Positions 1 to 55,527 of a DNA stretch of 55,527 nt are shown in pieces; position 1 is the first letter of the stretch, and each line of letters begins with the position of its first letter. Under the pieces are notes generated by a model. The model had not been told where the DNA came from and searched no databases. It saw only the letters and a program-made list of their open reading frames with translations. The position numbers were made by a program, and so were the translations under genes. The stretch covers positions 1-55,527 of IMG/VR virus record IMGVR_UViG_3300006929_000018. One strand, given 5' to 3'. This stretch comes from a virus.

Positions 1-3
1 CTA

Positions 4-14
4 ATAACTATTAA
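4..14 (+). promoter_or_regulatory. Left-end early promoter-like element (copy 1)
   Basis: ATAACTATTAA lies 28 bases before the ATG at 32. The same 11-mer recurs at 405-415, and close variants precede four further left-end genes at a similar distance. The recurrence and fixed spacing suggest a promoter or leader element. Which polymerase uses it is inference. Confidence 0.4.
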
Positions 15-31
15 CTATAAAATATACTATT

Positions 32-151
32 ATGAAAAATCTATCGCTCAACATTCTTGTAATCTTATTACTTCCAATAACCGTTCCATTCATACTATTA
101 ACTAACTATGATAACGTATGGGGAGAAGCAATAAAACAAATAAAGGGATAA
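32..151 (+). CDS. Small membrane peptide (39 aa)
   Basis: A 39-residue open frame starts at an ATG preceded by an AT-rich leader, the usual arrangement in Bacteroidota phages with weak Shine-Dalgarno use. After MKNLSLN it has one hydrophobic segment of about 17 residues (roughly 8-24), then a short charged tail ending KQIKG, so a single-pass inner-membrane peptide is likely. It has its own upstream ATAACTATTAA element and a terminator-like hairpin overlapping its 3' end. No family is recognised. Tiny early membrane peptides in phages often affect host envelope functions or superinfection, but nothing in this sequence specifies a role. Confidence 0.5.
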   Translation: MKNLSLNILVILLLPITVPFILLTNYDNVWGEAIKQIKG

Positions 152-162
152 TCTCCTTTTTT
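122..162 (+). terminator. Terminator-like hairpin after the first peptide gene
   Basis: GGAGA (122-126) can pair with TCTCC (152-156), followed directly by six T (157-162). The 25-base loop contains the end of the upstream coding region. The T-run and position fit an intrinsic terminator, but the stem is short. Confidence 0.4.
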
Positions 163-231
163 ACCTACGAATAGTCGTGCCTCCTTTCGGTTCACATACT
201 TCGTATGCTCATTTTAATTTTATATAGGTAA
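161..231 (+). ncRNA. Candidate folded RNA with a 7-bp closing helix
   Basis: Non-coding stretch. TTACCTA (161-167) is perfectly complementary to TAGGTAA (225-231), giving a 7-bp closing helix. It encloses a 3-4 bp hairpin (arms near 167-170 and 175-178) and a 5-bp hairpin CATAC/GTATG (195-199/203-207, loop TTC). The outline recalls a small cloverleaf, but there is no T-loop or anticodon arm, so it is not a tRNA. A structured RNA is suggested only by the nested complementarity. Confidence 0.35.
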
Positions 232-233
232 TA

Positions 234-365
234 ATAACTGTTAGAGTATACACGAAAGTGCTTCGCATGCTAACTTACCTTTACCACAGGACATATTTAT
301 CTAAACTTACGAGCACACACACAACCTAACTTAGGTGCTTCAAGTAAAGAAAATGTCCTTTTTTT
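234..365 (+). ncRNA. Candidate small structured RNA ending in a terminator
   Basis: This stretch holds no credible gene. It begins with ATAACTGTTAG (234-244), a variant of the left-end promoter-like element. GTTAG (240-244) pairs with CTAAC (270-274) around a CAC-GAAA-GTG hairpin (251-260). Next, AGGACAT (288-294) pairs with ATGTCCT (353-359) and is followed by a seven-T run (359-365). Inside it AGCA/TGCT (312-315/336-339) and CCTA/TAGG (325-328/332-335) can stack. A promoter-like element, nested helices and a terminator together look like a transcribed non-coding RNA. A further stem, CGAAA/TTTCG (371-375/386-390), lies just downstream, and the rest of the gap up to 430 is plain AT-rich leader. 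Confidence 0.4.
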
Positions 366-404
366 GCTTACGAAACGACTGCGTCTTTCGGTGTTATATT
401 ACAT

Positions 405-415
405 ATAACTATTAA
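405..415 (+). promoter_or_regulatory. Left-end early promoter-like element (copy 2)
   Basis: ATAACTATTAA is identical to the copy at 4-14 and stands 26 bases before the ATG at 431. The 405-430 leader is otherwise AT-rich with no strong ribosome binding site. Confidence 0.45.
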
Positions 416-430
416 TCAATATATATTATT

Positions 431-502
431 ATGAAATATTACCAATCAGTTCAAAACTTTATCGTTAAAGTATACAATACATTGTATGTATATTATAACT
501 AA
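431..502 (+). CDS. Possible 23-aa leader or micropeptide
   Basis: A 23-codon frame, ATG to TAA, is rich in Tyr, Asn and Val and begins MKYYQSV. It sits at the normal distance from an upstream ATAACTATTAA element. Its stop lies inside the next copy of the element (495-509), which serves the gene at 525. It could be a real micropeptide, a translated leader, or chance. There is no homology to lean on. Confidence 0.25.
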   Translation: MKYYQSVQNFIVKVYNTLYVYYN

Positions 503-509
503 TTATTAA
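495..509 (+). promoter_or_regulatory. Left-end early promoter-like element (copy 3)
   Basis: ATAACTAATTATTAA stands 30 bases before the ATG at 525. It is the same element as the copies at 4 and 405 with four extra bases between the ATAACT and TTAA halves. Confidence 0.35.
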
Positions 510-524
510 CCTAAATTAAATATC

Positions 525-749
525 ATGTCAATACTTGGAATCGCATTCTTCACCGCTATAGGTTATTTTATTATAGTCTATAAATTATTAGGTAGAAAGA
601 AATTAGTTAAAACACAGTTACTGTGGGATATACTATTTACTATCGGTCTACCTATACTATTCATCGGTACATTCAGTGGACTAGCAACAGCTGTATTAGC
701 TGGAGTTATGTTCTCTGTATTCACATCATTACTACCAAAGGAGAGCTAG
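525..749 (+). CDS. Small two-helix membrane protein (74 aa)
   Basis: This 74-residue protein has two hydrophobic stretches (about 2-20 and 35-70, the second possibly two helices) separated by a basic loop containing GRKKLVK. The topology is that of a small inner-membrane protein. The start is the ATG 30 bases after an ATAACTAATTATTAA element. The stop codon lies in the loop of a GAGAG/CTCTC terminator, so the gene is a complete single-gene unit. A role in holding or remodelling the host membrane early in infection is possible, but no family is recognised. Confidence 0.6.
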   Translation: MSILGIAFFTAIGYFIIVYKLLGRKKLVKTQLLWDILFTIGLPILFIGTFSGLATAVLAGVMFSVFTSLLPKES

Positions 750-760
750 ACTCTCTTTTT
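741..760 (+). terminator. Intrinsic terminator overlapping a stop codon
   Basis: GAGAG (741-745), loop CTAGA (746-750) and CTCTC (751-755) are followed by TTTTT (756-760). The loop contains the TAG stop of the upstream gene. Confidence 0.6.
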
Positions 761-895
761 AGAACTCACTTTGTTCGTTCAATTTATATTATCTATAGAT
801 ATATGTGTGGCTAATAATACCAGAGTGATTAAGTAACTACGACTAAAACTCAAGCACAATATCCTTATAATATTATGGTTAATAATATATAGGTC

Positions 896-955
896 GGAGC
901 AATATAATTCTAAATCACAAACCGTTCAGGTAGTTGATAATTATATTGTTCCTTC
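896..955 (+). ncRNA. Long hairpin, candidate small RNA or terminator
   Basis: GGAGCAATATAAT (896-908) pairs with ATTATATTGTTCC (940-952) over 13 positions with one G-U pair. The loop is 31 bases and TTCCTTTT follows. No credible gene occupies 750-996. A smaller hairpin, TATTA/TAATA (871-875/880-884), precedes it within TATAAT-like sequence that could act as a promoter. The element could be a small RNA or a terminator protecting the next unit. Confidence 0.35.
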
Positions 956-976
956 CTTTTACAACAAAATAAATGT

Positions 977-990
977 ATAACTTAAATTAA
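977..990 (+). promoter_or_regulatory. Left-end early promoter-like element (copy 4)
   Basis: ATAACTTAAATTAA stands 20 bases before the ATG at 997. It is the most diverged copy of the left-end element, keeping the ATAACT and TTAA halves. Confidence 0.3.
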
Positions 991-996
991 ATAATT

Positions 997-1326
997 ATGA
1001 AACTAATTAGTATTCTGATAACAGCCGCGTTATTTATTAACGTAAATCACTATCAATCAAGACCTTACACTGACTGTATACCTGAAGCATGGTATGATGA
1101 CTTCAGCGACTTTGAGTATGAAAACAAAATAGATACAGTATTAATAGATACTGCATCTTCAGACACAACATTAATAGACACTACTCGCAATCCTTATCAC
1201 GATATAGATTGGGCAGCAGAGTTCGCTAAATTAGATGATAAATTAGATAGCATGGATATGAATATCAACGAATTAATTATCTATGAAATTGAAAACTATA
1301 ATGACACAATAAATAAAAATAAATAA
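997..1326 (+). CDS. Small exported acidic protein (109 aa)
   Basis: The first 15 or so residues (KLISILITAALFINV) form a signal peptide or membrane anchor, after which the protein is strongly acidic and Asp/Thr-rich. An internal near-repeat, VLIDTASSDTTLIDTT, lies around residues 46-61. The C-terminal third looks helical and the protein ends in Lys/Asn. There is no cysteine pair or lipobox, so it is probably periplasmic or anchored. It is followed two bases later by the next gene, forming a two-gene unit that closes with the strong terminator at 1526-1550. No family is recognised. Confidence 0.55.
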   Translation: MKLISILITAALFINVNHYQSRPYTDCIPEAWYDDFSDFEYENKIDTVLIDTASSDTTLIDTTRNPYHDIDWAAEFAKLDDKLDSMDMNINELIIYEIENYNDTINKNK

Positions 1327-1328
1327 TT

Positions 1329-1523
1329 ATGAGCATAGATATAAGTATAAAGAAAATAGATACATATAATAAAATATTAGATGTTATAAACAGTAGTTCT
1401 ACAAAACATCATCAAGACGTAGCATATATAATGATAGAAAGATTCGGGAATTTATTCTTTGACGAATCACTTACAGAAATATTATTAGAAACAGCTAATA
1501 AAACATTTGGATATACAGATTAA
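1329..1523 (+). CDS. Hypothetical small protein (64 aa)
   Basis: A 64-residue soluble protein of mixed charge, probably alpha-helical, beginning MSIDISIKKIDTYNKIL. It is cotranscribed with the exported acidic protein just upstream (2-base gap) and followed three bases after its stop by a strong intrinsic terminator. No motif is recognised. The tight spacing and clean termination are the main evidence that it is real. Confidence 0.5.
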   Translation: MSIDISIKKIDTYNKILDVINSSSTKHHQDVAYIMIERFGNLFFDESLTEILLETANKTFGYTD

Positions 1524-1525
1524 CT

Positions 1526-1550
1526 AAGAACCCTTCGGGGTTCTTTTTTT
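1526..1550 (+). terminator. Strong intrinsic terminator with UUCG loop
   Basis: AAGAACCC (1526-1533), tetraloop TTCG (1534-1537) and GGGTTCTT (1538-1545) give an 8-bp perfect stem that runs into a T-tract ending at 1550. Confidence 0.9.
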
Positions 1551-1557
1551 GTTATAT

Positions 1558-1568
1558 ATAAGTATTAA
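1558..1568 (+). promoter_or_regulatory. Left-end early promoter-like element (copy 5)
   Basis: ATAAGTATTAA differs by one base from the 4-14 and 405-415 copies and stands 28 bases before the ATG at 1586. Confidence 0.4.
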
Positions 1569-1585
1569 TTTAAAAATATAAAAAA

Positions 1586-1972
1586 ATGGCAAAAGCTAAA
1601 ACAGCAAAGAAAGCTACTAAAGTAGCAAAGACAGTAGAAGCAGAAACTACTAAAAACAAAGGACAATTAGTTCCTAACATCAAAATTACACCTCACACAT
1701 TTAAGAACGGGACAACTATTCTTAATATCAGTTGTAAATTACCAGACTTTATTGACTTCTTACAAAACAATAAAGTTGTAGGTAAAGACGGCAGCTCTTG
1801 GGTTAACATGAAGGGTTTACCATCTAGTTCTGGTGGATACACTGTTATACTAAATGACTACTTCCATGACGCACAACAACTTGCAGATGAAGTATTTGGT
1901 GCAGATGAACTTGACGTACAAGTTGAAGACTTTGAGTTAGAAAGTAGAAGACAAGAGAACAAAGTATCATAA
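1586..1972 (+). CDS. Conserved-looking early protein with Ala/Lys-rich N-terminus (128 aa)
   Basis: The first 27 residues are an Ala/Lys/Thr-rich tail (MAKAKTAKKATKVAKTVEAE), like nucleic-acid-binding tails of histone-like proteins. A compact domain of about 80 residues follows, with predicted strands around ITPHTFKNGTTILNIS and GGYTVILNDY, and the C-terminus is acidic. Better codon quality than its neighbours and a strong leader suggest high expression. It is monocistronic, flanked by the terminator at 1526-1550 and tandem terminators after 2003. A DNA- or RNA-binding early protein is possible, but the family is not recognised. Confidence 0.6.
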   Translation: MAKAKTAKKATKVAKTVEAETTKNKGQLVPNIKITPHTFKNGTTILNISCKLPDFIDFLQNNKVVGKDGSSWVNMKGLPSSSGGYTVILNDYFHDAQQLADEVFGADELDVQVEDFELESRRQENKVS

Positions 1973-2002
1973 TAATTATAAAAGAGAGTATTATCGTTTA
2001 AC

Positions 2003-2060
2003 GAGCGTTACGTAGAAAATAGGATAAAGTCAACGCGCCTATCGGTTAACGCTCTCTTTT
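2003..2060 (+). terminator. Complex terminator with competing folds
   Basis: GAGCGTTA (2003-2010) is complementary to TAACGCTC (2047-2054), followed by TCTTTTT. Inside, ATAGG (2019-2023) can pair with CCTAT (2038-2042). Alternative pairing also exists: GAGAG near 1984-1988 with CTCTC near 2052-2056, and CGTTTAAC (1995-2002) with GTTAACG (2045-2051). The two folds exclude each other, which may make termination conditional. Confidence 0.5.
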
Positions 2061-2066
2061 TGCTTT

Positions 2067-2091
2067 ACAAGTCTTTCAGACTTGTGTTTTT
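2067..2091 (+). terminator. Second intrinsic terminator of a tandem pair
   Basis: ACAAGTCT (2067-2074), loop TTC, and AGACTTGT (2078-2085) form a perfect 8-bp stem followed by GTTTTT. It lies 7 bases after the T-run of the preceding structure. Confidence 0.8.
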
Positions 2092-2098
2092 ATTGCAT

Positions 2099-2109
2099 AT
2101 AACTTTTAA
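2099..2109 (+). promoter_or_regulatory. Left-end early promoter-like element (copy 6)
   Basis: ATAACTTTTAA stands 29 bases before the ATG at 2128 and heads the long early-type operon that runs to the terminator at 6153. Confidence 0.4.
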
Positions 2110-2127
2110 CCCCTTAAATTTATATTT

Positions 2128-2493
2128 ATGAAAAACCAATTAGAACTAACTGATGATTACATCAAAAAATTGAAAACACTATTACGAATGAAAAAGATTA
2201 CTTCTTATGATGTAGCTCACGCTTCATTTAGAAAAGCAAATCAACACTGTATTATTAGCTCTACAGACAAAAGAACATTAACTATCACATTTATAAACGG
2301 TGATGTTAAGAAATTTCCTACAATTATATCCTTATTAAATGAAATTAAAATAATTAATAAATGGTATAAGTCTGCTAGAAGAAAGTATATCAAAAGATAT
2401 TATAAAGTAATAGGAAAATGGAATAACAGGCATAACAATAAAGCTCCTAAACAAGAGCAATTTAACGCCTTAATTGAAAAATATAATATATGA
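2128..2493 (+). CDS. Hypothetical basic protein, first gene of the early operon (121 aa)
   Basis: A 121-residue Lys/Arg-rich helical protein. The N-terminal part contains DDYIKKLKTLL. A central segment around residues 45-65 (CIISSTDKRTLTITFINGD) looks like a beta hairpin. The C-terminal half is very basic, with KSARRKYIKRYYKVIGKW. The charge pattern would suit nucleic-acid binding, but there is no recognisable helix-turn-helix. It opens the operon after the ATAACTTTTAA element and its stop overlaps the next start by 4 bases (ATGA). Confidence 0.55.
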   Translation: MKNQLELTDDYIKKLKTLLRMKKITSYDVAHASFRKANQHCIISSTDKRTLTITFINGDVKKFPTIISLLNEIKIINKWYKSARRKYIKRYYKVIGKWNNRHNNKAPKQEQFNALIEKYNI

Positions 2494-2666
2494 TTATTAC
2501 CGAAGAATTAAAACTTAAAGCAAACATAAGAACAAGGTGTGCTAGAATCATAGCCACCTTGAACTCTCCTTATGAACAACAAACAGTTAATCAACTTATT
2601 AAAGAAACTGAAAAATTAGTAAAATATTGTATGTATAACCAAATAAATAACGAAAATGGAAAATAA
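2490..2666 (+). CDS. Hypothetical helical protein (58 aa)
   Basis: A 58-residue frame from an ATG that overlaps the previous stop (ATGA at 2490-2493) to a TAA just inside the next gene, filling what would otherwise be a 160-base hole in the operon. It begins MIITEELKLKANIRTRC, has two cysteines and is predicted entirely helical. No family is recognised. The translational coupling at both ends supports it as a real gene. Confidence 0.5.
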   Translation: MIITEELKLKANIRTRCARIIATLNSPYEQQTVNQLIKETEKLVKYCMYNQINNENGK

Positions 2667-3048
2667 AACATCAGAAAACATAATAAAATACAAAGACGAA
2701 TTAACAGCTGAAACATTACAAGGTATTATTGACAACTTGCAAGCTCAAGTAGGCGAATTAACTACAGAAATTTTTAATAAAGAAAAAACATTACGAGACA
2801 TCAACAAACCAACTATAACACAAAAACAATTAGATACAATAAATGAAGCAATATCTAATTATACAGACAATGTGGAGTTTTCTGAACAAGACTTTGATGT
2901 AGAACTTTGTATGGAATACGATAATAGAATTGAAATAAGTAGCTTATGTTTTAATTCTTCTGGAGATATGTTTGATGATATAATGAGATATGTAGAAAAA
3001 GAATTTAGAGTTATACAAGAAGAAGAAACCTCTACTGATGAATCTTAA
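2656..3048 (+). CDS. Hypothetical acidic coiled-coil protein (130 aa)
   Basis: Residues about 15-50 form a heptad-like helical stretch (LQGIIDNLQAQVGELTTEIF), followed by a Gln/Thr-rich linker and an acidic C-terminal domain rich in Asp, Glu and aromatic residues (YDNRIEISSLCF). The design is a coiled coil plus a small acidic globule. It overlaps neighbours on both sides by about 11 bases, so translation is coupled. No function can be assigned. Confidence 0.5.
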   Translation: MENKTSENIIKYKDELTAETLQGIIDNLQAQVGELTTEIFNKEKTLRDINKPTITQKQLDTINEAISNYTDNVEFSEQDFDVELCMEYDNRIEISSLCFNSSGDMFDDIMRYVEKEFRVIQEEETSTDES

Positions 3049-3223
3049 TTACGAAGACTGGAGTAAGTCTACATATCAACATTGTGACGACCCTACAGAA
3101 CACGATGAAGAAGAGACAGACTTCACAGAAGATGATGTAGAATTAACCATGTGTTTAGATTACCTAGACGAACACAATATGATGGAAGACTTTTTAATAT
3201 GGGTAAATAAAAATTACAAATAA
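3038..3223 (+). CDS. Hypothetical very acidic small protein (61 aa)
   Basis: A 61-residue protein with a dense acidic run (DEEETDFTEDDVE) and aromatic residues, with a predicted C-terminal helix containing MMEDFLIWVNKNYK. Such composition is common among phage DNA-mimic or inhibitor proteins, but that is a resemblance only. It starts within the end of the preceding gene and ends one base before the DUF932 gene. Confidence 0.45.
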   Translation: MNLNYEDWSKSTYQHCDDPTEHDEEETDFTEDDVELTMCLDYLDEHNMMEDFLIWVNKNYK

Positions 3224-3224
3224 T

Positions 3225-4100
3225 ATGAAAACAACGGAACAAATTCTTAATGAAAACGGACTTAACTGGAATGTAACTAAAGAAAAACTAATGTATGCTG
3301 GTGAGTGTACTCCTAGCGCTAACAATGGATTACATGACACTGATTACTACGGTATAGTTCGTGAAGATACAGGTGAAGTATTTACTACTGTTAAAAAAGG
3401 ATATACTCCTACGCAAAACTCTAAAATTATAGACACTATGCAATCAATCGCAGGTAATAATGATTTAATAATTACTAAAGCTTTAGCGATAAATGGTGGT
3501 AGAAAAATATTAGTACAAATGCAAAAACCTGACAATACAGTATATATAGGTGGTCAAGAGACCAAACAATATGTATATGCTATCAACTCTCATGATGGGA
3601 CATCAGCTTTAAAGTTTGGGTTTATGAATCAAGTAGTATATTGTTCAAATCAATTTGCTTGGATGAGTAACAATGGACTTAAAGGATATGTTCATAAACA
3701 ATCTATCCAAGATAAAGTAACTAATTTACCAGAGATTCTTAACTTTGATGGACAAGAAGAAAGAATAGCTCAATTACACGAGATGAGTATGACGCCTATA
3801 GGACATAAAGAAATCACTGGATTACTAGATTATTTAACTGGTATAGACTCTACAGTCCCTAATTGGGCAGGAGATATAAGTACAAGAAAGAATAATATTA
3901 GAGGAGATTTATATATGTCTGTTACTAAAGAGACTAATAGAGTAGGAATGAATAAATGGGGGCTCTTTAACGGAGTAACTATGTATACATCTCATAGTAA
4001 ATCTATACCTAATAGAGAAAATGGCAGAGAAGAATCTGTTTATACTGGCTCAGGTCAGAAAATGAATGATAATGCATTTAGTTGGTTATCAAATAATTAA
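3225..4100 (+). CDS. DUF932 family (phage/plasmid-like) protein (291 aa)
   Basis: The protein matches the DUF932 pattern: an N-terminal region with tyrosines followed by VREDTGEVFTTVKKGYTPTQN (the typical 'xxVGxxYxxxQN' step), a central NSHDGTSALKFGF segment and a VVYCSNQFAW motif. Family members are usual in phages and plasmids of Proteobacteria and Bacteroidota. Their biochemical role is unknown, but their placement is normally among early or accessory genes, as here. Length is within the usual 250-350 residues. It has a one-base gap to the acidic protein upstream and a two-base gap to the next small gene. Confidence 0.8.
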   Translation: MKTTEQILNENGLNWNVTKEKLMYAGECTPSANNGLHDTDYYGIVREDTGEVFTTVKKGYTPTQNSKIIDTMQSIAGNNDLIITKALAINGGRKILVQMQKPDNTVYIGGQETKQYVYAINSHDGTSALKFGFMNQVVYCSNQFAWMSNNGLKGYVHKQSIQDKVTNLPEILNFDGQEERIAQLHEMSMTPIGHKEITGLLDYLTGIDSTVPNWAGDISTRKNNIRGDLYMSVTKETNRVGMNKWGLFNGVTMYTSHSKSIPNRENGREESVYTGSGQKMNDNAFSWLSNN

Positions 4101-4102
4101 TT

Positions 4103-4267
4103 ATGAAATGGTATTTAAAAATAATAATAACAAATACTAAATCTAAATACATGATAAGAACATATGGATATAGTATAATAGTATATAAAAAACTATTTCC
4201 GTATGTTTTTATTAAACATCGTGTATTTGAAGATTTAGATAAAGCAATTGAATATATTAATCAATAA
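4103..4267 (+). CDS. Hypothetical small protein (54 aa)
   Basis: A 54-residue frame starting two bases after the DUF932 stop and ending just before a folded leader. It is basic and aromatic-rich (MKWYLKIIITNTKSKYMIRT), with a predicted beta-beta-alpha arrangement: strands in the first 40 residues and a helix near FEDLDKAIEYIN. That fold outline and the close operon spacing support a real small protein, but no family is recognised. Confidence 0.5.
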   Translation: MKWYLKIIITNTKSKYMIRTYGYSIIVYKKLFPYVFIKHRVFEDLDKAIEYINQ

Positions 4268-4274
4268 TAATACA

Positions 4275-4350
4275 GAGAGCTCATACCAAAGCAGTATTGG
4301 AAACATGAGCGCGCAAACATGGAACAATATACTCAGGTCACTGAGCTCTC
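4275..4350 (+). promoter_or_regulatory. Folded leader between operon genes (possible cis-regulatory RNA)
   Basis: GAGAGCTCA (4275-4283) is perfectly complementary to TGAGCTCTC (4342-4350), closing a 58-base loop. A competing hairpin, CTCAG/CTGAG (4332-4336/4341-4345, loop GTCA), uses part of the same 3' arm, so the two are mutually exclusive. A CCAA/TTGG helix is possible inside. The stretch is more GC-rich than its surroundings and sits just before the ATG at 4374. It does not match a riboswitch or ribozyme class that I recognise. Confidence 0.35.
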
Positions 4351-4373
4351 CTTATTATTCTAAAAACAAAATT

Positions 4374-4766
4374 ATGGGAAGATACTATGATGGCGACATT
4401 GAAGGTAAATTTTGGTTTGCCGTTCAATCAAGCACCGCTCCAGCAAGGTTTGGAGGTAATGAATATGAGCCAAGCTATATTAACTATTATTTCGGAGAAG
4501 ACCAATTAGAAGAAGTAAAAGAAGAGTTAGATAGAATACACAAAAACATGATGGGAAATATAGAAAAATTAGATGATTTCTTTGCACAAACTAATGGATA
4601 TAATACACTAATGATTATAGATTGGTACAAGAAAATGTATAAAGAAACAATTAACGAAGAAGAAGTTAAAGATATGTTAGTTGAATACGCTGACTATCAA
4701 TTAGGTAATCAGATAGCTGAGTGTATAAAAGAAAATGGACAATGTAATATAAATTGTGAATTATGA
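4374..4766 (+). CDS. Conserved-looking phage protein, unknown function (130 aa)
   Basis: I take the ATG at 4374, preceded by an A-rich leader, because the recognisable protein begins MGRYYDGDIEGKFWFAVQSS. The open frame extends upstream to a TTG at 4248, but that part overlaps the previous gene and the folded leader. The N-terminal half (YYDGDIEGKFWFAVQSSTA) looks like a conserved module seen in small phage proteins that recognise or mark something, while the C-terminal half is helical and acidic (EEVKEELDRI). It overlaps the next gene by 4 bases. Function unknown. Confidence 0.6.
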   Translation: MGRYYDGDIEGKFWFAVQSSTAPARFGGNEYEPSYINYYFGEDQLEEVKEELDRIHKNMMGNIEKLDDFFAQTNGYNTLMIIDWYKKMYKETINEEEVKDMLVEYADYQLGNQIAECIKENGQCNINCEL

Positions 4767-5002
4767 CAAAATTAGTAGAAACACCAAAAAATCAACATGA
4801 AGCTGTCTTATGGCATCTTAATGAATACAGCACCATTACATCATGGGAAGCAATTAAAGAATATGGAGCTACAAGATTATCAGCTATCATATATAATTTG
4901 AGAGATGATGGATATATTATCACTACAAATATGAAAACTACTAAAAATAGATTTGGTAGAAATGTAAATTATTCAGAATATAAATGGGAACATATAATAT
5001 GA
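4763..5002 (+). CDS. Winged-helix DNA-binding protein (79 aa)
   Basis: The arrangement QHEAVLWHLNEYSTITSWEA, then EYGATRLSAIIYNLRDDGYI, then a beta wing with TTKNRFGRNVNYSEYKW, is the helix-turn-helix plus wing layout of small phage winged-helix proteins (ITSxEAxxxYGxTRLSAxIxxLRxxGY). It probably binds DNA as a regulator of phage or host transcription. It is translationally coupled on both sides (ATGA overlaps at 4763 and 4999), so it is made together with its operon partners. No target site can be named. Confidence 0.7.
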   Translation: MTKLVETPKNQHEAVLWHLNEYSTITSWEAIKEYGATRLSAIIYNLRDDGYIITTNMKTTKNRFGRNVNYSEYKWEHII

Positions 5003-5250
5003 CAGCAAAAGAAGTTAGAACTTATTTAACAGAAACATATGGTGAATGTAAGCATGATGAATATGCTATGGCAGGCGCTATAAATCAAACACTACAGGAC
5101 ATGGACTATGACAATGGTTGGGACTTGTTTCATCTATTAGTAGAAAACACACCTATACCACATTTACATACACATAGTTATGGATTTCATACACAAAATG
5201 GTAGAGGTATCATAGAAAGAATACAAGCTTATTATTATGAGTTCTCCTAA
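4999..5250 (+). CDS. Hypothetical protein (83 aa)
   Basis: The start chosen is the ATG at 4999, which overlaps the preceding TGA. An in-frame ATG 15 bases earlier lies within the previous gene. The protein begins MTAKEVRTYLTETYGECKHD, has a His-rich middle (PHLHTHSYGFH) and is otherwise helical. The histidine cluster might bind metal, but there is no recognised motif. Its end overlaps the next start. Confidence 0.5.
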   Translation: MTAKEVRTYLTETYGECKHDEYAMAGAINQTLQDMDYDNGWDLFHLLVENTPIPHLHTHSYGFHTQNGRGIIERIQAYYYEFS

Positions 5251-5539
5251 AGAAATAATACATAATGAATATTGTGCAGGTAAATGCCCTAAGTGTGATA
5301 GTGACAACATTGAATACTTTGGTTCTGAGATGTATGATGAGCAATTAGTTTATAACTCACATTGTGAAGATTGTAACTTAGATTTTCATGAGTATTATGA
5401 TGTAAAATATGACAGTTCTTATGGTATAGAATATATAGAAGAATCTGAAGAAGAAACACAATTATCATGTTGTGGAGATGAAATGACAGGAATATTAGAA
5501 GACATCCAAATTTGTCCAACCTGTAAAGAACATCAATAA
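5237..5539 (+). CDS. Double zinc-ribbon protein (100 aa)
   Basis: Four CxxC-type pairs are visible: CPKC near residue 17, CEDC near 43, CCGD near 78 and CPTC near 93. They are arranged as two zinc ribbons separated by an acidic linker (YIEESEEETQ). Zinc ribbons of this size in phages usually bind nucleic acid or a polymerase subunit. The role here is inference. It is the last of the coupled group before a short gap at 5540-5562. Confidence 0.6.
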   Translation: MSSPKEIIHNEYCAGKCPKCDSDNIEYFGSEMYDEQLVYNSHCEDCNLDFHEYYDVKYDSSYGIEYIEESEEETQLSCCGDEMTGILEDIQICPTCKEHQ

Positions 5540-5562
5540 TATTAATATTAAAAAAAATAATT

Positions 5563-5925
5563 ATGGGATTAGACCAGTATGCAAAAAGAAGAGCTCCAAT
5601 ACAAAAAGGAAAAGAAATAGCTTATTGGAGAAAGCACAATAGACTTCAGGGTTGGATGGAAGAACTTTGGAGAGAAAAAACAGGTAAAGAAGGAGTATTT
5701 AACTGTGAAGAAGTTATATTAGAGTTAATAGATATAACGAATTTAGAGAAAGCTATTCTCAATAAAGAACTACCTCAGTCAGAAGGATTTTTCTTTGGAA
5801 ATGACTCTTATAGTTGGGACGAAGAAGATATTCAAGAACAGATAAAAGATGATTTAAAATTCATAAAAGAAGCTAAGCAAGCAATTATGGAAGGAGATGA
5901 AGTTGTATATAGTTCTTGGTGGTAA
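5563..5925 (+). CDS. Conserved phage protein of the MGLDxY type (120 aa)
   Basis: The start MGLDQYAKRRAP, followed by IAYWRKHNRLQGWMEELW, then LPQSEGFFFGNDSYSW and the C-terminal VVYSSWW, follows the layout of a widespread phage and bacterial hypothetical family (MGLDMY..., YWRK.N.I..W, LP...GFFFG, Y.SSW). Members are about 120-150 residues and recur in early regions of unrelated phages. No biochemical role is known to me. Its stop shares a base with the next start (TAATG). Confidence 0.65.
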   Translation: MGLDQYAKRRAPIQKGKEIAYWRKHNRLQGWMEELWREKTGKEGVFNCEEVILELIDITNLEKAILNKELPQSEGFFFGNDSYSWDEEDIQEQIKDDLKFIKEAKQAIMEGDEVVYSSWW

Positions 5926-6146
5926 TGAAAGAATTTAATTTAAACAGATTAATGATGTCTTGTTGTGTAAATATAGATGACGAGTATTATGAAGAACTTT
6001 ATGACTATTTAATAGAAATAGATGTAGATTTAAATACATTAAACATTGATGACTTGGTAGTTAATGGTGTTCAATTTCTTGATAAAGAAGATTGTGAAGA
6101 TTACTACATACTAAAAGAAACCGACAGTGGATGTTGGGTAATATAA
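5925..6146 (+). CDS. Hypothetical acidic protein (73 aa)
   Basis: The start is the ATG at 5925 overlapping the preceding TAA (TAATG). The open frame reaches a few codons further upstream but only from a TTG. The protein is acidic and Tyr/Asp-rich, beginning MKEFNLNRLMMSCCVNIDDE and ending DSGCWVI. It is the last gene of the early-type operon, followed 6 bases after its stop by a strong terminator. No family is recognised. Confidence 0.5.
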   Translation: MKEFNLNRLMMSCCVNIDDEYYEELYDYLIEIDVDLNTLNIDDLVVNGVQFLDKEDCEDYYILKETDSGCWVI

Positions 6147-6152
6147 TTATTT

Positions 6153-6174
6153 GGGGGTCTTTGACCCCCTTTTA
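6153..6174 (+). terminator. Strong intrinsic terminator of the early-type operon
   Basis: GGGGGTC (6153-6159), loop TTT and GACCCCC (6163-6169) form a perfect 7-bp GC-rich stem followed by TTTTAATTTTTT. It separates the 2,128-6,146 operon from the helicase unit. The following leader contains TATAGTATATTTAACC (6181-6196), a weak match to the left-end promoter-like element. Confidence 0.9.
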
Positions 6175-6211
6175 ATTTTTTATAGTATATTTAACCTCTC
6201 AAAATTAAAAT

Positions 6212-7498
6212 ATGGAAGACAGAGAAATAGAACACATGTTGTTAGGTAAAATTATGCTTAATGATAAAATATTAGAAAAATATTCTGATACACTACACAT
6301 TGATTTGTTCCAATATCCTATAAGCAGAAAAATATTTTCTACTATGATAGAATTAAAAAACGAAGGCAAAAGTGTAGACTTAGTTACATTAAATACTGGG
6401 CTAGAAAATGAAACAGATTCTTTTTCTCCAGTATTAGCGGAATGTACGTCTAAAGGACACTCTTTAGCTAATGTAAGTTCTTGTATACAAACTTTAGAGA
6501 GTATATATCAGAAAAACAAACTAATGACAATATCTCAAAACATTAGTAACTCTGTTAAAAACAGACACAAATTACATAAAATTATAAGTTCTGTACAAAA
6601 TGAATTAGCTGAAATTAATACATCTAAAGTTATTGAATTAGATGATTTGTCGTTACAATTAAAAAACACATTATCAGATATAAATAATAGAATGTCAACA
6701 GACGGCTTGTTAGGTATAGCGACAGGTTTTGATAAAATAGATAAATTTACAGGGGGTTGGCAGGAAACCGACTTAGTTATTATCGGAGGAGCTTCTTCTA
6801 TGGGTAAAACTAGTTTTGCTCTTGCCATATTATTAAATGCTTGTAAGTATTCTAACACTCCGTCTGTGATATTTTCTTATGAAATGAGTAGTAATCAATT
6901 GTTAAAACGATTAATATCTATGGAATCTTCTGTAGAAAATAATTATATAACAAACGGAACACTTGGTAAAGATGAATATCTTAAAGTAAATCAAGCTATT
7001 GGTAAAATAGAAAAACTACCTATTAATATAGATGAATGTAATATTACTAATTTAAATTATTTGGTAAATAGAATTAAAAGTTATGTAAAGAAAAGAAGTA
7101 TAAAACTAGTATTAGTAGATTACTTACAATTAGTTACTTACACAACTAAAAATTCTACAAGAGAACAAGAGGTTAGTAAAGTAGCTAGAACATTAAAAAA
7201 TCTAGCAAAAGAACTTAGTATAACTATTATAGCTTTATCACAATTAAATCGTGGTGTTGGTATGCGTGCAATGGGTAAACCAACTTTATCAGATTTACGT
7301 GAATCTGGAGAAATAGAACAAGCTTCCGATATAGTTATATTAATACATAGGCCTGAATATTATGGTATAAAACATGATGATTTAGGTAATGACACTAAAG
7401 GTGTAGCTAATATTATATTTGCTAAAGGTAGAAATATTGGCGTAGGAGAAATACCTTTAAAATTTATTAGTAAATTAACTAAATTTGAAAACGCATGA
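6212..7498 (+). CDS. dnaB: DnaB-type replicative helicase
   Basis: A 428-residue hexameric helicase of the DnaB/RecA fold that unwinds the phage fork. The N-terminal domain (about 1-110) begins EDREIEHMLLGKIMLNDKIL, as in DnaB. The core has a Walker A at GGASSMGKTS (K199-T200), an FSYEMS motif, Walker B LVLVDYLQL (D303) and the SQLNRG and ESGEIEQASD segments typical of DnaB motifs H3-H4. Length is close to the usual 430-470. There is no primase domain, and no primase or loader is seen nearby. It sits directly after the terminator at 6153 and overlaps the small membrane protein downstream by 4 bases. Confidence 0.95.
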   Translation: MEDREIEHMLLGKIMLNDKILEKYSDTLHIDLFQYPISRKIFSTMIELKNEGKSVDLVTLNTGLENETDSFSPVLAECTSKGHSLANVSSCIQTLESIYQKNKLMTISQNISNSVKNRHKLHKIISSVQNELAEINTSKVIELDDLSLQLKNTLSDINNRMSTDGLLGIATGFDKIDKFTGGWQETDLVIIGGASSMGKTSFALAILLNACKYSNTPSVIFSYEMSSNQLLKRLISMESSVENNYITNGTLGKDEYLKVNQAIGKIEKLPINIDECNITNLNYLVNRIKSYVKKRSIKLVLVDYLQLVTYTTKNSTREQEVSKVARTLKNLAKELSITIIALSQLNRGVGMRAMGKPTLSDLRESGEIEQASDIVILIHRPEYYGIKHDDLGNDTKGVANIIFAKGRNIGVGEIPLKFISKLTKFENA

Positions 7499-7647
7499 CG
7501 TTACCAGCAAAAATTATAATTACAACAACGATTTTTATATTCATGATATATATATCTATACAAATATTAGGGTATATATGTCTAGCTGTTATATCATATT
7601 ACGGGATAAAACATTTTATTAACAAAGTTTTGTCATTAAAAAAATAA
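7495..7647 (+). CDS. Small two-helix membrane protein (50 aa)
   Basis: A 50-residue frame begins with ATGA overlap on the helicase stop. Two hydrophobic segments (about 7-22 and 24-40) flank a short turn containing SIQILGY, and the C-terminus is basic (INKVLSLKK). This is a hairpin membrane protein, similar in size to a pinholin, but it lies with replication genes rather than the lysis pair at 17,179-18,184. A membrane anchor for the replication complex would be another guess. Function unknown. Confidence 0.45.
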   Translation: MTLPAKIIITTTIFIFMIYISIQILGYICLAVISYYGIKHFINKVLSLKK

Positions 7648-7659
7648 TGTTTATTTTTG
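7629..7659 (+). promoter_or_regulatory. Bacteroidota-type promoter for the recombination operon
   Basis: TTTG (7629-7632) and TATTTTTG (7652-7659) fit the Bacteroidota -33 TTTG and -7 TAnnTTTG elements with a 19-base spacer. The -33 element lies in the 3' end of the small membrane gene. Transcription would start a few bases after 7659, inside or next to the inverted repeat at 7663-7684. Confidence 0.6.
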
Positions 7660-7662
7660 TCA

Positions 7663-7684
7663 ATCACTTAAATAAATAAGTGAT
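7663..7684 (+). promoter_or_regulatory. Perfect inverted repeat at the transcription start (candidate operator)
   Basis: ATCACTTA (7663-7670), six bases AATAAA, then TAAGTGAT (7677-7684) form a perfect 8-bp dyad immediately downstream of the -7 box and 5 bases before the HU-like ATG. The position fits a repressor operator or a 5'-UTR hairpin that hides the ribosome site. The winged-helix protein at 4763-5002 or the adjacent HU-like protein are conceivable ligands, which is inference. Confidence 0.45.
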
Positions 7685-7689
7685 GTAAT

Positions 7690-7944
7690 ATGGGAGAAAA
7701 AAAATCACGTTTATCACAAATCATTGATGAAATTTCACATGACTTAAGTGTGGATAAAAGTACAGTACGTAGTGTGCTTACTTTATTATTCAAGGAAATA
7801 GCAATAACACTTATCTTAAAAGGTAAGCCAGTGTTGATTAGAAGATTTGTTAAATTCGTTATAGCTTTACGAGGAATTAACAAAATAAGAAAAGATATAA
7901 ATAATGTAAATAAAGAAGAAAATGAACTTAAGAGAACTGACTAA
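7690..7944 (+). CDS. HU/IHF-like small DNA-binding protein (84 aa)
   Basis: The N-terminal 60 residues follow the HU layout: a helix SRLSQIIDEISHDLSVDKST, a second helix VRSVLTLLFKEIAITLILKG, then KPVLIRRFVKFVI in place of the HU 'kVqLrGFGtFev' strand. The usual DNA-embracing beta arm is missing, replaced by a basic Lys/Asn tail (KIRKDINNVNKEE). At 84 residues it is slightly shorter than HU (about 90). It probably dimerises and binds DNA weakly, or acts as a modified nucleoid or replication factor. It is the first gene after a clear promoter and dyad, and overlaps the Rad52-type gene by 23 bases. Confidence 0.5.
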   Translation: MGEKKSRLSQIIDEISHDLSVDKSTVRSVLTLLFKEIAITLILKGKPVLIRRFVKFVIALRGINKIRKDINNVNKEENELKRTD

Positions 7945-8383
7945 AGAACTACCATATAAATGGAGAGTTCAATCAGCTAGGTATGGTAAAGCTGCTTGTG
8001 TAGCTTACATAGACGCTAGAGACGCTCAAGACTTATTAGATGAGGTTGTAGGACCTAGTAAATGGTCTACAGAATACTACGAATCATGTGGATTATTGAT
8101 GTGTCGTGTTGGTATACACACAGAACATGGTTGGGTATGGAAATCAGATACTGGTTCCGAATCTAATGTAGAAAAACAAAAGGGACATGCATCAGACGCA
8201 TTTAAACGTGCGTGTGTATCGTGGGGTATAGGTAGATTTTTATATAGACTACCAATACAAACCCTTAAAACTAAGGAATATAAAGGTAAAGAATATCCTT
8301 ATGCACCAGAAAAAGATAAGATTATCTTTGATGGCGAAACTTTAACAAAATATATAAACTGGAAAATTAAAAACAATAAATAA
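7922..8383 (+). CDS. Rad52-type single-strand annealing protein
   Basis: A 153-residue single-strand annealing recombinase of the Rad52/22 (Sak-like) family. The conserved core is plain: KWRVQSARYG, then AYIDARDAQDLLDEVVGP with WSTEYY, then GWVWKSDTGSESN, KGHASDAFKRACVSWGIGR and FLYRLP. The length is that of the phage annealing domain without the long C-terminal tail of larger members. It would form rings on ssDNA and pair with the PD-(D/E)XK exonuclease at 10,076 as a two-component recombination system for replication restart and genome concatemers. It is coupled to the SSB-like gene (TAATG at 8383). Confidence 0.9.
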   Translation: MNLRELTKELPYKWRVQSARYGKAACVAYIDARDAQDLLDEVVGPSKWSTEYYESCGLLMCRVGIHTEHGWVWKSDTGSESNVEKQKGHASDAFKRACVSWGIGRFLYRLPIQTLKTKEYKGKEYPYAPEKDKIIFDGETLTKYINWKIKNNK

Positions 8384-8961
8384 TGAAAGTATTACCATTT
8401 GACTTAAACACAACATCTTCTAAACCAGAAGGTAAACAAGAGTATTTAAAACCTGGGGCTCACCACTGTAAAGTTGTAAGTATAACAACATCTGATTTAA
8501 TAGACAACTACAAAGGCTCACCATTTATTACATTTAATGTAACAAGTAATAACAAAAACGGTAGAGTACAAATGTGGGCAGTTAAACAAACTGACAAACC
8601 TTCAACACAAGATTGGAAGAAAAAACAAATGAAAGACTTTTTAGTCAACGCAGGTGTGTCTGATTTCTCTGACGATTCTAAAGCTATGAATGATGTTATA
8701 GGTAAAGACTTAATGATAACATTTATATCAGAAGAGTATGTTACGGTTAACAGAGAAACAGGAGAACCAGTAATTAGAGAAGCTGTTAAATATAGATGGA
8801 GTAATAAAGCGGGAGCAAACTGTGCTTATAGTCCAGATATGAATAAAAAACTATCAAATGAAGATAGAGACAAATACAAAGTAATGATGAAAGATTATCA
8901 AGGAACATCAGCTTCTGTAGAAAACGCTGACGGTATGACAGACGAAGATATGCCGTTCTAA
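8383..8961 (+). CDS. SSB-like single-stranded DNA-binding protein (192 aa)
   Basis: A 192-residue protein between the annealing protein and RusA. After an extended N-terminus (MKVLPFDLNTTS) it has an OB-like beta-rich body: HHCKVVSITTSD, SPFITFNVTSNN, GRVQMWAVKQT, KDLMITFISEEYVTV. A Gly/Ser/Ala-poor linker leads to an acidic C-terminal tip, DGMTDEDMPF, very like the DDDIPF tip by which bacterial SSB recruits partners. This and the context point to a phage ssDNA-binding protein that coats the fork and hands ssDNA to the Rad52-type protein. The fold itself is inferred from the pattern. Confidence 0.65.
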   Translation: MKVLPFDLNTTSSKPEGKQEYLKPGAHHCKVVSITTSDLIDNYKGSPFITFNVTSNNKNGRVQMWAVKQTDKPSTQDWKKKQMKDFLVNAGVSDFSDDSKAMNDVIGKDLMITFISEEYVTVNRETGEPVIREAVKYRWSNKAGANCAYSPDMNKKLSNEDRDKYKVMMKDYQGTSASVENADGMTDEDMPF

Positions 8962-8969
8962 AACAAATA

Positions 8970-9341
8970 ATGATGGTAAATGAAATTTTCATAGCGGGGA
9001 ATGTCCCTTCTAGTAAGAATGGTAAAAGATGGACTGGGAAATATCTTATACATTCTAAGACTACAATGAATTATATCAAAGAATCTAAAGAAGATTACGT
9101 AAGTAATAGGAAAAAGTTTCTGGATATGATTGAGGGTAAACAACCTCCCTATAAGATTTCATTTACTTTTCATAGAAGTACAAGAAGAAAATTTGATTAT
9201 ATAAATCCAGCACAAACTGTACAGGATTTAATGGTAAAATACCAATGGATAGAAGATGATAATTGTGAATTTATCAGACCATTTTTTGACGAATATACAT
9301 ACGACAAAGAAAATCCAGGTGTAACAATTAAAATATTATGA
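8970..9341 (+). CDS. RusA-type Holliday junction resolvase
   Basis: A 123-residue RusA-family endonuclease that cuts branched DNA. The family steps are visible: GNVPSSKNGKRW near the N-terminus, FTFHRSTRRKFDYINPAQTVQDLM in the middle (the aspartates that bind metal), WIEDDN, and the C-terminal YTYDKENPGVTIKI. Length matches RusA (about 120). Translation could start at either of two adjacent ATGs (8970 or 8973). It acts with the annealing protein and exonuclease to resolve recombination intermediates before packaging. Its stop overlaps the next start (ATGA). Confidence 0.85.
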   Translation: MMVNEIFIAGNVPSSKNGKRWTGKYLIHSKTTMNYIKESKEDYVSNRKKFLDMIEGKQPPYKISFTFHRSTRRKFDYINPAQTVQDLMVKYQWIEDDNCEFIRPFFDEYTYDKENPGVTIKIL

Positions 9342-9778
9342 ATGTATCAAGTATAAACGATTTTGTAGAAAAATATTGTGAACTACATGAAATAACACAA
9401 AATAAATTATTTTCATCAAGTAGACATAGGCCTTTAGTAGAAAAAAGAATGATATTAGCTTACTTTTTACGTAAAGGTACAAACATGAGTTGGAATGCAA
9501 TAGGTAAATTAATGAACAAAAACCATGCTTCTATGATACACTATGTGAATAAAATAGAAACATTAATCACAATATATCCATATTTAAAAAGAATGTTTGA
9601 TTCAACTAACGAATTATATTCTCAGTTTGAACACACTTTTAAAGAGCATAGTAATATATATAAAGAACTATTAATAGAAAATCAAAAATTAAAAGATAGA
9701 ATTAATAGAAATATAGATATGATAAATACAATAATAGAAGAAGATAAAAAAGGTTATTTAATACAAATTGAACAATAA
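9338..9778 (+). CDS. DnaA domain IV-like DNA-binding protein (146 aa)
   Basis: Residues about 25-75 resemble the DNA-binding domain IV of DnaA: SRHRPLVEKRMILAYFLRKG, then MSWNAIGKLMNKNHASMIHYV, matching the 'RR..aMYL.R......IG..fg.rdHsTV.ha' signature. No ATPase domain is present. The rest is a long charged coiled coil (IENQKLKDRINRNIDMINT). It may bind DnaA-box-like sites at the phage origin or compete with host DnaA. The coiled coil suggests dimerisation. It lies inside the recombination operon, coupled to RusA and to the next small gene. Confidence 0.75.
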   Translation: MNVSSINDFVEKYCELHEITQNKLFSSSRHRPLVEKRMILAYFLRKGTNMSWNAIGKLMNKNHASMIHYVNKIETLITIYPYLKRMFDSTNELYSQFEHTFKEHSNIYKELLIENQKLKDRINRNIDMINTIIEEDKKGYLIQIEQ

Positions 9779-10083
9779 TGACAAAAACAAAAAAAACAAA
9801 AACAAAAATTAAAATACAGGGTAAAAATTATATGGTTCATCCTGAAGTAGAAGACTCTATTAAATTCTTAAGCGAAATAATTAGAGCTCATGAAGTAGCT
9901 TTATTAACTTGGGTTCATAAAATATGGAACAAGCAAGCTTTTGACGATAAAGACATAAAAGACTTTGAAAAAAGTATGTATGAATACACTATGAGAATAC
10001 CAAACGCTAACGACATATTAGCAAATATGATGAACATAGACAAACAAAAACAAGATATAGAAGAAGAGTTGAAAGATGAGTAA
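9778..10083 (+). CDS. Hypothetical basic/helical protein (101 aa)
   Basis: The N-terminus is a Lys/Thr run (MTKTKKTKTKIKIQGKNY), followed by an all-helical domain with EDSIKFLSEIIRAHEVALLTW and a charged C-terminal helix. No family is recognised. It is coupled on both sides, TAATG with the DnaA-like gene and an 8-base overlap with the exonuclease gene, so it is probably an accessory of the recombination machinery. Confidence 0.5.
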   Translation: MTKTKKTKTKIKIQGKNYMVHPEVEDSIKFLSEIIRAHEVALLTWVHKIWNKQAFDDKDIKDFEKSMYEYTMRIPNANDILANMMNIDKQKQDIEEELKDE

Positions 10084-10861
10084 TTTAACACACAGTAATT
10101 ATTATCAAGACAGAGAATATATATCTAACTCTATGTTAAATCATATATCTATATCTCCAGAATATTTTAAACACATGTATGATAATCAACAAATAGCTAC
10201 ACCAGCTATGAAATTAGGTTCAGCTATACATATGGATATATTACAACCTGGAGAGTTTCTTAAACATTATGCAATATCTCCTAAATTTGACAAAAGAACC
10301 AAAAAAGGTAAAGAGGATTTTGCAGAATTTACTAAAAATAATATGTTTAAGAATATTATTTCTGAATCTGACTATGAGTTAATAACGGAAATATCTTTAA
10401 AGGTAATGAATGACACCGCGGTTCATCAACTCTTGAAACATGGTGAAGCAGAAAAAATTGTAACATGGCACAATAAACATCATGATGTAAAGTGTAAGGG
10501 TATGTTAGACTATCATAGAGATGATATGATAATAGACCTTAAAACAACTAAAGATTGTTCTTATAGTGGATTTATGAAATCTATGATTCAATATAAGTAT
10601 CATAAACAAGCTGCCTTTTATATGGACGCTGTAAAAGCTACACGATTTATAATTGTAGCTATTGAAAAAACAGCTCCATTCGCTATCAATATATTTGAGT
10701 TAGGTGACGATATGATAGATGAGGGTAGAGACATGTATAACCAAGAATTGGAAATCTATAAGTATTGTATGGATAATGATTATTGGCCTGGTTCAGGTTA
10801 TGACCCATTAGATAAAGATGCTGAAAGGACAATTCACATATTAACCAATAATTATGAGTAA
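10076..10861 (+). CDS. PD-(D/E)XK exonuclease (RecE/Cas4-like)
   Basis: A 261-residue nuclease of the RecE C-terminal/DUF3799 type. The motifs are in order: an N-terminal SNYYQDREYISNSMLNHI segment, KLGSAIHMDIL (the GxxxH step near residue 48), KCKGMLDYH with the first catalytic Asp, IIDLKTTKD with the D-x-K pair, and QYKYHKQAAFYMD (the QxxxY helix). Length suits the catalytic domain alone. It would degrade one strand at ends to make ssDNA for the Rad52-type protein, forming a Red/RecET-like pair. It overlaps neighbours by 8 bases on each side. Confidence 0.85.
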   Translation: MSNLTHSNYYQDREYISNSMLNHISISPEYFKHMYDNQQIATPAMKLGSAIHMDILQPGEFLKHYAISPKFDKRTKKGKEDFAEFTKNNMFKNIISESDYELITEISLKVMNDTAVHQLLKHGEAEKIVTWHNKHHDVKCKGMLDYHRDDMIIDLKTTKDCSYSGFMKSMIQYKYHKQAAFYMDAVKATRFIIVAIEKTAPFAINIFELGDDMIDEGRDMYNQELEIYKYCMDNDYWPGSGYDPLDKDAERTIHILTNNYE

Positions 10862-11264
10862 GAAGTCGGTATTATTTGAAGGGGGGGTAGAAAAAATATC
10901 TACCCTCTCTGACGGCTCATTAAGGATACATATAGGTACTCCTGAGCTGTCAAACGAAACTATGGTAAATCTATTCAATTTAAATAGAAAAACAGGGTAT
11001 GTATTATTATCACCATACCCTATAAATCAAGACCAAAAAGACGCTGTAGAAAAAGCTGCAGAAAATATAGAACACGAATCTACAGAATTTGGAAACAAAA
11101 CACCAAGTCAAAGATTACGTGCAGTATTATATGTGTACTGGGAAAAAACACAACCAAAACAAATTAATCCTGATACAGGCAATATAGAGTTGGTTGAATT
11201 TGATTTATTTTATAAAAGAGAGTTAAATAAAATTGTTGAACATTATAAAACTAAACTAGACTAA
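10854..11264 (+). CDS. Conserved phage protein near the exonuclease (136 aa)
   Basis: The C-terminal half contains NKTPSQRLRAVLYVYWEK followed by EFDLFYKRELNKIVEHYKTKL, the layout of a common phage hypothetical family ('TPaQRLRavLY..W....dFe.fY...m..ii...K'), often found next to recombination genes. The N-terminal half is beta-rich, with SDGSLRIHIGTPELSN. Near its 5' end the mRNA can fold GGGTAGA with TCTACCC (10885-10891/10899-10905), inside the coding part. Function unknown. Its stop overlaps the next start (TAATG). Confidence 0.6.
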   Translation: MSKKSVLFEGGVEKISTLSDGSLRIHIGTPELSNETMVNLFNLNRKTGYVLLSPYPINQDQKDAVEKAAENIEHESTEFGNKTPSQRLRAVLYVYWEKTQPKQINPDTGNIELVEFDLFYKRELNKIVEHYKTKLD

Positions 11265-11395
11265 TGGCGGTAAAATCATTTGTATTTAAAAAAGTAAAAC
11301 AGAAAAAAAGACCTGGCGTTCACGCTAAGTCTAAAACTTCTAAGTTAAAACAAAGTATTAATTATAAAAAGAAATATCGTGGACAAGGAAGATAA
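11264..11395 (+). CDS. Tiny basic protein, conserved phage type (43 aa)
   Basis: A 43-residue, extremely basic protein with KKRPGVHAKSKTSKLKQS and a C-terminal NYKKKYRGQGR. I recall very similar small proteins in many marine phages, but can name no function. The charge suggests binding to RNA or DNA, perhaps the ribosome. It begins with a TAATG overlap and its last bases overlap the next gene's GTG start. The conserved motif makes it real despite its size. Confidence 0.7.
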   Translation: MAVKSFVFKKVKQKKRPGVHAKSKTSKLKQSINYKKKYRGQGR

Positions 11396-11678
11396 ACATA
11401 ATAAATATTATTATGAATTAGATAGAAATTTACCATATGTAGATTCTACAAACAATTTAGATAATGATAAACAAGACAAAAGAATACCTGACTATTACAA
11501 AGGCAAAGAAGGTTACGAAGCTAGAAAGGTTTGTGATAACTTTGATTTATCTTACCATTGTGGCACAGCAGTAACTTATATTCTGCGAGCTTATAGAAAA
11601 CATGATACACCAGTAGACTGTATTAAAAAAGCTATAGCTCATCTAGAATTTGAATTAGAAAAATTAAAAAATAAATAA
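11379..11678 (+). CDS. DUF3310 family protein (99 aa)
   Basis: The body RIPDYYKGKEGYEARKVCDNF, then DLSYHCGTAVTYILRAYRK, then DTPVDCIKKAIAHLEFELEKL is the DUF3310 signature ('HY...iE..d.......f..GNaiKYi.Ra..K....eDl.KA..yl'). The same domain occurs in the T7 gp1.7 nucleotide kinase, so a nucleotide-metabolism role is possible. The only usable start in frame is GTG at 11379, overlapping the tiny basic gene by 17 bases. Length is normal for a stand-alone domain. Confidence 0.75.
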   Translation: MDKEDKHNKYYYELDRNLPYVDSTNNLDNDKQDKRIPDYYKGKEGYEARKVCDNFDLSYHCGTAVTYILRAYRKHDTPVDCIKKAIAHLEFELEKLKNK

Positions 11679-11679
11679 T

Positions 11680-11844
11680 ATGGAAATAACATTATCAATA
11701 TTTACATACGCGATAGGATTTGTTTCAGGAATGTATGTGTTATCACAACTAGAAAGTGGGATAAAATCTAGAATAAGAAACAATGAAACATTAAAGAACT
11801 TAAAGAAATACGATAAAAAAAATGATAATTCACAAAGTAAATAG
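11680..11844 (+). CDS. Small membrane-anchored protein (54 aa)
   Basis: A 54-residue frame with one N-terminal hydrophobic helix (LSIFTYAIGFVSGMYVLS, about residues 5-22) followed by a basic, helical cytoplasmic tail (GIKSRIRNNETLKNLKKY). It starts one base after the DUF3310 stop and overlaps the radical-SAM gene by 23 bases. No family is recognised. It may anchor a partner at the membrane. Confidence 0.5.
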   Translation: MEITLSIFTYAIGFVSGMYVLSQLESGIKSRIRNNETLKNLKKYDKKNDNSQSK

Positions 11845-12679
11845 AAAAACATTTACTATAAGACCCTCTGGGAGGAGTACAGATTTTATTTCTCCTAGTT
11901 TTGGACACGGTTGTTTATACAACTGCTCTTATTGTTATATGAAACGCAATAAACCTTACGGCCTTAGTATAGCAAAAAACACAGAAGATATACTTACTAG
12001 CATAAATAATCATGTAACTTTTGACGATACAATTAAACCAAATCAAACACACCCAGAATACATAACGTATGATATAAGTTGTAATGAAGACTTTGCTTTA
12101 CACGCTAAACATCATGAGTGGGAGAAAATATTTACATTTTTTAAAGACCATCCTAAAGCTATGGGTAGTTTTGCTACTAAGTATGTAAATCCTGAATTAA
12201 TTAAATTTGACCCTAAAGGTAAAATACGTATACGATTTAGTTTAATACCACAACATAAGGCAGATATACACGAACCACACACATCTAAAATTATAGACAG
12301 AATAAAAGCAATTGACGCTTTTATAGATTCTGGTTACGATGTTCATGTAAACTTTAGTCCTGTAATAGTATATGACGGATGGTTAAATGATTATAGGTTT
12401 TTGTTTAATATGTTAAATGATTATGTAGATTATAAAAACCAAGTCTTAGCAGAAGTTATATTTCTTACACATAATTTTAAAAGACATAAGTTTAATTTAA
12501 CTAGTAATCCTGAATCAGAAAAAGACTTGTGGGTTCCGCATATACAAGAAGATAAAATATCACAATATGGTGGTGTTAACACAAGATATAATCATAAGCT
12601 AAAACGTGAGTATATAAATCAATTTATAGATTTACACAATAGTATTATACCTTGGAACACAATAAGATATATATTTTAA
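11822..12679 (+). CDS. Radical-SAM enzyme, spore photoproduct lyase-like (285 aa)
   Basis: The N-terminus carries CLYNCSYCY, the radical-SAM CxxxCxxC cluster motif (C31, C35, C38), within FGHGCLYNCSYCYMKR as in SplB-type DNA lyases. Later steps ITYDISCNEDFALHAKHHEW, GSFATKYVNPEL, RIRFSLIPQ and HVNFSPVIVYDGW follow that family. Such enzymes use SAM and a 4Fe-4S cluster to reverse thymine photo-dimers of the spore-photoproduct type. In a phage of sunlit water a DNA-repair use is plausible, but a different substrate cannot be excluded. It sits between DUF3310 and the adenine methylase in the recombination operon. Confidence 0.8.
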   Translation: MIIHKVNRKTFTIRPSGRSTDFISPSFGHGCLYNCSYCYMKRNKPYGLSIAKNTEDILTSINNHVTFDDTIKPNQTHPEYITYDISCNEDFALHAKHHEWEKIFTFFKDHPKAMGSFATKYVNPELIKFDPKGKIRIRFSLIPQHKADIHEPHTSKIIDRIKAIDAFIDSGYDVHVNFSPVIVYDGWLNDYRFLFNMLNDYVDYKNQVLAEVIFLTHNFKRHKFNLTSNPESEKDLWVPHIQEDKISQYGGVNTRYNHKLKREYINQFIDLHNSIIPWNTIRYIF

Positions 12680-12693
12680 TAAAATAAATAAAT

Positions 12694-13512
12694 ATGATTA
12701 GTTATATAGGAGGTAAAAGCCGAATGGCTAAATGGATATCAGAATATATCCCAAAAGATATAGAATCCTACACAGAAGTGTTTGGAGGAGCTTTCTGGGT
12801 ATATATTAAAAGTGATGTACATACATTACCAAAATTAAAAAAAGTCGTTTATAATGACGTAAATAGGTTTATGGTTAATTTGTTCCAATGTTGTACAGAG
12901 CCATATTTCTTTAATAAACATATGGAAGAATCTGAAATCAAATCACAAAATGAAAAACTATTTTATGAATATCAAGAAGAAATAAAAAATACTTGTGATA
13001 TAGGTTTTAATGACTATTCATTTGACATGGCTATGAAATACGCTTACATAGCTACACAGGTATTTAGTGGTAGTAAAATTATGGAGTCTAAATATATAGA
13101 CCTTAAAGGTAAATATAATTCAAAATTTGATGCGTTTAGAAAAAGATTGATGAATCCTGATGTTATACAAAAATTGCACAAAATTACTAACTGTGAAAAT
13201 TTAGATTATACAGAATGTATTTCTAAATATGATGGAGTAGAAAGTTTCTTTTATGTAGACCCACCATATTGGAAAACTGAAAATTATTATTCTAATCATG
13301 ACTTTGATTCATTAGACCATGATACATTAGCTAAATGGTTACAGAATATAAGAGGTAAATTTGCACTATCTTATTATTATTTTGAAGAACTAGAACATAT
13401 GTATCCTAGAAAAGATTTCCGATGGGTGAGTAAAGAGTTTACAAAAGCTGCTGGAGCACAAAAAGGAAAGAAACAGAATAAAGGAGAAGAACTATTAATA
13501 ATGAATTACTAA
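12694..13512 (+). CDS. D12-class N6-adenine DNA methyltransferase
   Basis: A 272-residue Dam-like enzyme that methylates adenine N6 in DNA. Motif X is YIGGKSRMAKWI near the N-terminus, motif I is YTEVFGGAFW (residues 26-35), followed by VVYNDVNRFMVNLF, and motif IV is the catalytic DPPYW (189-193). Length is typical of D12 methylases (about 270). No cognate restriction enzyme is nearby, so it probably protects phage DNA from host nucleases or regulates phage genes. A 14-base gap precedes it and it shares TAATG with the next gene. Confidence 0.9.
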   Translation: MISYIGGKSRMAKWISEYIPKDIESYTEVFGGAFWVYIKSDVHTLPKLKKVVYNDVNRFMVNLFQCCTEPYFFNKHMEESEIKSQNEKLFYEYQEEIKNTCDIGFNDYSFDMAMKYAYIATQVFSGSKIMESKYIDLKGKYNSKFDAFRKRLMNPDVIQKLHKITNCENLDYTECISKYDGVESFFYVDPPYWKTENYYSNHDFDSLDHDTLAKWLQNIRGKFALSYYYFEELEHMYPRKDFRWVSKEFTKAAGAQKGKKQNKGEELLIMNY

Positions 13513-13841
13513 TGGACAATATAGAACCTGGTGAAATAGTTTATTGTGATATTACTTATGAATATGAAAAACCATATCGTAATAGAACTAAAACAGAAAC
13601 TATAGAAATTATAAATGTTGTATTTGGTAGGGAGTATGTAGACACATACCCCCTGCTAAAATATAAAGTTTATAATAGAGACATAAGAAAAATTAATCCT
13701 AAAAAACCTCCTCAATGTGATGTACGTGTCATAGACTTAAAGGTACACGCTAGAGTAGGATTTAAACATAAAAATAGAGGTTATGTAGAAGTAGCTAGAA
13801 ATACACAAATAAGAAATAAAATAACTGGAGCTTATGAATAA
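13512..13841 (+). CDS. Hypothetical beta-rich protein (109 aa)
   Basis: A 109-residue protein with alternating strand-like segments: GEIVYCDITYEYEKPYRN, TETIEIINVVFGR, VRVIDLKVHARVGFKHKNRGYVEV. It has a very basic C-terminus. The layout suggests a small SH3- or OB-like barrel that might bind nucleic acid or the adjacent methylase. No family is recognised. It is translationally coupled to the methylase by TAATG at 13512. Confidence 0.45.
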   Translation: MDNIEPGEIVYCDITYEYEKPYRNRTKTETIEIINVVFGREYVDTYPLLKYKVYNRDIRKINPKKPPQCDVRVIDLKVHARVGFKHKNRGYVEVARNTQIRNKITGAYE

Positions 13842-14028
13842 TTTTAAAAATATTAAAAAAATATTAAAAACACAAATAGAAAAAAATACACACGTATTTT
13901 GGACTTTTGATGAGGACAAAATGGAATTTACACAAATATATAAAAACTATAATAATGGTTTAACTATATATACTCCATCACAATTGTTTAACCATATTAT
14001 AGATTATGCAAAAACAAGACAAGATTAG
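13834..14028 (+). CDS. Hypothetical protein (64 aa)
   Basis: A 64-residue protein with a basic N-terminus (NNFKNIKKILKTQIEKN) followed by HVFWTFDEDKMEFTQIY, resembling a short beta hairpin, then a helical C-terminus. It overlaps the preceding gene by 8 bases and the following small frame by 23. No family is recognised. Confidence 0.4.
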   Translation: MNNFKNIKKILKTQIEKNTHVFWTFDEDKMEFTQIYKNYNNGLTIYTPSQLFNHIIDYAKTRQD

Positions 14029-14110
14029 ATACTATAAAAAATATATAAAGTATTTAGAAAAGTGTATAAAAAGAATTAATAACTATATTAAAAAATTAGA
14101 AAGAGATTAA
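14006..14110 (+). CDS. Hypothetical basic helical peptide (34 aa), convergent with a late gene
   Basis: A 34-residue frame starting inside the previous gene and ending TAA at 14108-14110, which overlaps the last four bases of the convergent minus-strand metallophosphoesterase gene. It is a single Lys/Tyr-rich amphipathic helix (KIRYYKKYIKYLEKCIKRI). It is the last possible rightward gene. The weak start context makes it tentative. Confidence 0.35.
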   Translation: MQKQDKIRYYKKYIKYLEKCIKRINNYIKKLERD

Positions 14111-15390
14111 TTGATTTCTACATTATAATTTAATATACCTTGCAATCCATTTTTTCTATGATATAAAAAAGCTTGAGCTTTTTTGATATTACCTATATAC
14201 CCCTTACTATCGTGCCAATAATCTGTTGCAGACATTGAAGATAGATTACGAACTGTTATACCTTGCAGTTCTTCAATAGCTTGTAGTTTTGTAGATTTGT
14301 TAGTATGTAGATGACCTCTATGTACCTCAACATAGTCTACATCACTCCAAGCGTTTTTATATCTTTGTGAAATTATACCTGGTAAATCGTTAGTTTTAGG
14401 TCCGTCACCATGGTCTGATATTACCATGTTCTTACCATATACTAACATTTTCATTAAACTATCACCGTTATCTACTTTTACGTCATTATGGTTTTCAAAA
14501 TATAATTCTAGGGTGTCTCCTAAATGCATCATAGATTCTCTGTCGTGATTACCTGGTATTACCATAACATGAACAGGAGTTATTTCAGATAAATAATTAA
14601 TTACTTTAATCAATAGTTTTCTGCCTGCTCTATACATATCTATATGATAATTAGTATTAAATTGTGGTGTACCTCTTGTTGTAGCTGGTATAGGCCAATC
14701 TCCATCTGCATTTAAAAAATCATGACCAGCTATAAATAATATTTTATCTATATAATATCCTTGAGCCCTGTATAATAAATGTTCAACAGCGTCTACTAGT
14801 CTTTGTTCTGCAATCTTTAAATCATACTTATCTCCTTTTATACCTATTTTACCTAGGTGTAAATCAAACGCTGATATCTCTAATAAATATTTATCTCTTT
14901 TATCTTGTCTGTCCCTTTCTTTTTTTGCTACCAAAGGTGATAAGTTTGATAAATCTTCTTTTATTTTTTCTTTGATTAACTTTACATTTAATTCTTCTTT
15001 GATAGGTTTCAGGAAAGCTTTACTTCTATACATAGTAACTGTAATAGGATTACGGTCATTATCAAATCCTGTAACCTCATATGTCCCTATATCATATTTC
15101 TCTACATACCATTTATCTAAATCTACTTTACATTGAGTGAGTAAATCTTCTAAGGTTTTAACTCTTGTGCAGTTTTCTGCTATTGCTACCGCTTCTCCTT
15201 TAGATTCTTGGAAATTATAAACTTCTTTTTCTTTAGGCATGTTGTCAGGATTCTTTTCTCTCATCCTTCTCGCTATAGCTCTAATCTGTTCATAATTAGT
15301 TCCGAATTTTTTTGCTGTATCAGCATATTTACTACGCTGTAATTGTGGATTTTCTTTTAAATACTTAATTATTTTATCATTCAAACTCAT
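14107..15390 (-). CDS. Metallophosphoesterase with N-terminal helix-turn-helix (427 aa)
   Basis: A calcineurin-like phosphoesterase: FDLHLGKIG (first metal site, about residue 174), GHDFLNADGD, PGNHDRE (about 280), SDHGDGP and RGHLHTNK (about 358) are the metal ligands in order. The first 50 residues (KIIKYLKENPQLQRSKYADT, then GTNYEQIRAIARRM) look like a helix-turn-helix that could place it on DNA. Phages of Bacteroidota and many siphoviruses carry such two-part proteins. Substrate could be DNA, a nucleotide or a phosphoprotein. It is the last late gene, ending against the rightward operon. A 90-base leader (15,391-15,480) precedes it with no clear TAnnTTTG promoter. Confidence 0.8.
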   Translation of the reverse strand: MSLNDKIIKYLKENPQLQRSKYADTAKKFGTNYEQIRAIARRMREKNPDNMPKEKEVYNFQESKGEAVAIAENCTRVKTLEDLLTQCKVDLDKWYVEKYDIGTYEVTGFDNDRNPITVTMYRSKAFLKPIKEELNVKLIKEKIKEDLSNLSPLVAKKERDRQDKRDKYLLEISAFDLHLGKIGIKGDKYDLKIAEQRLVDAVEHLLYRAQGYYIDKILFIAGHDFLNADGDWPIPATTRGTPQFNTNYHIDMYRAGRKLLIKVINYLSEITPVHVMVIPGNHDRESMMHLGDTLELYFENHNDVKVDNGDSLMKMLVYGKNMVISDHGDGPKTNDLPGIISQRYKNAWSDVDYVEVHRGHLHTNKSTKLQAIEELQGITVRNLSSMSATDYWHDSKGYIGNIKKAQAFLYHRKNGLQGILNYNVEIN

Positions 15391-15480
15391 AGTTTTATAA
15401 TGTTATTTTATATGTCTATAAAATTATTTTATAATTGTTTGAATATGAAGGTCTTAGAAAAAAAGTTATTAACACACTTA

Positions 15481-16059
15481 TTAACTATGTATAGCGTAAG
15501 TAACATCTATTGTTGATGCACTTGCTGACATGTAGAAATATACTGTTTTTTCTACATTTGCAAACATTGAAGAGGGTGGTTCAAAACTATTAGTTACTAC
15601 TCTAGCACCCCCACCTGTTAATACGCTTGAGAGTACACTAGCCAGACTTACAGTTTCTAGAGTTGACATTGTATCTCCCATTAGTCTAATTGTTGTTCCT
15701 CCTGTTACGTCTGTTATTACTCCTGAACCTACTGTAAATGTTAATTTATCTGGACTGTCAAAACTCCAATGTAAATCAAAAGCAGGTGAAGATTCTTTAT
15801 TGCAAACTGTTAAGTTTAATAATGATTGTCCTGGTTTTAATGTAAGGATGTGTGTGACTTCACCACCCCTAGGTTTTGCAAAATTCAATTTTGGTGAATT
15901 AGAAGACACCAAGACATTTGACCTTTTGTTGTCAACGTCTTGCTGCTTCTTTCTTAAGTCTTTATTTATTGATTTGTTTGGGTAGTCCTGTCTATTCGTA
16001 GATAAACTATCTCTTCTTGATAACTTTTTATACCTATCCTTGTCTTTAATTAAAGGCAT
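15481..16059 (-). CDS. Virion-type protein with basic N-terminus and beta domain (192 aa)
   Basis: The first 60 residues are basic and disordered (MPLIKDKDRYKKLSRRDS, with many Lys/Asn/Arg), followed by a beta-rich domain of about 125 residues with THILTLKPGQSLLNLTV and the C-terminal VYFYMSASASTIDVTYAI. It lies in a run of three small beta proteins (15,481-16,899) and is probably a minor virion or decoration protein whose tail may touch DNA or the capsid. No catalytic motif is seen. Confidence 0.55.
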   Translation of the reverse strand: MPLIKDKDRYKKLSRRDSLSTNRQDYPNKSINKDLRKKQQDVDNKRSNVLVSSNSPKLNFAKPRGGEVTHILTLKPGQSLLNLTVCNKESSPAFDLHWSFDSPDKLTFTVGSGVITDVTGGTTIRLMGDTMSTLETVSLASVLSSVLTGGGARVVTNSFEPPSSMFANVEKTVYFYMSASASTIDVTYAIHS

Positions 16060-16065
16060 AGTCTA

Positions 16066-16494
16066 TTAGTCATCAGAAGCTATTCCTGTATCAGGACCAT
16101 CACAAATTAAGTATTGTACTTTTTGTGCTGCTGTAGTAGCTGCTAAATCTAAATTAGCAGAACCATCAGCCGCTCCGTCTATATGAATTGGAGAAAACAT
16201 ACATACACCTGGCTTCAAATCAGCTATAACATCACCATCTGGTTTTACAGCTACTGGATAATCTGTATCTACATTTTTTATAAATACAAATATCATATCT
16301 TTATTATGACTTGCTAAGTTAATAGTAGTATCTGAAGTTCCGTTAGTTAATATTTCACCTGTAGATATTAAAGCTGAATCTACCGTAGTAGCTCCTGTAG
16401 TAAAAGATGGTGAAAATGAAAGTACTTGATTTCCATCTGAATCTGTTAATGTTAAAGTTCCTGATACTGTTACTGATAATGTTTGTGTTGCCAT
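16066..16494 (-). CDS. Small beta-sandwich virion-type protein (142 aa)
   Basis: A 142-residue Thr/Ser/Gly-rich, beta-only protein. A motif FVFIKNVDTDYPVAV followed by VIADLKPGVCMFSP matches the equivalent 'YVKNLD...LEPG' step of the neighbour at 16,510 and of the protein at 52,455, so the three look like divergent paralogues. The composition is that of phage head-decoration or tail-shaft ornament proteins. The fold assignment is inference from pattern. Confidence 0.55.
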   Translation of the reverse strand: MATQTLSVTVSGTLTLTDSDGNQVLSFSPSFTTGATTVDSALISTGEILTNGTSDTTINLASHNKDMIFVFIKNVDTDYPVAVKPDGDVIADLKPGVCMFSPIHIDGAADGSANLDLAATTAAQKVQYLICDGPDTGIASDD

Positions 16495-16509
16495 TTTTTT
16501 ATATTTTTA

Positions 16510-16899
16510 TTAAGCGTTAGCGTCTATTTCAATTGCAGCGTATTCTATTGTAACCGTTGCTGTATCTGCTCTTGCTGTTGTTGTACCTGTACCCTTTATC
16601 ACTGTCATTAAAAAATGACCTGGTTCTAATATACCTATTAAATCAGCAGCAGAAGAAGCTCCATCATATATTTTAACAAAGTTAGTATCATCTAAATTTT
16701 TAACATATATCATTCTACCGTGCCCTGGAGCAGCCATTACAGTTGAATCACCATCATGAGCTACATCTATTCTTCCTGTAGCTATTTGGTCTACACCTGT
16801 TATATTTAGTGTGTAACTACCACTTTGAGTTTGACTATATCCAGTTCCCGAGGAAGCTGTCATACTTAAAGAACAGCTAAGAGTATAATTTTTTGCCAT
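16510..16899 (-). CDS. Small beta-sandwich virion-type protein (129 aa)
   Basis: A 129-residue beta-rich protein containing RMIYVKNLDDTNFVKIYDG and LIGILEPGHFLMTVIKG, the same step as in the proteins at 16,066 and 52,455. An N-terminal SLSMTASSGTGYSQ stretch resembles the strand-rich entry of decoration proteins. A TAACTTTG promoter box lies 18 bases upstream of its ATG, so it heads its own transcript within the late block and is probably abundant in the virion. Confidence 0.6.
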   Translation of the reverse strand: MAKNYTLSCSLSMTASSGTGYSQTQSGSYTLNITGVDQIATGRIDVAHDGDSTVMAAPGHGRMIYVKNLDDTNFVKIYDGASSAADLIGILEPGHFLMTVIKGTGTTTARADTATVTIEYAAIEIDANA

Positions 16900-16916
16900 C
16901 GTTTTTTAATTTTTTA

Positions 16917-16924
16917 CAAAGTTA
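16917..16924 (-). promoter_or_regulatory. Late -7 box TAACTTTG
   Basis: Read on the minus strand, TAACTTTG fits the Bacteroidota TAnnTTTG -7 element and stands 18 bases before the ATG at 16,899. It overlaps the stop codon of the upstream gene. No clear -33 element is seen. Confidence 0.5.
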
Positions 16925-17179
16925 AGAATTTTTTTTATTATATATACTATCTTTAATTTTTTTTATATCAGCACATTTTTCGTATTCTTCAGTTTCTATG
17001 AAGTGATTTATTATATCATCATATATATCTTCTTCTATTTCATCTTTTTCACTATAAGGTTCAAATGGTAATGCACAACCATTATAGTCTAATAAATCTT
17101 CTATAGATAATTTTCCCATAAGTAAATAATATGCATTTTTATATACATCTTTAAATATTATGTTTTTATCTGAAGACAT
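16922..17179 (-). CDS. Hypothetical acidic protein after the lysin gene (85 aa)
   Basis: An 85-residue acidic helical protein (SDKNIIFKDVYKNAYYLLMG, then DEIEEDIYDDIINHFIETEE). The N-terminal part is amphipathic. It is joined to the lysin-like gene by TAATG at 17,179 and is followed by a new promoter, so it is the end of the lysis sub-operon. It might regulate lysis, but this is placement-based only. Confidence 0.45.
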   Translation of the reverse strand: MSSDKNIIFKDVYKNAYYLLMGKLSIEDLLDYNGCALPFEPYSEKDEIEEDIYDDIINHFIETEEYEKCADIKKIKDSIYNKKNS

Positions 17180-17790
17180 TACATTAAGTCCTTGCTTTCT
17201 AATAAAGTGTAAGAAAATGAATTACCCCATACTTCTCTAGCTGTTTGACATATATTGAGAAACGCATGCCAGTCATCATTAGAAGCAATTACTTGACATC
17301 CTGCTGACCATTTGTTAACATACGTAGATGTTTTACCTTCTAGAGCTGTAGCTCTATGTATATTTATACCGAACACACCTGTGTCACAAGTAGACTCATC
17401 AAATTCATATTTATCATTTCTGTTATTATCTCTATATACTGTTACAGGTTTCTTTTGTCCTAGAGCTAAATATTTACCACTATGTAATCTAAGTTTGTGT
17501 GAACCTCTATATTGTCCTGGTTTTAATACCGCGCAACCTATTTTATCTATCCAAGGGTTTTCCATCCAATCATCACCTGGGTCTGTAGTACATTCATATT
17601 CATGATATTTCCACTCACCGTTTTCATCTTTATAAGATATAGTCATTATATCATCAAACTTATTTGTAACCTTTCCATTAGTATCAGAGTTTCTAATACC
17701 AATAATATTTACATCATAATTGTCGTTAGTAAAGTATTTATATCCTTTTTCTAACATAGCCTTCTGAATTGACTCTCTGTAGTATTTCAT
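17179..17790 (-). CDS. L,D-transpeptidase-like (YkuD-type) lysin candidate (203 aa)
   Basis: Near the C-terminus FGINIHRATALEG (H145) followed by STYVNKWSAGCQVI (C165) gives the His...Ser-x-Gly-Cys spacing of YkuD catalytic sites. The front part is beta-rich, with KPGQYRGSHKLRLHSGKY. In phages such domains act as cell-wall endopeptidases or carboxypeptidases. I place the start at the ATG at 17,790 (MKYYRESIQKAM), two bases after the holin stop. A longer frame from a TTG at 17,838 overlaps the holin and is unlikely. With the adjacent holin it forms a lysis pair. There is no signal peptide, so export would depend on the holin. Confidence 0.55.
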   Translation of the reverse strand: MKYYRESIQKAMLEKGYKYFTNDNYDVNIIGIRNSDTNGKVTNKFDDIMTISYKDENGEWKYHEYECTTDPGDDWMENPWIDKIGCAVLKPGQYRGSHKLRLHSGKYLALGQKKPVTVYRDNNRNDKYEFDESTCDTGVFGINIHRATALEGKTSTYVNKWSAGCQVIASNDDWHAFLNICQTAREVWGNSFSYTLLESKDLM

Positions 17791-17791
17791 T

Positions 17792-18184
17792 TTACTTTTT
17801 TGTTTTTTCAAGTGAACGACCTCCAAAATAAGCTCCAATCACTGTAATTAATACTAATTGCAATAAATCTGTCCATTTTGCTTCAACTACAAAGTTAATA
17901 ATTCCCGCGTCTATAAAGATTAATAATACTGTTGATATTACTAAAAATATTAACACTAATGGTCTAACATTTTTACTTAACCAAGAATCAGATTTCATAT
18001 CCGCTTCCCATCTTGTAGATATTTCTTTTTCTAAACTAGTTTGATACGAAGCAATTAATTCTTTTATCTTTTGTTCTGCCTCTAACTTTTCTTCTTTTGA
18101 AGTATGTAAGTTGTCTATGACTCCACCTACACCCTCTACTAAATCTTTAGCTCCACCGCTAAATATTGTTCCTAATATACTCAT
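17792..18184 (-). CDS. Holin, three-TM GTA type candidate (130 aa)
   Basis: An N-terminal helical part with KDLVEGVGGVIDNL and EEKLEAEQKIKELI, then SWLSKNVRPLVLIFLV starting two hydrophobic segments (about residues 75-93 and 103-120), and a basic end (GGRSLEKTKK). The 'EEK.eAe.ki.el', 'RP' and hydrophobic pair match the GTA_holin_3TM pattern. It would permeabilise the inner membrane at the end of infection and release the lysin encoded two bases downstream. Length is in the usual 110-150 range. Confidence 0.7.
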   Translation of the reverse strand: MSILGTIFSGGAKDLVEGVGGVIDNLHTSKEEKLEAEQKIKELIASYQTSLEKEISTRWEADMKSDSWLSKNVRPLVLIFLVISTVLLIFIDAGIINFVVEAKWTDLLQLVLITVIGAYFGGRSLEKTKK

Positions 18185-18201
18185 AATTTTATTTTTTGTT
18201 A

Positions 18202-18954
18202 TTAATAGTTCTGTTGATTATTATTTTCTGTATTATCAGTTATTGAACTTATTGGCAAAGGTAAATTTGGTCCAGGTATGTTTCCTGACGGGTCAGCTGG
18301 GTCTGGACTTAAACCTTCACAACCACTTTGTAAACATTCTGCTTTAGTTAAATATTGTCCAGTTGAACCCTGTATTTGTATACATTGATATCCAAATTTA
18401 GGATGGTCTCCTATCATAGCACAGTCCCAACTAGTTTTTACTGATGTATTTGGAAATGAACCACTACAACATGGTCCTTTATATATTTGGTATCCTCCAG
18501 CTTGATTAAAACCAGGAAATCCTACATGATGCTGAATTTGTGATACCTGAGAAAAATACCCTCTATATACTACACACATTTTATCTACAGCTTTAACAAA
18601 ACCCCAATTACACATCGCACCTCCCGTAGCGGTTGCGTCTAATACTATCTCTTGTCCATTTGTCAATTGTGTTTGCCCAACACTAGCACAAACTAAATCA
18701 TAAAAAGCTTGATTTTGACCTACTGATGTAGCAGGATAACTAGCATTCATAGGATGTCCCATAATCCAAAAACTTCTAGGCCATGTAGCGTTATCTCCAC
18801 ATGTCCAATCTGTTTGATTCCAGGTCATATATGTTGGGGGAGACATTTGTGTATTTATCCCTGCAACCGCGCATATACACCATTGGTGATAAGGTGGTAA
18901 AGGAGCTACCATTGTTTTTGTTAATTCATGACTATCTAATTCATTTACTGCCAT
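18202..18954 (-). CDS. Cys-rich virion-associated or secreted-type protein (250 aa)
   Basis: A 250-residue protein rich in Cys, Trp, Gly and aromatic residues, with no signal peptide. The C-terminal YQCIQIQGSTGQYLTKAECL then SGCEG step resembles short Cys repeats ('C..G.TGQY.T...C...C') common in secreted flavobacterial proteins. The end is Pro/Asn-rich and disordered. It lies between the holin and the small Cys protein at 18,960. A tail-tip or surface protein is likely. The disulfide-type pattern would suit a particle or outer surface location rather than cytoplasm. Confidence 0.5.
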   Translation of the reverse strand: MAVNELDSHELTKTMVAPLPPYHQWCICAVAGINTQMSPPTYMTWNQTDWTCGDNATWPRSFWIMGHPMNASYPATSVGQNQAFYDLVCASVGQTQLTNGQEIVLDATATGGAMCNWGFVKAVDKMCVVYRGYFSQVSQIQHHVGFPGFNQAGGYQIYKGPCCSGSFPNTSVKTSWDCAMIGDHPKFGYQCIQIQGSTGQYLTKAECLQSGCEGLSPDPADPSGNIPGPNLPLPISSITDNTENNNQQNY

Positions 18955-18959
18955 AACTT

Positions 18960-19124
18960 TTATTTTTTATATGGAAACATTTTATTTAACTTTTCTTTTC
19001 TTTTATTACACCCACAATCAGAATCTACACTTATAATTTTAACAAGTTTTTCTACACCACTTTTTGTAATTATCTTTTGTAATGTATCTCCTAATCCTTT
19101 TGATTTATTATCTTTTTCCTCCAT
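18960..19124 (-). CDS. Small conserved phage protein with DCGCxKRKEKLN motif (54 aa)
   Basis: A 54-residue protein: acidic start (MEEKDNKSKGLGDTLQKI), central KSGVEKLVKII, then DCGCNKRKEKLNKMFPY. I recall the GLGDT...DCGC.KRKEKLN..FPY pattern in many unrelated phages, where its role is unknown. The CxC and basic helix could bind metal or nucleic acid. It overlaps the 3' end of the nuclease gene by 17 bases. Confidence 0.7.
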   Translation of the reverse strand: MEEKDNKSKGLGDTLQKIITKSGVEKLVKIISVDSDCGCNKRKEKLNKMFPYKK

Positions 19125-19476
19125 GATATTCTACTGCGTGTCCTTCGTTAATTAATAATTCGTTCAAATTTACTAAGGTTAATTTCTCTTGTCCGTCTAC
19201 CATGTCTAACTGAATCTCTCCTAAACATCTACCAAACTTACCAACTCCATGAGAGTTTAAGGTTATATTTTTACATCCTTCTAGTAACTGCTTAACCCTA
19301 TCTTTAGCAGCTAATCCTTTAGCTTTTTCTTCTAAATCTTTAGTTCTAGATTCTGGAGTGTTAATACCTAAAAATCTAATTCTTTTTTTTACTTTGATGT
19401 CAAATCCTAAATCTATCTCTGCATCAATAGTGTCTCCATCTACAACCCTTAGTAGACTTATTTTATAATTATACAT
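19108..19476 (-). CDS. Staphylococcal-nuclease-like protein (122 aa)
   Basis: A thermonuclease-fold enzyme. RVVDGDTIDAEID opens the OB barrel, IRFLGINTPESR carries the equivalents of catalytic Arg and Glu (R34, E42), and GKFGRCLGEI carries the second Arg (R83). The C-terminal LINEGHAVEYHGGKR is the usual end. No signal peptide is present, so it acts in the cytoplasm or in the particle unless exported otherwise. It may degrade host nucleic acid. It overlaps the OMP gene by one base (TAATG). Confidence 0.85.
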   Translation of the reverse strand: MYNYKISLLRVVDGDTIDAEIDLGFDIKVKKRIRFLGINTPESRTKDLEEKAKGLAAKDRVKQLLEGCKNITLNSHGVGKFGRCLGEIQLDMVDGQEKLTLVNLNELLINEGHAVEYHGGKR

Positions 19477-20510
19477 TATCTTATTATATAGTTAATACCT
19501 AATTTAAAATTGTACCATTCTCTATTCCAATACTTATTGTATTTTCCTTCTACAAACACACCTAGTTGTTTGTTTAGTTTTTTACCAAATATAGTTCCTC
19601 CTGAATAATCATACCATTGCCCTCCTATAAAATTATGATAAGCGTATTCGTTACCATTGTCATAATGATACGGCATTAAATTACCCCAAGAATGTAGCCA
19701 AAAATCTTTTTTATAATAATAATAGTCAAATCCCACTACTAAAGAATAATTCCAAATTCTATCTAATTCATTTCTTTTTCTTTCTGTGTAATCTGACAAT
19801 ACTTTTGGTATTACTATTTGTTCCCATACATCAGAAGATACAGCTACCAAATTTCCATCTGCGTTATAATACATTTGATGATATACATCTACATTATATC
19901 CTTCCTGTAACGCTAAGTAAGTGTAGTGTATATTACCATTATCTAATTTCCATTCTTCTAATGGGTCATATCCATAAGGTTCAGCTATTCTTTGTACAGC
20001 TCCTATATTAAACGATAGTTTGTTGTTATAGTTATATCTATACCTTTGAGAACCTTCAAAGTAATCTACATCAGCAAATCCATCTTTTAGATACTCTACC
20101 TTAGCGTTCCAATTATTTCCCACATATCTAATAAAATGATGTTGGTCTAAATATTCTACACCCTCTTGTCTTTTGTAATTAGCTTCAAACAAAAACTCTA
20201 ATCCTTTTATTTTTCCTATTGTTGCCGCGTCACTATAATTAGATTCGGTACCATCATAAAAAGTATTAGCTTTATTTTCATATCCAAATCTAGCTATTTT
20301 TCTAACACCTAAAGTTATATTGTAATCATAAGGAGTTTGTATCGTAGTAGTTGTCAATCCATCTGTCACAGAGAAAACATCTACATCTGATATAGACGTT
20401 CCTCCATTTATAGCTCCGTAAAAAGTAGAAAATTTAAAATATTTTTTTATATCAATTTCTTGTGATATGGAAAATAGAGGTAATAAAAGTAATATTATTA
20501 TTTTTTTCAT
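19476..20510 (-). CDS. Phage-encoded outer-membrane beta-barrel protein (344 aa)
   Basis: Residues 1-17 (MKKIIILLLLPLFSISQ) are a clear signal peptide. The mature part is a run of alternating amphipathic strands with many Tyr/Trp (YFKFSTFYGAINGGTSIS, YDYNITLGVRKIARFGYENK, RYRYNYNNKLSFNIGAVQ, YYYYKKDFWLHSWGNL), and the C-terminal strand ends FKLGINYIIR. This is the profile of an outer-membrane barrel. I recall similar proteins in uncultured marine phages. It is made from the same transcript as the secreted repeat protein (4-base overlap). A barrier to superinfection or a platform for that protein are possible roles, both inferred. Confidence 0.7.
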   Translation of the reverse strand: MKKIIILLLLPLFSISQEIDIKKYFKFSTFYGAINGGTSISDVDVFSVTDGLTTTTIQTPYDYNITLGVRKIARFGYENKANTFYDGTESNYSDAATIGKIKGLEFLFEANYKRQEGVEYLDQHHFIRYVGNNWNAKVEYLKDGFADVDYFEGSQRYRYNYNNKLSFNIGAVQRIAEPYGYDPLEEWKLDNGNIHYTYLALQEGYNVDVYHQMYYNADGNLVAVSSDVWEQIVIPKVLSDYTERKRNELDRIWNYSLVVGFDYYYYKKDFWLHSWGNLMPYHYDNGNEYAYHNFIGGQWYDYSGGTIFGKKLNKQLGVFVEGKYNKYWNREWYNFKLGINYIIR

Positions 20511-22849
20511 CTTACAATTTTCTTTTCTACTGTTCCGTCATCATATATAAAAAACAGCATTTTATTTTTTTCTATTTTAGCTGGCCTACCCAATATATCT
20601 GTAATCATTAATAAGTTTGCTATACGTTTTGGTAAAGGTCCTACCCATGTTCCCTCACAATAATCATAAGTTAATTGACATATGTTATCCCAATCGTTTT
20701 CACAACAATATTCGTCTACATCAATTACCCAAGCGTAGCACGGGTCATTTAACCAATATGGTACACCTGGTCCTGTTATACATCCAGCGTCATAGAAACA
20801 TGAGTCTTCTATATTGACATTAGCTAATTCATTATACGAGTACGCATCTTGGTCCATACATCCTTCAACCACAGATATACACGAGCCATTATCAGTATTA
20901 GCTGTTGAATCATAATTAAAGGCAGCACTATCCATACAACCGTAAATATAAGGAATACAGCTAAAGTCTTCGGTATTAGCTTGTGGGTTAAAATTAAGCA
21001 TACTAGGGTCAGTACAACCGTAAATATAAGGAGTGCAACTATTATTGTCTGCATTGGCTAAAGGATTAAAGTTAAACATTGTAGAGTCCATACACCCATA
21101 AACAAAAGGCTCGCAACTTCCATTATCTATATTAGCTATAGGATTGTAATTAAACATTGTAACATCCATACACCCATAAACTATATCTACACAAGAACTA
21201 TCATCAACATTTGCGCTAGGAGAATAATTAAAAGCTGTACTGTCTGTGCATCCATAAATTGGTAATACACAAGAACCGTCATCAGTGTTAGCTGTAGAAT
21301 CGTAATTTAACGATACAGGATTCATACACCCCTCAATAATAGGAACACATGTAGAATCGTCTACATTTGCATTAGGATTGTAATTAAAAGCTAAAGGATT
21401 AGTACATCCATACACTATAGTTATACAAGAACCTGGTATTTCTACATTAGCTGAAGGATTATAATTTAACGATGTACTATCCATACATCCTAATACTATT
21501 AAAGTTTGACATGTGCCATCATCATAATCTGCTGTAGAATCATATTCTATATATAAAGGATTCATGCATCCAGGATTATAATAACAACTTCCATCGTCAG
21601 TATTAACAGAATCTATATAATTAACAGCTGTAGAATCTATACATCCATATGTTTTTTCTTCACACGTATTACCGCAATTTGTTATTATTTGATATGGTAA
21701 TAAAGGTTGTATAAATGGTGGTTGTATACTAATTAAAGTATCTCCTTCTGGGTTTATGAATGTAAATCCACACTCTATTGTAGTTAAACTAGCTTGCGAT
21801 GATATATGAAATCTAAATGTTATTGGGTCTGGAGCTGTTAGTCCTACATAATAAATATCCTCAAAACCTCCTGTATGTGTAAATTCATATAATGTATCTG
21901 GATGTATTAGTTTTAAATGTGACCCAACCCACCCATTGCCCATTAAATCGTGCAATACAAGGGTATAAACACAAGTGTCTATTAACTCCATAGTGTTAGC
22001 TGTACTATCATAATTATACATAGACGTATCAATACATCCAAATATTTTTAATGTTTGACAACTTCCATCATCTATATCTGCAAAAGGATTCCATTCTACA
22101 TAGTCATCATCTGTACACCCTAATATAGGTGGGCATGAATCAGAAACAAAAACATGTGCTGAGTCATTACCGAAAGCTGGGTCTGTACCATATACTAATG
22201 TATCATTACACTGTTTAACAAAATAAGAACCATCTTGTCCTTGCCATAACCCTCCGTTTAAACCATCTCCGTATGAATCATATATAGTAAATGTTAAATC
22301 TCCTTTAGGTATTTGAACTGGGATAACTACTGTAGCGTAATCAGGCTGTGAGTTGTAGTTTCCTCCTGAAGCATAAATTATCCCATTTGTGTCTTTTATA
22401 TCCCAAGATGTCTCACTTTGGTATTGGTCTAAGTTTATAATAACTTTAGCTGGAACTAATTGAACTGGTGGAGGTTGAGGCATACATTGCGGAACCACTC
22501 TATTATGTATTAATCCTGAGTTAAATGTACTTACAGGATAATTTATTATTGTATCTCCACATATACTAACATAATATTCTCCATTAGTTATACCATCACC
22601 ATAACTATCAAACATAACAAAAGATATATTAGTTATACTATCTGGAATATACACAGTATCAATATTCATTATATTAGACGAATCATAGTATCCATAAGGA
22701 ACATGATGTAATGTATCTCCCTGATAAACAGAATCATATAATACCCATTTAGTTTCACTAGGATACGAATCTGTTTGTATATTTATAATAACTTCTTTTT
22801 GAGCAAAAGTTATTATAGGTAATAGTAATATTAGTAATATTTTTTTCAT
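20507..22849 (-). CDS. Secreted repeat protein with type IX secretion-like C-terminus (780 aa)
   Basis: Signal peptide MKKILLILLLPIITFAQ. Residues about 25-240 contain two copies of a beta domain with YPSETKWVLYDS/YQSETSWDIKDT and FDSYGDGI/YDSYGDGL. Residues about 242-690 hold some 13 repeats of roughly 23-30 residues with the pattern GC.D...NY...A..DDGSC, known from secreted Bacteroidota proteins. The C-terminus, LLMITDILGRPAKIEKNK then YDDGTVEKKIVR, resembles a type IX sorting tail. So the host machinery could export it to the cell surface. It is coupled by TAATG and ATGA to its neighbours. A surface adhesin or receptor mask is a reasonable guess. Confidence 0.75.
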   Translation of the reverse strand: MKKILLILLLPIITFAQKEVIINIQTDSYPSETKWVLYDSVYQGDTLHHVPYGYYDSSNIMNIDTVYIPDSITNISFVMFDSYGDGITNGEYYVSICGDTIINYPVSTFNSGLIHNRVVPQCMPQPPPVQLVPAKVIINLDQYQSETSWDIKDTNGIIYASGGNYNSQPDYATVVIPVQIPKGDLTFTIYDSYGDGLNGGLWQGQDGSYFVKQCNDTLVYGTDPAFGNDSAHVFVSDSCPPILGCTDDDYVEWNPFADIDDGSCQTLKIFGCIDTSMYNYDSTANTMELIDTCVYTLVLHDLMGNGWVGSHLKLIHPDTLYEFTHTGGFEDIYYVGLTAPDPITFRFHISSQASLTTIECGFTFINPEGDTLISIQPPFIQPLLPYQIITNCGNTCEEKTYGCIDSTAVNYIDSVNTDDGSCYYNPGCMNPLYIEYDSTADYDDGTCQTLIVLGCMDSTSLNYNPSANVEIPGSCITIVYGCTNPLAFNYNPNANVDDSTCVPIIEGCMNPVSLNYDSTANTDDGSCVLPIYGCTDSTAFNYSPSANVDDSSCVDIVYGCMDVTMFNYNPIANIDNGSCEPFVYGCMDSTMFNFNPLANADNNSCTPYIYGCTDPSMLNFNPQANTEDFSCIPYIYGCMDSAAFNYDSTANTDNGSCISVVEGCMDQDAYSYNELANVNIEDSCFYDAGCITGPGVPYWLNDPCYAWVIDVDEYCCENDWDNICQLTYDYCEGTWVGPLPKRIANLLMITDILGRPAKIEKNKMLFFIYDDGTVEKKIVR
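20848..22125 (-). repeat. Tandem GCxD...DDGSC coding repeats
   Basis: About 13 imperfect coding repeats of roughly 70-90 bases inside the 780-residue secreted protein. Each encodes a Gly-Cys opening and a Ser/Thr-Cys closing with an Asn-Tyr and Asp-rich centre, a probable calcium-binding, disulfide-linked rod. DNA identity between units is moderate, so gain or loss by recombination is possible. Confidence 0.85.
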
Positions 22850-23007
22850 TAGTCGTGTTGTGGTCTTAATTTTATTTTACCTCCTTTACCAAACCCAGCT
22901 TTCATTTCTGCATAACTTTCTGGACTAATTGTACTCTTAGCTTTAGAACGTGATGTACCTGCTTTTTTTCTTTTATTAATATTGTAATATAATCCTTTTT
23001 TTGCCAT
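22849..23007 (-). CDS. Tiny basic conserved phage protein (52 aa)
   Basis: A 52-residue basic protein: KKGLYYNINKRKKAGTSRSK, then STISPESYAEMKAGFGKG. I recall the 'GLY.NI..RRKAGTSR.K..STIS...Y..MK.GF' pattern in a great many marine phages. The function is unknown to me. Its stop overlaps the repeat-protein start (TAATG), linking its expression to the surface cassette. Confidence 0.75.
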   Translation of the reverse strand: MAKKGLYYNINKRKKAGTSRSKAKSTISPESYAEMKAGFGKGGKIKLRPQHD

Positions 23008-23009
23008 AA

Positions 23010-23363
23010 TTAAAAATCTTCCATTAATAATTCATCTATATATTCTTGTATCTCTTTTCTTGTCGCTTTTATAGCAAATGATATATCCGCTTGAAATCTT
23101 TTCATTTCCTCTCCATCTTTAAAAACAACTATTGTAGGTACTACAACTATTTCATATTTATTTTGAGCTTTAGTATTTTCAGCTATGTCTATATATTTTA
23201 TTTTATCTACATCAGTTAACTTTTTTAACCACGATACATCATTAGTACTATTCCAGCCAGCATTAAATTGTGTTACTGTTATTTGACTAAAAGATATATT
23301 TGTTAATAATACTAATAATATTATCAATAAATAAAGAGTAAATGTTTTTGGGTTTGCATTCAT
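23010..23363 (-). CDS. Exported thioredoxin-fold protein lacking CxxC (117 aa)
   Basis: After a hydrophobic leader (TFTLYLLIILLVLLTNISFS, about 7-26) the sequence follows thioredoxin: VTQFNAGWNST replaces 'F.A.WC..C', then KIKYIDIAENTKAQNKYEIV, the cis-Pro step VVPTIVVFKDGEE and MKRFQ. Both redox cysteines are absent, so it cannot do thiol exchange. It probably acts in the periplasm as a binding or folding adaptor for the Cys-rich secreted proteins encoded downstream. Coupled to the next gene by TAATG at 23,363. Confidence 0.65.
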   Translation of the reverse strand: MNANPKTFTLYLLIILLVLLTNISFSQITVTQFNAGWNSTNDVSWLKKLTDVDKIKYIDIAENTKAQNKYEIVVVPTIVVFKDGEEMKRFQADISFAIKATRKEIQEYIDELLMEDF

Positions 23364-23647
23364 TATCTTAATTCGTCTATTTTAGCTTCTATTCTATCTA
23401 AGTCTTCTTTTAATTCCTCTACATCATCTGCGGTGTTTTCAATAGTTAACCTTATATTTTTATCCTTCATGTCAAACTCCATTCTTGTTACATCTGGCGG
23501 AGGAGGTACTGGAAGTTCTTTTGCTTCTTCTATATCTGCTTGTAAAGCAAACCATCCTCCTATAAGAGTAGCTATTAACGCAGCTATGCCTCCTAGTGTT
23601 TTAATACTAATTTTAAAACTCGTATCCTCGTTTAATTCTTTTGCCAT
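23363..23647 (-). CDS. Membrane-anchored coiled-coil protein (94 aa)
   Basis: One transmembrane segment (TLGGIAALIATLIGGWFALQ, about 17-36), a Pro-rich hinge (ELPVPPPPDVT) and a C-terminal coiled coil (NTADDVEELKEDLDRIEAK). I recall proteins of this layout (MAKELNEDT..., TM, 'AKELP', coiled coil) in many marine phages. Spanin, holin accessory or virion membrane protein are the options. Placement near the surface and lysis genes does not decide. Confidence 0.6.
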   Translation of the reverse strand: MAKELNEDTSFKISIKTLGGIAALIATLIGGWFALQADIEEAKELPVPPPPDVTRMEFDMKDKNIRLTIENTADDVEELKEDLDRIEAKIDELR

Positions 23648-23648
23648 T

Positions 23649-23858
23649 TTAATTCCAAAAAATAATTTTACCTAATATTCCTAATATTACAGCCCATATA
23701 GACCATAATGCTTTTGTTGTGTTTTTTCTAAATGATGTATTTTTATTAACTTTAGAAATAGTTCCTACATCTGGGTCTAATAAACGTATTTTTATATCAC
23801 GTAAATCTTCTTTTACCTTTACTAATTCTTCGTGTATTTGTTTATTAGAAATTGACAT
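23649..23858 (-). CDS. Small coiled-coil protein with C-terminal TM (69 aa)
   Basis: An N-terminal coiled coil (NKQIHEELVKVKEDLRDIKI), a short linker, and a C-terminal membrane segment (ALWSIWAVILGILGKIIFW). This recalls the XhlA-type layout, but with no clear family match. It may work with the reversed-topology protein encoded just downstream (23,363-23,647), as a pair spanning the envelope. That is inference from topology and adjacency. Confidence 0.5.
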   Translation of the reverse strand: MSISNKQIHEELVKVKEDLRDIKIRLLDPDVGTISKVNKNTSFRKNTTKALWSIWAVILGILGKIIFWN

Positions 23859-24028
23859 TATATTTCAAATCCAAAATTCAATACCATTATTCTAAATTTT
23901 TTTGAAGTACAACCTGCTTCACAAAACAAACAAGCTTTAATTTCTAAAACTGTTATTCTACCTAATCTAATAGATATTTCATATTTTTGTTTTTTGTTTC
24001 CTTTTGACCAACTGTTTATCCAATTCAT
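23858..24028 (-). CDS. Hypothetical small protein (56 aa)
   Basis: A 56-residue frame from the ATG at 24,028 (MNWINSWSKGNKKQKYE), with a predicted strand pair around ISIRLGRITVLEIKACLFC and three cysteines (CLFCEAGC), ending FRIMVLNFGFEI. It fills the gap between the LamG-like gene and the coiled-coil gene and its stop forms TAATG with the latter. It may be a small zinc-binding or disulfide protein. No family is recognised. Confidence 0.5.
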   Translation of the reverse strand: MNWINSWSKGNKKQKYEISIRLGRITVLEIKACLFCEAGCTSKKFRIMVLNFGFEI

Positions 24029-24044
24029 TTTATTTGTTTTTAAT

Positions 24045-24773
24045 TTATATATTATCTAAGTATGTTTGTAAATTATCTCTATCTCTAGATGATAAGGCGT
24101 TATTACATATTACTATTTCAGCAACTTCCATCGCATTCATAGGTTCACCTATTTTTTCCATAGTTAGTAATTCTGTAATGTCCTCTGTTCCGTCTCCCGT
24201 TCCAGATTGTGTTCCTGCAACACCATCTATATATATTTGTATTACTCCTTCTTGATTTCTTTCCCAGCTTATATTAAATATTTCATCATCTGATAATTCT
24301 TCTGGTAAATTAAAGTCATGTCTAGAACCATCTATTTTAACCCTAGCTTGTTCGGCAGTTTGTATTTTTAAGAAATTATTACCCGAAGCATCTTCCCATA
24401 TAAAATCACTCCAAGTTCCATCGGGAAATATACGCATAGTTACAGAAAATGAACCTAAATCTAGGGATGTTGTTAATCTTAAACTGTCTCCACCGTGGTC
24501 AAAAATTACACGTTTTGACGTCTGGTCTTGTTTAGGGTGCGTTGTATTATAACTAGCTGTTTGAGCGGGGGTTGAGGTATCTGTTAAATGATTATTACTT
24601 CCCGACTTATCTCTCCATTCAGAGACTACATGATTGTTTGCTGAACCACCGACAAAATATGTTGATATTCCTTCATCAAATTTATACCAAGCTATTAAAG
24701 ATGATATATCTGCAGGAGTCCAATCTGAAGAAGATGGTTTTGATGACGATAACATATTTACTAATCCTAACAT
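24045..24773 (-). CDS. LamG-like virion protein (242 aa)
   Basis: It starts MLGLVNMLSSS, then DWTPADISSLIAWYKFDEGI, the standard entry of marine phage structural proteins carrying a concanavalin/LamG fold. WRDKSGSNNHLTDT, LRLTTSLDLGSFSVTMRIFP and GVIQIYIDGVAG are the lectin-type strands, and an LSSRDRDNLQTYL end follows. It is likely a tail or capsid surface protein that binds host glycans. The neighbour at 24,786 begins with the same MLGL and also has a LamG layout, so the pair probably decorate the same structure. Confidence 0.65.
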   Translation of the reverse strand: MLGLVNMLSSSKPSSSDWTPADISSLIAWYKFDEGISTYFVGGSANNHVVSEWRDKSGSNNHLTDTSTPAQTASYNTTHPKQDQTSKRVIFDHGGDSLRLTTSLDLGSFSVTMRIFPDGTWSDFIWEDASGNNFLKIQTAEQARVKIDGSRHDFNLPEELSDDEIFNISWERNQEGVIQIYIDGVAGTQSGTGDGTEDITELLTMEKIGEPMNAMEVAEIVICNNALSSRDRDNLQTYLDNI

Positions 24774-24785
24774 ATCTTAATCTGT

Positions 24786-25556
24786 TTATGGTTGTGATGT
24801 GTTATAAGTTACTGTTCCCTCTGTAGTCCCTGTAAAATTATTTCCACTACTATCTAAAAGGTTATTTTCAAACTGATAATACGCTATTAACCCGTTTGTT
24901 TTATAATCTGTTCTTGTTGGAGAACTAAAATAATTTGTTGATAAGTCTGCTAAAACTCCATCGTTATACATTGCTTGTATTTCTGATGAAACTTTTACTT
25001 GATTATACACAGCAAATTGGTCTATGTATCCATCATAAAATGCGCTGCTTACATCTTCATTAGTGCCTATTACACATCTATCCATCGTATCGCTACCCCA
25101 GTTGTTTGGTTGCGAAACTGTTTCCTGTAACACTGAATTATAATAAATTTTTACTTCTCCTGTGCCTGCTCCATCGCTTTCCCATGTTACTGCAAAATGG
25201 TTCCATCCTAAAGCCATATATTGTGCGTGTGTAATATTTGCTTCGTATGTAGCTTCCTTGTAAACATTCCCTAATCTATAAACAGCTCTAAATTGTGTGT
25301 GACCTTTATGATATTGTAGTGTTATACCGTTGTTTGTATCGTCATCTACAAATCTAAATATATTTTGATTGGCAGAAGCATTGTTTTCTCTCATGTTTAT
25401 CCAAACAGAAACTGTTCCTGAATTTGGATTTACCTGTTCTATAAATTCATCAGGCAAAACAACACCTGAGTCCGCTCCATTTAACTCTAAAGCTAAAGTA
25501 CTACTAAAAACTCCACTTTCAGTAGTAGGTGAAAGAACCCCGCCTAATCCCAACAT
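24786..25556 (-). CDS. LamG-like virion protein (256 aa)
   Basis: Begins MLGLGGVLSPTTESG, then a LamG/concanavalin body: LALELNGADSGVVLPDEF, GTVSVWINMRENN, NHFAVTWESDGAGTGEVKIY, CVIGTNEDVSSAFYDGYID, VYNQVKVSSEIQAMYNDG. The C-terminal YKTNGLIAYYQFENNLLDSS could begin a second lectin unit. It is probably a receptor-binding or decoration protein. Its ATG overlaps the preceding stop by TAATG at 25,556, so it is on the transcript that starts at the promoter at 25,939. Confidence 0.65.
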   Translation of the reverse strand: MLGLGGVLSPTTESGVFSSTLALELNGADSGVVLPDEFIEQVNPNSGTVSVWINMRENNASANQNIFRFVDDDTNNGITLQYHKGHTQFRAVYRLGNVYKEATYEANITHAQYMALGWNHFAVTWESDGAGTGEVKIYYNSVLQETVSQPNNWGSDTMDRCVIGTNEDVSSAFYDGYIDQFAVYNQVKVSSEIQAMYNDGVLADLSTNYFSSPTRTDYKTNGLIAYYQFENNLLDSSGNNFTGTTEGTVTYNTSQP

Positions 25557-25915
25557 TAGTCTCCTATATATGCGATTAACATTCCTGGTGTACCTATATT
25601 AACCGATGTCCATCTTCCAAATATTGTAACTCCTTTTGGAAAAGTATTACTTACATCTACTTGGTCACCACCAGTTCCAGATATTCTTGTAGCTGTAGCC
25701 GCGTCATGAGCCGCAGCTTGTGTTCCTATGTATTCAGAGGTACCATAATTTGTGTCAGCTACTAAGCCTCCTGAAGAGTCTAATGTAGTATCAGCTAAAA
25801 AGGTGATAGCTACAAATACTTTACCTGTAGGGGGAGTTATAGCTCCATCAGCATCTGTAAATACAGAACCTAACTGTCCAAAACTTTTTTTGTATAAATC
25901 ATCTATGTTTGCCAT
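25556..25915 (-). CDS. Small beta-rich virion protein (119 aa)
   Basis: A 119-residue protein: an N-terminal helical anchor MANIDDLYKKSFGQL, then beta-rich sequence with GKVFVAITFLADTTLDSSG and KGVTIFGRWTSVNIGTPGMLIAYIGD. The 'vfvAitflaDt.l...gG' and 'G.tiyGRWtsv....G....Y.G' steps recall abundant marine phage virion proteins. It is the first gene after a TATCTTTG promoter box, so high late expression is expected. Probably a decoration or fibre-base protein. Confidence 0.6.
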   Translation of the reverse strand: MANIDDLYKKSFGQLGSVFTDADGAITPPTGKVFVAITFLADTTLDSSGGLVADTNYGTSEYIGTQAAAHDAATATRISGTGGDQVDVSNTFPKGVTIFGRWTSVNIGTPGMLIAYIGD

Positions 25916-25938
25916 TTTATTTAATTTAAATTATTTTA

Positions 25939-25946
25939 CAAAGATA
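25939..25946 (-). promoter_or_regulatory. Late -7 box TATCTTTG
   Basis: On the minus strand TATCTTTG fits TAnnTTTG and stands 24 bases before the ATG at 25,915, in the 38-base gap after the giant gene. No clear -33 element is seen. It would start the transcript for the LamG-like and envelope genes. Confidence 0.55.
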
Positions 25947-25953
25947 ATAAAAC

Positions 25954-28900
25954 TTATCTTATTATTGGTGATTCTTTTTCAGAACTACCACCATATATAA
26001 CTTTTCTAACTTCCTTATGTGTTTGACCAAATGGAGCTACTTCGTACTTTAATTCTGTTTCCCATTTTGGCGTTCCTTTCTCTGCTAGATAAGAATCTCT
26101 TTTTTGAGTTTCTCCACTTATAGCGTAATCTACAGTATTACCTATATTTTGAGCTGTTCCGAAAGACGTAGGTATTATTGTATAATTTATAAATCTGTCT
26201 ACATCCGTCATTACATTAATATCTTTATTTAACTTTTTTAAATGTCTTAAAACTATATCATCTTCACCATCATCGTCTAAAGCTAATATTAATAAAGAAA
26301 CTACACCAGCTAATCCTATACCCCTTATATAAGCTCCCATTTCTTTTTGTTGGTCCTCTCCAAGTTTGTCATATTCTTCTTTAAATGTAGCCATAGATAT
26401 ATCTCCATTAGTAAACCTACTCCATAAAGAAGATACATAACCACCAGCTGTTGTATAACTACCAGATTGAACTTCACCAAATCTATCTATATCACGCTGT
26501 TGGAATCTATCTCCCACCAATGTAAAATACCATTTTTTAAATTGTAAAGCAGCTCTACCTAAAGCGTAAGTACCCAACATTCTTCCGTCTAAAGCAGTGT
26601 ATCCCTCACCATGTAATGTAGATATTTTGTGATTTATCTGTCTAACTCTTTCTTGTGTAATTTCTCCTGAGCTATATTCTTCTTCTGTTAACATTCCCAA
26701 GAAAGCAGCTCCTTGTATATAATTTTCTGATTTATCCATAAAGAAAAACGACAATCTTTCTATCTTACCAAAAGCTCCTTTTTTATTATCTAAATGAACA
26801 AAATCACTAAAGCTATATTCTACTATTCTATGCTTTTTTAATATCTCTTGAGAATAGTTCCAATCTTGAAAATATCTTTTTTCTCCAACAACTAATTGTT
26901 TACCACCACGTTTACGGTACTCTTGATATTTACCAGCTAATATATTACCTACCGCGACCAACGGATTAAAACCTAAATATCTTAATGTAGTTAATCTAAC
27001 TAACCAATCTAATATCTTTTCTGCAGTATTAAGTTTTGGTCTTTTCTTTTCTAAGAAAGACTCTTTCCACCATCTTGTTAAATATTCGGCTGCATTTTTA
27101 TTACCATTTTCTTTATTAAACTGTATAATTGAATCTACTAACACCGACATGTTTTTCATTCCTACAAATGGATTTTCTTTTAGATTTATAGCATTACCAT
27201 AGTTATCTCTTTGTACGTCTCCATACTTAAATAAAGTACCTCTAATAAATTCTAATAGAGCTCCATTTAAATCCATAGACATGTGTTCAAATTCTGTAGC
27301 TTGTCTTCTTCTGTATTCTTCTATTAAAGCCTTGTCTGCTTCTGTAAGTTTGTCAGGAGATATTCCTTCTGCCATTTTTGATATAGCGTCACCGTCATTT
27401 AATAAGGCGTCTATTTCTGCGTCAGTTAAAACTATTTTACTACCGTCTTCATTTATACCCTGTTGTTTTAATTTCGTAGCTCTACGTTTCAGTTTTTCTA
27501 ATATAGCAGCGTTTGCTATTCTTTCTTTTGCTGTACCAGCACTTTTTAAGTATGTTCTTATGCTACTTAAAGACATTAGAACTTCTGTTCCGTTTATATC
27601 ATGATATAATTTAACATTTTCTACATTCATGTTTTTACCCATTCTCATATCATATAATCCAAATAATCCTTCTTTGCTAAACATTTCTAAATCACCCATC
27701 TGTATATTTTTTACAGCGTCTATTCTTTCTTGCCTTATAATGTTTCCAAACTTATCGTTCATTTCTCTATACAAATTCCAATAATCGTACTCTTCTTTAG
27801 TAATCTCACTTTTTTTATTTTTCATTTCTTCTGCAGAAATTAAAGTTATTCTACCTCCTTTTTCTCTATTGGTTATGTTACCATATAAAGTTTCATATCT
27901 TTCTGTCATATTCATTTGACCCTTTATCTTCTCTATAAGACCAATACCTTTAAGTTTAGATTCTATAAGTTTATCATGAGCTGCGTTTATTTCATTCGTA
28001 TACATTCTGTATCTAGATAAATAATTGTAGTAATTTTTTTCTATTTCATTTATCATATATTGTATCTCAGGTCTTCTAGATGTCATATTGTTAGACCCCA
28101 TCCATTTTCTTAACCATGATATATCTTCATTTTTAGAAGGCTTAACAAAATCATAGTTTTGTAAATCTGCTTTTTCTTGTAAATACTTTGTCTGTTTTTC
28201 AAATGCTCTTTGTGCTATTTCTTTTCTAATAATATGTTTAGCTCTATTAGTAGCAGAACTATCTAATCTATCTAACTTAGTCATAGCGTCATATAGATAT
28301 TCATCATCATGTTTTTGTAAAGATTCTAAATTTAATTTATCCGCTGTTAAATCTTCTGCTATTTCGTAATCTATTACATATTGAGAATACCTATCTTTTA
28401 ACCTTTTATAAATTAAACTATCTTTTTTGATAGAACCCATTGTAATACCCTTGTCTTCTACCCATTCTTTAAAAGATAATAAATCATTACTATCCATATA
28501 TTCTTTACCTTCACTTGTATATCTATTAAAAGCTTTTTTAGCTCTTTTAACTTCATCCGCAGCAGAAACATCCTGTATTTTATATATGTATATAGGTTTT
28601 TCTCCTTTTATAAAAGCTTTGTGATATTTATTTCCATTTTCTTTTATATCATCATAATTATCATATCCTTCACTACGAGCCCAAGAATCAAGATTTTTTA
28701 TGTCATCTATACTATTTCTTTTTATAGGAGGGCTAATACGTACCAGAGTATTTCCAGGTTTTATTAATTTAGTTATATCATTACCTGTATCATTATATGT
28801 ATTATAGCCATGACTAATAGTTTTTTTATTACCTGCTATTATAGCTTCTTCTTCTACAATATCTAGTGTCATTTTACCCACAACACCCTCTTCTTCTTTT

Positions 28901-31900
28901 ATTTGTTTACTTCTTTCTTCTAACTGTCTATCTATATTTATATCTCTTTGTTTTTCTTCCTGTATTCTTTCTTCTATTGATTCAATAAAACCTATAACAT
29001 CAACATTAGGACTTATTCTTTCTTGCATAGAATTTATAGTATTATCCATATATTGATTTATTTTACCTATAAACTTATCAGAAAATAAAGGAGATAAAGA
29101 ATCTTCTTTGAATCCAAATTCAAAAAACTTATATTCAATATTAAACATTAAAATTTGTTCTCTTTCTTTCAAATCATTAAATCCATTTCTCATTTGTTGT
29201 ATTTCTGATTCTGTAATAAATTCATTTAATAGTTGTTTATTTAAAACTACTTGTTCACGACCCTTACTATTTTTTACAATTTTCATAGATTTAAAAAACG
29301 TATTGTCTGGATTGGACTTCATAACCTTTTTTAATTCTTGTATTAATCTACTTTTAGTTAAATTAGGATATATAATATCTGTCATATTTTCTAACATTTT
29401 ATCAGATATTATTTTGTTGATTATTTTATTTTTTTGGTCCTTACTTTTGTATAGTAATCCTTTTTTATTATTATAAACTTCTTCCATTATGGACTGCATA
29501 TAAGGAGTGTATCTTATATCTGTTACAGAAGCTCTATTTAACATCGTTTCAAATAAACCTAAAGCGTGTGTCATAATAGGATTTTCAAAAAGTCCTCCCA
29601 TATTTCTTTTTTCGTCTCCTCTTATGTCATTAATCTTTTTTACTACACTCATCAATTCTAAAGGATTCTTTTCTATAGATTGATGTACTGTAAACGCTTT
29701 ACCTACAGGTTGAGCTACATCTTTATTAAATTGTTCTAAGTTATATATAAGACTTAATGTTTTGATTTGTTCTTTTGATAAAATAGCTTTTTCCCTCATT
29801 CCTTCTGCTTCAAATTCATCATATATAAATTCAACTGTCTCAGGAGATTGCTTGCTTAACCAATTAATAAAGTCTGAACTCTTTTTACCAGGTTTCTTTT
29901 TTGTTCCTAGTAATTGTTGTATAGTGGAATCAGAAGAAACAAATCTTTTACCATCTGTTGTTTTCTGCCATTGGAAATACTTTTGTACAATATCAGATGT
30001 GTATATATCTTTACATTCTTGTAAAGAATATCCTAATCTTCTAAGCATTACAAATCCTGCTACTGATTGTTCGTTTAGTCCTAGTCTTTCTGCATACTGC
30101 CATTTAGCGTTGTCTAATACTATATTAAGTAACTGAGCTAATCCAAACCAATTTCCTACTCCGTTTTCAGCGTTTCTATCGTCATAAAATTTATCCACTT
30201 TTCTTCCGTTAATATCTACTTCAAAACCTAGTTCTACGCCACTAACAGAAAATATATTCAAACTTCTTTGTAAAGCAGCTACAATACCTACAAGAGCTTT
30301 TGTAGGAACATTTTCTTTAAATGTTTTAGAATCTCCATGAGGAGTTAGTTGAGAGTCTGTTTTAGGTCTTTCTTTTCCAATTACCTTTTCTACATCTTTT
30401 TGAAAGTCTATATTTGCTGTAATTTCTTTTCTTACATCTTCTCTACTAACTAAGTCTACATATAAATCAAAAAATTCATTACTATCATTTCTCCAATCAT
30501 CAGATGATTTTATTTCATTTTTGTTGTATTTGAAGTTCATATGTACTGAGTCTCCATCTAAGTCAGCTCCCCAATATGCGGATACTTCGGCTGGTATGGT
30601 TATTTTAGACGTAGGACTTCCTTTTAATTGTCCATGAAATCCTTTTACTATAAATACACTTGTACTTACTTTACCATGCGAAGGTATTCTAGTTCCTAAA
30701 AATAAGTCACCTTCTTTAACTCCTTGTTTTTGTAAATAACCAGGCACGTAAGCTTCTGAAACTACAACCTTTTTACCATCTATAGTTCTTTCTTCAAAAG
30801 CTTTTAATCCCATCCCCAATGAAGACGATTGATAAGCTATACTCCCTTTTGTGTACATTTTAGTTCCTTTCTTAGCTACCCTACCATTAGCTATAGAATT
30901 GTACACAGAGTTCATTGCAGGGTATCTACCGTCTAGATTGCCAAATATTGAAGCAACTAACTGACCAAATACCGCTGGGTCAACAGAACCTTCAAATTTT
31001 TCCATTTCTTTAAATACATCTTTAGTTTTGGCGTCAGGAGAAGTAATCATACCTTCATCTAAATTTCTTTCTTTGTTAGCTTTTTCCATTACATTTTTAC
31101 GAAGCTCTAACATTCTATTTAGAATTTCAAAGTCTTTAGGACTATTCATATTGTTTGCTAAATTGTAAAACAATTGTGACGGAAAATATCTTTCTTCTTT
31201 TTGTTTGTCTAACTCTAATTGTATACCTAATCCCTTTCCACTTAAACCATTAAACTCCCTGTTTATATCATTTTCTTCACCTATCATAAACAGTTCATCC
31301 TGACTTTTTAATATATTGTCTAAATTCTCTTTATTTAAATTCCTAACATCATATATATATTTGCTGCCTTTTTTTCCGTTAATTCCATCAAACCAAAGTT
31401 TAGCTGAAGATTCAGAAGCAGCTATTACTAAGTGACCATGAGAAAACATATCAACATATTCTAAATTTGGTATAGTAGCAGCGGCTATACTTGTGTTTCT
31501 TTCTCTTAATATATTCGCTATGTTTTTATGTATTTCACTTGTAGCTTCCATATCAGGAGTTAACACTTGTACAGCAAATTTTAGATACGTAGTATTACCA
31601 TCTTCTCCTCTATAATTATATACAAACTTATATACACCTCCTACATCTTTAACTCCACCATATTTTTCTGTAATTATTTTTGCTTGTTGTGGTAATATGT
31701 ACCCCGCTGCATCATTCTCTATCCAAGCTTCCACTCCTTTAGGTATTTCGTTTTCTGTATATATATTACCTTCTTTATCTACATAATAATCTTTTGTAAT
31801 AACAGGTTCAAATGATGTTGTGTGGTCGTATGTTGTATGAGAAGCAATAGTACCAGCTAATCTTTTTATATAATCTACTTCATCCTTCGCTTGTTTGTGG

Positions 31901-34900
31901 TCATACCCTAACAACTGTTGAGCCATAAATTTATTAGCTATATAACTTGTTAAAAAATTCTTACGCTGCTCTACTGTACTGTTATTCCAAGATGTATTGT
32001 TTTCTAACAAATCAGGATTTTTAAAAAGTTCTAATAGAAATTTATCATATATTTTATCTATTTCTTTAATTTTATAATTACCCTGTTTATCTTTTATAAC
32101 AGTATAAGGAAAAACCTTGTCTCCTTTTATATATTTGTCTTTTAACGCTGGATTATTATATAATGTTCCTAAAACTTTATTTCTACTAACTACATCTGTT
32201 ATAGCTATAGATTTAACATAATATCTTCTACTTTTATCAGAAAATGTTCCAATTACTTGGTCGTATAATACCGACTCTCCTGCTTTTGATTTTTGCACAG
32301 CATTAAGATAATTATACATATCTATAGTCATCATTTCCGCTGGGTCTATTTGTGTCATAGTTTTAGCTCCGTTGTCCCATCTTTCTACACTATCTTGACC
32401 TGGATAATATCTATACATACCAGAATGAACAGTTATGTCAAATGGATTATCCATTATATCTCCAGTTTGACCACCTATTAATATATCCGCCTCATATTTC
32501 TCTTGTATCATTAATGAAAAAATATTATTTTTTGGGTTGAATATACTTTTCTTTCTTTTGTCTATATTTAATATTTTTTCTACCGAATCATAAGCTTGGT
32601 TATGTAGAGCGTTATTATTATTAAATATACTAATACCGTCACCTGTTACGTTGTCTACAATAGACAAATAGTTCATAGGTCTAGACAACACTAATACTTC
32701 ACTTAAAACTTGTTTAAAAGATTGCAAATTGTTTTCAAAATAATCATAAGCTTTTGCCCTTTCGTTTACTTTAGTTGTCCATTTTTCTGTATTTTTATTA
32801 AACAACATAAACTTACTATTTTTAAGACTTATTCCTTGTAACCCTGATTGTCTTTCAAAAAATACATCAGTTAAATACATAGGCTTTCCATTCCATATTA
32901 TAGTTTCGTTTAATATAGCGTCTATATCTATTCTTTCAAATCCGTCTGTATTTTTAAATAATGTTTCTATTATAGCTACTACACCATCATTTTTAGAAAT
33001 TGAACTAAAATTATTTTCACTTACTTTATTATATATATTTTCTATCTCTGCTCTTTTTTGTTGTTTTTCCGCTTCTGTAGAATTAGTCCAACTGTCTATC
33101 ATTCTAGTTATAACACTTTGTTCTGTTGTTCTGCTTAATAAAACCCTATCTTGCCACAAATATTCTCCAGTATCTTTGATAAGTAATCTATCTCCCTGTA
33201 ATCTTTCAATTACCATACTTTGAAATATATTAGATATTTGTAATAATTTAGCGTCTGTATAGTTTTGATTTTCAAATACTTTATTATCTAATATAGATAA
33301 CATTTGCTGTATTTCAACAGAGTTACTTTCTCTAACCATTCGTATAAAATCTTCTGGATTTCTTTTAACGGATTTAGCTAAACTATATAATTGATACATT
33401 AATTTTTTTCTTTCAAAAGGAGATTCAGATTTTACATTATATATTTCCGCTACAGCTTTGAAAAAATTAGTTAAAGTTTTAGGCATATTCATGTTCTTTA
33501 ACTCTTCGTTATGTAAATCCGCTTGATTTAAATCTGTCTCATCGTTAAGCTCCTCCTCTTCAAATTGTATCATTAATTGTTTACCTTCCTCGGTTTCTAA
33601 TCCTATTCCTTTTTCTTTTACTATAGCTTCCAATAATAATTTATCACTATTAGCTAAATTCTTTTTATATTTAGGATTAGTCGTATATAATACCGCTCGT
33701 ATATATTGTTTTAATTGTTCTATCTTTTTATCTTCTAGAGATTCTGAATTTATTAATCCAGATTTATTTATTCTTTTTATTACATTATCCACTATTTGTT
33801 CGTCTTCCAAACCTTTGCCTAATTCATAATTTAAAAACGTATGAACTAACGCATATTCTGTAGCTTTTCTAAACGCTGCTTTTTTAGCTCTTTTTATTTC
33901 TCCATAACCTGAGTTTTTGATAACACCTTTTTTACCGAAGTTTAAGAGTACGTGTTTCATTGCAGCTTCTAATGTAAGGGTAGGTAATACATCGTCTACT
34001 TTATTTAAAAATTCCCTAGCTTCTTCATCCGTAGCAAGGTTTTTAGTTTCTTTATAAAATTTAACTAAATCTTCTTCTAATTGTTTTTGTACTTTACTGT
34101 CTTTTATAATTGCGTTTAACGAACCATAACTATTAGCTTCTAATGACCTTACGAAAGATTCTTCCAGTAAGTGTTTCTGTTTCAAATTGCTTAATTTTTT
34201 AGCTATAGCTCCACCCCTTCTTTTAGTAGTAAGTTGTGTAATAAGAGACACATATAACTCTGATGTTTTTGTATCGTCTACACCTTCATTTTTTACAATA
34301 TTTGTTATAATATCTTTTATATCACTTTGTATGTTATTGTTGTTATTTATAATACCTTTCTGTAATTCTACGAAAGTTCCTACTGTCATTACAGTTCCGT
34401 CTATATCAATTAATGTTAATTCTGGATATTGTATAGAAGTTAAATCAAATATATCTGACTTTACTAAAAGTTTGTTAATTCTTTTGATTAATGGTGATTC
34501 CTCTTGCATTCTATACCAAACGTGACCACCTTCATGTATTATATCTGTGCCTACTGTACCACCTTCTTTTATAAGTAATGTACTACCTATAGCTAATGAA
34601 ACAGCTTCATTTCCAAAAGCATCTAAAAGTTGCCCACTAATTACATACGCTTGGTCTGCTGGTATTAGATTTTTTTCTAATAGTTTTTGCAGCATAACAT
34701 ATTCTCCTAACCCAGCGTTTGTATATACTTCATGGTTTCTTCTAGGTACAGCTCCATCATATTTTTTGAATGTATTATCTTCACTAGGCTTAGTTATCTT
34801 ATCTTTTATTTTAGATTTAATTTTTTTAAAACCTGATACAATCTTTTCTTTTGTTTCTTTGACTTTTTCTTTTACTGTTGTAGTTTTCTTAGCTCTTGTT

Positions 34901-37809
34901 ATTTGCTCGTCTTTAACATCATAATCCCTATATTCAATAGTACCTATTACTTGTCCATCTACTTCAGCTACCATTTTATATTGGTATAAATCATTATTGA
35001 ATTGAAAAAATAATTGTCCGTCTATTTTAATTACATCTTTTCCACCTTCTTTTGGTAAAATTAATTTTATTTTGACTGGTATATTATCTTGATTTATATA
35101 TCTAGCTAAGAAATTATTTATAGTTTCGTTACCTACTTTACCCTCTCTATTGTAGAATTTTATTTTACTACCTTTACTATCTGTAATAGTATAACTACTA
35201 CCTCCTTTTGTAGGTACAATAGATTTAGCTCCTACTATAATTTCACCACCTTTTTTAGCTATAGTTTCGGCTAATTTTTTTACTTTTTCTAATATTGGAA
35301 TTTTTTTACGAACCTTTTCAGACTTAGGTTCTTCAGGTAATTTTAATTGTTTTTGTTCAGTTTCTGCTTTTTTTTTACCTGTATCTTGCTTTGATGACCA
35401 GTCTGCCCAAGACTCTGTTATAGTTCCGTCTTGTTTTCCTTTAAGATATTCTTCTGCTTTTTTATAAACGTCAGGTGTAACTCCAGCCATACCTTTCATT
35501 TTCTTTTTCAGTTCATTAAAAGCTCTTTTTATTTGTTGTGGAGTTTTTGATTTCTTTAGTATTCTTTCAGTTCTATCTACAGCGTCAGATACATTTTTTT
35601 CAACAACTTTTGTTCTTTTTCCTGTTAAATCTTGTACCGCTTCTACTCCTTTTTTACCTACACTTTTTACCGTTTTAACTCCCTTTTTAGCCACTCCTTT
35701 TATGGCGTCAATAGCTTTACCTAAAAATCCTTTAGAGTCTTGTTCTTTTTGATATTGTTTATATTCCTGTACAGTCATGCCAGCTTCTTTAGCTTGTTTA
35801 GCTGTCATTCTTTCTTGACCTTTTTGTGTGTATTGTTCGTACTCTTCTGATGTAAGTCTTTCTTTATATCTTTTGTCTACCTTTCCTTCTTTTGTTAAAA
35901 TTTCTTCTTTTTGTAAATAAAAATTTTCTATTTCGTTTTTAAGTTTTTTTTCTTCAACTTGTAATTCATTTAGAGCAGATTTCTCTTCATTATTTATTTT
36001 GTTAATAACAGATTGTTGTTTTTCTTTAGAAACATTTTGTTTTACCTTTTTTCTTTTTTCTTCATAGATTGACTTTACTTGTTCTTGTTGTGAATTATTT
36101 CTTGTTAATCTATTTTCTCTGTAAAAAACCTGTTTTGCTCCAGATTCAGTAAGAGTTGTGTTAACAGAATGTTTATCATAATTTTCTACCATTCTGTCTA
36201 TAGTCTTAAAAATATTGTCTCTACCTTCTTCTGTTAACTTTCCTTCTTCTACTTGTTTTTCTATAACTCCTTTCATAACAGTTCCATCACCATTATGATT
36301 CCACACGTGGTCCGCAACTAATTCATCAGATAGATTTTGATAATCTCTCATTACTTCTGGATTGTATGTTCCGTCTTCGTTTAGTAATCTTAACTGTTCT
36401 GTTTTTTGTAATTTTTCATCTAACATTTTAGACCTCTCTGCTTGAGCATCTACAGCTCCTCTAGTACCACCCATTGCCGCTCCTAAACCTACAGATGTCC
36501 AGAATATATCTCTAGCTTCTTTTGTAAATGTACCGTCAGCATTTGTTATCCAGTCTGTATAAGATTCGTAATCTTTACCTTGTTCTTCTTGTAAGTTTGC
36601 GTATTTTATCCATTCTTGATATGTTTCTTGTAATCCTTCTGTATATCCCTCTACACCCGCATAAGCTCCCGCTGTAGGTAATACAGTCCCAGCTCTTCCT
36701 AATAATGGTTTTATGATACCAGCTATACTTTTGCTAAATCCTGCTGGTTCTGGACTAAGTCTAGCTATTTTACTCATTTTAAAGTTTTTACCAAGGCCTC
36801 CAAATAATATACCATATTGCACAACATCTAACGCAGCCCATTTGGCATTATCCCAAACAACTCCACTAGCAGCATTTGCAGCTTGTTCTTTACTTAATCC
36901 CATTTTTATACCCTGACTATATGTTTCTCCTCCTAAGTAAGCTCCTTCAAATAAATTGGCTGTTATACCCCCTCCAATTGCTCCTGTCCATCTTTCAGCT
37001 CCTTTTGTTAGTACCATTCCTTTTTTACCAGCATCTATTGCGATATGTTTAGCTAGTCCACTTCCTCCTACTCTGTTAGTACCATATAATAATTTTGCAA
37101 CTTTAGAACCCTGTTGTGTTGTAGCAACCATTCTTCCTGCTTGACCTATTCTTCCTGTCTTAGCTAATCCTATAAGTGCTCTACCCCCAAATCTAGTAGC
37201 AGCAAAAGCTCCACCTCCATACGGTATCATAAATGAAGCCGCGTATGGTAATAACCTAGCAACTTTATGTGACCAAAATTCTGCCTTAAACATATCTGTA
37301 AATGTAAGGTCTTGTAAATCTTCTGATACAATTAATAAATTTTCATTTTGAAACTCTTGGCCTTTTTTCTTTAACCATTCTCCCACTGATGTATTAGGGT
37401 CTGGGTCATTAGGACTTACTAAAGCAGATAGATAATCTATTGTATCTCCTGTTCCATACACTAAATCTCCCCATCCCGCTCTTAAGGCTCTACCTGTGTC
37501 TGATACAAAATCACCCATAACTGCATCAGGGTCGGTCATATATAAACTTCCTGTTTCTACGTCACCTCTCATAGGGTCTACTAAACCTTGTGTAAGGTTT
37601 TCTCTCATTTGACCTTGAGCAACGCTTCTATAATAGTTGTCTATATTTTGTTGTTGTTGCACTTCTTGTTCACTAGGACCTAGTAAACTTTGAAATATTT
37701 CTGATGTACTCTGTGCGTTGTCATATCCCTGTATAGCTTCTGATGGTAATTGTACATTTGGGTCTAAATCACCACTAGGTAAATATGTTTCTTCGTATTT
37801 TTCAGCCAT
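25954..37809 (-). CDS. Giant virion protein with RNA-polymerase-like DLDGD site (3,951 aa), candidate virion RNA polymerase
   Basis: Residues 2416-2420 are DLDGD within SAYWGADLDGDSVHMNF, matching the metal-binding DxDGD loop of the second double-psi barrel of multisubunit and crAss-type RNA polymerases. The preceding GTRIPSHGKVSTSVFIVKGF and SSLGMGLKAFEE steps match the run-up in crAss-like virion polymerases. HEGGH at 1092-1096 is a zinc-peptidase motif. N-terminal residues about 190-460 are hydrophobic and Gly-rich, with EGLQETYQEW typical of ejected proteins. Residues about 570-1,040 are a charged, Lys-rich coiled-coil region. A membrane segment lies near the C-terminus (GIGLAGVVSLLILAL). 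At 3,951 residues it is far longer than the roughly 2,200 of characterised crAss-like polymerases. Likely packaged and ejected with DNA. Polymerase activity is inferred from motif and context. Confidence 0.7.
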   Translation of the reverse strand: MAEKYEETYLPSGDLDPNVQLPSEAIQGYDNAQSTSEIFQSLLGPSEQEVQQQQNIDNYYRSVAQGQMRENLTQGLVDPMRGDVETGSLYMTDPDAVMGDFVSDTGRALRAGWGDLVYGTGDTIDYLSALVSPNDPDPNTSVGEWLKKKGQEFQNENLLIVSEDLQDLTFTDMFKAEFWSHKVARLLPYAASFMIPYGGGAFAATRFGGRALIGLAKTGRIGQAGRMVATTQQGSKVAKLLYGTNRVGGSGLAKHIAIDAGKKGMVLTKGAERWTGAIGGGITANLFEGAYLGGETYSQGIKMGLSKEQAANAASGVVWDNAKWAALDVVQYGILFGGLGKNFKMSKIARLSPEPAGFSKSIAGIIKPLLGRAGTVLPTAGAYAGVEGYTEGLQETYQEWIKYANLQEEQGKDYESYTDWITNADGTFTKEARDIFWTSVGLGAAMGGTRGAVDAQAERSKMLDEKLQKTEQLRLLNEDGTYNPEVMRDYQNLSDELVADHVWNHNGDGTVMKGVIEKQVEEGKLTEEGRDNIFKTIDRMVENYDKHSVNTTLTESGAKQVFYRENRLTRNNSQQEQVKSIYEEKRKKVKQNVSKEKQQSVINKINNEEKSALNELQVEEKKLKNEIENFYLQKEEILTKEGKVDKRYKERLTSEEYEQYTQKGQERMTAKQAKEAGMTVQEYKQYQKEQDSKGFLGKAIDAIKGVAKKGVKTVKSVGKKGVEAVQDLTGKRTKVVEKNVSDAVDRTERILKKSKTPQQIKRAFNELKKKMKGMAGVTPDVYKKAEEYLKGKQDGTITESWADWSSKQDTGKKKAETEQKQLKLPEEPKSEKVRKKIPILEKVKKLAETIAKKGGEIIVGAKSIVPTKGGSSYTITDSKGSKIKFYNREGKVGNETINNFLARYINQDNIPVKIKLILPKEGGKDVIKIDGQLFFQFNNDLYQYKMVAEVDGQVIGTIEYRDYDVKDEQITRAKKTTTVKEKVKETKEKIVSGFKKIKSKIKDKITKPSEDNTFKKYDGAVPRRNHEVYTNAGLGEYVMLQKLLEKNLIPADQAYVISGQLLDAFGNEAVSLAIGSTLLIKEGGTVGTDIIHEGGHVWYRMQEESPLIKRINKLLVKSDIFDLTSIQYPELTLIDIDGTVMTVGTFVELQKGIINNNNNIQSDIKDIITNIVKNEGVDDTKTSELYVSLITQLTTKRRGGAIAKKLSNLKQKHLLEESFVRSLEANSYGSLNAIIKDSKVQKQLEEDLVKFYKETKNLATDEEAREFLNKVDDVLPTLTLEAAMKHVLLNFGKKGVIKNSGYGEIKRAKKAAFRKATEYALVHTFLNYELGKGLEDEQIVDNVIKRINKSGLINSESLEDKKIEQLKQYIRAVLYTTNPKYKKNLANSDKLLLEAIVKEKGIGLETEEGKQLMIQFEEEELNDETDLNQADLHNEELKNMNMPKTLTNFFKAVAEIYNVKSESPFERKKLMYQLYSLAKSVKRNPEDFIRMVRESNSVEIQQMLSILDNKVFENQNYTDAKLLQISNIFQSMVIERLQGDRLLIKDTGEYLWQDRVLLSRTTEQSVITRMIDSWTNSTEAEKQQKRAEIENIYNKVSENNFSSISKNDGVVAIIETLFKNTDGFERIDIDAILNETIIWNGKPMYLTDVFFERQSGLQGISLKNSKFMLFNKNTEKWTTKVNERAKAYDYFENNLQSFKQVLSEVLVLSRPMNYLSIVDNVTGDGISIFNNNNALHNQAYDSVEKILNIDKRKKSIFNPKNNIFSLMIQEKYEADILIGGQTGDIMDNPFDITVHSGMYRYYPGQDSVERWDNGAKTMTQIDPAEMMTIDMYNYLNAVQKSKAGESVLYDQVIGTFSDKSRRYYVKSIAITDVVSRNKVLGTLYNNPALKDKYIKGDKVFPYTVIKDKQGNYKIKEIDKIYDKFLLELFKNPDLLENNTSWNNSTVEQRKNFLTSYIANKFMAQQLLGYDHKQAKDEVDYIKRLAGTIASHTTYDHTTSFEPVITKDYYVDKEGNIYTENEIPKGVEAWIENDAAGYILPQQAKIITEKYGGVKDVGGVYKFVYNYRGEDGNTTYLKFAVQVLTPDMEATSEIHKNIANILRERNTSIAAATIPNLEYVDMFSHGHLVIAASESSAKLWFDGINGKKGSKYIYDVRNLNKENLDNILKSQDELFMIGEENDINREFNGLSGKGLGIQLELDKQKEERYFPSQLFYNLANNMNSPKDFEILNRMLELRKNVMEKANKERNLDEGMITSPDAKTKDVFKEMEKFEGSVDPAVFGQLVASIFGNLDGRYPAMNSVYNSIANGRVAKKGTKMYTKGSIAYQSSSLGMGLKAFEERTIDGKKVVVSEAYVPGYLQKQGVKEGDLFLGTRIPSHGKVSTSVFIVKGFHGQLKGSPTSKITIPAEVSAYWGADLDGDSVHMNFKYNKNEIKSSDDWRNDSNEFFDLYVDLVSREDVRKEITANIDFQKDVEKVIGKERPKTDSQLTPHGDSKTFKENVPTKALVGIVAALQRSLNIFSVSGVELGFEVDINGRKVDKFYDDRNAENGVGNWFGLAQLLNIVLDNAKWQYAERLGLNEQSVAGFVMLRRLGYSLQECKDIYTSDIVQKYFQWQKTTDGKRFVSSDSTIQQLLGTKKKPGKKSSDFINWLSKQSPETVEFIYDEFEAEGMREKAILSKEQIKTLSLIYNLEQFNKDVAQPVGKAFTVHQSIEKNPLELMSVVKKINDIRGDEKRNMGGLFENPIMTHALGLFETMLNRASVTDIRYTPYMQSIMEEVYNNKKGLLYKSKDQKNKIINKIISDKMLENMTDIIYPNLTKSRLIQELKKVMKSNPDNTFFKSMKIVKNSKGREQVVLNKQLLNEFITESEIQQMRNGFNDLKEREQILMFNIEYKFFEFGFKEDSLSPLFSDKFIGKINQYMDNTINSMQERISPNVDVIGFIESIEERIQEEKQRDINIDRQLEERSKQIKEEEGVVGKMTLDIVEEEAIIAGNKKTISHGYNTYNDTGNDITKLIKPGNTLVRISPPIKRNSIDDIKNLDSWARSEGYDNYDDIKENGNKYHKAFIKGEKPIYIYKIQDVSAADEVKRAKKAFNRYTSEGKEYMDSNDLLSFKEWVEDKGITMGSIKKDSLIYKRLKDRYSQYVIDYEIAEDLTADKLNLESLQKHDDEYLYDAMTKLDRLDSSATNRAKHIIRKEIAQRAFEKQTKYLQEKADLQNYDFVKPSKNEDISWLRKWMGSNNMTSRRPEIQYMINEIEKNYYNYLSRYRMYTNEINAAHDKLIESKLKGIGLIEKIKGQMNMTERYETLYGNITNREKGGRITLISAEEMKNKKSEITKEEYDYWNLYREMNDKFGNIIRQERIDAVKNIQMGDLEMFSKEGLFGLYDMRMGKNMNVENVKLYHDINGTEVLMSLSSIRTYLKSAGTAKERIANAAILEKLKRRATKLKQQGINEDGSKIVLTDAEIDALLNDGDAISKMAEGISPDKLTEADKALIEEYRRRQATEFEHMSMDLNGALLEFIRGTLFKYGDVQRDNYGNAINLKENPFVGMKNMSVLVDSIIQFNKENGNKNAAEYLTRWWKESFLEKKRPKLNTAEKILDWLVRLTTLRYLGFNPLVAVGNILAGKYQEYRKRGGKQLVVGEKRYFQDWNYSQEILKKHRIVEYSFSDFVHLDNKKGAFGKIERLSFFFMDKSENYIQGAAFLGMLTEEEYSSGEITQERVRQINHKISTLHGEGYTALDGRMLGTYALGRAALQFKKWYFTLVGDRFQQRDIDRFGEVQSGSYTTAGGYVSSLWSRFTNGDISMATFKEEYDKLGEDQQKEMGAYIRGIGLAGVVSLLILALDDDGEDDIVLRHLKKLNKDINVMTDVDRFINYTIIPTSFGTAQNIGNTVDYAISGETQKRDSYLAEKGTPKWETELKYEVAPFGQTHKEVRKVIYGGSSEKESPIIR

Positions 37810-37810
37810 G

Positions 37811-39997
37811 TTATCTGTTTAATGTAAAATATTTGCTCCAATCCCTACTTGTTTTTCTAAATTTCTTGAATGTTTCTTTGTCTGTATTTTTACTATAGTA
37901 ATCTAAAAAGGCTTGTGGTCCTTTCATTAATGCTTCTTTTAATCTTGCGTTATTTGGATTATTTAAGCTTGAACTTAAATTACTAGTTACCTGCTGCATT
38001 AATATATTTTGTTTTTCTCTATCTCCTCCTGATTCTTTTTCTGTTTCTGTTAATAACCAACTCATTACTAATGGAGATGATAAATTCGCATTCTCCGCAC
38101 TCACGCCCCCTACTACTAAACTAGTGTCTATACTTTGTTTATATGAATTTGCTACCTCTGGTAATACCTGTGTATTTCCTTCTGTATAAATATCTGCTAA
38201 ATTTTGATGTAATGCTGTTTTTTGTTTTAAATAAAAAGCTTCATTTTTTTGTTTAGTCTCATATGATAATGATTCGTTGTATACTTTGGATAATGATTCA
38301 CTATCTGTAGTTTTATCCATTTGTTGTCTAAACGCTACATTGTTTAAGTCTACAACATCATAATACATATCATCTGAAGAAGTATAGTCTGTGTCTATAA
38401 ATTCGTTTACCATTACTACTTCTACAGGCATATTCCCATACTCACTCATTATTTTTTTAATATCTGATTCATCACTATCTTTTGTTACTAAAAATGATGT
38501 AGGTTGTCCTGTTTGTTTGTCTAATCCTCTAACTCTAAATCCTAAATATGAACCATTATAATTTAGGTCCATTTCTTCACCTTCGCCAAAAGGATTCCAT
38601 CCTAAAGCTCCGCCAATAAAACCACCTCCAAAACCTACACCAGAACCAATAGCTGTTCCTACACCTGGAACTACTGAGCCAACCGCTGCTCCTCCTACTG
38701 TAGTTGCGGCTCCCGCTTCTATTCCTCTTTCCCACCATGTTCCAGATACATCGTCATCTGTAACCATAGTTCCAGTTTCTGTATATAAACCTCTAACTTT
38801 CATACCATACAACTTTTTGTTTTCTGCGTTGTATTGTTCCCCATAATGAGCTTTTAATACTGACGTTTGTAATGCTGGGTCTGTTAAAATTTGTCCTGAA
38901 GCTAATAATTGATGACCCGCTATAACATTTGTACCTCCAAGTTTACTATGAGGTCTAGAATTTGCGTCATACCCTCCTAACATTTGCCATATATCACTAT
39001 AAGCTGTTCCTGATTGTGGGTCTCTACCTTCTAATAAAGCTGCAAACCCACTTCTTCCTTGTCCTCCTGTACCTGAACCTATTTTATTTTCCATATTAAA
39101 GACATCTTTAATAGTTAGAGGTCTGTCTATTGTTCCTGTATAGTTTGCGAATAAAGCCGGTAATTCATCAAGATTACTTTGAAATTGCTTTACATAACTT
39201 GTTGGTATTTTCTTTTCACCATATACTGGTTCTCCAGTCCAATTTAAAGCGTCTTTAATCCAAGTATGAACCGCATCTGGATTTTGTTGTAATGTACCTA
39301 CGTCTATACCAGTATCTCTTGACATATCTGATAAGACCGCGTGCATGTTATGAGCGTAAAATGTCTCTACGTCTATCTCTTGCCCCATATCAGTATCTTC
39401 TATCATACTACTTATATCATAATCTCCTCTTATTCCAGAAAACTGAAAATCATCTGTTTCTCCAGATATAAATTGATTATATCTATCATAGTCACCAGGC
39501 ATTATTAAACTACTTGTTTGTTCATTTTGTTGAGCAGCTATAAACTTTTCTAAGTTAGCTTTATTTTGAGAAACTCTTTGTAATATTGGATTTCCCTGTG
39601 TAGGGTCAGAATTAGGATTATTAATATTCATTTTATATTTATTCATATAATAATCTAAATTCCCATACAATCTAGCTTGTGTAATATCTCCATTATATTT
39701 AGTTATGATATCCTTTACATCACCCCATCCTGAATGTTCAGAATGCCATTTCTTCATATCGTCTATATCTTTTTGTCTACCAAAAGAACTATTTAATATT
39801 TGATTTGCTGAAGATGTAGCTTGTTCTAATTGTAATTGATATCTATTTTGTTGCTCTATTCTTTGACTTTGTTGTTGTTGCAACATCTGTATCAACTGTA
39901 ATTCTTTCATTTGAGCAGCGTCTCTTTGACTCCTTCTATCTTGAGCAGACTGATACCCCGAGCTTAATGTTGACCAAAAACCATAATCTATTGCCAT
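37811..39997 (-). CDS. Internal or ejection virion protein (728 aa)
   Basis: The N-terminus is a Gln-rich coiled coil (AAQMKELQLIQMLQQQQSQR). The middle is globular with many Asp/Tyr residues. Near residues 425-465 a glycine-zipper stretch (GGAAVGSVVPGVGTAIGSGV) could insert in a membrane, followed by a hydrophilic C-terminal half. Between the giant polymerase-like protein (1-base gap) and the GH19 protein (2-base gap), this fits an ejection or cargo protein that helps form the DNA channel through the envelope. No family is recognised with certainty. Confidence 0.55.
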   Translation of the reverse strand: MAIDYGFWSTLSSGYQSAQDRRSQRDAAQMKELQLIQMLQQQQSQRIEQQNRYQLQLEQATSSANQILNSSFGRQKDIDDMKKWHSEHSGWGDVKDIITKYNGDITQARLYGNLDYYMNKYKMNINNPNSDPTQGNPILQRVSQNKANLEKFIAAQQNEQTSSLIMPGDYDRYNQFISGETDDFQFSGIRGDYDISSMIEDTDMGQEIDVETFYAHNMHAVLSDMSRDTGIDVGTLQQNPDAVHTWIKDALNWTGEPVYGEKKIPTSYVKQFQSNLDELPALFANYTGTIDRPLTIKDVFNMENKIGSGTGGQGRSGFAALLEGRDPQSGTAYSDIWQMLGGYDANSRPHSKLGGTNVIAGHQLLASGQILTDPALQTSVLKAHYGEQYNAENKKLYGMKVRGLYTETGTMVTDDDVSGTWWERGIEAGAATTVGGAAVGSVVPGVGTAIGSGVGFGGGFIGGALGWNPFGEGEEMDLNYNGSYLGFRVRGLDKQTGQPTSFLVTKDSDESDIKKIMSEYGNMPVEVVMVNEFIDTDYTSSDDMYYDVVDLNNVAFRQQMDKTTDSESLSKVYNESLSYETKQKNEAFYLKQKTALHQNLADIYTEGNTQVLPEVANSYKQSIDTSLVVGGVSAENANLSSPLVMSWLLTETEKESGGDREKQNILMQQVTSNLSSSLNNPNNARLKEALMKGPQAFLDYYSKNTDKETFKKFRKTSRDWSKYFTLNR

Positions 39998-39999
39998 TT

Positions 40000-42900
40000 T
40001 TATTCTTCTGTTGTATTTGTATTATTGTTCCCTGTATTATCAAGAGGGTTTTGTAGATTAAATCCACTTAGATACCCTCCTACTTCTGTTCCTTTCTTTA
40101 TTAAATCTAACAAAGCTGTATTACTTGAGCCCATACTACCCATAGCGTTAGCAAAAGTTAATCCAGCAAATTCTGACGCTGCTTTCTTATTAGCTAATTG
40201 CATTTGTAGATTTTCTGTTCTTTTAGCTTCTTTTTGTACTGAGTCAAAGTTTTCTTTATATAACAATAAATCAGAATATTGTTTTTGATTTTCTCTTTGT
40301 AAAGCCGCGTCTTGATTTGCAAACTCTAATAAAGCTAATGACCTTTTAGCGTCTAAAATACCTGAATTAGCTAAAAACTTAGCTCTATCCCCTGCAGTTC
40401 CTCTTACGCTATTATCTAACCCTTGTTGGTAAGCTTTGTCTATACCTGTTCTAATTTTTAATTCTTCTTCTGGGTGATAACCTTGTTTTGCTAATTCTTT
40501 TGTTTCTCTTAAATGCTCATAAAACATAGGGCTTAACCTAGCTTGTTCTTCTGGTGTAACGTCTTTCATTGCAGCCGCTAACGCTTTTTTACCCATAACA
40601 GCGTTTACTAAAGCTTCTGGACCTCCAAACGCAGACATTATACCTTGAGCTGCGTCTACTGTACTTTTTAATATATCCTGTCCTGTTGGTCCCTGACTTC
40701 TATCCTCTGTTTCTGTTTCGTCTAAGTTTGGGTCTACTTCAAACGCTTCTGGGTCTATATTGTATATAGCGTCTATATCAGTGGCTAACATGTCAGCGTC
40801 ATAAGTTCCTGTAGCAGGGTCATAAGCTAGATAATTTGGGTCTTTCATTTTATCTAACAATTCAATTTGCTCTTCTGTCAACCCATCTACGTTTTCTAAC
40901 GCTAATATTTTATTTAATCTTTGTTGTTGTTCGTAATCTAATGTTCTTAAACCATTTTGTAACATATGCCTATCTTGCGGCAATACATTTGCATTGTACC
41001 ATCCAGAGGTCCTAAATTGACTATACTCTACATCTAATTGTTTTTTTCCGTAATTTGGATTATAATCTGGGTCATCTGGTCTATCATTACCAGTCATATC
41101 TGGCTCCATTTTTTTATCTAACCATTCTTTACTGACATAATAGGTTTGTCCATCCCTCATGTCGTAAAGTTCATACAAGCCTAATCGTTGAGCTCTAGTT
41201 GTGTTTTCTTTTGTTAGAAATCCTGAAGTTTCGTCACCCTTAGCTAAATCTACTACTTTTGCTGTAGCTTCATTTTCTTTTATAATTCTTTTTCTACTAT
41301 GATTATATGTATTAAAATCTTGTATATCTTGCCTGTCACCATCCTTTTTTAATCGGAATATTTTATCTGCTACTGTAGGGTCAGTACTTATGTCTACATA
41401 TTCGTCTGTTCTTTTATTATAAGTAGTTGCTTGTTCCCCTTCAGTAGGTTGTTCTATCGTTGTTTTTTCTGATAGACCTGACAGTTCATTATAAGTATTT
41501 AAAATTTGTGTTTTTTCTTCTTCTGAACCAGTAAACGTGCCATCTTGTATTTTTTGATAATCTTCTTCTACAGTTCCCAACGCTTGTTGCTTTGCGTCAT
41601 TATACCACATATTTAATTGTGTAATATCATTATTTTGAATAGCTCTATTTAATGTATTTAAATCAATTGCTCCGTCAGGGTCATAATTTTTCTTTAACTC
41701 TAAATATTCTAAAGCTTCTTGTAATGTATTTCTTTCTGTTTCTAATGCCGTTATATCATCTTCATTTTCCGCTACAGATATTCTTTCGTCTATTTTAGAT
41801 AATTTAGTTTTTAAATCGTTTCTTAATTCTGTTTCTGAATTTTTATCACTCCACTCTACCTTTTTTTCTTCTTCTGTTTCTTGTACTAATCTTTCGCTTT
41901 TTTCATCGTCAGTTTCTCTTATTCCTGTTTCTTGTTCATTTTTATTTCTTTGTTCTTCTAAATCTCTTAACTCAGCTTCTTGTATATCATATTGTTCATT
42001 AGTTAATCTTCCTCTTCCTGCCGCTTCATTAGCGTCTCTTTCTGACTCTTCCTGTACATTTGTTTGATATAATTCCTCTGGATTCCAATTACCGTAATCT
42101 CCTTCTATTTCTTCAATTCTAATTAAGTCCTCTGGCGAAGCGGTTCCATCGTTTTTCTTTTCTTGTAATGTATTGTATTCTGCTATATCGGCTTCTCTTT
42201 GTTTCCTTTCTTTATTTGTTTCTAAAACTCCTGTTTCTAATTTATTTAACTCTCTTTCTTCATCTAATATTTCTTCATGAACATTAAATCTTTCTTCAAA
42301 ATCTTCTTCAAAATCTTCTGATAAAACCACGTCTTCTATAGACATTCCTTTATATTTTTCTGCTAATTCAGGATTTTGATTTATCATTCTTTGAGTGGCA
42401 GGACCATATTCATTTATTTCGTTTAGAGCGTATTCTACATCATACTCTATCCATTCTTTATCATCTTCTGTTAATTCAGACTCATCTGTATAACCATAAT
42501 TTTCTATAGATTCTTTTGTGTATTTATCTCTTAACCTATCCTCTAACGATTTTTCATCTTCTACACTTTCAACTTCTAAACCTTCTTCTACAACAGGAGT
42601 ATCTTCTTCTTCTACTACAGTTGTTTCGTCTTCTGTCGTTACTTCATCCTCTTCTGTATCTTCCTCTGCAACTTCTATTTCTCCTTCATTTTCCTCTACT
42701 ACTTCTTCTTCTATTATAACTTGACTTTCTGTATCTTCTTCTGTATCTACTTCTGCAGGTTTTTCCATAGTCATAGCGTCTTCTACGCTAATTCTTTCAC
42801 CATCTTTTTCTGCTTTTATAAAAGAGTCTTCTACCCCTAATTCTGTTATTTCTTCTAATAATTTATCTGCGCTAGATTTATTGTATAACGGACCATCTTC

Positions 42901-44259
42901 TGGTACAGTCACTATGTGTGCGTTAAGTTCACCTTTTATAAATTCAGTTTGTACTAAATATCCCTCTGCTTTTAATTTTTCTATTTTTTCTTTTAATTCT
43001 CCTGTAGGTTCTCCTACGGAAACTCCTATTTGTACTTTATATACAGGAAAAGTTTCTTGTGGCTCCCAATTTAATCCATCTTCACTTTTATTATATATTG
43101 TTCCATCTACCATTATTGATTCGTCTTCTATTCCTGCTGGAACGTCTTGCAGTGAAGGAAAAGATTTTATTTCTGGTTCTTCTATTATTTCTGTTTCTAT
43201 TGGTTCTAAAGGGGTTTCTCCTAAATAAGGGTCCCCTTCTTCAATAATATCTTGGCTATATACTGATATTTCTCTTTCTAAAGCTTCACTATCATTTAAT
43301 AATTCATTTTTTAAATTATTATCTGGTTGGTCATTTAATACCTTTATAGCTGTTTCTATATCTTCTTCTGAATACCCTTGGTCTTCCAGGTTTTTTCTAT
43401 AGACTTCATCCATATTTATATCATCTCTTCCTCCATCTGATAATATTTGATTACCTTCTACGCCATCTGTAATATCATAATCTCCATCGGTATTATCATA
43501 AACATCAGCAGCTTGTCGAGTTAATCTGTCATTACTTGATTGCGGGTTTGTTATATTGTGCAGTTTGTCTATAGCATCCGCGTCTCCTGCTTTTATTTTC
43601 TCTATATCTTCTTCACCTATATATCTCGGTGAATTAGGGTCAAACATACCTCTATGCTCACAAAAAGCTACTAAAATTGCAGCAGAGTATCTTTCGTCTG
43701 CAGCTAATTCTGGATTAGCTACTAAATCAATGTCTATACCATTTCTGTTTAATATTCTAGTTACATTTTCATAATTTGACCTTCCTGTTAATTGTACTCC
43801 TCCTCTACCCCTATATGTCCATCCATCATCATCTTCGGTGTTACCTATTCTACCACTATAAACTACATTAAATAATTCTTGTTGCCTAGAGTCTATAACA
43901 CTTTGACTTAACTGTCCTCCATTAACATCTTGACTATTAGCTGTATGAACCGAACCTGCCCATTCCCATAATTCTTTTGGTATTGTTTTACCATTTGCTG
44001 TTGTTACAGATTCTCCAACTATTTCTCCGTTTTCATCGTACCACCCCATTCTAGTTGCGTATCTACCTAAACTTGAATCAGGACTCCCTCCAAATTTTTC
44101 AAACATTCTATCGCGACTATAATAAGCTGATTCTGTAGCTGTACCACTTCTACTTTCTATACCATTAAGTATATATAATAGTTTTATTTGCTCGTCATTA
44201 AGACCAGCTCTTTTAGCTTCAGCGTCTATTGTTTTTCTAAAACTTTTTGGGTTTGCCAT
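40000..44259 (-). CDS. Virion cell-wall protein: GH19 muramidase + SPOR + internal virion region (1,419 aa)
   Basis: Residues 1-220 form a GH19 chitinase/endolysin-type domain: GIESRSGTATESAYY with E35 and E43 in the positions of the two catalytic glutamates, and GWTYRGRGGVQLTGRSNYE at 146-164. Residues about 403-490 look like a SPOR domain (VYKVQIGVSVGEPTGE ... GELNAHIVTVPEDG), which binds denuded peptidoglycan. A very acidic Glu/Thr segment follows (about 500-580), then long charged helices and a C-terminal part like internal virion proteins. It would locally open the wall during DNA entry. It shares TAATG at 44,259 with the protein upstream. Confidence 0.75.
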   Translation of the reverse strand: MANPKSFRKTIDAEAKRAGLNDEQIKLLYILNGIESRSGTATESAYYSRDRMFEKFGGSPDSSLGRYATRMGWYDENGEIVGESVTTANGKTIPKELWEWAGSVHTANSQDVNGGQLSQSVIDSRQQELFNVVYSGRIGNTEDDDGWTYRGRGGVQLTGRSNYENVTRILNRNGIDIDLVANPELAADERYSAAILVAFCEHRGMFDPNSPRYIGEEDIEKIKAGDADAIDKLHNITNPQSSNDRLTRQAADVYDNTDGDYDITDGVEGNQILSDGGRDDINMDEVYRKNLEDQGYSEEDIETAIKVLNDQPDNNLKNELLNDSEALEREISVYSQDIIEEGDPYLGETPLEPIETEIIEEPEIKSFPSLQDVPAGIEDESIMVDGTIYNKSEDGLNWEPQETFPVYKVQIGVSVGEPTGELKEKIEKLKAEGYLVQTEFIKGELNAHIVTVPEDGPLYNKSSADKLLEEITELGVEDSFIKAEKDGERISVEDAMTMEKPAEVDTEEDTESQVIIEEEVVEENEGEIEVAEEDTEEDEVTTEDETTVVEEEDTPVVEEGLEVESVEDEKSLEDRLRDKYTKESIENYGYTDESELTEDDKEWIEYDVEYALNEINEYGPATQRMINQNPELAEKYKGMSIEDVVLSEDFEEDFEERFNVHEEILDEERELNKLETGVLETNKERKQREADIAEYNTLQEKKNDGTASPEDLIRIEEIEGDYGNWNPEELYQTNVQEESERDANEAAGRGRLTNEQYDIQEAELRDLEEQRNKNEQETGIRETDDEKSERLVQETEEEKKVEWSDKNSETELRNDLKTKLSKIDERISVAENEDDITALETERNTLQEALEYLELKKNYDPDGAIDLNTLNRAIQNNDITQLNMWYNDAKQQALGTVEEDYQKIQDGTFTGSEEEKTQILNTYNELSGLSEKTTIEQPTEGEQATTYNKRTDEYVDISTDPTVADKIFRLKKDGDRQDIQDFNTYNHSRKRIIKENEATAKVVDLAKGDETSGFLTKENTTRAQRLGLYELYDMRDGQTYYVSKEWLDKKMEPDMTGNDRPDDPDYNPNYGKKQLDVEYSQFRTSGWYNANVLPQDRHMLQNGLRTLDYEQQQRLNKILALENVDGLTEEQIELLDKMKDPNYLAYDPATGTYDADMLATDIDAIYNIDPEAFEVDPNLDETETEDRSQGPTGQDILKSTVDAAQGIMSAFGGPEALVNAVMGKKALAAAMKDVTPEEQARLSPMFYEHLRETKELAKQGYHPEEELKIRTGIDKAYQQGLDNSVRGTAGDRAKFLANSGILDAKRSLALLEFANQDAALQRENQKQYSDLLLYKENFDSVQKEAKRTENLQMQLANKKAASEFAGLTFANAMGSMGSSNTALLDLIKKGTEVGGYLSGFNLQNPLDNTGNNNTNTTEE

Positions 44260-45416
44260 TATGAATACATGTTATTAGATTTCCACTTATTTATATTTCT
44301 CTGAGCTATGTTAGCTATTTGTCTATCTGACATAGTAGGTTTAAATTGGTCAGTAGCGTGGTCATATATTCCAGCTCCATTATCAACCTTAAAACTAAGT
44401 GGTCCTCCTCCAGCATATATTGTTCCATCATTTGTTACAGGCATTGGATTGTCTTTATGTGTTTCTGGTCCTGGTGTAATTTTACCTCCCCTCATAGCTT
44501 CTCTAATAGGAGCGGCTGCTTTTGAATAATTTTTTTCTTTTAAACCTTCTTCTACAATATTTTGATTATTTACTATTAATTCATTTCCTGTAAATTCAGC
44601 AATTACATCTCCTATTCTTTTACCTCCTGTATTGTACCTATACTTCATTCCACTTGCAGCTAAGTTACCACCATATATATTTTCAGGTTTATCCATATAT
44701 TGTTCAGAGGTAAAATAGTCTCTTTTTCTTCTTTCTTCCATTAAGTTTTGAGTATAAAATTCTGTACCTTCTGTTTGTATCTGTTTCTCTTTTCTTTTTA
44801 ATTTTTTTGACCTTCTTTTTCTAAACAAATATCCTAGTCCAGCTGCGGCTATTGGTAACCAAGGAGCTGCAAATCCTAAAGCTGTAGACGCTGTTGAAGC
44901 TGCCATATAGTCTCCTACTCCCATTCCTAAAGCTTCTTTATTTCCATATGTATAAGGATTATTATCATTTGCTATACTATAAGCTAAACTTGATATTAAA
45001 GCTGAGCTACCTGTGTTTAATCCAAATTGACCCGTAACATTTCCCGCTGCGTCTGCTGTTAATTTTTTACCAAACAACTTACTAGTAGTTACTCCATCTA
45101 CTGTTGTTGTAGGTATTTTTGAGCCTATATTTTTTAATAACGGAGACACCTTAGATTCTATTTGTCCCGCTTGCGTCGCTGAAACAACTCCTTGTGTTAT
45201 TTTATCTGCTTTCGTTGGTTTTTGATACACGCTTTGGGGTATATATCCTTCTGCTTCTTCAGATTGTAACGAAGTTTGCATCCCCTGCTGGTATAAATCT
45301 TTAGCGCTTGAAAATGTATATGCCGCTGATGTATAAGGATTTATTGGTTTATACTGGGGGTCTGTTACTCTTTTTGCGTCCTGAAATTGTCTTAATATGT
45401 CTAAGTAGTTTGCCAT
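44259..45416 (-). CDS. Internal virion protein with a membrane hairpin (385 aa)
   Basis: An N-terminal helical part (MANYLDILRQFQDAKRV), a central hydrophobic pair (ASTALGFAAPWLPIAAAGLG, about 175-197) ending in a very basic stop (FRKRRSKKLKRKEKQ), then a C-terminal part with AEFTGNELIVNNQNIVEEGL, GGKITPGPETHKDNPMPV and DGTIYAGGGPLSFKVD. The last steps resemble C-terminal modules found in internal cargo proteins of Bacteroidota phages. It is the first gene after a TATCTTTG promoter and probably an ejected or assembly-core protein. Confidence 0.55.
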   Translation of the reverse strand: MANYLDILRQFQDAKRVTDPQYKPINPYTSAAYTFSSAKDLYQQGMQTSLQSEEAEGYIPQSVYQKPTKADKITQGVVSATQAGQIESKVSPLLKNIGSKIPTTTVDGVTTSKLFGKKLTADAAGNVTGQFGLNTGSSALISSLAYSIANDNNPYTYGNKEALGMGVGDYMAASTASTALGFAAPWLPIAAAGLGYLFRKRRSKKLKRKEKQIQTEGTEFYTQNLMEERRKRDYFTSEQYMDKPENIYGGNLAASGMKYRYNTGGKRIGDVIAEFTGNELIVNNQNIVEEGLKEKNYSKAAAPIREAMRGGKITPGPETHKDNPMPVTNDGTIYAGGGPLSFKVDNGAGIYDHATDQFKPTMSDRQIANIAQRNINKWKSNNMYS

Positions 45417-46258
45417 TATTGATAAGATTTTCTGTATTTTGCAAGTATTGCAAAGATATTAAATTTTTCGGTACTATTTGTACTGTATTTTATATTTATG
45501 TAAGTTCCTCTTTGTCTAGGTCCAGTTACACGTAGTGGGAATCTTAAAATTCCTTCTTTATATTTAGCTGCTGTATTATTATTTATGTCTATAGTTTCTA
45601 AAGTTGTAGTGTCTGTTTCATAACTTACAAAAGTATTACTTAAATTATTTTTATCTGGAGACATAACTATTTTAGCGTTATCAAAAACTTTTGATATACT
45701 AGGTATTTCTGATATAGTTTTTGTTATAGAACTTTCTTCTATAGCGGCAGGAGTAATGTTTTCATCAAAAAATACAGTCTTATAATTATTTATTTGTTCA
45801 TCCCATTTCCATAAAGATAAATAATTAGAATTATAAGAATTTCTTTCACCTATAAATCTTTCGCTTTCTGTACATACAACATAACCTCCTATATTCATCC
45901 ATTTTTTAGGAGTTACTGAATAATAAGATGTAAAAGCTCCTATAGATTCACTATATACCAGTGTTCTAGAATTTGTATCTGATTCCCACGTTCTGTTTTC
46001 TCCAGTACCTATTTCTGTTTCTTCTCTTTGATTATCTGTATTTAACACAGAACTATGCATTGTAATAATAAGTTCATTATTTTTGTAATCAAATACGCTA
46101 GTAATTCCATTAAATTTTAAAGGATTATCACATATAAATCTTCTTTCTATTTTTTGTTTTGTGTCTAAGCTACCATCTCCTTTAATAATGCTTCTTAAAG
46201 CATCCCTTTGTCCTAAATCGTCTGATATTGCTTTTAACGACTCTCCAGTGTATTGCAT
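45416..46258 (-). CDS. C-terminal part of the split tail stabilization protein (280 aa from its own ATG)
   Basis: It begins MQYTGESLKAISDDLGQRD and continues with NGITSVFDYKNNELIITMH, YSESIGAFTSYYSVTPKKW and VVCTESERFIGER, the C-terminal layout of large crAss-type tail 'stabilization' proteins. Upstream of its ATG the frame stays open for 13 codons (KRNIYIDNTYGKL...) and would join the end of the preceding gene in frame if one AT unit were removed from the repeat at 46,280-46,290. It either translates from the internal ATG at 46,258 or arises by frameshifting. Alone it lacks the N-terminal region. Confidence 0.6.
   Translation of the reverse strand: MQYTGESLKAISDDLGQRDALRSIIKGDGSLDTKQKIERRFICDNPLKFNGITSVFDYKNNELIITMHSSVLNTDNQREETEIGTGENRTWESDTNSRTLVYSESIGAFTSYYSVTPKKWMNIGGYVVCTESERFIGERNSYNSNYLSLWKWDEQINNYKTVFFDENITPAAIEESSITKTISEIPSISKVFDNAKIVMSPDKNNLSNTFVSYETDTTTLETIDINNNTAAKYKEGILRFPLRVTGPRQRGTYINIKYSTNSTEKFNIFAILAKYRKSYQ
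45451..45458 (-). promoter_or_regulatory. Late -7 box TATCTTTG
   Basis: Minus-strand TATCTTTG, identical to the box at 25,939, stands 35 bases before the ATG at 45,416 and lies inside the 3' end of the upstream gene. It would start the transcript for the ejection-protein genes. Confidence 0.5.
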
Positions 46259-46278
46259 TAGTTTACCATAAGTATTAT

Positions 46279-49200
46279 CTATATATATATTGCGCTTTCA
46301 GAAGATACAACACTATCCATATTTCTTGTTCCGTATTTTGTTGTAATATACAAATGGTTTTCTACAGTTTCTCCAGTACCTACGTTTAATGTTGTTCCTA
46401 ATTCATCTTGTATCATAGAAATTGGATTTACTAATAATTTAGACATAGATTTTTCTTGTAATACATACAAATCGTTTCTCCAATTAACTAATCTAGTTAT
46501 TTCTCCATATTGACTTTCCATGTCATGAAATGAATTTTGTAAAAATATTTTAAAAGAATCTTGTTTTTCTCCAGATATTTTTGTTTCTGAATACGCTATT
46601 TCATATGGTAATTCTAAATTTTGACAAGTTACACTTTCGTCCACTGAAATAGCAGAACGTAAATTATTTTCTTGATTATATACAAAGTTATAATTCCAGT
46701 CATTCCAATTACCTTCTCCTGGAGAATCTGGGTCTTGAACATCTCCTATATTTGTGTCTCCAGCGTTTAAATGATACCCCATTCTCATGTCTGTATTTGT
46801 ATCAGATTCTACTGGAAAAACTTGGAATCTAGCCATAGACCTATTTTCGTATGCGCACGCTGTTTTTTGATGTGAGTAAAAGTTTACAAAAGTATCTCCT
46901 CCAAAAACTGTTGATAAATGAGACTCTTCTGAATTACCACCAGCGTCTTTCTTTATAGGATGAAAATTTCCAGCAGGTATATATCTTGTTGATTGCAAAG
47001 AGTTTTTTGTACTACCTCCATATGGAATGTTATTTCTTACTATACTACATAAAAATTTATGTGGAATATATGATGGTCCTCCATAAGGTCCTCCGTTATC
47101 CGTATAAGGAGTTGAGGACGGATTTAAGTTGCATCTATTTTGTATTTTATCGTTCGCTACTACACTATGATGTAATAAATGTTTTTTGTCTGCTCCAACT
47201 GGAGCCCAGCTTCTGTGTTCTAAAATTGTCGCTAAATCTCTAGGATTTAAAAGACCTCTTTTTTCTCCCACATCTCCATCTCCATCTATTTGTATTAATA
47301 TACTCCTTAATCCACATTGAACTGTAGATATTGTATCATATGTTCTGTCGTGTTCGTTTCCACCTCTTGCGTCTGCACACTCTTCCATAACACCAAAGGA
47401 AAAGGAAGTACCTCCACTATAAACGGTATTACCACCGTCAGTTATTTTATATCTTCCTCCATTATAAAATCCTAATGTATTATTTGAAAATCCCGCCATT
47501 TTATTTGTTGCAGCGGATTCTGAAGCGGCTAAATCTCTAGAAAAAGCTATTTCTCCTTTATCTATCATTAAAACACCATCTTTAAAAAATGAACTTCCCA
47601 CTACCTCCCCCGCTCCTAATTCTTTAGCGTTTAATATTTCATGTAAATATATGTCGTGATGTTGAGCAGGTATATATCTAGTGTCTATATTAGACACAGA
47701 ACCAGCACCTCCACTATACCCCTCTAGATTTATTCCATCACTAGGTCTGTAATTTGTAGCGTATCCCGCTCCTCCATCTACTGACATTCCTATACCATAA
47801 TATGTGTCATACATATAGTATTTAGCAATTAACATTCCATTATTATTTTCAGCTTCTAATCTCTTACAATATCTTAAAGCTTCTTTTGCAGTTTTATTTT
47901 CTTGTACAGCGTCCCATCCAAATGAACCATGTGTCGCTTGCACCACATGAGCAAGAGGGCCTCCAGGTGAAGCATTAGGCAGGCTAGCAGACATATTAAC
48001 CCCTCCGTCAAAAGCGTTACCCGTGTGATTATTACCTCCAAAAGCAGTATTTGAACCTGATACTCCAGTTGAAGCGGTATATTCAGGTATCCATTCATAT
48101 ATCAATCTCATCATAGCGTCTACTCTAATTTTATCTCCGCTTCTAAAAGAATATGACGATGTTCCAAAAGCACTATCTGGACAGTCTAATGTAAATACAC
48201 TACCCTGTACGGCTTGAGCTGTAGCTCCCATACACCAATGAGTACCATCGTAACCTTTGTGTAAATCGTGTCCGTTTGCCATACTCCATGTTTCTCTTGT
48301 ATTTGGCAAAACTTCATAACTACCGAAATACGCGCTATGCCTTCTTTTTGGAGTATAATTACCTGGCGTAAAATCTTGGTCATAATCGTATGGAGTATCC
48401 CACCACTTAAACATTCTAGGACCGTTGACACCAGCGTGAAATTTAGCTCCCGCTTCTTCAAACTCTTCAAAAGCGTATATATTATCGTCACGAGTTGCGT
48501 TACCTGATAATAAAGACCTAGCGTTATTACTATTACTGTCATAAAACGCTAAATTAGAATTTTCAGCTAATCCTATATAACCATTTAAATATGAGTCATA
48601 TGGATTATGTAATACTGCAAGTCCACTTGAAGAATCGTTCATAAATATGTCTGACTGCTCACTATCATCATCGTGTAATCCATCTGGATTATAATATCCA
48701 TACTTTGGAATCTGATTACCATATGCTACAGTTTGATTTAACAATCCTTGCTGTATAATACTTTTATCAGACTCTTGTCTTTCGGCTCTTACCACTCTAA
48801 ATCCAGACATTTTTTCTCTAACGTCACTAGGTATTCTAAATTCAAAATTAACATACAAATCTAATGTGTAATGAGTGTTGTCTCTACTATTTTGACGATA
48901 TCTATTTGGTAGTTGTTTTACTGTACAATTATTATGGTCAATACCATTTGTCAATTCAATAACTTTAGGACTGTACCAACCAGCAGATAGACTTGCACCA
49001 ATATTCCAATTACCATTTGGATGCACGTATTGTGATAATAAATCTAATCCAGCTCCTGTATTTGTAGTTGTAGTTGGGTTTATAACATGTGTTTGAGTTA
49101 CATTCGTTCCATCCTTAGCTCTATGTGAAAACCCCGCCCCACTTAATACATATCTCTGTGTTTTTCTGTCTGTAAAAGCTCCTATAGTTTGATTAAACCA

Positions 49201-51378
49201 AGCTACATCTACAGACGGTGTAGAAGCTCCAAAAATTACAGAAGTTTTGTGGTCACCTGTTAGCTCATGTTGACCTAATAATTTTTTACTATACAATGAA
49301 CCAGTTCCATATGTAGGTAATCCTGGGTCATAATCACTGTCGCCTACCTTTAAAGTTCTTACAGGGTCATTCATTTCAGGCATCTCTATATCTCCTATCC
49401 ATAATACATTTCCAGGCCTACCATTTTTATCATAGACCTGAACACCAAATCTATACATTTCTCCTCTACGATACCCCTTAAAGTTTCCTGTAGCTGGGTC
49501 TTTACTTCCTCCTAATGACATTGTAGCTGTAAATTCAGTATCTGTGTTGTCTGTTACATTACCTCCAGCTCCGTCATCTGATATGTTATCAGTAAATTGC
49601 CCCTGTATAGCTCCTGCTGATATATAAGGAGAAACGTCTGTATTGTGTTGTACATCTACCTGCTTTTCTTTTAATCCAAATGTAACTCTACATCCTCCTA
49701 GTCCATTATCTGAATAATCGTAACTTTCTCCTCCTAGTGTCAATCCATCAGATAAGTATCTGTATTCATGTGATTGTTTTTTTACTATATCTACTCTACC
49801 TTGGTCTGGTATATCACTCCCTGAAACAGTAGTAACATCATCCCCTTTATATGTTCTCCATTTAGGCATTCCATTAGACCATGTCTCTCCTAATGAAGCG
49901 GCAACTGTTGTAGTGTCTCCACTACTATCTATTTCGTATTCTTTTATTTGACTGTCATCTGATGTAATTACACCTGTATTAGAGCTTCCTCCGCTATCCG
50001 CATCTGCAATATTATACCTCCTAACTTTTACATTCCATTCTTTTTCTGATATTGTATTGTCTCTTGTCTTAAGGTTTGCAGCAAATAATATGTTATCTTT
50101 TATTGCTATATCCTTACAAACCTCCCACGTGTTAATATCTATTAATATAGTTTCTACTCCGTCTGGCAGGTCTCCGTTCCAATTAGTATGATAAAAAGTA
50201 ACTTCTTGAGAATTATTTGCGTATTGTTGTGAAGCGGCTAAACTTACTCTTATTGGACCATCATTTTCCGTATGTAATATTGCGTATAATTCTATTATAT
50301 CAAAATCATTATCTAAATCTTTTACTGTTATTTCAAACCCCTGTGAACTTACGTCTGTAAAGGGGTCTCCTGAAGCACTTCCGTAATAATTTTGTGAACT
50401 ACCAAAAGTTTGTTTTGTAGTATGATACAAATTACTAAAAGGACTCATTACTGATTCTCCTCCATTTGAAGAAACATACTTATAACAATATTGTAATTGA
50501 CCCACTGGTAAACTACCAGATATTGTTTTAGTAACCACAGCTTGTGAGGGAGAATGTAAAGGTGTTAAGTCTAATACGTCAGGAGATAATCTATTTTTAC
50601 CTGGTTGACCTAAATTTATAGACCTTAATGGATTTTTATTGTCCGTCCAAAATATTCTTGAAATACATTCATTTTCTACTATTCCTTCTACCCTTACTGG
50701 AACATCTAAATCCATATTTAAATCAGGATACCTATTTAAATAATCATACGATACATGTAAATCATATATTCTTTCTACATTTAAATCTTTATCAAACAAA
50801 ACATCTAAAAATATAGTTTGTGTTCTTGTACTAAATACAAGGTCTGGTTTTACTATTATAAATATTACATTATTATTATATGAATAATGACCCACTATAC
50901 TTGCGTCATGAGTTACAGGTGTAGCAGCTTGAGCTAATAAGCTACCGCTAAATGGATTAATACCGCTTCCTGTATTACCTGTCATTTGATTATTTGGACT
51001 AGGAAAAAAATCTCCTACTTCATTTTTATTAGCGTCTGTTGCCTTTGGGTCTATATATATTTCAGAAAATTTTTCAAAAGCAACTGTGTCTCCTCCAGTA
51101 GTAGATGTTCTTGTTCCTAATATTCCTGTATTATCACCAGCAGCTCCAGTTTCTTCTTGCTGTATTATTTCATCTAAATTAAATATTTTTTTATTTCCTA
51201 ATATATTTTCTACTGTAAATGAATCTCCCCCATCGTTTATTAATCTTATATTTAAAGCGTCCCTATAGCTTCCTTTGATTTGATACCTAGGGTCTGGGTC
51301 TGTAAACATACCCCCAGTAAATCCTTGAACCTGTGAAATAGCTTTATTGGATTGTTGTTTTGGTTGATTTTTAGCCAT
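46279..51378 (-). CDS. Tail stabilization-type protein, N-terminal 1,699 residues (frame broken at its 3' end)
   Basis: The start GFTGGMFTDPDPRYQIKGSY followed by RDALNIRLINDGGDSFTVEN is the entry of crAss-like 'stabilization' or tail-adaptor proteins ('GG...D.dp.....G.YrdAlN.Rl......g.vENi.GN'). The long middle is Gly/Asn/Tyr-rich beta structure with many short repeats of strand and turn. The final ELGTTLNVGTGETVENHLYI and KYGTRNMDSVVSSESAIYI normally continue into a further domain, which is found in another frame as the next gene. The stop TAG lies right after an (AT)5A repeat. Its job is to bridge connector and tail. Confidence 0.65.
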   Translation of the reverse strand: MAKNQPKQQSNKAISQVQGFTGGMFTDPDPRYQIKGSYRDALNIRLINDGGDSFTVENILGNKKIFNLDEIIQQEETGAAGDNTGILGTRTSTTGGDTVAFEKFSEIYIDPKATDANKNEVGDFFPSPNNQMTGNTGSGINPFSGSLLAQAATPVTHDASIVGHYSYNNNVIFIIVKPDLVFSTRTQTIFLDVLFDKDLNVERIYDLHVSYDYLNRYPDLNMDLDVPVRVEGIVENECISRIFWTDNKNPLRSINLGQPGKNRLSPDVLDLTPLHSPSQAVVTKTISGSLPVGQLQYCYKYVSSNGGESVMSPFSNLYHTTKQTFGSSQNYYGSASGDPFTDVSSQGFEITVKDLDNDFDIIELYAILHTENDGPIRVSLAASQQYANNSQEVTFYHTNWNGDLPDGVETILIDINTWEVCKDIAIKDNILFAANLKTRDNTISEKEWNVKVRRYNIADADSGGSSNTGVITSDDSQIKEYEIDSSGDTTTVAASLGETWSNGMPKWRTYKGDDVTTVSGSDIPDQGRVDIVKKQSHEYRYLSDGLTLGGESYDYSDNGLGGCRVTFGLKEKQVDVQHNTDVSPYISAGAIQGQFTDNISDDGAGGNVTDNTDTEFTATMSLGGSKDPATGNFKGYRRGEMYRFGVQVYDKNGRPGNVLWIGDIEMPEMNDPVRTLKVGDSDYDPGLPTYGTGSLYSKKLLGQHELTGDHKTSVIFGASTPSVDVAWFNQTIGAFTDRKTQRYVLSGAGFSHRAKDGTNVTQTHVINPTTTTNTGAGLDLLSQYVHPNGNWNIGASLSAGWYSPKVIELTNGIDHNNCTVKQLPNRYRQNSRDNTHYTLDLYVNFEFRIPSDVREKMSGFRVVRAERQESDKSIIQQGLLNQTVAYGNQIPKYGYYNPDGLHDDDSEQSDIFMNDSSSGLAVLHNPYDSYLNGYIGLAENSNLAFYDSNSNNARSLLSGNATRDDNIYAFEEFEEAGAKFHAGVNGPRMFKWWDTPYDYDQDFTPGNYTPKRRHSAYFGSYEVLPNTRETWSMANGHDLHKGYDGTHWCMGATAQAVQGSVFTLDCPDSAFGTSSYSFRSGDKIRVDAMMRLIYEWIPEYTASTGVSGSNTAFGGNNHTGNAFDGGVNMSASLPNASPGGPLAHVVQATHGSFGWDAVQENKTAKEALRYCKRLEAENNNGMLIAKYYMYDTYYGIGMSVDGGAGYATNYRPSDGINLEGYSGGAGSVSNIDTRYIPAQHHDIYLHEILNAKELGAGEVVGSSFFKDGVLMIDKGEIAFSRDLAASESAATNKMAGFSNNTLGFYNGGRYKITDGGNTVYSGGTSFSFGVMEECADARGGNEHDRTYDTISTVQCGLRSILIQIDGDGDVGEKRGLLNPRDLATILEHRSWAPVGADKKHLLHHSVVANDKIQNRCNLNPSSTPYTDNGGPYGGPSYIPHKFLCSIVRNNIPYGGSTKNSLQSTRYIPAGNFHPIKKDAGGNSEESHLSTVFGGDTFVNFYSHQKTACAYENRSMARFQVFPVESDTNTDMRMGYHLNAGDTNIGDVQDPDSPGEGNWNDWNYNFVYNQENNLRSAISVDESVTCQNLELPYEIAYSETKISGEKQDSFKIFLQNSFHDMESQYGEITRLVNWRNDLYVLQEKSMSKLLVNPISMIQDELGTTLNVGTGETVENHLYITTKYGTRNMDSVVSSESAIYI
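46280..46290 (-). repeat. (AT)5A microsatellite at the break between two halves of a gene
   Basis: Minus-strand ATATATATATA sits directly before the in-frame TAG. Losing one AT unit joins the two frames as SAIYIDNTYGKLMQYTG. Dinucleotide repeats slip readily in replication and transcription. Confidence 0.85.
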
Positions 51379-51379
51379 T

Positions 51380-52450
51380 CTATAAGTCTATTAATCCTTT
51401 ATTATTCTTTAAAGGAACCAGTGTATTCCAAATTCTTCCTATTTGTTTTAATTCTTCTGCTGTAGGCATATTATCATCCCCTCTAGCTTTACCGCATAAA
51501 AAATACCATCTTTTTTCTAATTCCTTTATAACATACATAGATAATTTTCCATTTATAAATTCTATATTTTTATGTTGCCACATTATATATTGAGCTACTG
51601 CTGTAGCGTGACTTTCTCTTATCATAGGATATCCATTAGCGTCTGTAGGATACGAAGAATACACTATTGTTAATTCTGTTATCTCGTCATGTTGTAAATT
51701 TAACCTATTACCTCTTACGTAATATCTTAAAGCTTTTTGTTCTGAATCGTTTGCACTTTTTCCTACCCTACCTTTATGCACAGCTGTAGGTTTAAACAAT
51801 TCTTTATGTTGGTAAGAAGAGTCTCCTGTACCTACTCTAACTCCTAGTAATTTTACTATATTATCTGGTAACCTTAATTGTTGATTAGAAAATATACCTT
51901 TACCTCCTGTTAAGTAAGACCCACTACACTTTGCATTTACTTTATTTGAAGATATAGTGTATTTATTACCATGTAATCCTACCTCATTTGCAGTAATAGT
52001 TAAAGTTGTTCCATCTTCTGTATAAGTGTATCCTTCTAATTTATCAGCAAAAAATAATCCTGGAGAGTTATTTGCACTACTACTACCTCCATTTAATTCT
52101 AATATTAATTCGTCTAATGTTAAAGCTAATGATGATTTAATATTTATAGAATTTGCAGAGCTATCTTGATTCAACGATGTGGAATTACTATCATCTCTAA
52201 AATACAATGTAACTCCATTTAAAGTAATACTATCTCCATATGTAGGATTTGCTGTAAATGTTATAGTTCCACTTGCAGCAGCTCCTGTTGATGAATATGT
52301 AGATTCAACCTCTTCAAAAGTATCTCTACTACCTATTAACAGTTCTGCTTCAAAAGCCCATTCCACCCAACTGTTTATATGAGAACTATAATCTTTTAAT
52401 CCAAGATTACGAGATACTGTGTTATATATTCTTTCTATATGTGTATACAT
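51380..52450 (-). CDS. Connector/ring-type virion protein with inserted beta domain (356 aa)
   Basis: The flanks, MYTHIERIYNTVSRNLGLKD with NSWVEWAFEAELLIGSR, and later QLRLPDNIVKLLGVRVG with LTIVYSSYPTDANGYPMI, belong together as a helical ring/adaptor protein of the crAss type. Between them residues about 56-184 are a separate beta domain (ASGTITFTANPTYGDSITLN ... TANEVGLHGNKYTIS) of a kind seen in tail and sheath ornaments ('GtItft..pt.GdtitinG.t..F', 'A...G..GN'). So an ornament has been inserted into a loop. It precedes the stabilization protein by one base. Confidence 0.55.
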   Translation of the reverse strand: MYTHIERIYNTVSRNLGLKDYSSHINSWVEWAFEAELLIGSRDTFEEVESTYSSTGAAASGTITFTANPTYGDSITLNGVTLYFRDDSNSTSLNQDSSANSINIKSSLALTLDELILELNGGSSSANNSPGLFFADKLEGYTYTEDGTTLTITANEVGLHGNKYTISSNKVNAKCSGSYLTGGKGIFSNQQLRLPDNIVKLLGVRVGTGDSSYQHKELFKPTAVHKGRVGKSANDSEQKALRYYVRGNRLNLQHDEITELTIVYSSYPTDANGYPMIRESHATAVAQYIMWQHKNIEFINGKLSMYVIKELEKRWYFLCGKARGDDNMPTAEELKQIGRIWNTLVPLKNNKGLIDL

Positions 52451-52454
52451 AATT

Positions 52455-52916
52455 TTATACTGACGCTATAAATACTTCTACTTGATGACCCGCGACTCCT
52501 TTTACTTTTAACGACGTAGCGTTATCTAATGTTGTTCCTCCATTACCACCTTCTACTGTAGTTCCTGTATATATAATACTTGTAGCTGGAGCTAATGACG
52601 TATATGCAGCGTCAGAATCCTCATCATCTAACCCTACTTGTAAAACGTCTGTCCCGTCTAAATTAGTCACCCTAATATATCTTACATCTGTTCTTTTAAA
52701 TGTACCCACAGATTCTGCAGAACCAAATGTGGCAACTTTTGTTAAATTGGTATTAGCTAATTTTAAAATACGTTTTGATACGTTAGCTATACTAAGAAAT
52801 GTATGTGTCATTGTTTGCGCAAAATCTCTTTCGTCTGCTGTTACATCGTGTCCAACTGCTAAAGCTTCTGTTATTGTTACCGTAAGGGTGCCTGCGTTAA
52901 TATCAGTATCCGCCAT
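52455..52916 (-). CDS. Small beta-sandwich virion-type protein (153 aa)
   Basis: A 153-residue beta-rich protein with VRYIRVTNLDGTDVLQVGLD then AYTSLAPATSIIYTG, the same 'v.N.D.td...v......L.Pg' step as the proteins at 16,066 and 16,510. The front contains TLTVTITEALAVGHDVTADE. Its place between ring-type proteins suggests a connector-associated or decoration protein. Paralogy is proposed from pattern only. Confidence 0.55.
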   Translation of the reverse strand: MADTDINAGTLTVTITEALAVGHDVTADERDFAQTMTHTFLSIANVSKRILKLANTNLTKVATFGSAESVGTFKRTDVRYIRVTNLDGTDVLQVGLDDEDSDAAYTSLAPATSIIYTGTTVEGGNGGTTLDNATSLKVKGVAGHQVEVFIASV

Positions 52917-52921
52917 ATTAT

Positions 52922-53317
52922 TTATTTTATGTTATTAATTACTCTTTTATATATACCTAATGGCATAATTTTACAATTTTTATATTTCTTAGGTCTTACC
53001 CATACTAGTTTATGATAAAAATCATCAAGTATTGGAACCTTATATTTTACCAACTCTCCTGTTTCTTTACTAGCTTTTTGGTCTACTCTAACGTGGAAAG
53101 CTCTTCTATGCTCTCTTTTGTCTAAATATACATATCCCATATTATTTGGTAAATGTATTTTTTCTTCTCTTATTACCAAATCTCTTATAAGTATCTCAAA
53201 ATATCTTTTTACTATTTTATAAAATGTACTATAGTTTATTTTTTTCTGTAAATTATTTTTTACATTATTGTATATTTCTTTTACTTGTGTATACTTATGT
53301 TTATATTTACTACTCAT
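52922..53317 (-). CDS. Conserved phage protein with basic C-terminus (131 aa)
   Basis: The layout KYKHKYTQVKEIYNNVKNNL, then FYKIVKRYFEILIRDLVI, then KIHLPNNMGYVYLDKREHRR and KLVWVRPKKYKNCK is a common small protein of Bacteroidota and crAss-like phages ('KY...Y......n....f..iv..f...i...i.....f.LP..lG.i.I.k'). It is strongly basic, with HU-like echoes in the middle, and is always found with head or tail genes. The function is unknown to me. It could bind DNA or act in head-tail joining. Confidence 0.55.
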   Translation of the reverse strand: MSSKYKHKYTQVKEIYNNVKNNLQKKINYSTFYKIVKRYFEILIRDLVIREEKIHLPNNMGYVYLDKREHRRAFHVRVDQKASKETGELVKYKVPILDDFYHKLVWVRPKKYKNCKIMPLGIYKRVINNIK

Positions 53318-53319
53318 TA

Positions 53320-54255
53320 TTACTGTTGTTGTTGTTGACCTAATCTAATTTTTGTTGTATCTACATTGTCTTCTACTAAATCTATAGGAGTTTTTAATAA
53401 TAACGTCATTTCAACTTCCGCTACCCTACTTATTAATAACGGTAAATCTTCTTCAGTTATTGGGTAATGACTTATACCATCATTAAATTCTTCATATTTA
53501 GTTTTACCACTAACATAATCAGCAAATCTCCGAGCTTTTGTTGGGTCTGTTATTATCCCCCATACATCTATCCAGTATTGGTAATATCTTTTTGCTGTTC
53601 CAGAAGGTATTTCATCATTTTCTATACACTGATGCCTTAATCCACAAATTTCTAGAGCCATTTCTTCATTACCGTTTGAGACGTCACTTGATACTTTCAT
53701 ATTGTTGTAAGCTATAGCGTAGGGTTTATTTGTCTTGGTAAACTTATTTGCCCAATCAAAAGAAGCATTATCTTTAGATTTTAACGATAATTTATTCCAT
53801 CCCATCCATCTTCCCACGGAACTGCTGTCAGCGTTACTGACTCTTTTTCTTAATCTAATATCAGTTAAACCGTCATTCAGACCTATATTTAATGTATGTG
53901 GTAGAGTTACGGTAACTGAGTATCTATTAAACTCTGTACCTTCGTGGTAATCTGTTCCATTATAATCATTATTAGACCATCCAAAACTTTCTGAGTGTTT
54001 TATAGAGCTAGTATAACTAGATGTATTACCTAATAAATCATTTTCGTCATCATATGGTAATATTTTTGAACATAAAGGTTGTATATACCTTCTGTCTATA
54101 GGATAATTATTTCTTATTTTATCTTCTATAATTTTTGCTCTATGGTAATGTATCCAATGTTTTATTTGTCTAGTACTTATACTGCTTTCTATAGTTTCAT
54201 CACCTCCAGACAATAACTCTTTTATATTATACGCTATTTCGTTTAATGTTGCCAT
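53320..54255 (-). CDS. Tail adaptor/ring-type protein (311 aa)
   Basis: The N-terminal TLNEIAYNIKELLSGGDETI and STRQIKHWIHYHRAKIIEDK is the entry of a phage connector protein of the crAss/podovirus kind ('L.ei...Ir..l....d....i..r.I.h.i...RA..i...'). The middle is beta-rich, and the C-terminal part is helical with LLISRVAEVEMTLLLKTPID and a final QQQQQ. It probably forms one of the rings under the portal. A TAATTTTG box stands 17 bases before its ATG and a hairpin precedes that. Confidence 0.6.
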   Translation of the reverse strand: MATLNEIAYNIKELLSGGDETIESSISTRQIKHWIHYHRAKIIEDKIRNNYPIDRRYIQPLCSKILPYDDENDLLGNTSSYTSSIKHSESFGWSNNDYNGTDYHEGTEFNRYSVTVTLPHTLNIGLNDGLTDIRLRKRVSNADSSSVGRWMGWNKLSLKSKDNASFDWANKFTKTNKPYAIAYNNMKVSSDVSNGNEEMALEICGLRHQCIENDEIPSGTAKRYYQYWIDVWGIITDPTKARRFADYVSGKTKYEEFNDGISHYPITEEDLPLLISRVAEVEMTLLLKTPIDLVEDNVDTTKIRLGQQQQQ

Positions 54256-54271
54256 ATTTTTATATTATTTA

Positions 54272-54279
54272 CAAAATTA
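54272..54279 (-). promoter_or_regulatory. Late -7 box TAATTTTG
   Basis: Minus-strand TAATTTTG fits TAnnTTTG and stands 17 bases before the ATG at 54,255 in an AT-rich leader. It would start a transcript for the ring and tail genes. Confidence 0.45.
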
Positions 54280-54300
54280 CAAATTTTATACCAGAAAACA

Positions 54301-54338
54301 GAAATAGGCCCTCACAAATTAATGTTTAGACCTATTTC
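54301..54338 (-). terminator. Hairpin between ring-protein genes (possible terminator)
   Basis: Minus-strand GAAATAGG (54,331-54,338) pairs with CCTATTTC (54,301-54,308), with a 22-base loop, followed by TGTTTTCTGG. A second small hairpin, TTTGC/GCAAA, lies upstream at about 54,340-54,356. The 118-base gap is the longest in the late block. The T-run is weak, so termination is uncertain. Confidence 0.35.
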
Positions 54339-54373
54339 CTTTGCACAGGGAGCAAAATTTTGAAGTTATATAA

Positions 54374-54991
54374 CTATTGTTGTGCCTCGTGCGCCTGTAC
54401 AGTATAATTAGTACTTTCTATATTAGCTGTCATTTTTCTAACAACTACATTTAAAATATCATGTTGATACTGTTCTGGTATATCATCCCAATCCGATACG
54501 TTAAGATGTTTTAAATACCTTAACCCAAAAGTGTCGCCAGAAGTAAAATCAGGGGTAACTCCTCCTGCTGGACTAAAATGAAAATAAAGTCTTGTGTCAC
54601 CAGCCACCGTTGTTGTAGTAGCACATATTGGATTAAACGCATTAACCTCTTTAAACGGATTATTACTAGTTCTTAAAGCAGCTAATTCGTCATCTGAAAC
54701 TATCCTACATTCAACCCCATTCACATTAGCGTATGTTAAATGATGATAAGATGTATTAAATTCACAATAGTTTGCCGCTACAGTAACATTTGATGAAGTT
54801 TCACTTGCACTTTCTCTAGCTCCAGTCATTTCAGAATAGTCTTGATTAGCTCTCATTAACGCATATCTTTCGTTTAAAAATTCAGTTATTGATAAATTAA
54901 TAAATATATCCTTTTCATTATTTGTATAAAAAGGTTGGTCAGCTTTATCTAACATTAAATCTAAATAATCATATGCGTCGGCTATCGTCAT
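54374..54991 (-). CDS. Head-completion/ring-type connector protein (205 aa)
   Basis: A 205-residue protein with IADAYDYLDLMLDKADQPFY and EKDIFINLSITEFLNERY, then beta segments (VTVAANYCEFNTSYHHL, TRLYFHFSPAGG) and the C-terminal DIPEQYQHDILNVVVRKMT. The helix-beta-helix layout and the 'IP..YH..i...vv.k' end are those of head-tail connector proteins in podovirus-like and crAss-like phages. It is followed by a 118-base gap with a hairpin and new promoter. It overlaps the upstream gene by one base (TAATG). Confidence 0.6.
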   Translation of the reverse strand: MTIADAYDYLDLMLDKADQPFYTNNEKDIFINLSITEFLNERYALMRANQDYSEMTGARESASETSSNVTVAANYCEFNTSYHHLTYANVNGVECRIVSDDELAALRTSNNPFKEVNAFNPICATTTTVAGDTRLYFHFSPAGGVTPDFTSGDTFGLRYLKHLNVSDWDDIPEQYQHDILNVVVRKMTANIESTNYTVQAHEAQQ

Positions 54992-55527
54992 TATTTACTA
55001 GCTTTTAAATTATCAATTTCTTTTTCTATTTCTGATATTGCTGTACCTGCTCTCATTGGATGTTCTTCTACTTTTTCTAATACCACTTCTTCTTTTGGTT
55101 CTTCTGTTTTACCAGTTCTAACTTGATATTTTAATAAAGCATAAGTATCTCCATTATCTTTTAACCACACTATTGCTTGGTCATCAGTAAGTCCTATATT
55201 TAAAGTATTGTGTTTCCATACACCATTTACTTTAGTCAAAATATTCTTGTCTAAAGCTTTCTTTAAAAATACTCTATGTTCTTTATCTATGTCATTTAGA
55301 TGTGATAAAAATGTATCTGGATTGTCATTAGCAAATTGAATAATTCTTGCTTTTAATAACATTTCTTCTAAATTAGCATCTATCCCCATAAGTAAAGCTA
55401 AGTCTCTCATATCTGACTCCGTTAATCCTGACGCTGTCGTTATTGCTTGAGCGCTCTTTAAAGAGTTTTCAGCCTTTTTTTGTTCTTTACTAGAAACATC
55501 TTCAATAGTAAATTTTCCTTTTATTAA
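54991..55527 (-). CDS. Helical virion-assembly protein, cut by the window edge (at least 178 aa)
   Basis: The frame is open through the right edge of the window with no stop in 117 bases upstream of the internal ATG at 55,410, and the upstream residues (FTIEDVSSKEQKKAENSLKS) look like real coding sequence, so the true start is outside. The visible part is charged and helical (LNDIDKEHRVFLKKALDKNI, EEHPMRAGTAISEIEKEIDN). Position next to connector genes suggests a scaffold-, head- or portal-associated protein. No family is recognised. Confidence 0.6.
   Translation of the reverse strand, partial: LIKGKFTIEDVSSKEQKKAENSLKSAQAITTASGLTESDMRDLALLMGIDANLEEMLLKARIIQFANDNPDTFLSHLNDIDKEHRVFLKKALDKNILTKVNGVWKHNTLNIGLTDDQAIVWLKDNGDTYALLKYQVRTGKTEEPKEEVVLEKVEEHPMRAGTAISEIEKEIDNLKASK

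Follow-up and report, generated by a model that had tools for sequence, protein, structure and literature searches.

A 3,951-residue late protein of a divergent crAss-like phage carries a predicted single-chain virion-type RNA polymerase core with a DLDGD loop

The giant late protein encoded by a linear 55,527-base IMG/VR virus record (the window) is very probably an RNA polymerase that a divergent crAss-like phage packs into its virion, with packaging argued by analogy to phi14:2 and crAss001. A two-barrel core of the crAss or QDE-1 type, which an earlier note had proposed from the motif, is supported by homology, conserved catalytic residues and the predicted fold. The features are listed in Table 1.

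Table 1. Features of the window, with residue numbers (aa) for parts of the giant protein
Feature	Residues	Window position	Strand	Basis or remark
DUF932 protein		3225-4100	+	early block
DnaB helicase		6212-7498	+	early block
HU-like protein		7690-7944	+	early block
Rad52-like protein		7922-8383	+	early block
RecE-like nuclease		10076-10861	+	early block
Radical-SAM protein, spore photoproduct lyase family		11822-12679	+	early block; TIGR03886, Pfam SPL
Dam-type methyltransferase		12694-13512	+	early block
780-aa late protein		20507-22849	-	signal-peptide-like start, many GC.D..A.NY.P.AN.DDGSC repeats
Small thioredoxin-like protein, hydrophobic N-terminus		23010-23363	-	late block; TIGR01068 E 6.7e-6
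3,951-aa late protein, single-chain virion-type RNA polymerase core		25954..37809	-	uninterrupted ORF; full-length homologues; dN/dS 0.16
gp49-like C-terminal domain	about 3562-3927	26029..27129	-	hhalign
Strongly hydrophobic helix	3826-3844	26278..26334	-	mean Kyte-Doolittle 2.03 over 19 residues
RNA polymerase core	about 1945-2600	30010..31977	-	hhalign E 1.1e-23; Foldseek to 6VR4 E 1.9e-22
Candidate bridge helix/trigger loop (LVGI..A, LDNAK)	about 2490-2600	30010..30342	-	post-barrel conservation, D2566 and K2569
Putative catalytic barrel (DPBB-A, beta-prime type)	about 2319-2430	30520..30855	-	seven predicted strands around DxD loop
DLDGD, D2416/D2418/D2420, predicted Mg2+ ligands	2416-2420	30550..30564	-	invariant in 59 homologues
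GTRIPSHGKVSTSVFIVKGF block, invariant R2374 and P2376	2372-2391	30637..30696	-	invariant alignment columns
Putative second barrel (DPBB-B, beta type), with K2077 and K2137	about 1999-2210	31180..31815	-	model strands; lysine conservation
Zincin-like segment	about 1067-1230	34120..34611	-	HEGGH 34522-34536 (H1092, E1093, H1096)
728-aa neighbour, candidate ejection protein		37811..39997	-	weak tail/tape-measure PHROGs matches
1,419-aa neighbour, lysozyme/GH19-like domain		40000..44259	-	phrog_181 endolysin E 3.8e-22
1,699-aa stabilization protein, Crassvirales type		46279..51378	-	crAss-like tblastn matches; phrog_28748 E 9e-45

Within the giant open reading frame, SAYWGADLDGDSVHMNF covers residues 2410-2426 (window 30532-30582, minus strand), and GTRIPSHGK precedes DLDGD; both the motif and the preceding block are present on the minus strand where the earlier note had placed them. 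We take the GTRIPSHGKVSTSVFIVKGF block to be the counterpart of the NRAP block of cellular beta-prime. The same segment occurs at 100% identity in a second assembly (L002). DLDGD is the only DxDxD in the 3,951 residues, with 0.94 expected per protein of this composition and length, and DxDGD is expected 0.07 times per protein of the same length given the composition. DxDxD loops are common at that rate, so an acidic motif could have arisen by chance in a structural protein of no relation to polymerases, where it might, for instance, form a loop that binds calcium or another metal. This reading is vanishingly improbable and is refuted by a profile match extending beyond the motif, which covers more than 600 residues in all and reaches to both sides of it, together with a Foldseek match showing that the predicted fold is that of an RNA polymerase.

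A tblastn search with residues 1904-2670 matched crAss-like phages only, in features named RNA polymerase, among them those of crAss001 gp50 and its relatives (E 6e-6). Scans of viral contigs revealed close relatives in 25 other contigs (41-100% over the core), all of which carry GADLDGD, whereas the wider crAss-like phage set carries G[SA]DFD[VI]D. The homologues are intact at full length, with 3,698-4,100 residues, in 17 other contigs. In an alignment of 59 sequences, Q2212, R2374, P2376, G2414, D2416, D2418 and D2420 are invariant, and K1982, R1983, D2033, K2077, K2137, D2566 and K2569 are at least 90% conserved. Conservation of the three aspartates among homologues, which the earlier note had set as a test of its proposal, is therefore complete in this alignment. 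They are the counterparts of D1361, D1363 and D1365 of phi14:2, with DLDGD aligned to DFDID.

Profile comparison by hhalign, in which a profile of the DLDGD clade only was aligned with a profile of crAss-like polymerases only (phi14:2 gp66 first), gave a probability of 99.6 and an E-value of 1.1e-23 over 616 columns. The region upstream of the motif block alone matched the crAss-like polymerases at E 1e-6 over 338 columns, and the region downstream alone at E 3e-12 over 180 columns, whereas reversed-sequence controls gave no significant match (E 0.1-0.3). As either side matches by itself and the controls are clean, the homology extends across the core, beyond the common motif. A profile termed A3 matched 6VR4 at E 1.6e-161, which we do not count as independent since A3 includes crAss-like sequences. 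PHROGs and Pfam searches with the whole protein and with the core yielded no convincing family, phmmer against the PDB found no match for the giant protein, and an HMM of the clade only retrieved no PDB sequence at E 10.

The structure of residues 1660-2840 was predicted by AlphaFold2 without templates, with a pLDDT of 79 and a pTM of 0.78. Structural similarity search against the PDB returned 12 matches at E <=0.001, all of them two-barrel RNA polymerases. The best match is phi14:2 gp66 (PDB 6VR4), with an E-value of 1.9e-22 and a TM-score of 0.60 by query, followed by QDE-1, Arabidopsis RDR2 (Pol IV-RDR2 complex), P23-45 gp96 and gp64-type enzymes; against a viral structure library, mostly crAss-like proteins were matched. 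The comparison with phi14:2 gp66 and QDE-1 that the earlier note had suggested thus recovers both. Two strand-rich regions lie in the expected places, and the barrels were located by strands and alignment, in addition to the global match to 6VR4, QDE-1 and the P23-45 polymerases; the boundaries of DPBB-A were inferred from the alignment to crAss-like polymerases. The fold supports homology, yet it is not independent of the sequence comparison, because 34 crAss-like sequences are in the alignment of the model.

On this model, the core would be a single-chain two-barrel polymerase. One of its double-psi barrels would bind the catalytic Mg2+ ions through D2416, D2418 and D2420, and the other would contact the substrate through lysines. 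Structural roles are known for giant virion proteins, and the catalytic loop is DLDGD, not DFD[VI]D as in other crAss-like phages; this might be expected of a catalytically dead relative that keeps the fold for ejection or as a scaffold but no longer makes RNA. We consider such a loss very unlikely. The three aspartates, R2374 and two lysines are kept across a clade whose core identity is mostly 44-50%. Against the two nearest relatives, the gene as a whole has a dN/dS of 0.16; in the core the ratio is 0.09-0.12, the lowest or near-lowest along the giant chain. The gene is under purifying selection. Moreover, DxDGD is the form found in active cellular beta-prime subunits and RNA-dependent RNA polymerases. 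The same form occurs in P23-45 gp96 (PMC10770324).

Among the known systems, phi14:2 gp66 resembles the giant protein most, being its best structural match with a collinear core, the same catalytic residues and a late virion position. It differs in its length of 2,180 residues, its DFDID loop, a separate downstream gp49-like gene and a 100-kb genome, and the two share 14% identity in the Foldseek alignment. The polymerases of crAssphage LMMB and Whopevirus (Intestiviridae) are likewise single chains, of 4,070-4,627 residues, in which the core is fused to a gp49-like C-terminal domain, and a protein annotated as a zincin fusion is encoded directly upstream of the RNA polymerase gene. However, they carry DFD[VI]D, and their HExxH is in a separate gene, without detectable relation to the zincin segment of the giant protein. 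P23-45 gp96, the tail tape measure protein and virion RNA polymerase of a Thermus siphovirus, is also a giant virion chain with polymerase, metallopeptidase and transmembrane parts and a DFDGD loop (PMC10770324), but its polymerase is N-terminal with a clampless flat structure, and its structural match is much weaker (E 3.7e-4). QDE-1 and plant RDR2 share the single-chain two-barrel fold (E 1e-5 and 5e-5) and DxDGD; they are cellular RNA-silencing enzymes, however, and neither phmmer nor the clade HMM found a sequence match to them.

These comparisons also bear on size. That the protein is almost twice as long as the characterised phage examples holds against phi14:2 gp66 only, and not against longer crAss-like polymerases or P23-45 gp96. 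crAssphage LMMB has a polymerase of 4,070 residues, Whopevirus ctbg_1 one of 4,407, and open frames of crAss-like polymerases in IMG/VR reach 5,500-5,714 residues. A place among the largest single-chain RNA polymerases can therefore not be upheld beside crAss-like frames of 4,070-5,714 residues and the 5,002 residues of P23-45 gp96. The latter, with its metallopeptidase and transmembrane domains, already joins the parts whose fusion had seemed remarkable (PMC10770324), so the claims of unusual size and unusual fusion both fall.

Apart from the core, the chain contains a zincin-like segment and a gp49-like C-terminal domain. The HExGH motif is invariant in 18 full-length homologues, and E1216 and E1217 downstream of it are invariant in the clade, but the peptidase-like part claimed in the earlier note is weak, as the model of the HExGH region (pLDDT 66, pTM 0.40) gave no significant PDB match and no zincin fold. 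The HExGH segment matched the N-terminal part of gp49-like proteins (hhalign E 1.2e-7, 95 columns), and the C-terminal domain matched the last 440 residues of crAss001 gp49-like proteins with a probability of 99 and an E-value of 4.5e-18 over 358 columns. In other phages, the gp49 C-terminal domain either belongs to the gene directly after that of the polymerase or is joined to the C-terminal side of the polymerase itself. The claimed membrane-active part is weak, resting on one hydrophobic stretch, the sole strongly hydrophobic helix of the chain.

In the DLDGD clade, the order within one chain is HExGH segment, core and C-terminal domain. Several other crAss-like phages have the core, a zincin-like segment (its histidine lost in some) and the C-terminal domain, whereas in Intestiviridae one gene encodes an N-terminal/zincin fusion and the next a core/C-terminal fusion. 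Given the latter arrangement, a simple fusion could account for the order in the clade. The N-terminal region also matches the Intestiviridae N-terminal/zincin-fusion protein weakly (probability 80, E 1.4e-5), which points the same way. We had considered this order as unique to the clade and dropped the idea, as the adjacent Intestiviridae genes would yield the same order.

The giant gene lies inside a long minus-strand late block with the stabilization, lysozyme-domain and ejection-like proteins, and the late-module gene order is similar to that of Crassvirales. Orthologues of the 728-aa neighbour are present in all four contigs of relatives examined. These contigs, of 65.7-68.4 kb, share one gene order with differing start points, and one of them (G006) has a gene set at both ends as diverged copies; the differing starts and the end repeats indicate that the genome is probably circular or permuted, with a length of ~65 kb. 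Crassvirales records were matched first, at ~25-31% identity, by the window stabilization protein (tblastn) and by the TerL and major capsid protein of the clade, the last two of which also matched Flavobacterium phages. A 604-aa gene in the relatives is TerL by tblastn; the PF03237 and phrog_2 profiles did not detect TerL in them. By these matches the genome is crAss-like, and its ~65-kb relatives apparently form a separate, undescribed lineage, compared with 95-105 kb for other crAss-like genomes.

In an unrooted tree of the polymerase core only, to which the usual caution on long branches applies, a long branch (SH-aLRT 99) sets the DLDGD clade apart. One contig, L126 (IMGVR_UViG_3300030060_006367), adjoins the clade (97), and all DFD[VI]D sequences lie opposite. 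L126 carries DHDGD and the common N-terminal region (E 1.4e-14), and has no HExxH. It is a distant relative and an intermediate lineage.

The position among late virion genes would fit a particle-delivered enzyme that transcribes early genes. We propose that the giant chain would be made late and packed into the capsid alongside the ejection proteins encoded next to it, and that it would be driven into the cell before or together with the DNA. The injected polymerase would then transcribe the early block (plus strand, with DnaB, HU, Rad52, SSB and nuclease genes), and the late block would subsequently be transcribed by the host polymerase. Packaging, injection and early-gene transcription are here modelled on phi14:2, for which mass spectrometry underlies the annotation of gp66 as a structural protein, and on crAss001, in whose virions mass spectrometry found the polymerase proteins gp47, gp49 and gp50 (PMC10172136). 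Structural likeness to the RNA-dependent RNA polymerases QDE-1 and RDR2, of which DLDGD is the motif, might instead suggest an active two-barrel polymerase that is not virion-delivered but, like P23-45 gp64, is both made and used intracellularly, or one whose task is RNA copying or DNA priming instead of early transcription. We regard this as extremely unlikely, given that ejection-like proteins are encoded on either side of the late-strand gene, that its product includes a gp49-like virion-cargo sequence, and that the closest studied relatives are virion proteins transcribing early genes (PMC7886860, PMC10172136).

In keeping with the proposed course of transcription, the gaps before early and late genes differ in five contigs of the clade. 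The Bacteroidota -7 consensus TAnnTTTG precedes late genes in 23 of 50 gaps (2.7 expected) and early genes in 13 of 51 (5.1 expected). By contrast, a TATATTTAGCTGTT-like element is found in 9 of 51 early gaps (0.2 expected) and in none of the late gaps. Early elements resembling TAATATATTTAGCTGWT are located at 4151, 4262 and 11656 in contig G010, at 53530, 53640 and 62724 in G008, at 2665 and 61226 in G007, and at 1492 and 66804 in G006. The TAATATATTTAGCTGTT-like early element occupies two separate early places in three of the four relatives and is doubled at the first place in two contigs. In the window, the early element has 6 matches (2.6 expected), not above chance, with a weak one at 7577-7590 containing two mismatches. 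As a lead, the TAATATATTTAGCTGWT-like element is a candidate promoter for early genes or the virion polymerase. Separately, TTTTGCTCCCTG is exactly conserved ~102-108 bases before a late gene (53320-54255, minus strand) in all five contigs.

Two further proteins of the window deserve mention. The radical-SAM protein matched TIGR03886 at E 3.7e-94, below the cut-off, and Pfam SPL at E 1.1e-24, above the cut-off; it is possibly a phage enzyme for repair of DNA photolesions. The 780-aa late protein had no match in Pfam or NCBIfam, and by eye its end resembles a Bacteroidota type IX secretion sorting signal, which suggests a Bacteroidota host. A scan of GTDB genomes for a host or prophage gave 100 pattern matches, none of which encodes a relative.

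A more far-reaching proposal is that one virion polypeptide combines a full polymerase with an active zincin, which would free or position the polymerase after injection, and with a gp49-like domain associated with the membrane. Its carriers would be a separate crAss-like family with ~65-kb genomes, one that has kept the cellular-type DxDGD and has its own TAATATATTTAGCTG-like early promoter. Taken as a whole, this combination is unlikely.

crAss-like virion RNA polymerases, their large size and their fusions are known already, and the protein represents neither a new polymerase class nor a record in size. What is distinctive is a separate clade, with 25 other contigs, that has DLDGD instead of DFD[VI]D and ~65-kb genomes, and that holds the HExGH segment, the polymerase core and the gp49-like C-terminal domain in one chain. 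Altogether, the findings add to the crAss-like virion RNA polymerases those of a lineage whose genomes are small (~65 kb) and whose loop is the DxDGD of cellular polymerases and silencing RNA-dependent RNA polymerases. The other crAss-like polymerases sampled all have DFD[VI]D, except for the one distant DHDGD contig, and this contrast helps to ask which form is ancestral. In addition, the lineage offers a compact one-chain version, with HExGH segment, polymerase and gp49-like domain, for studying the injection of a large enzyme.
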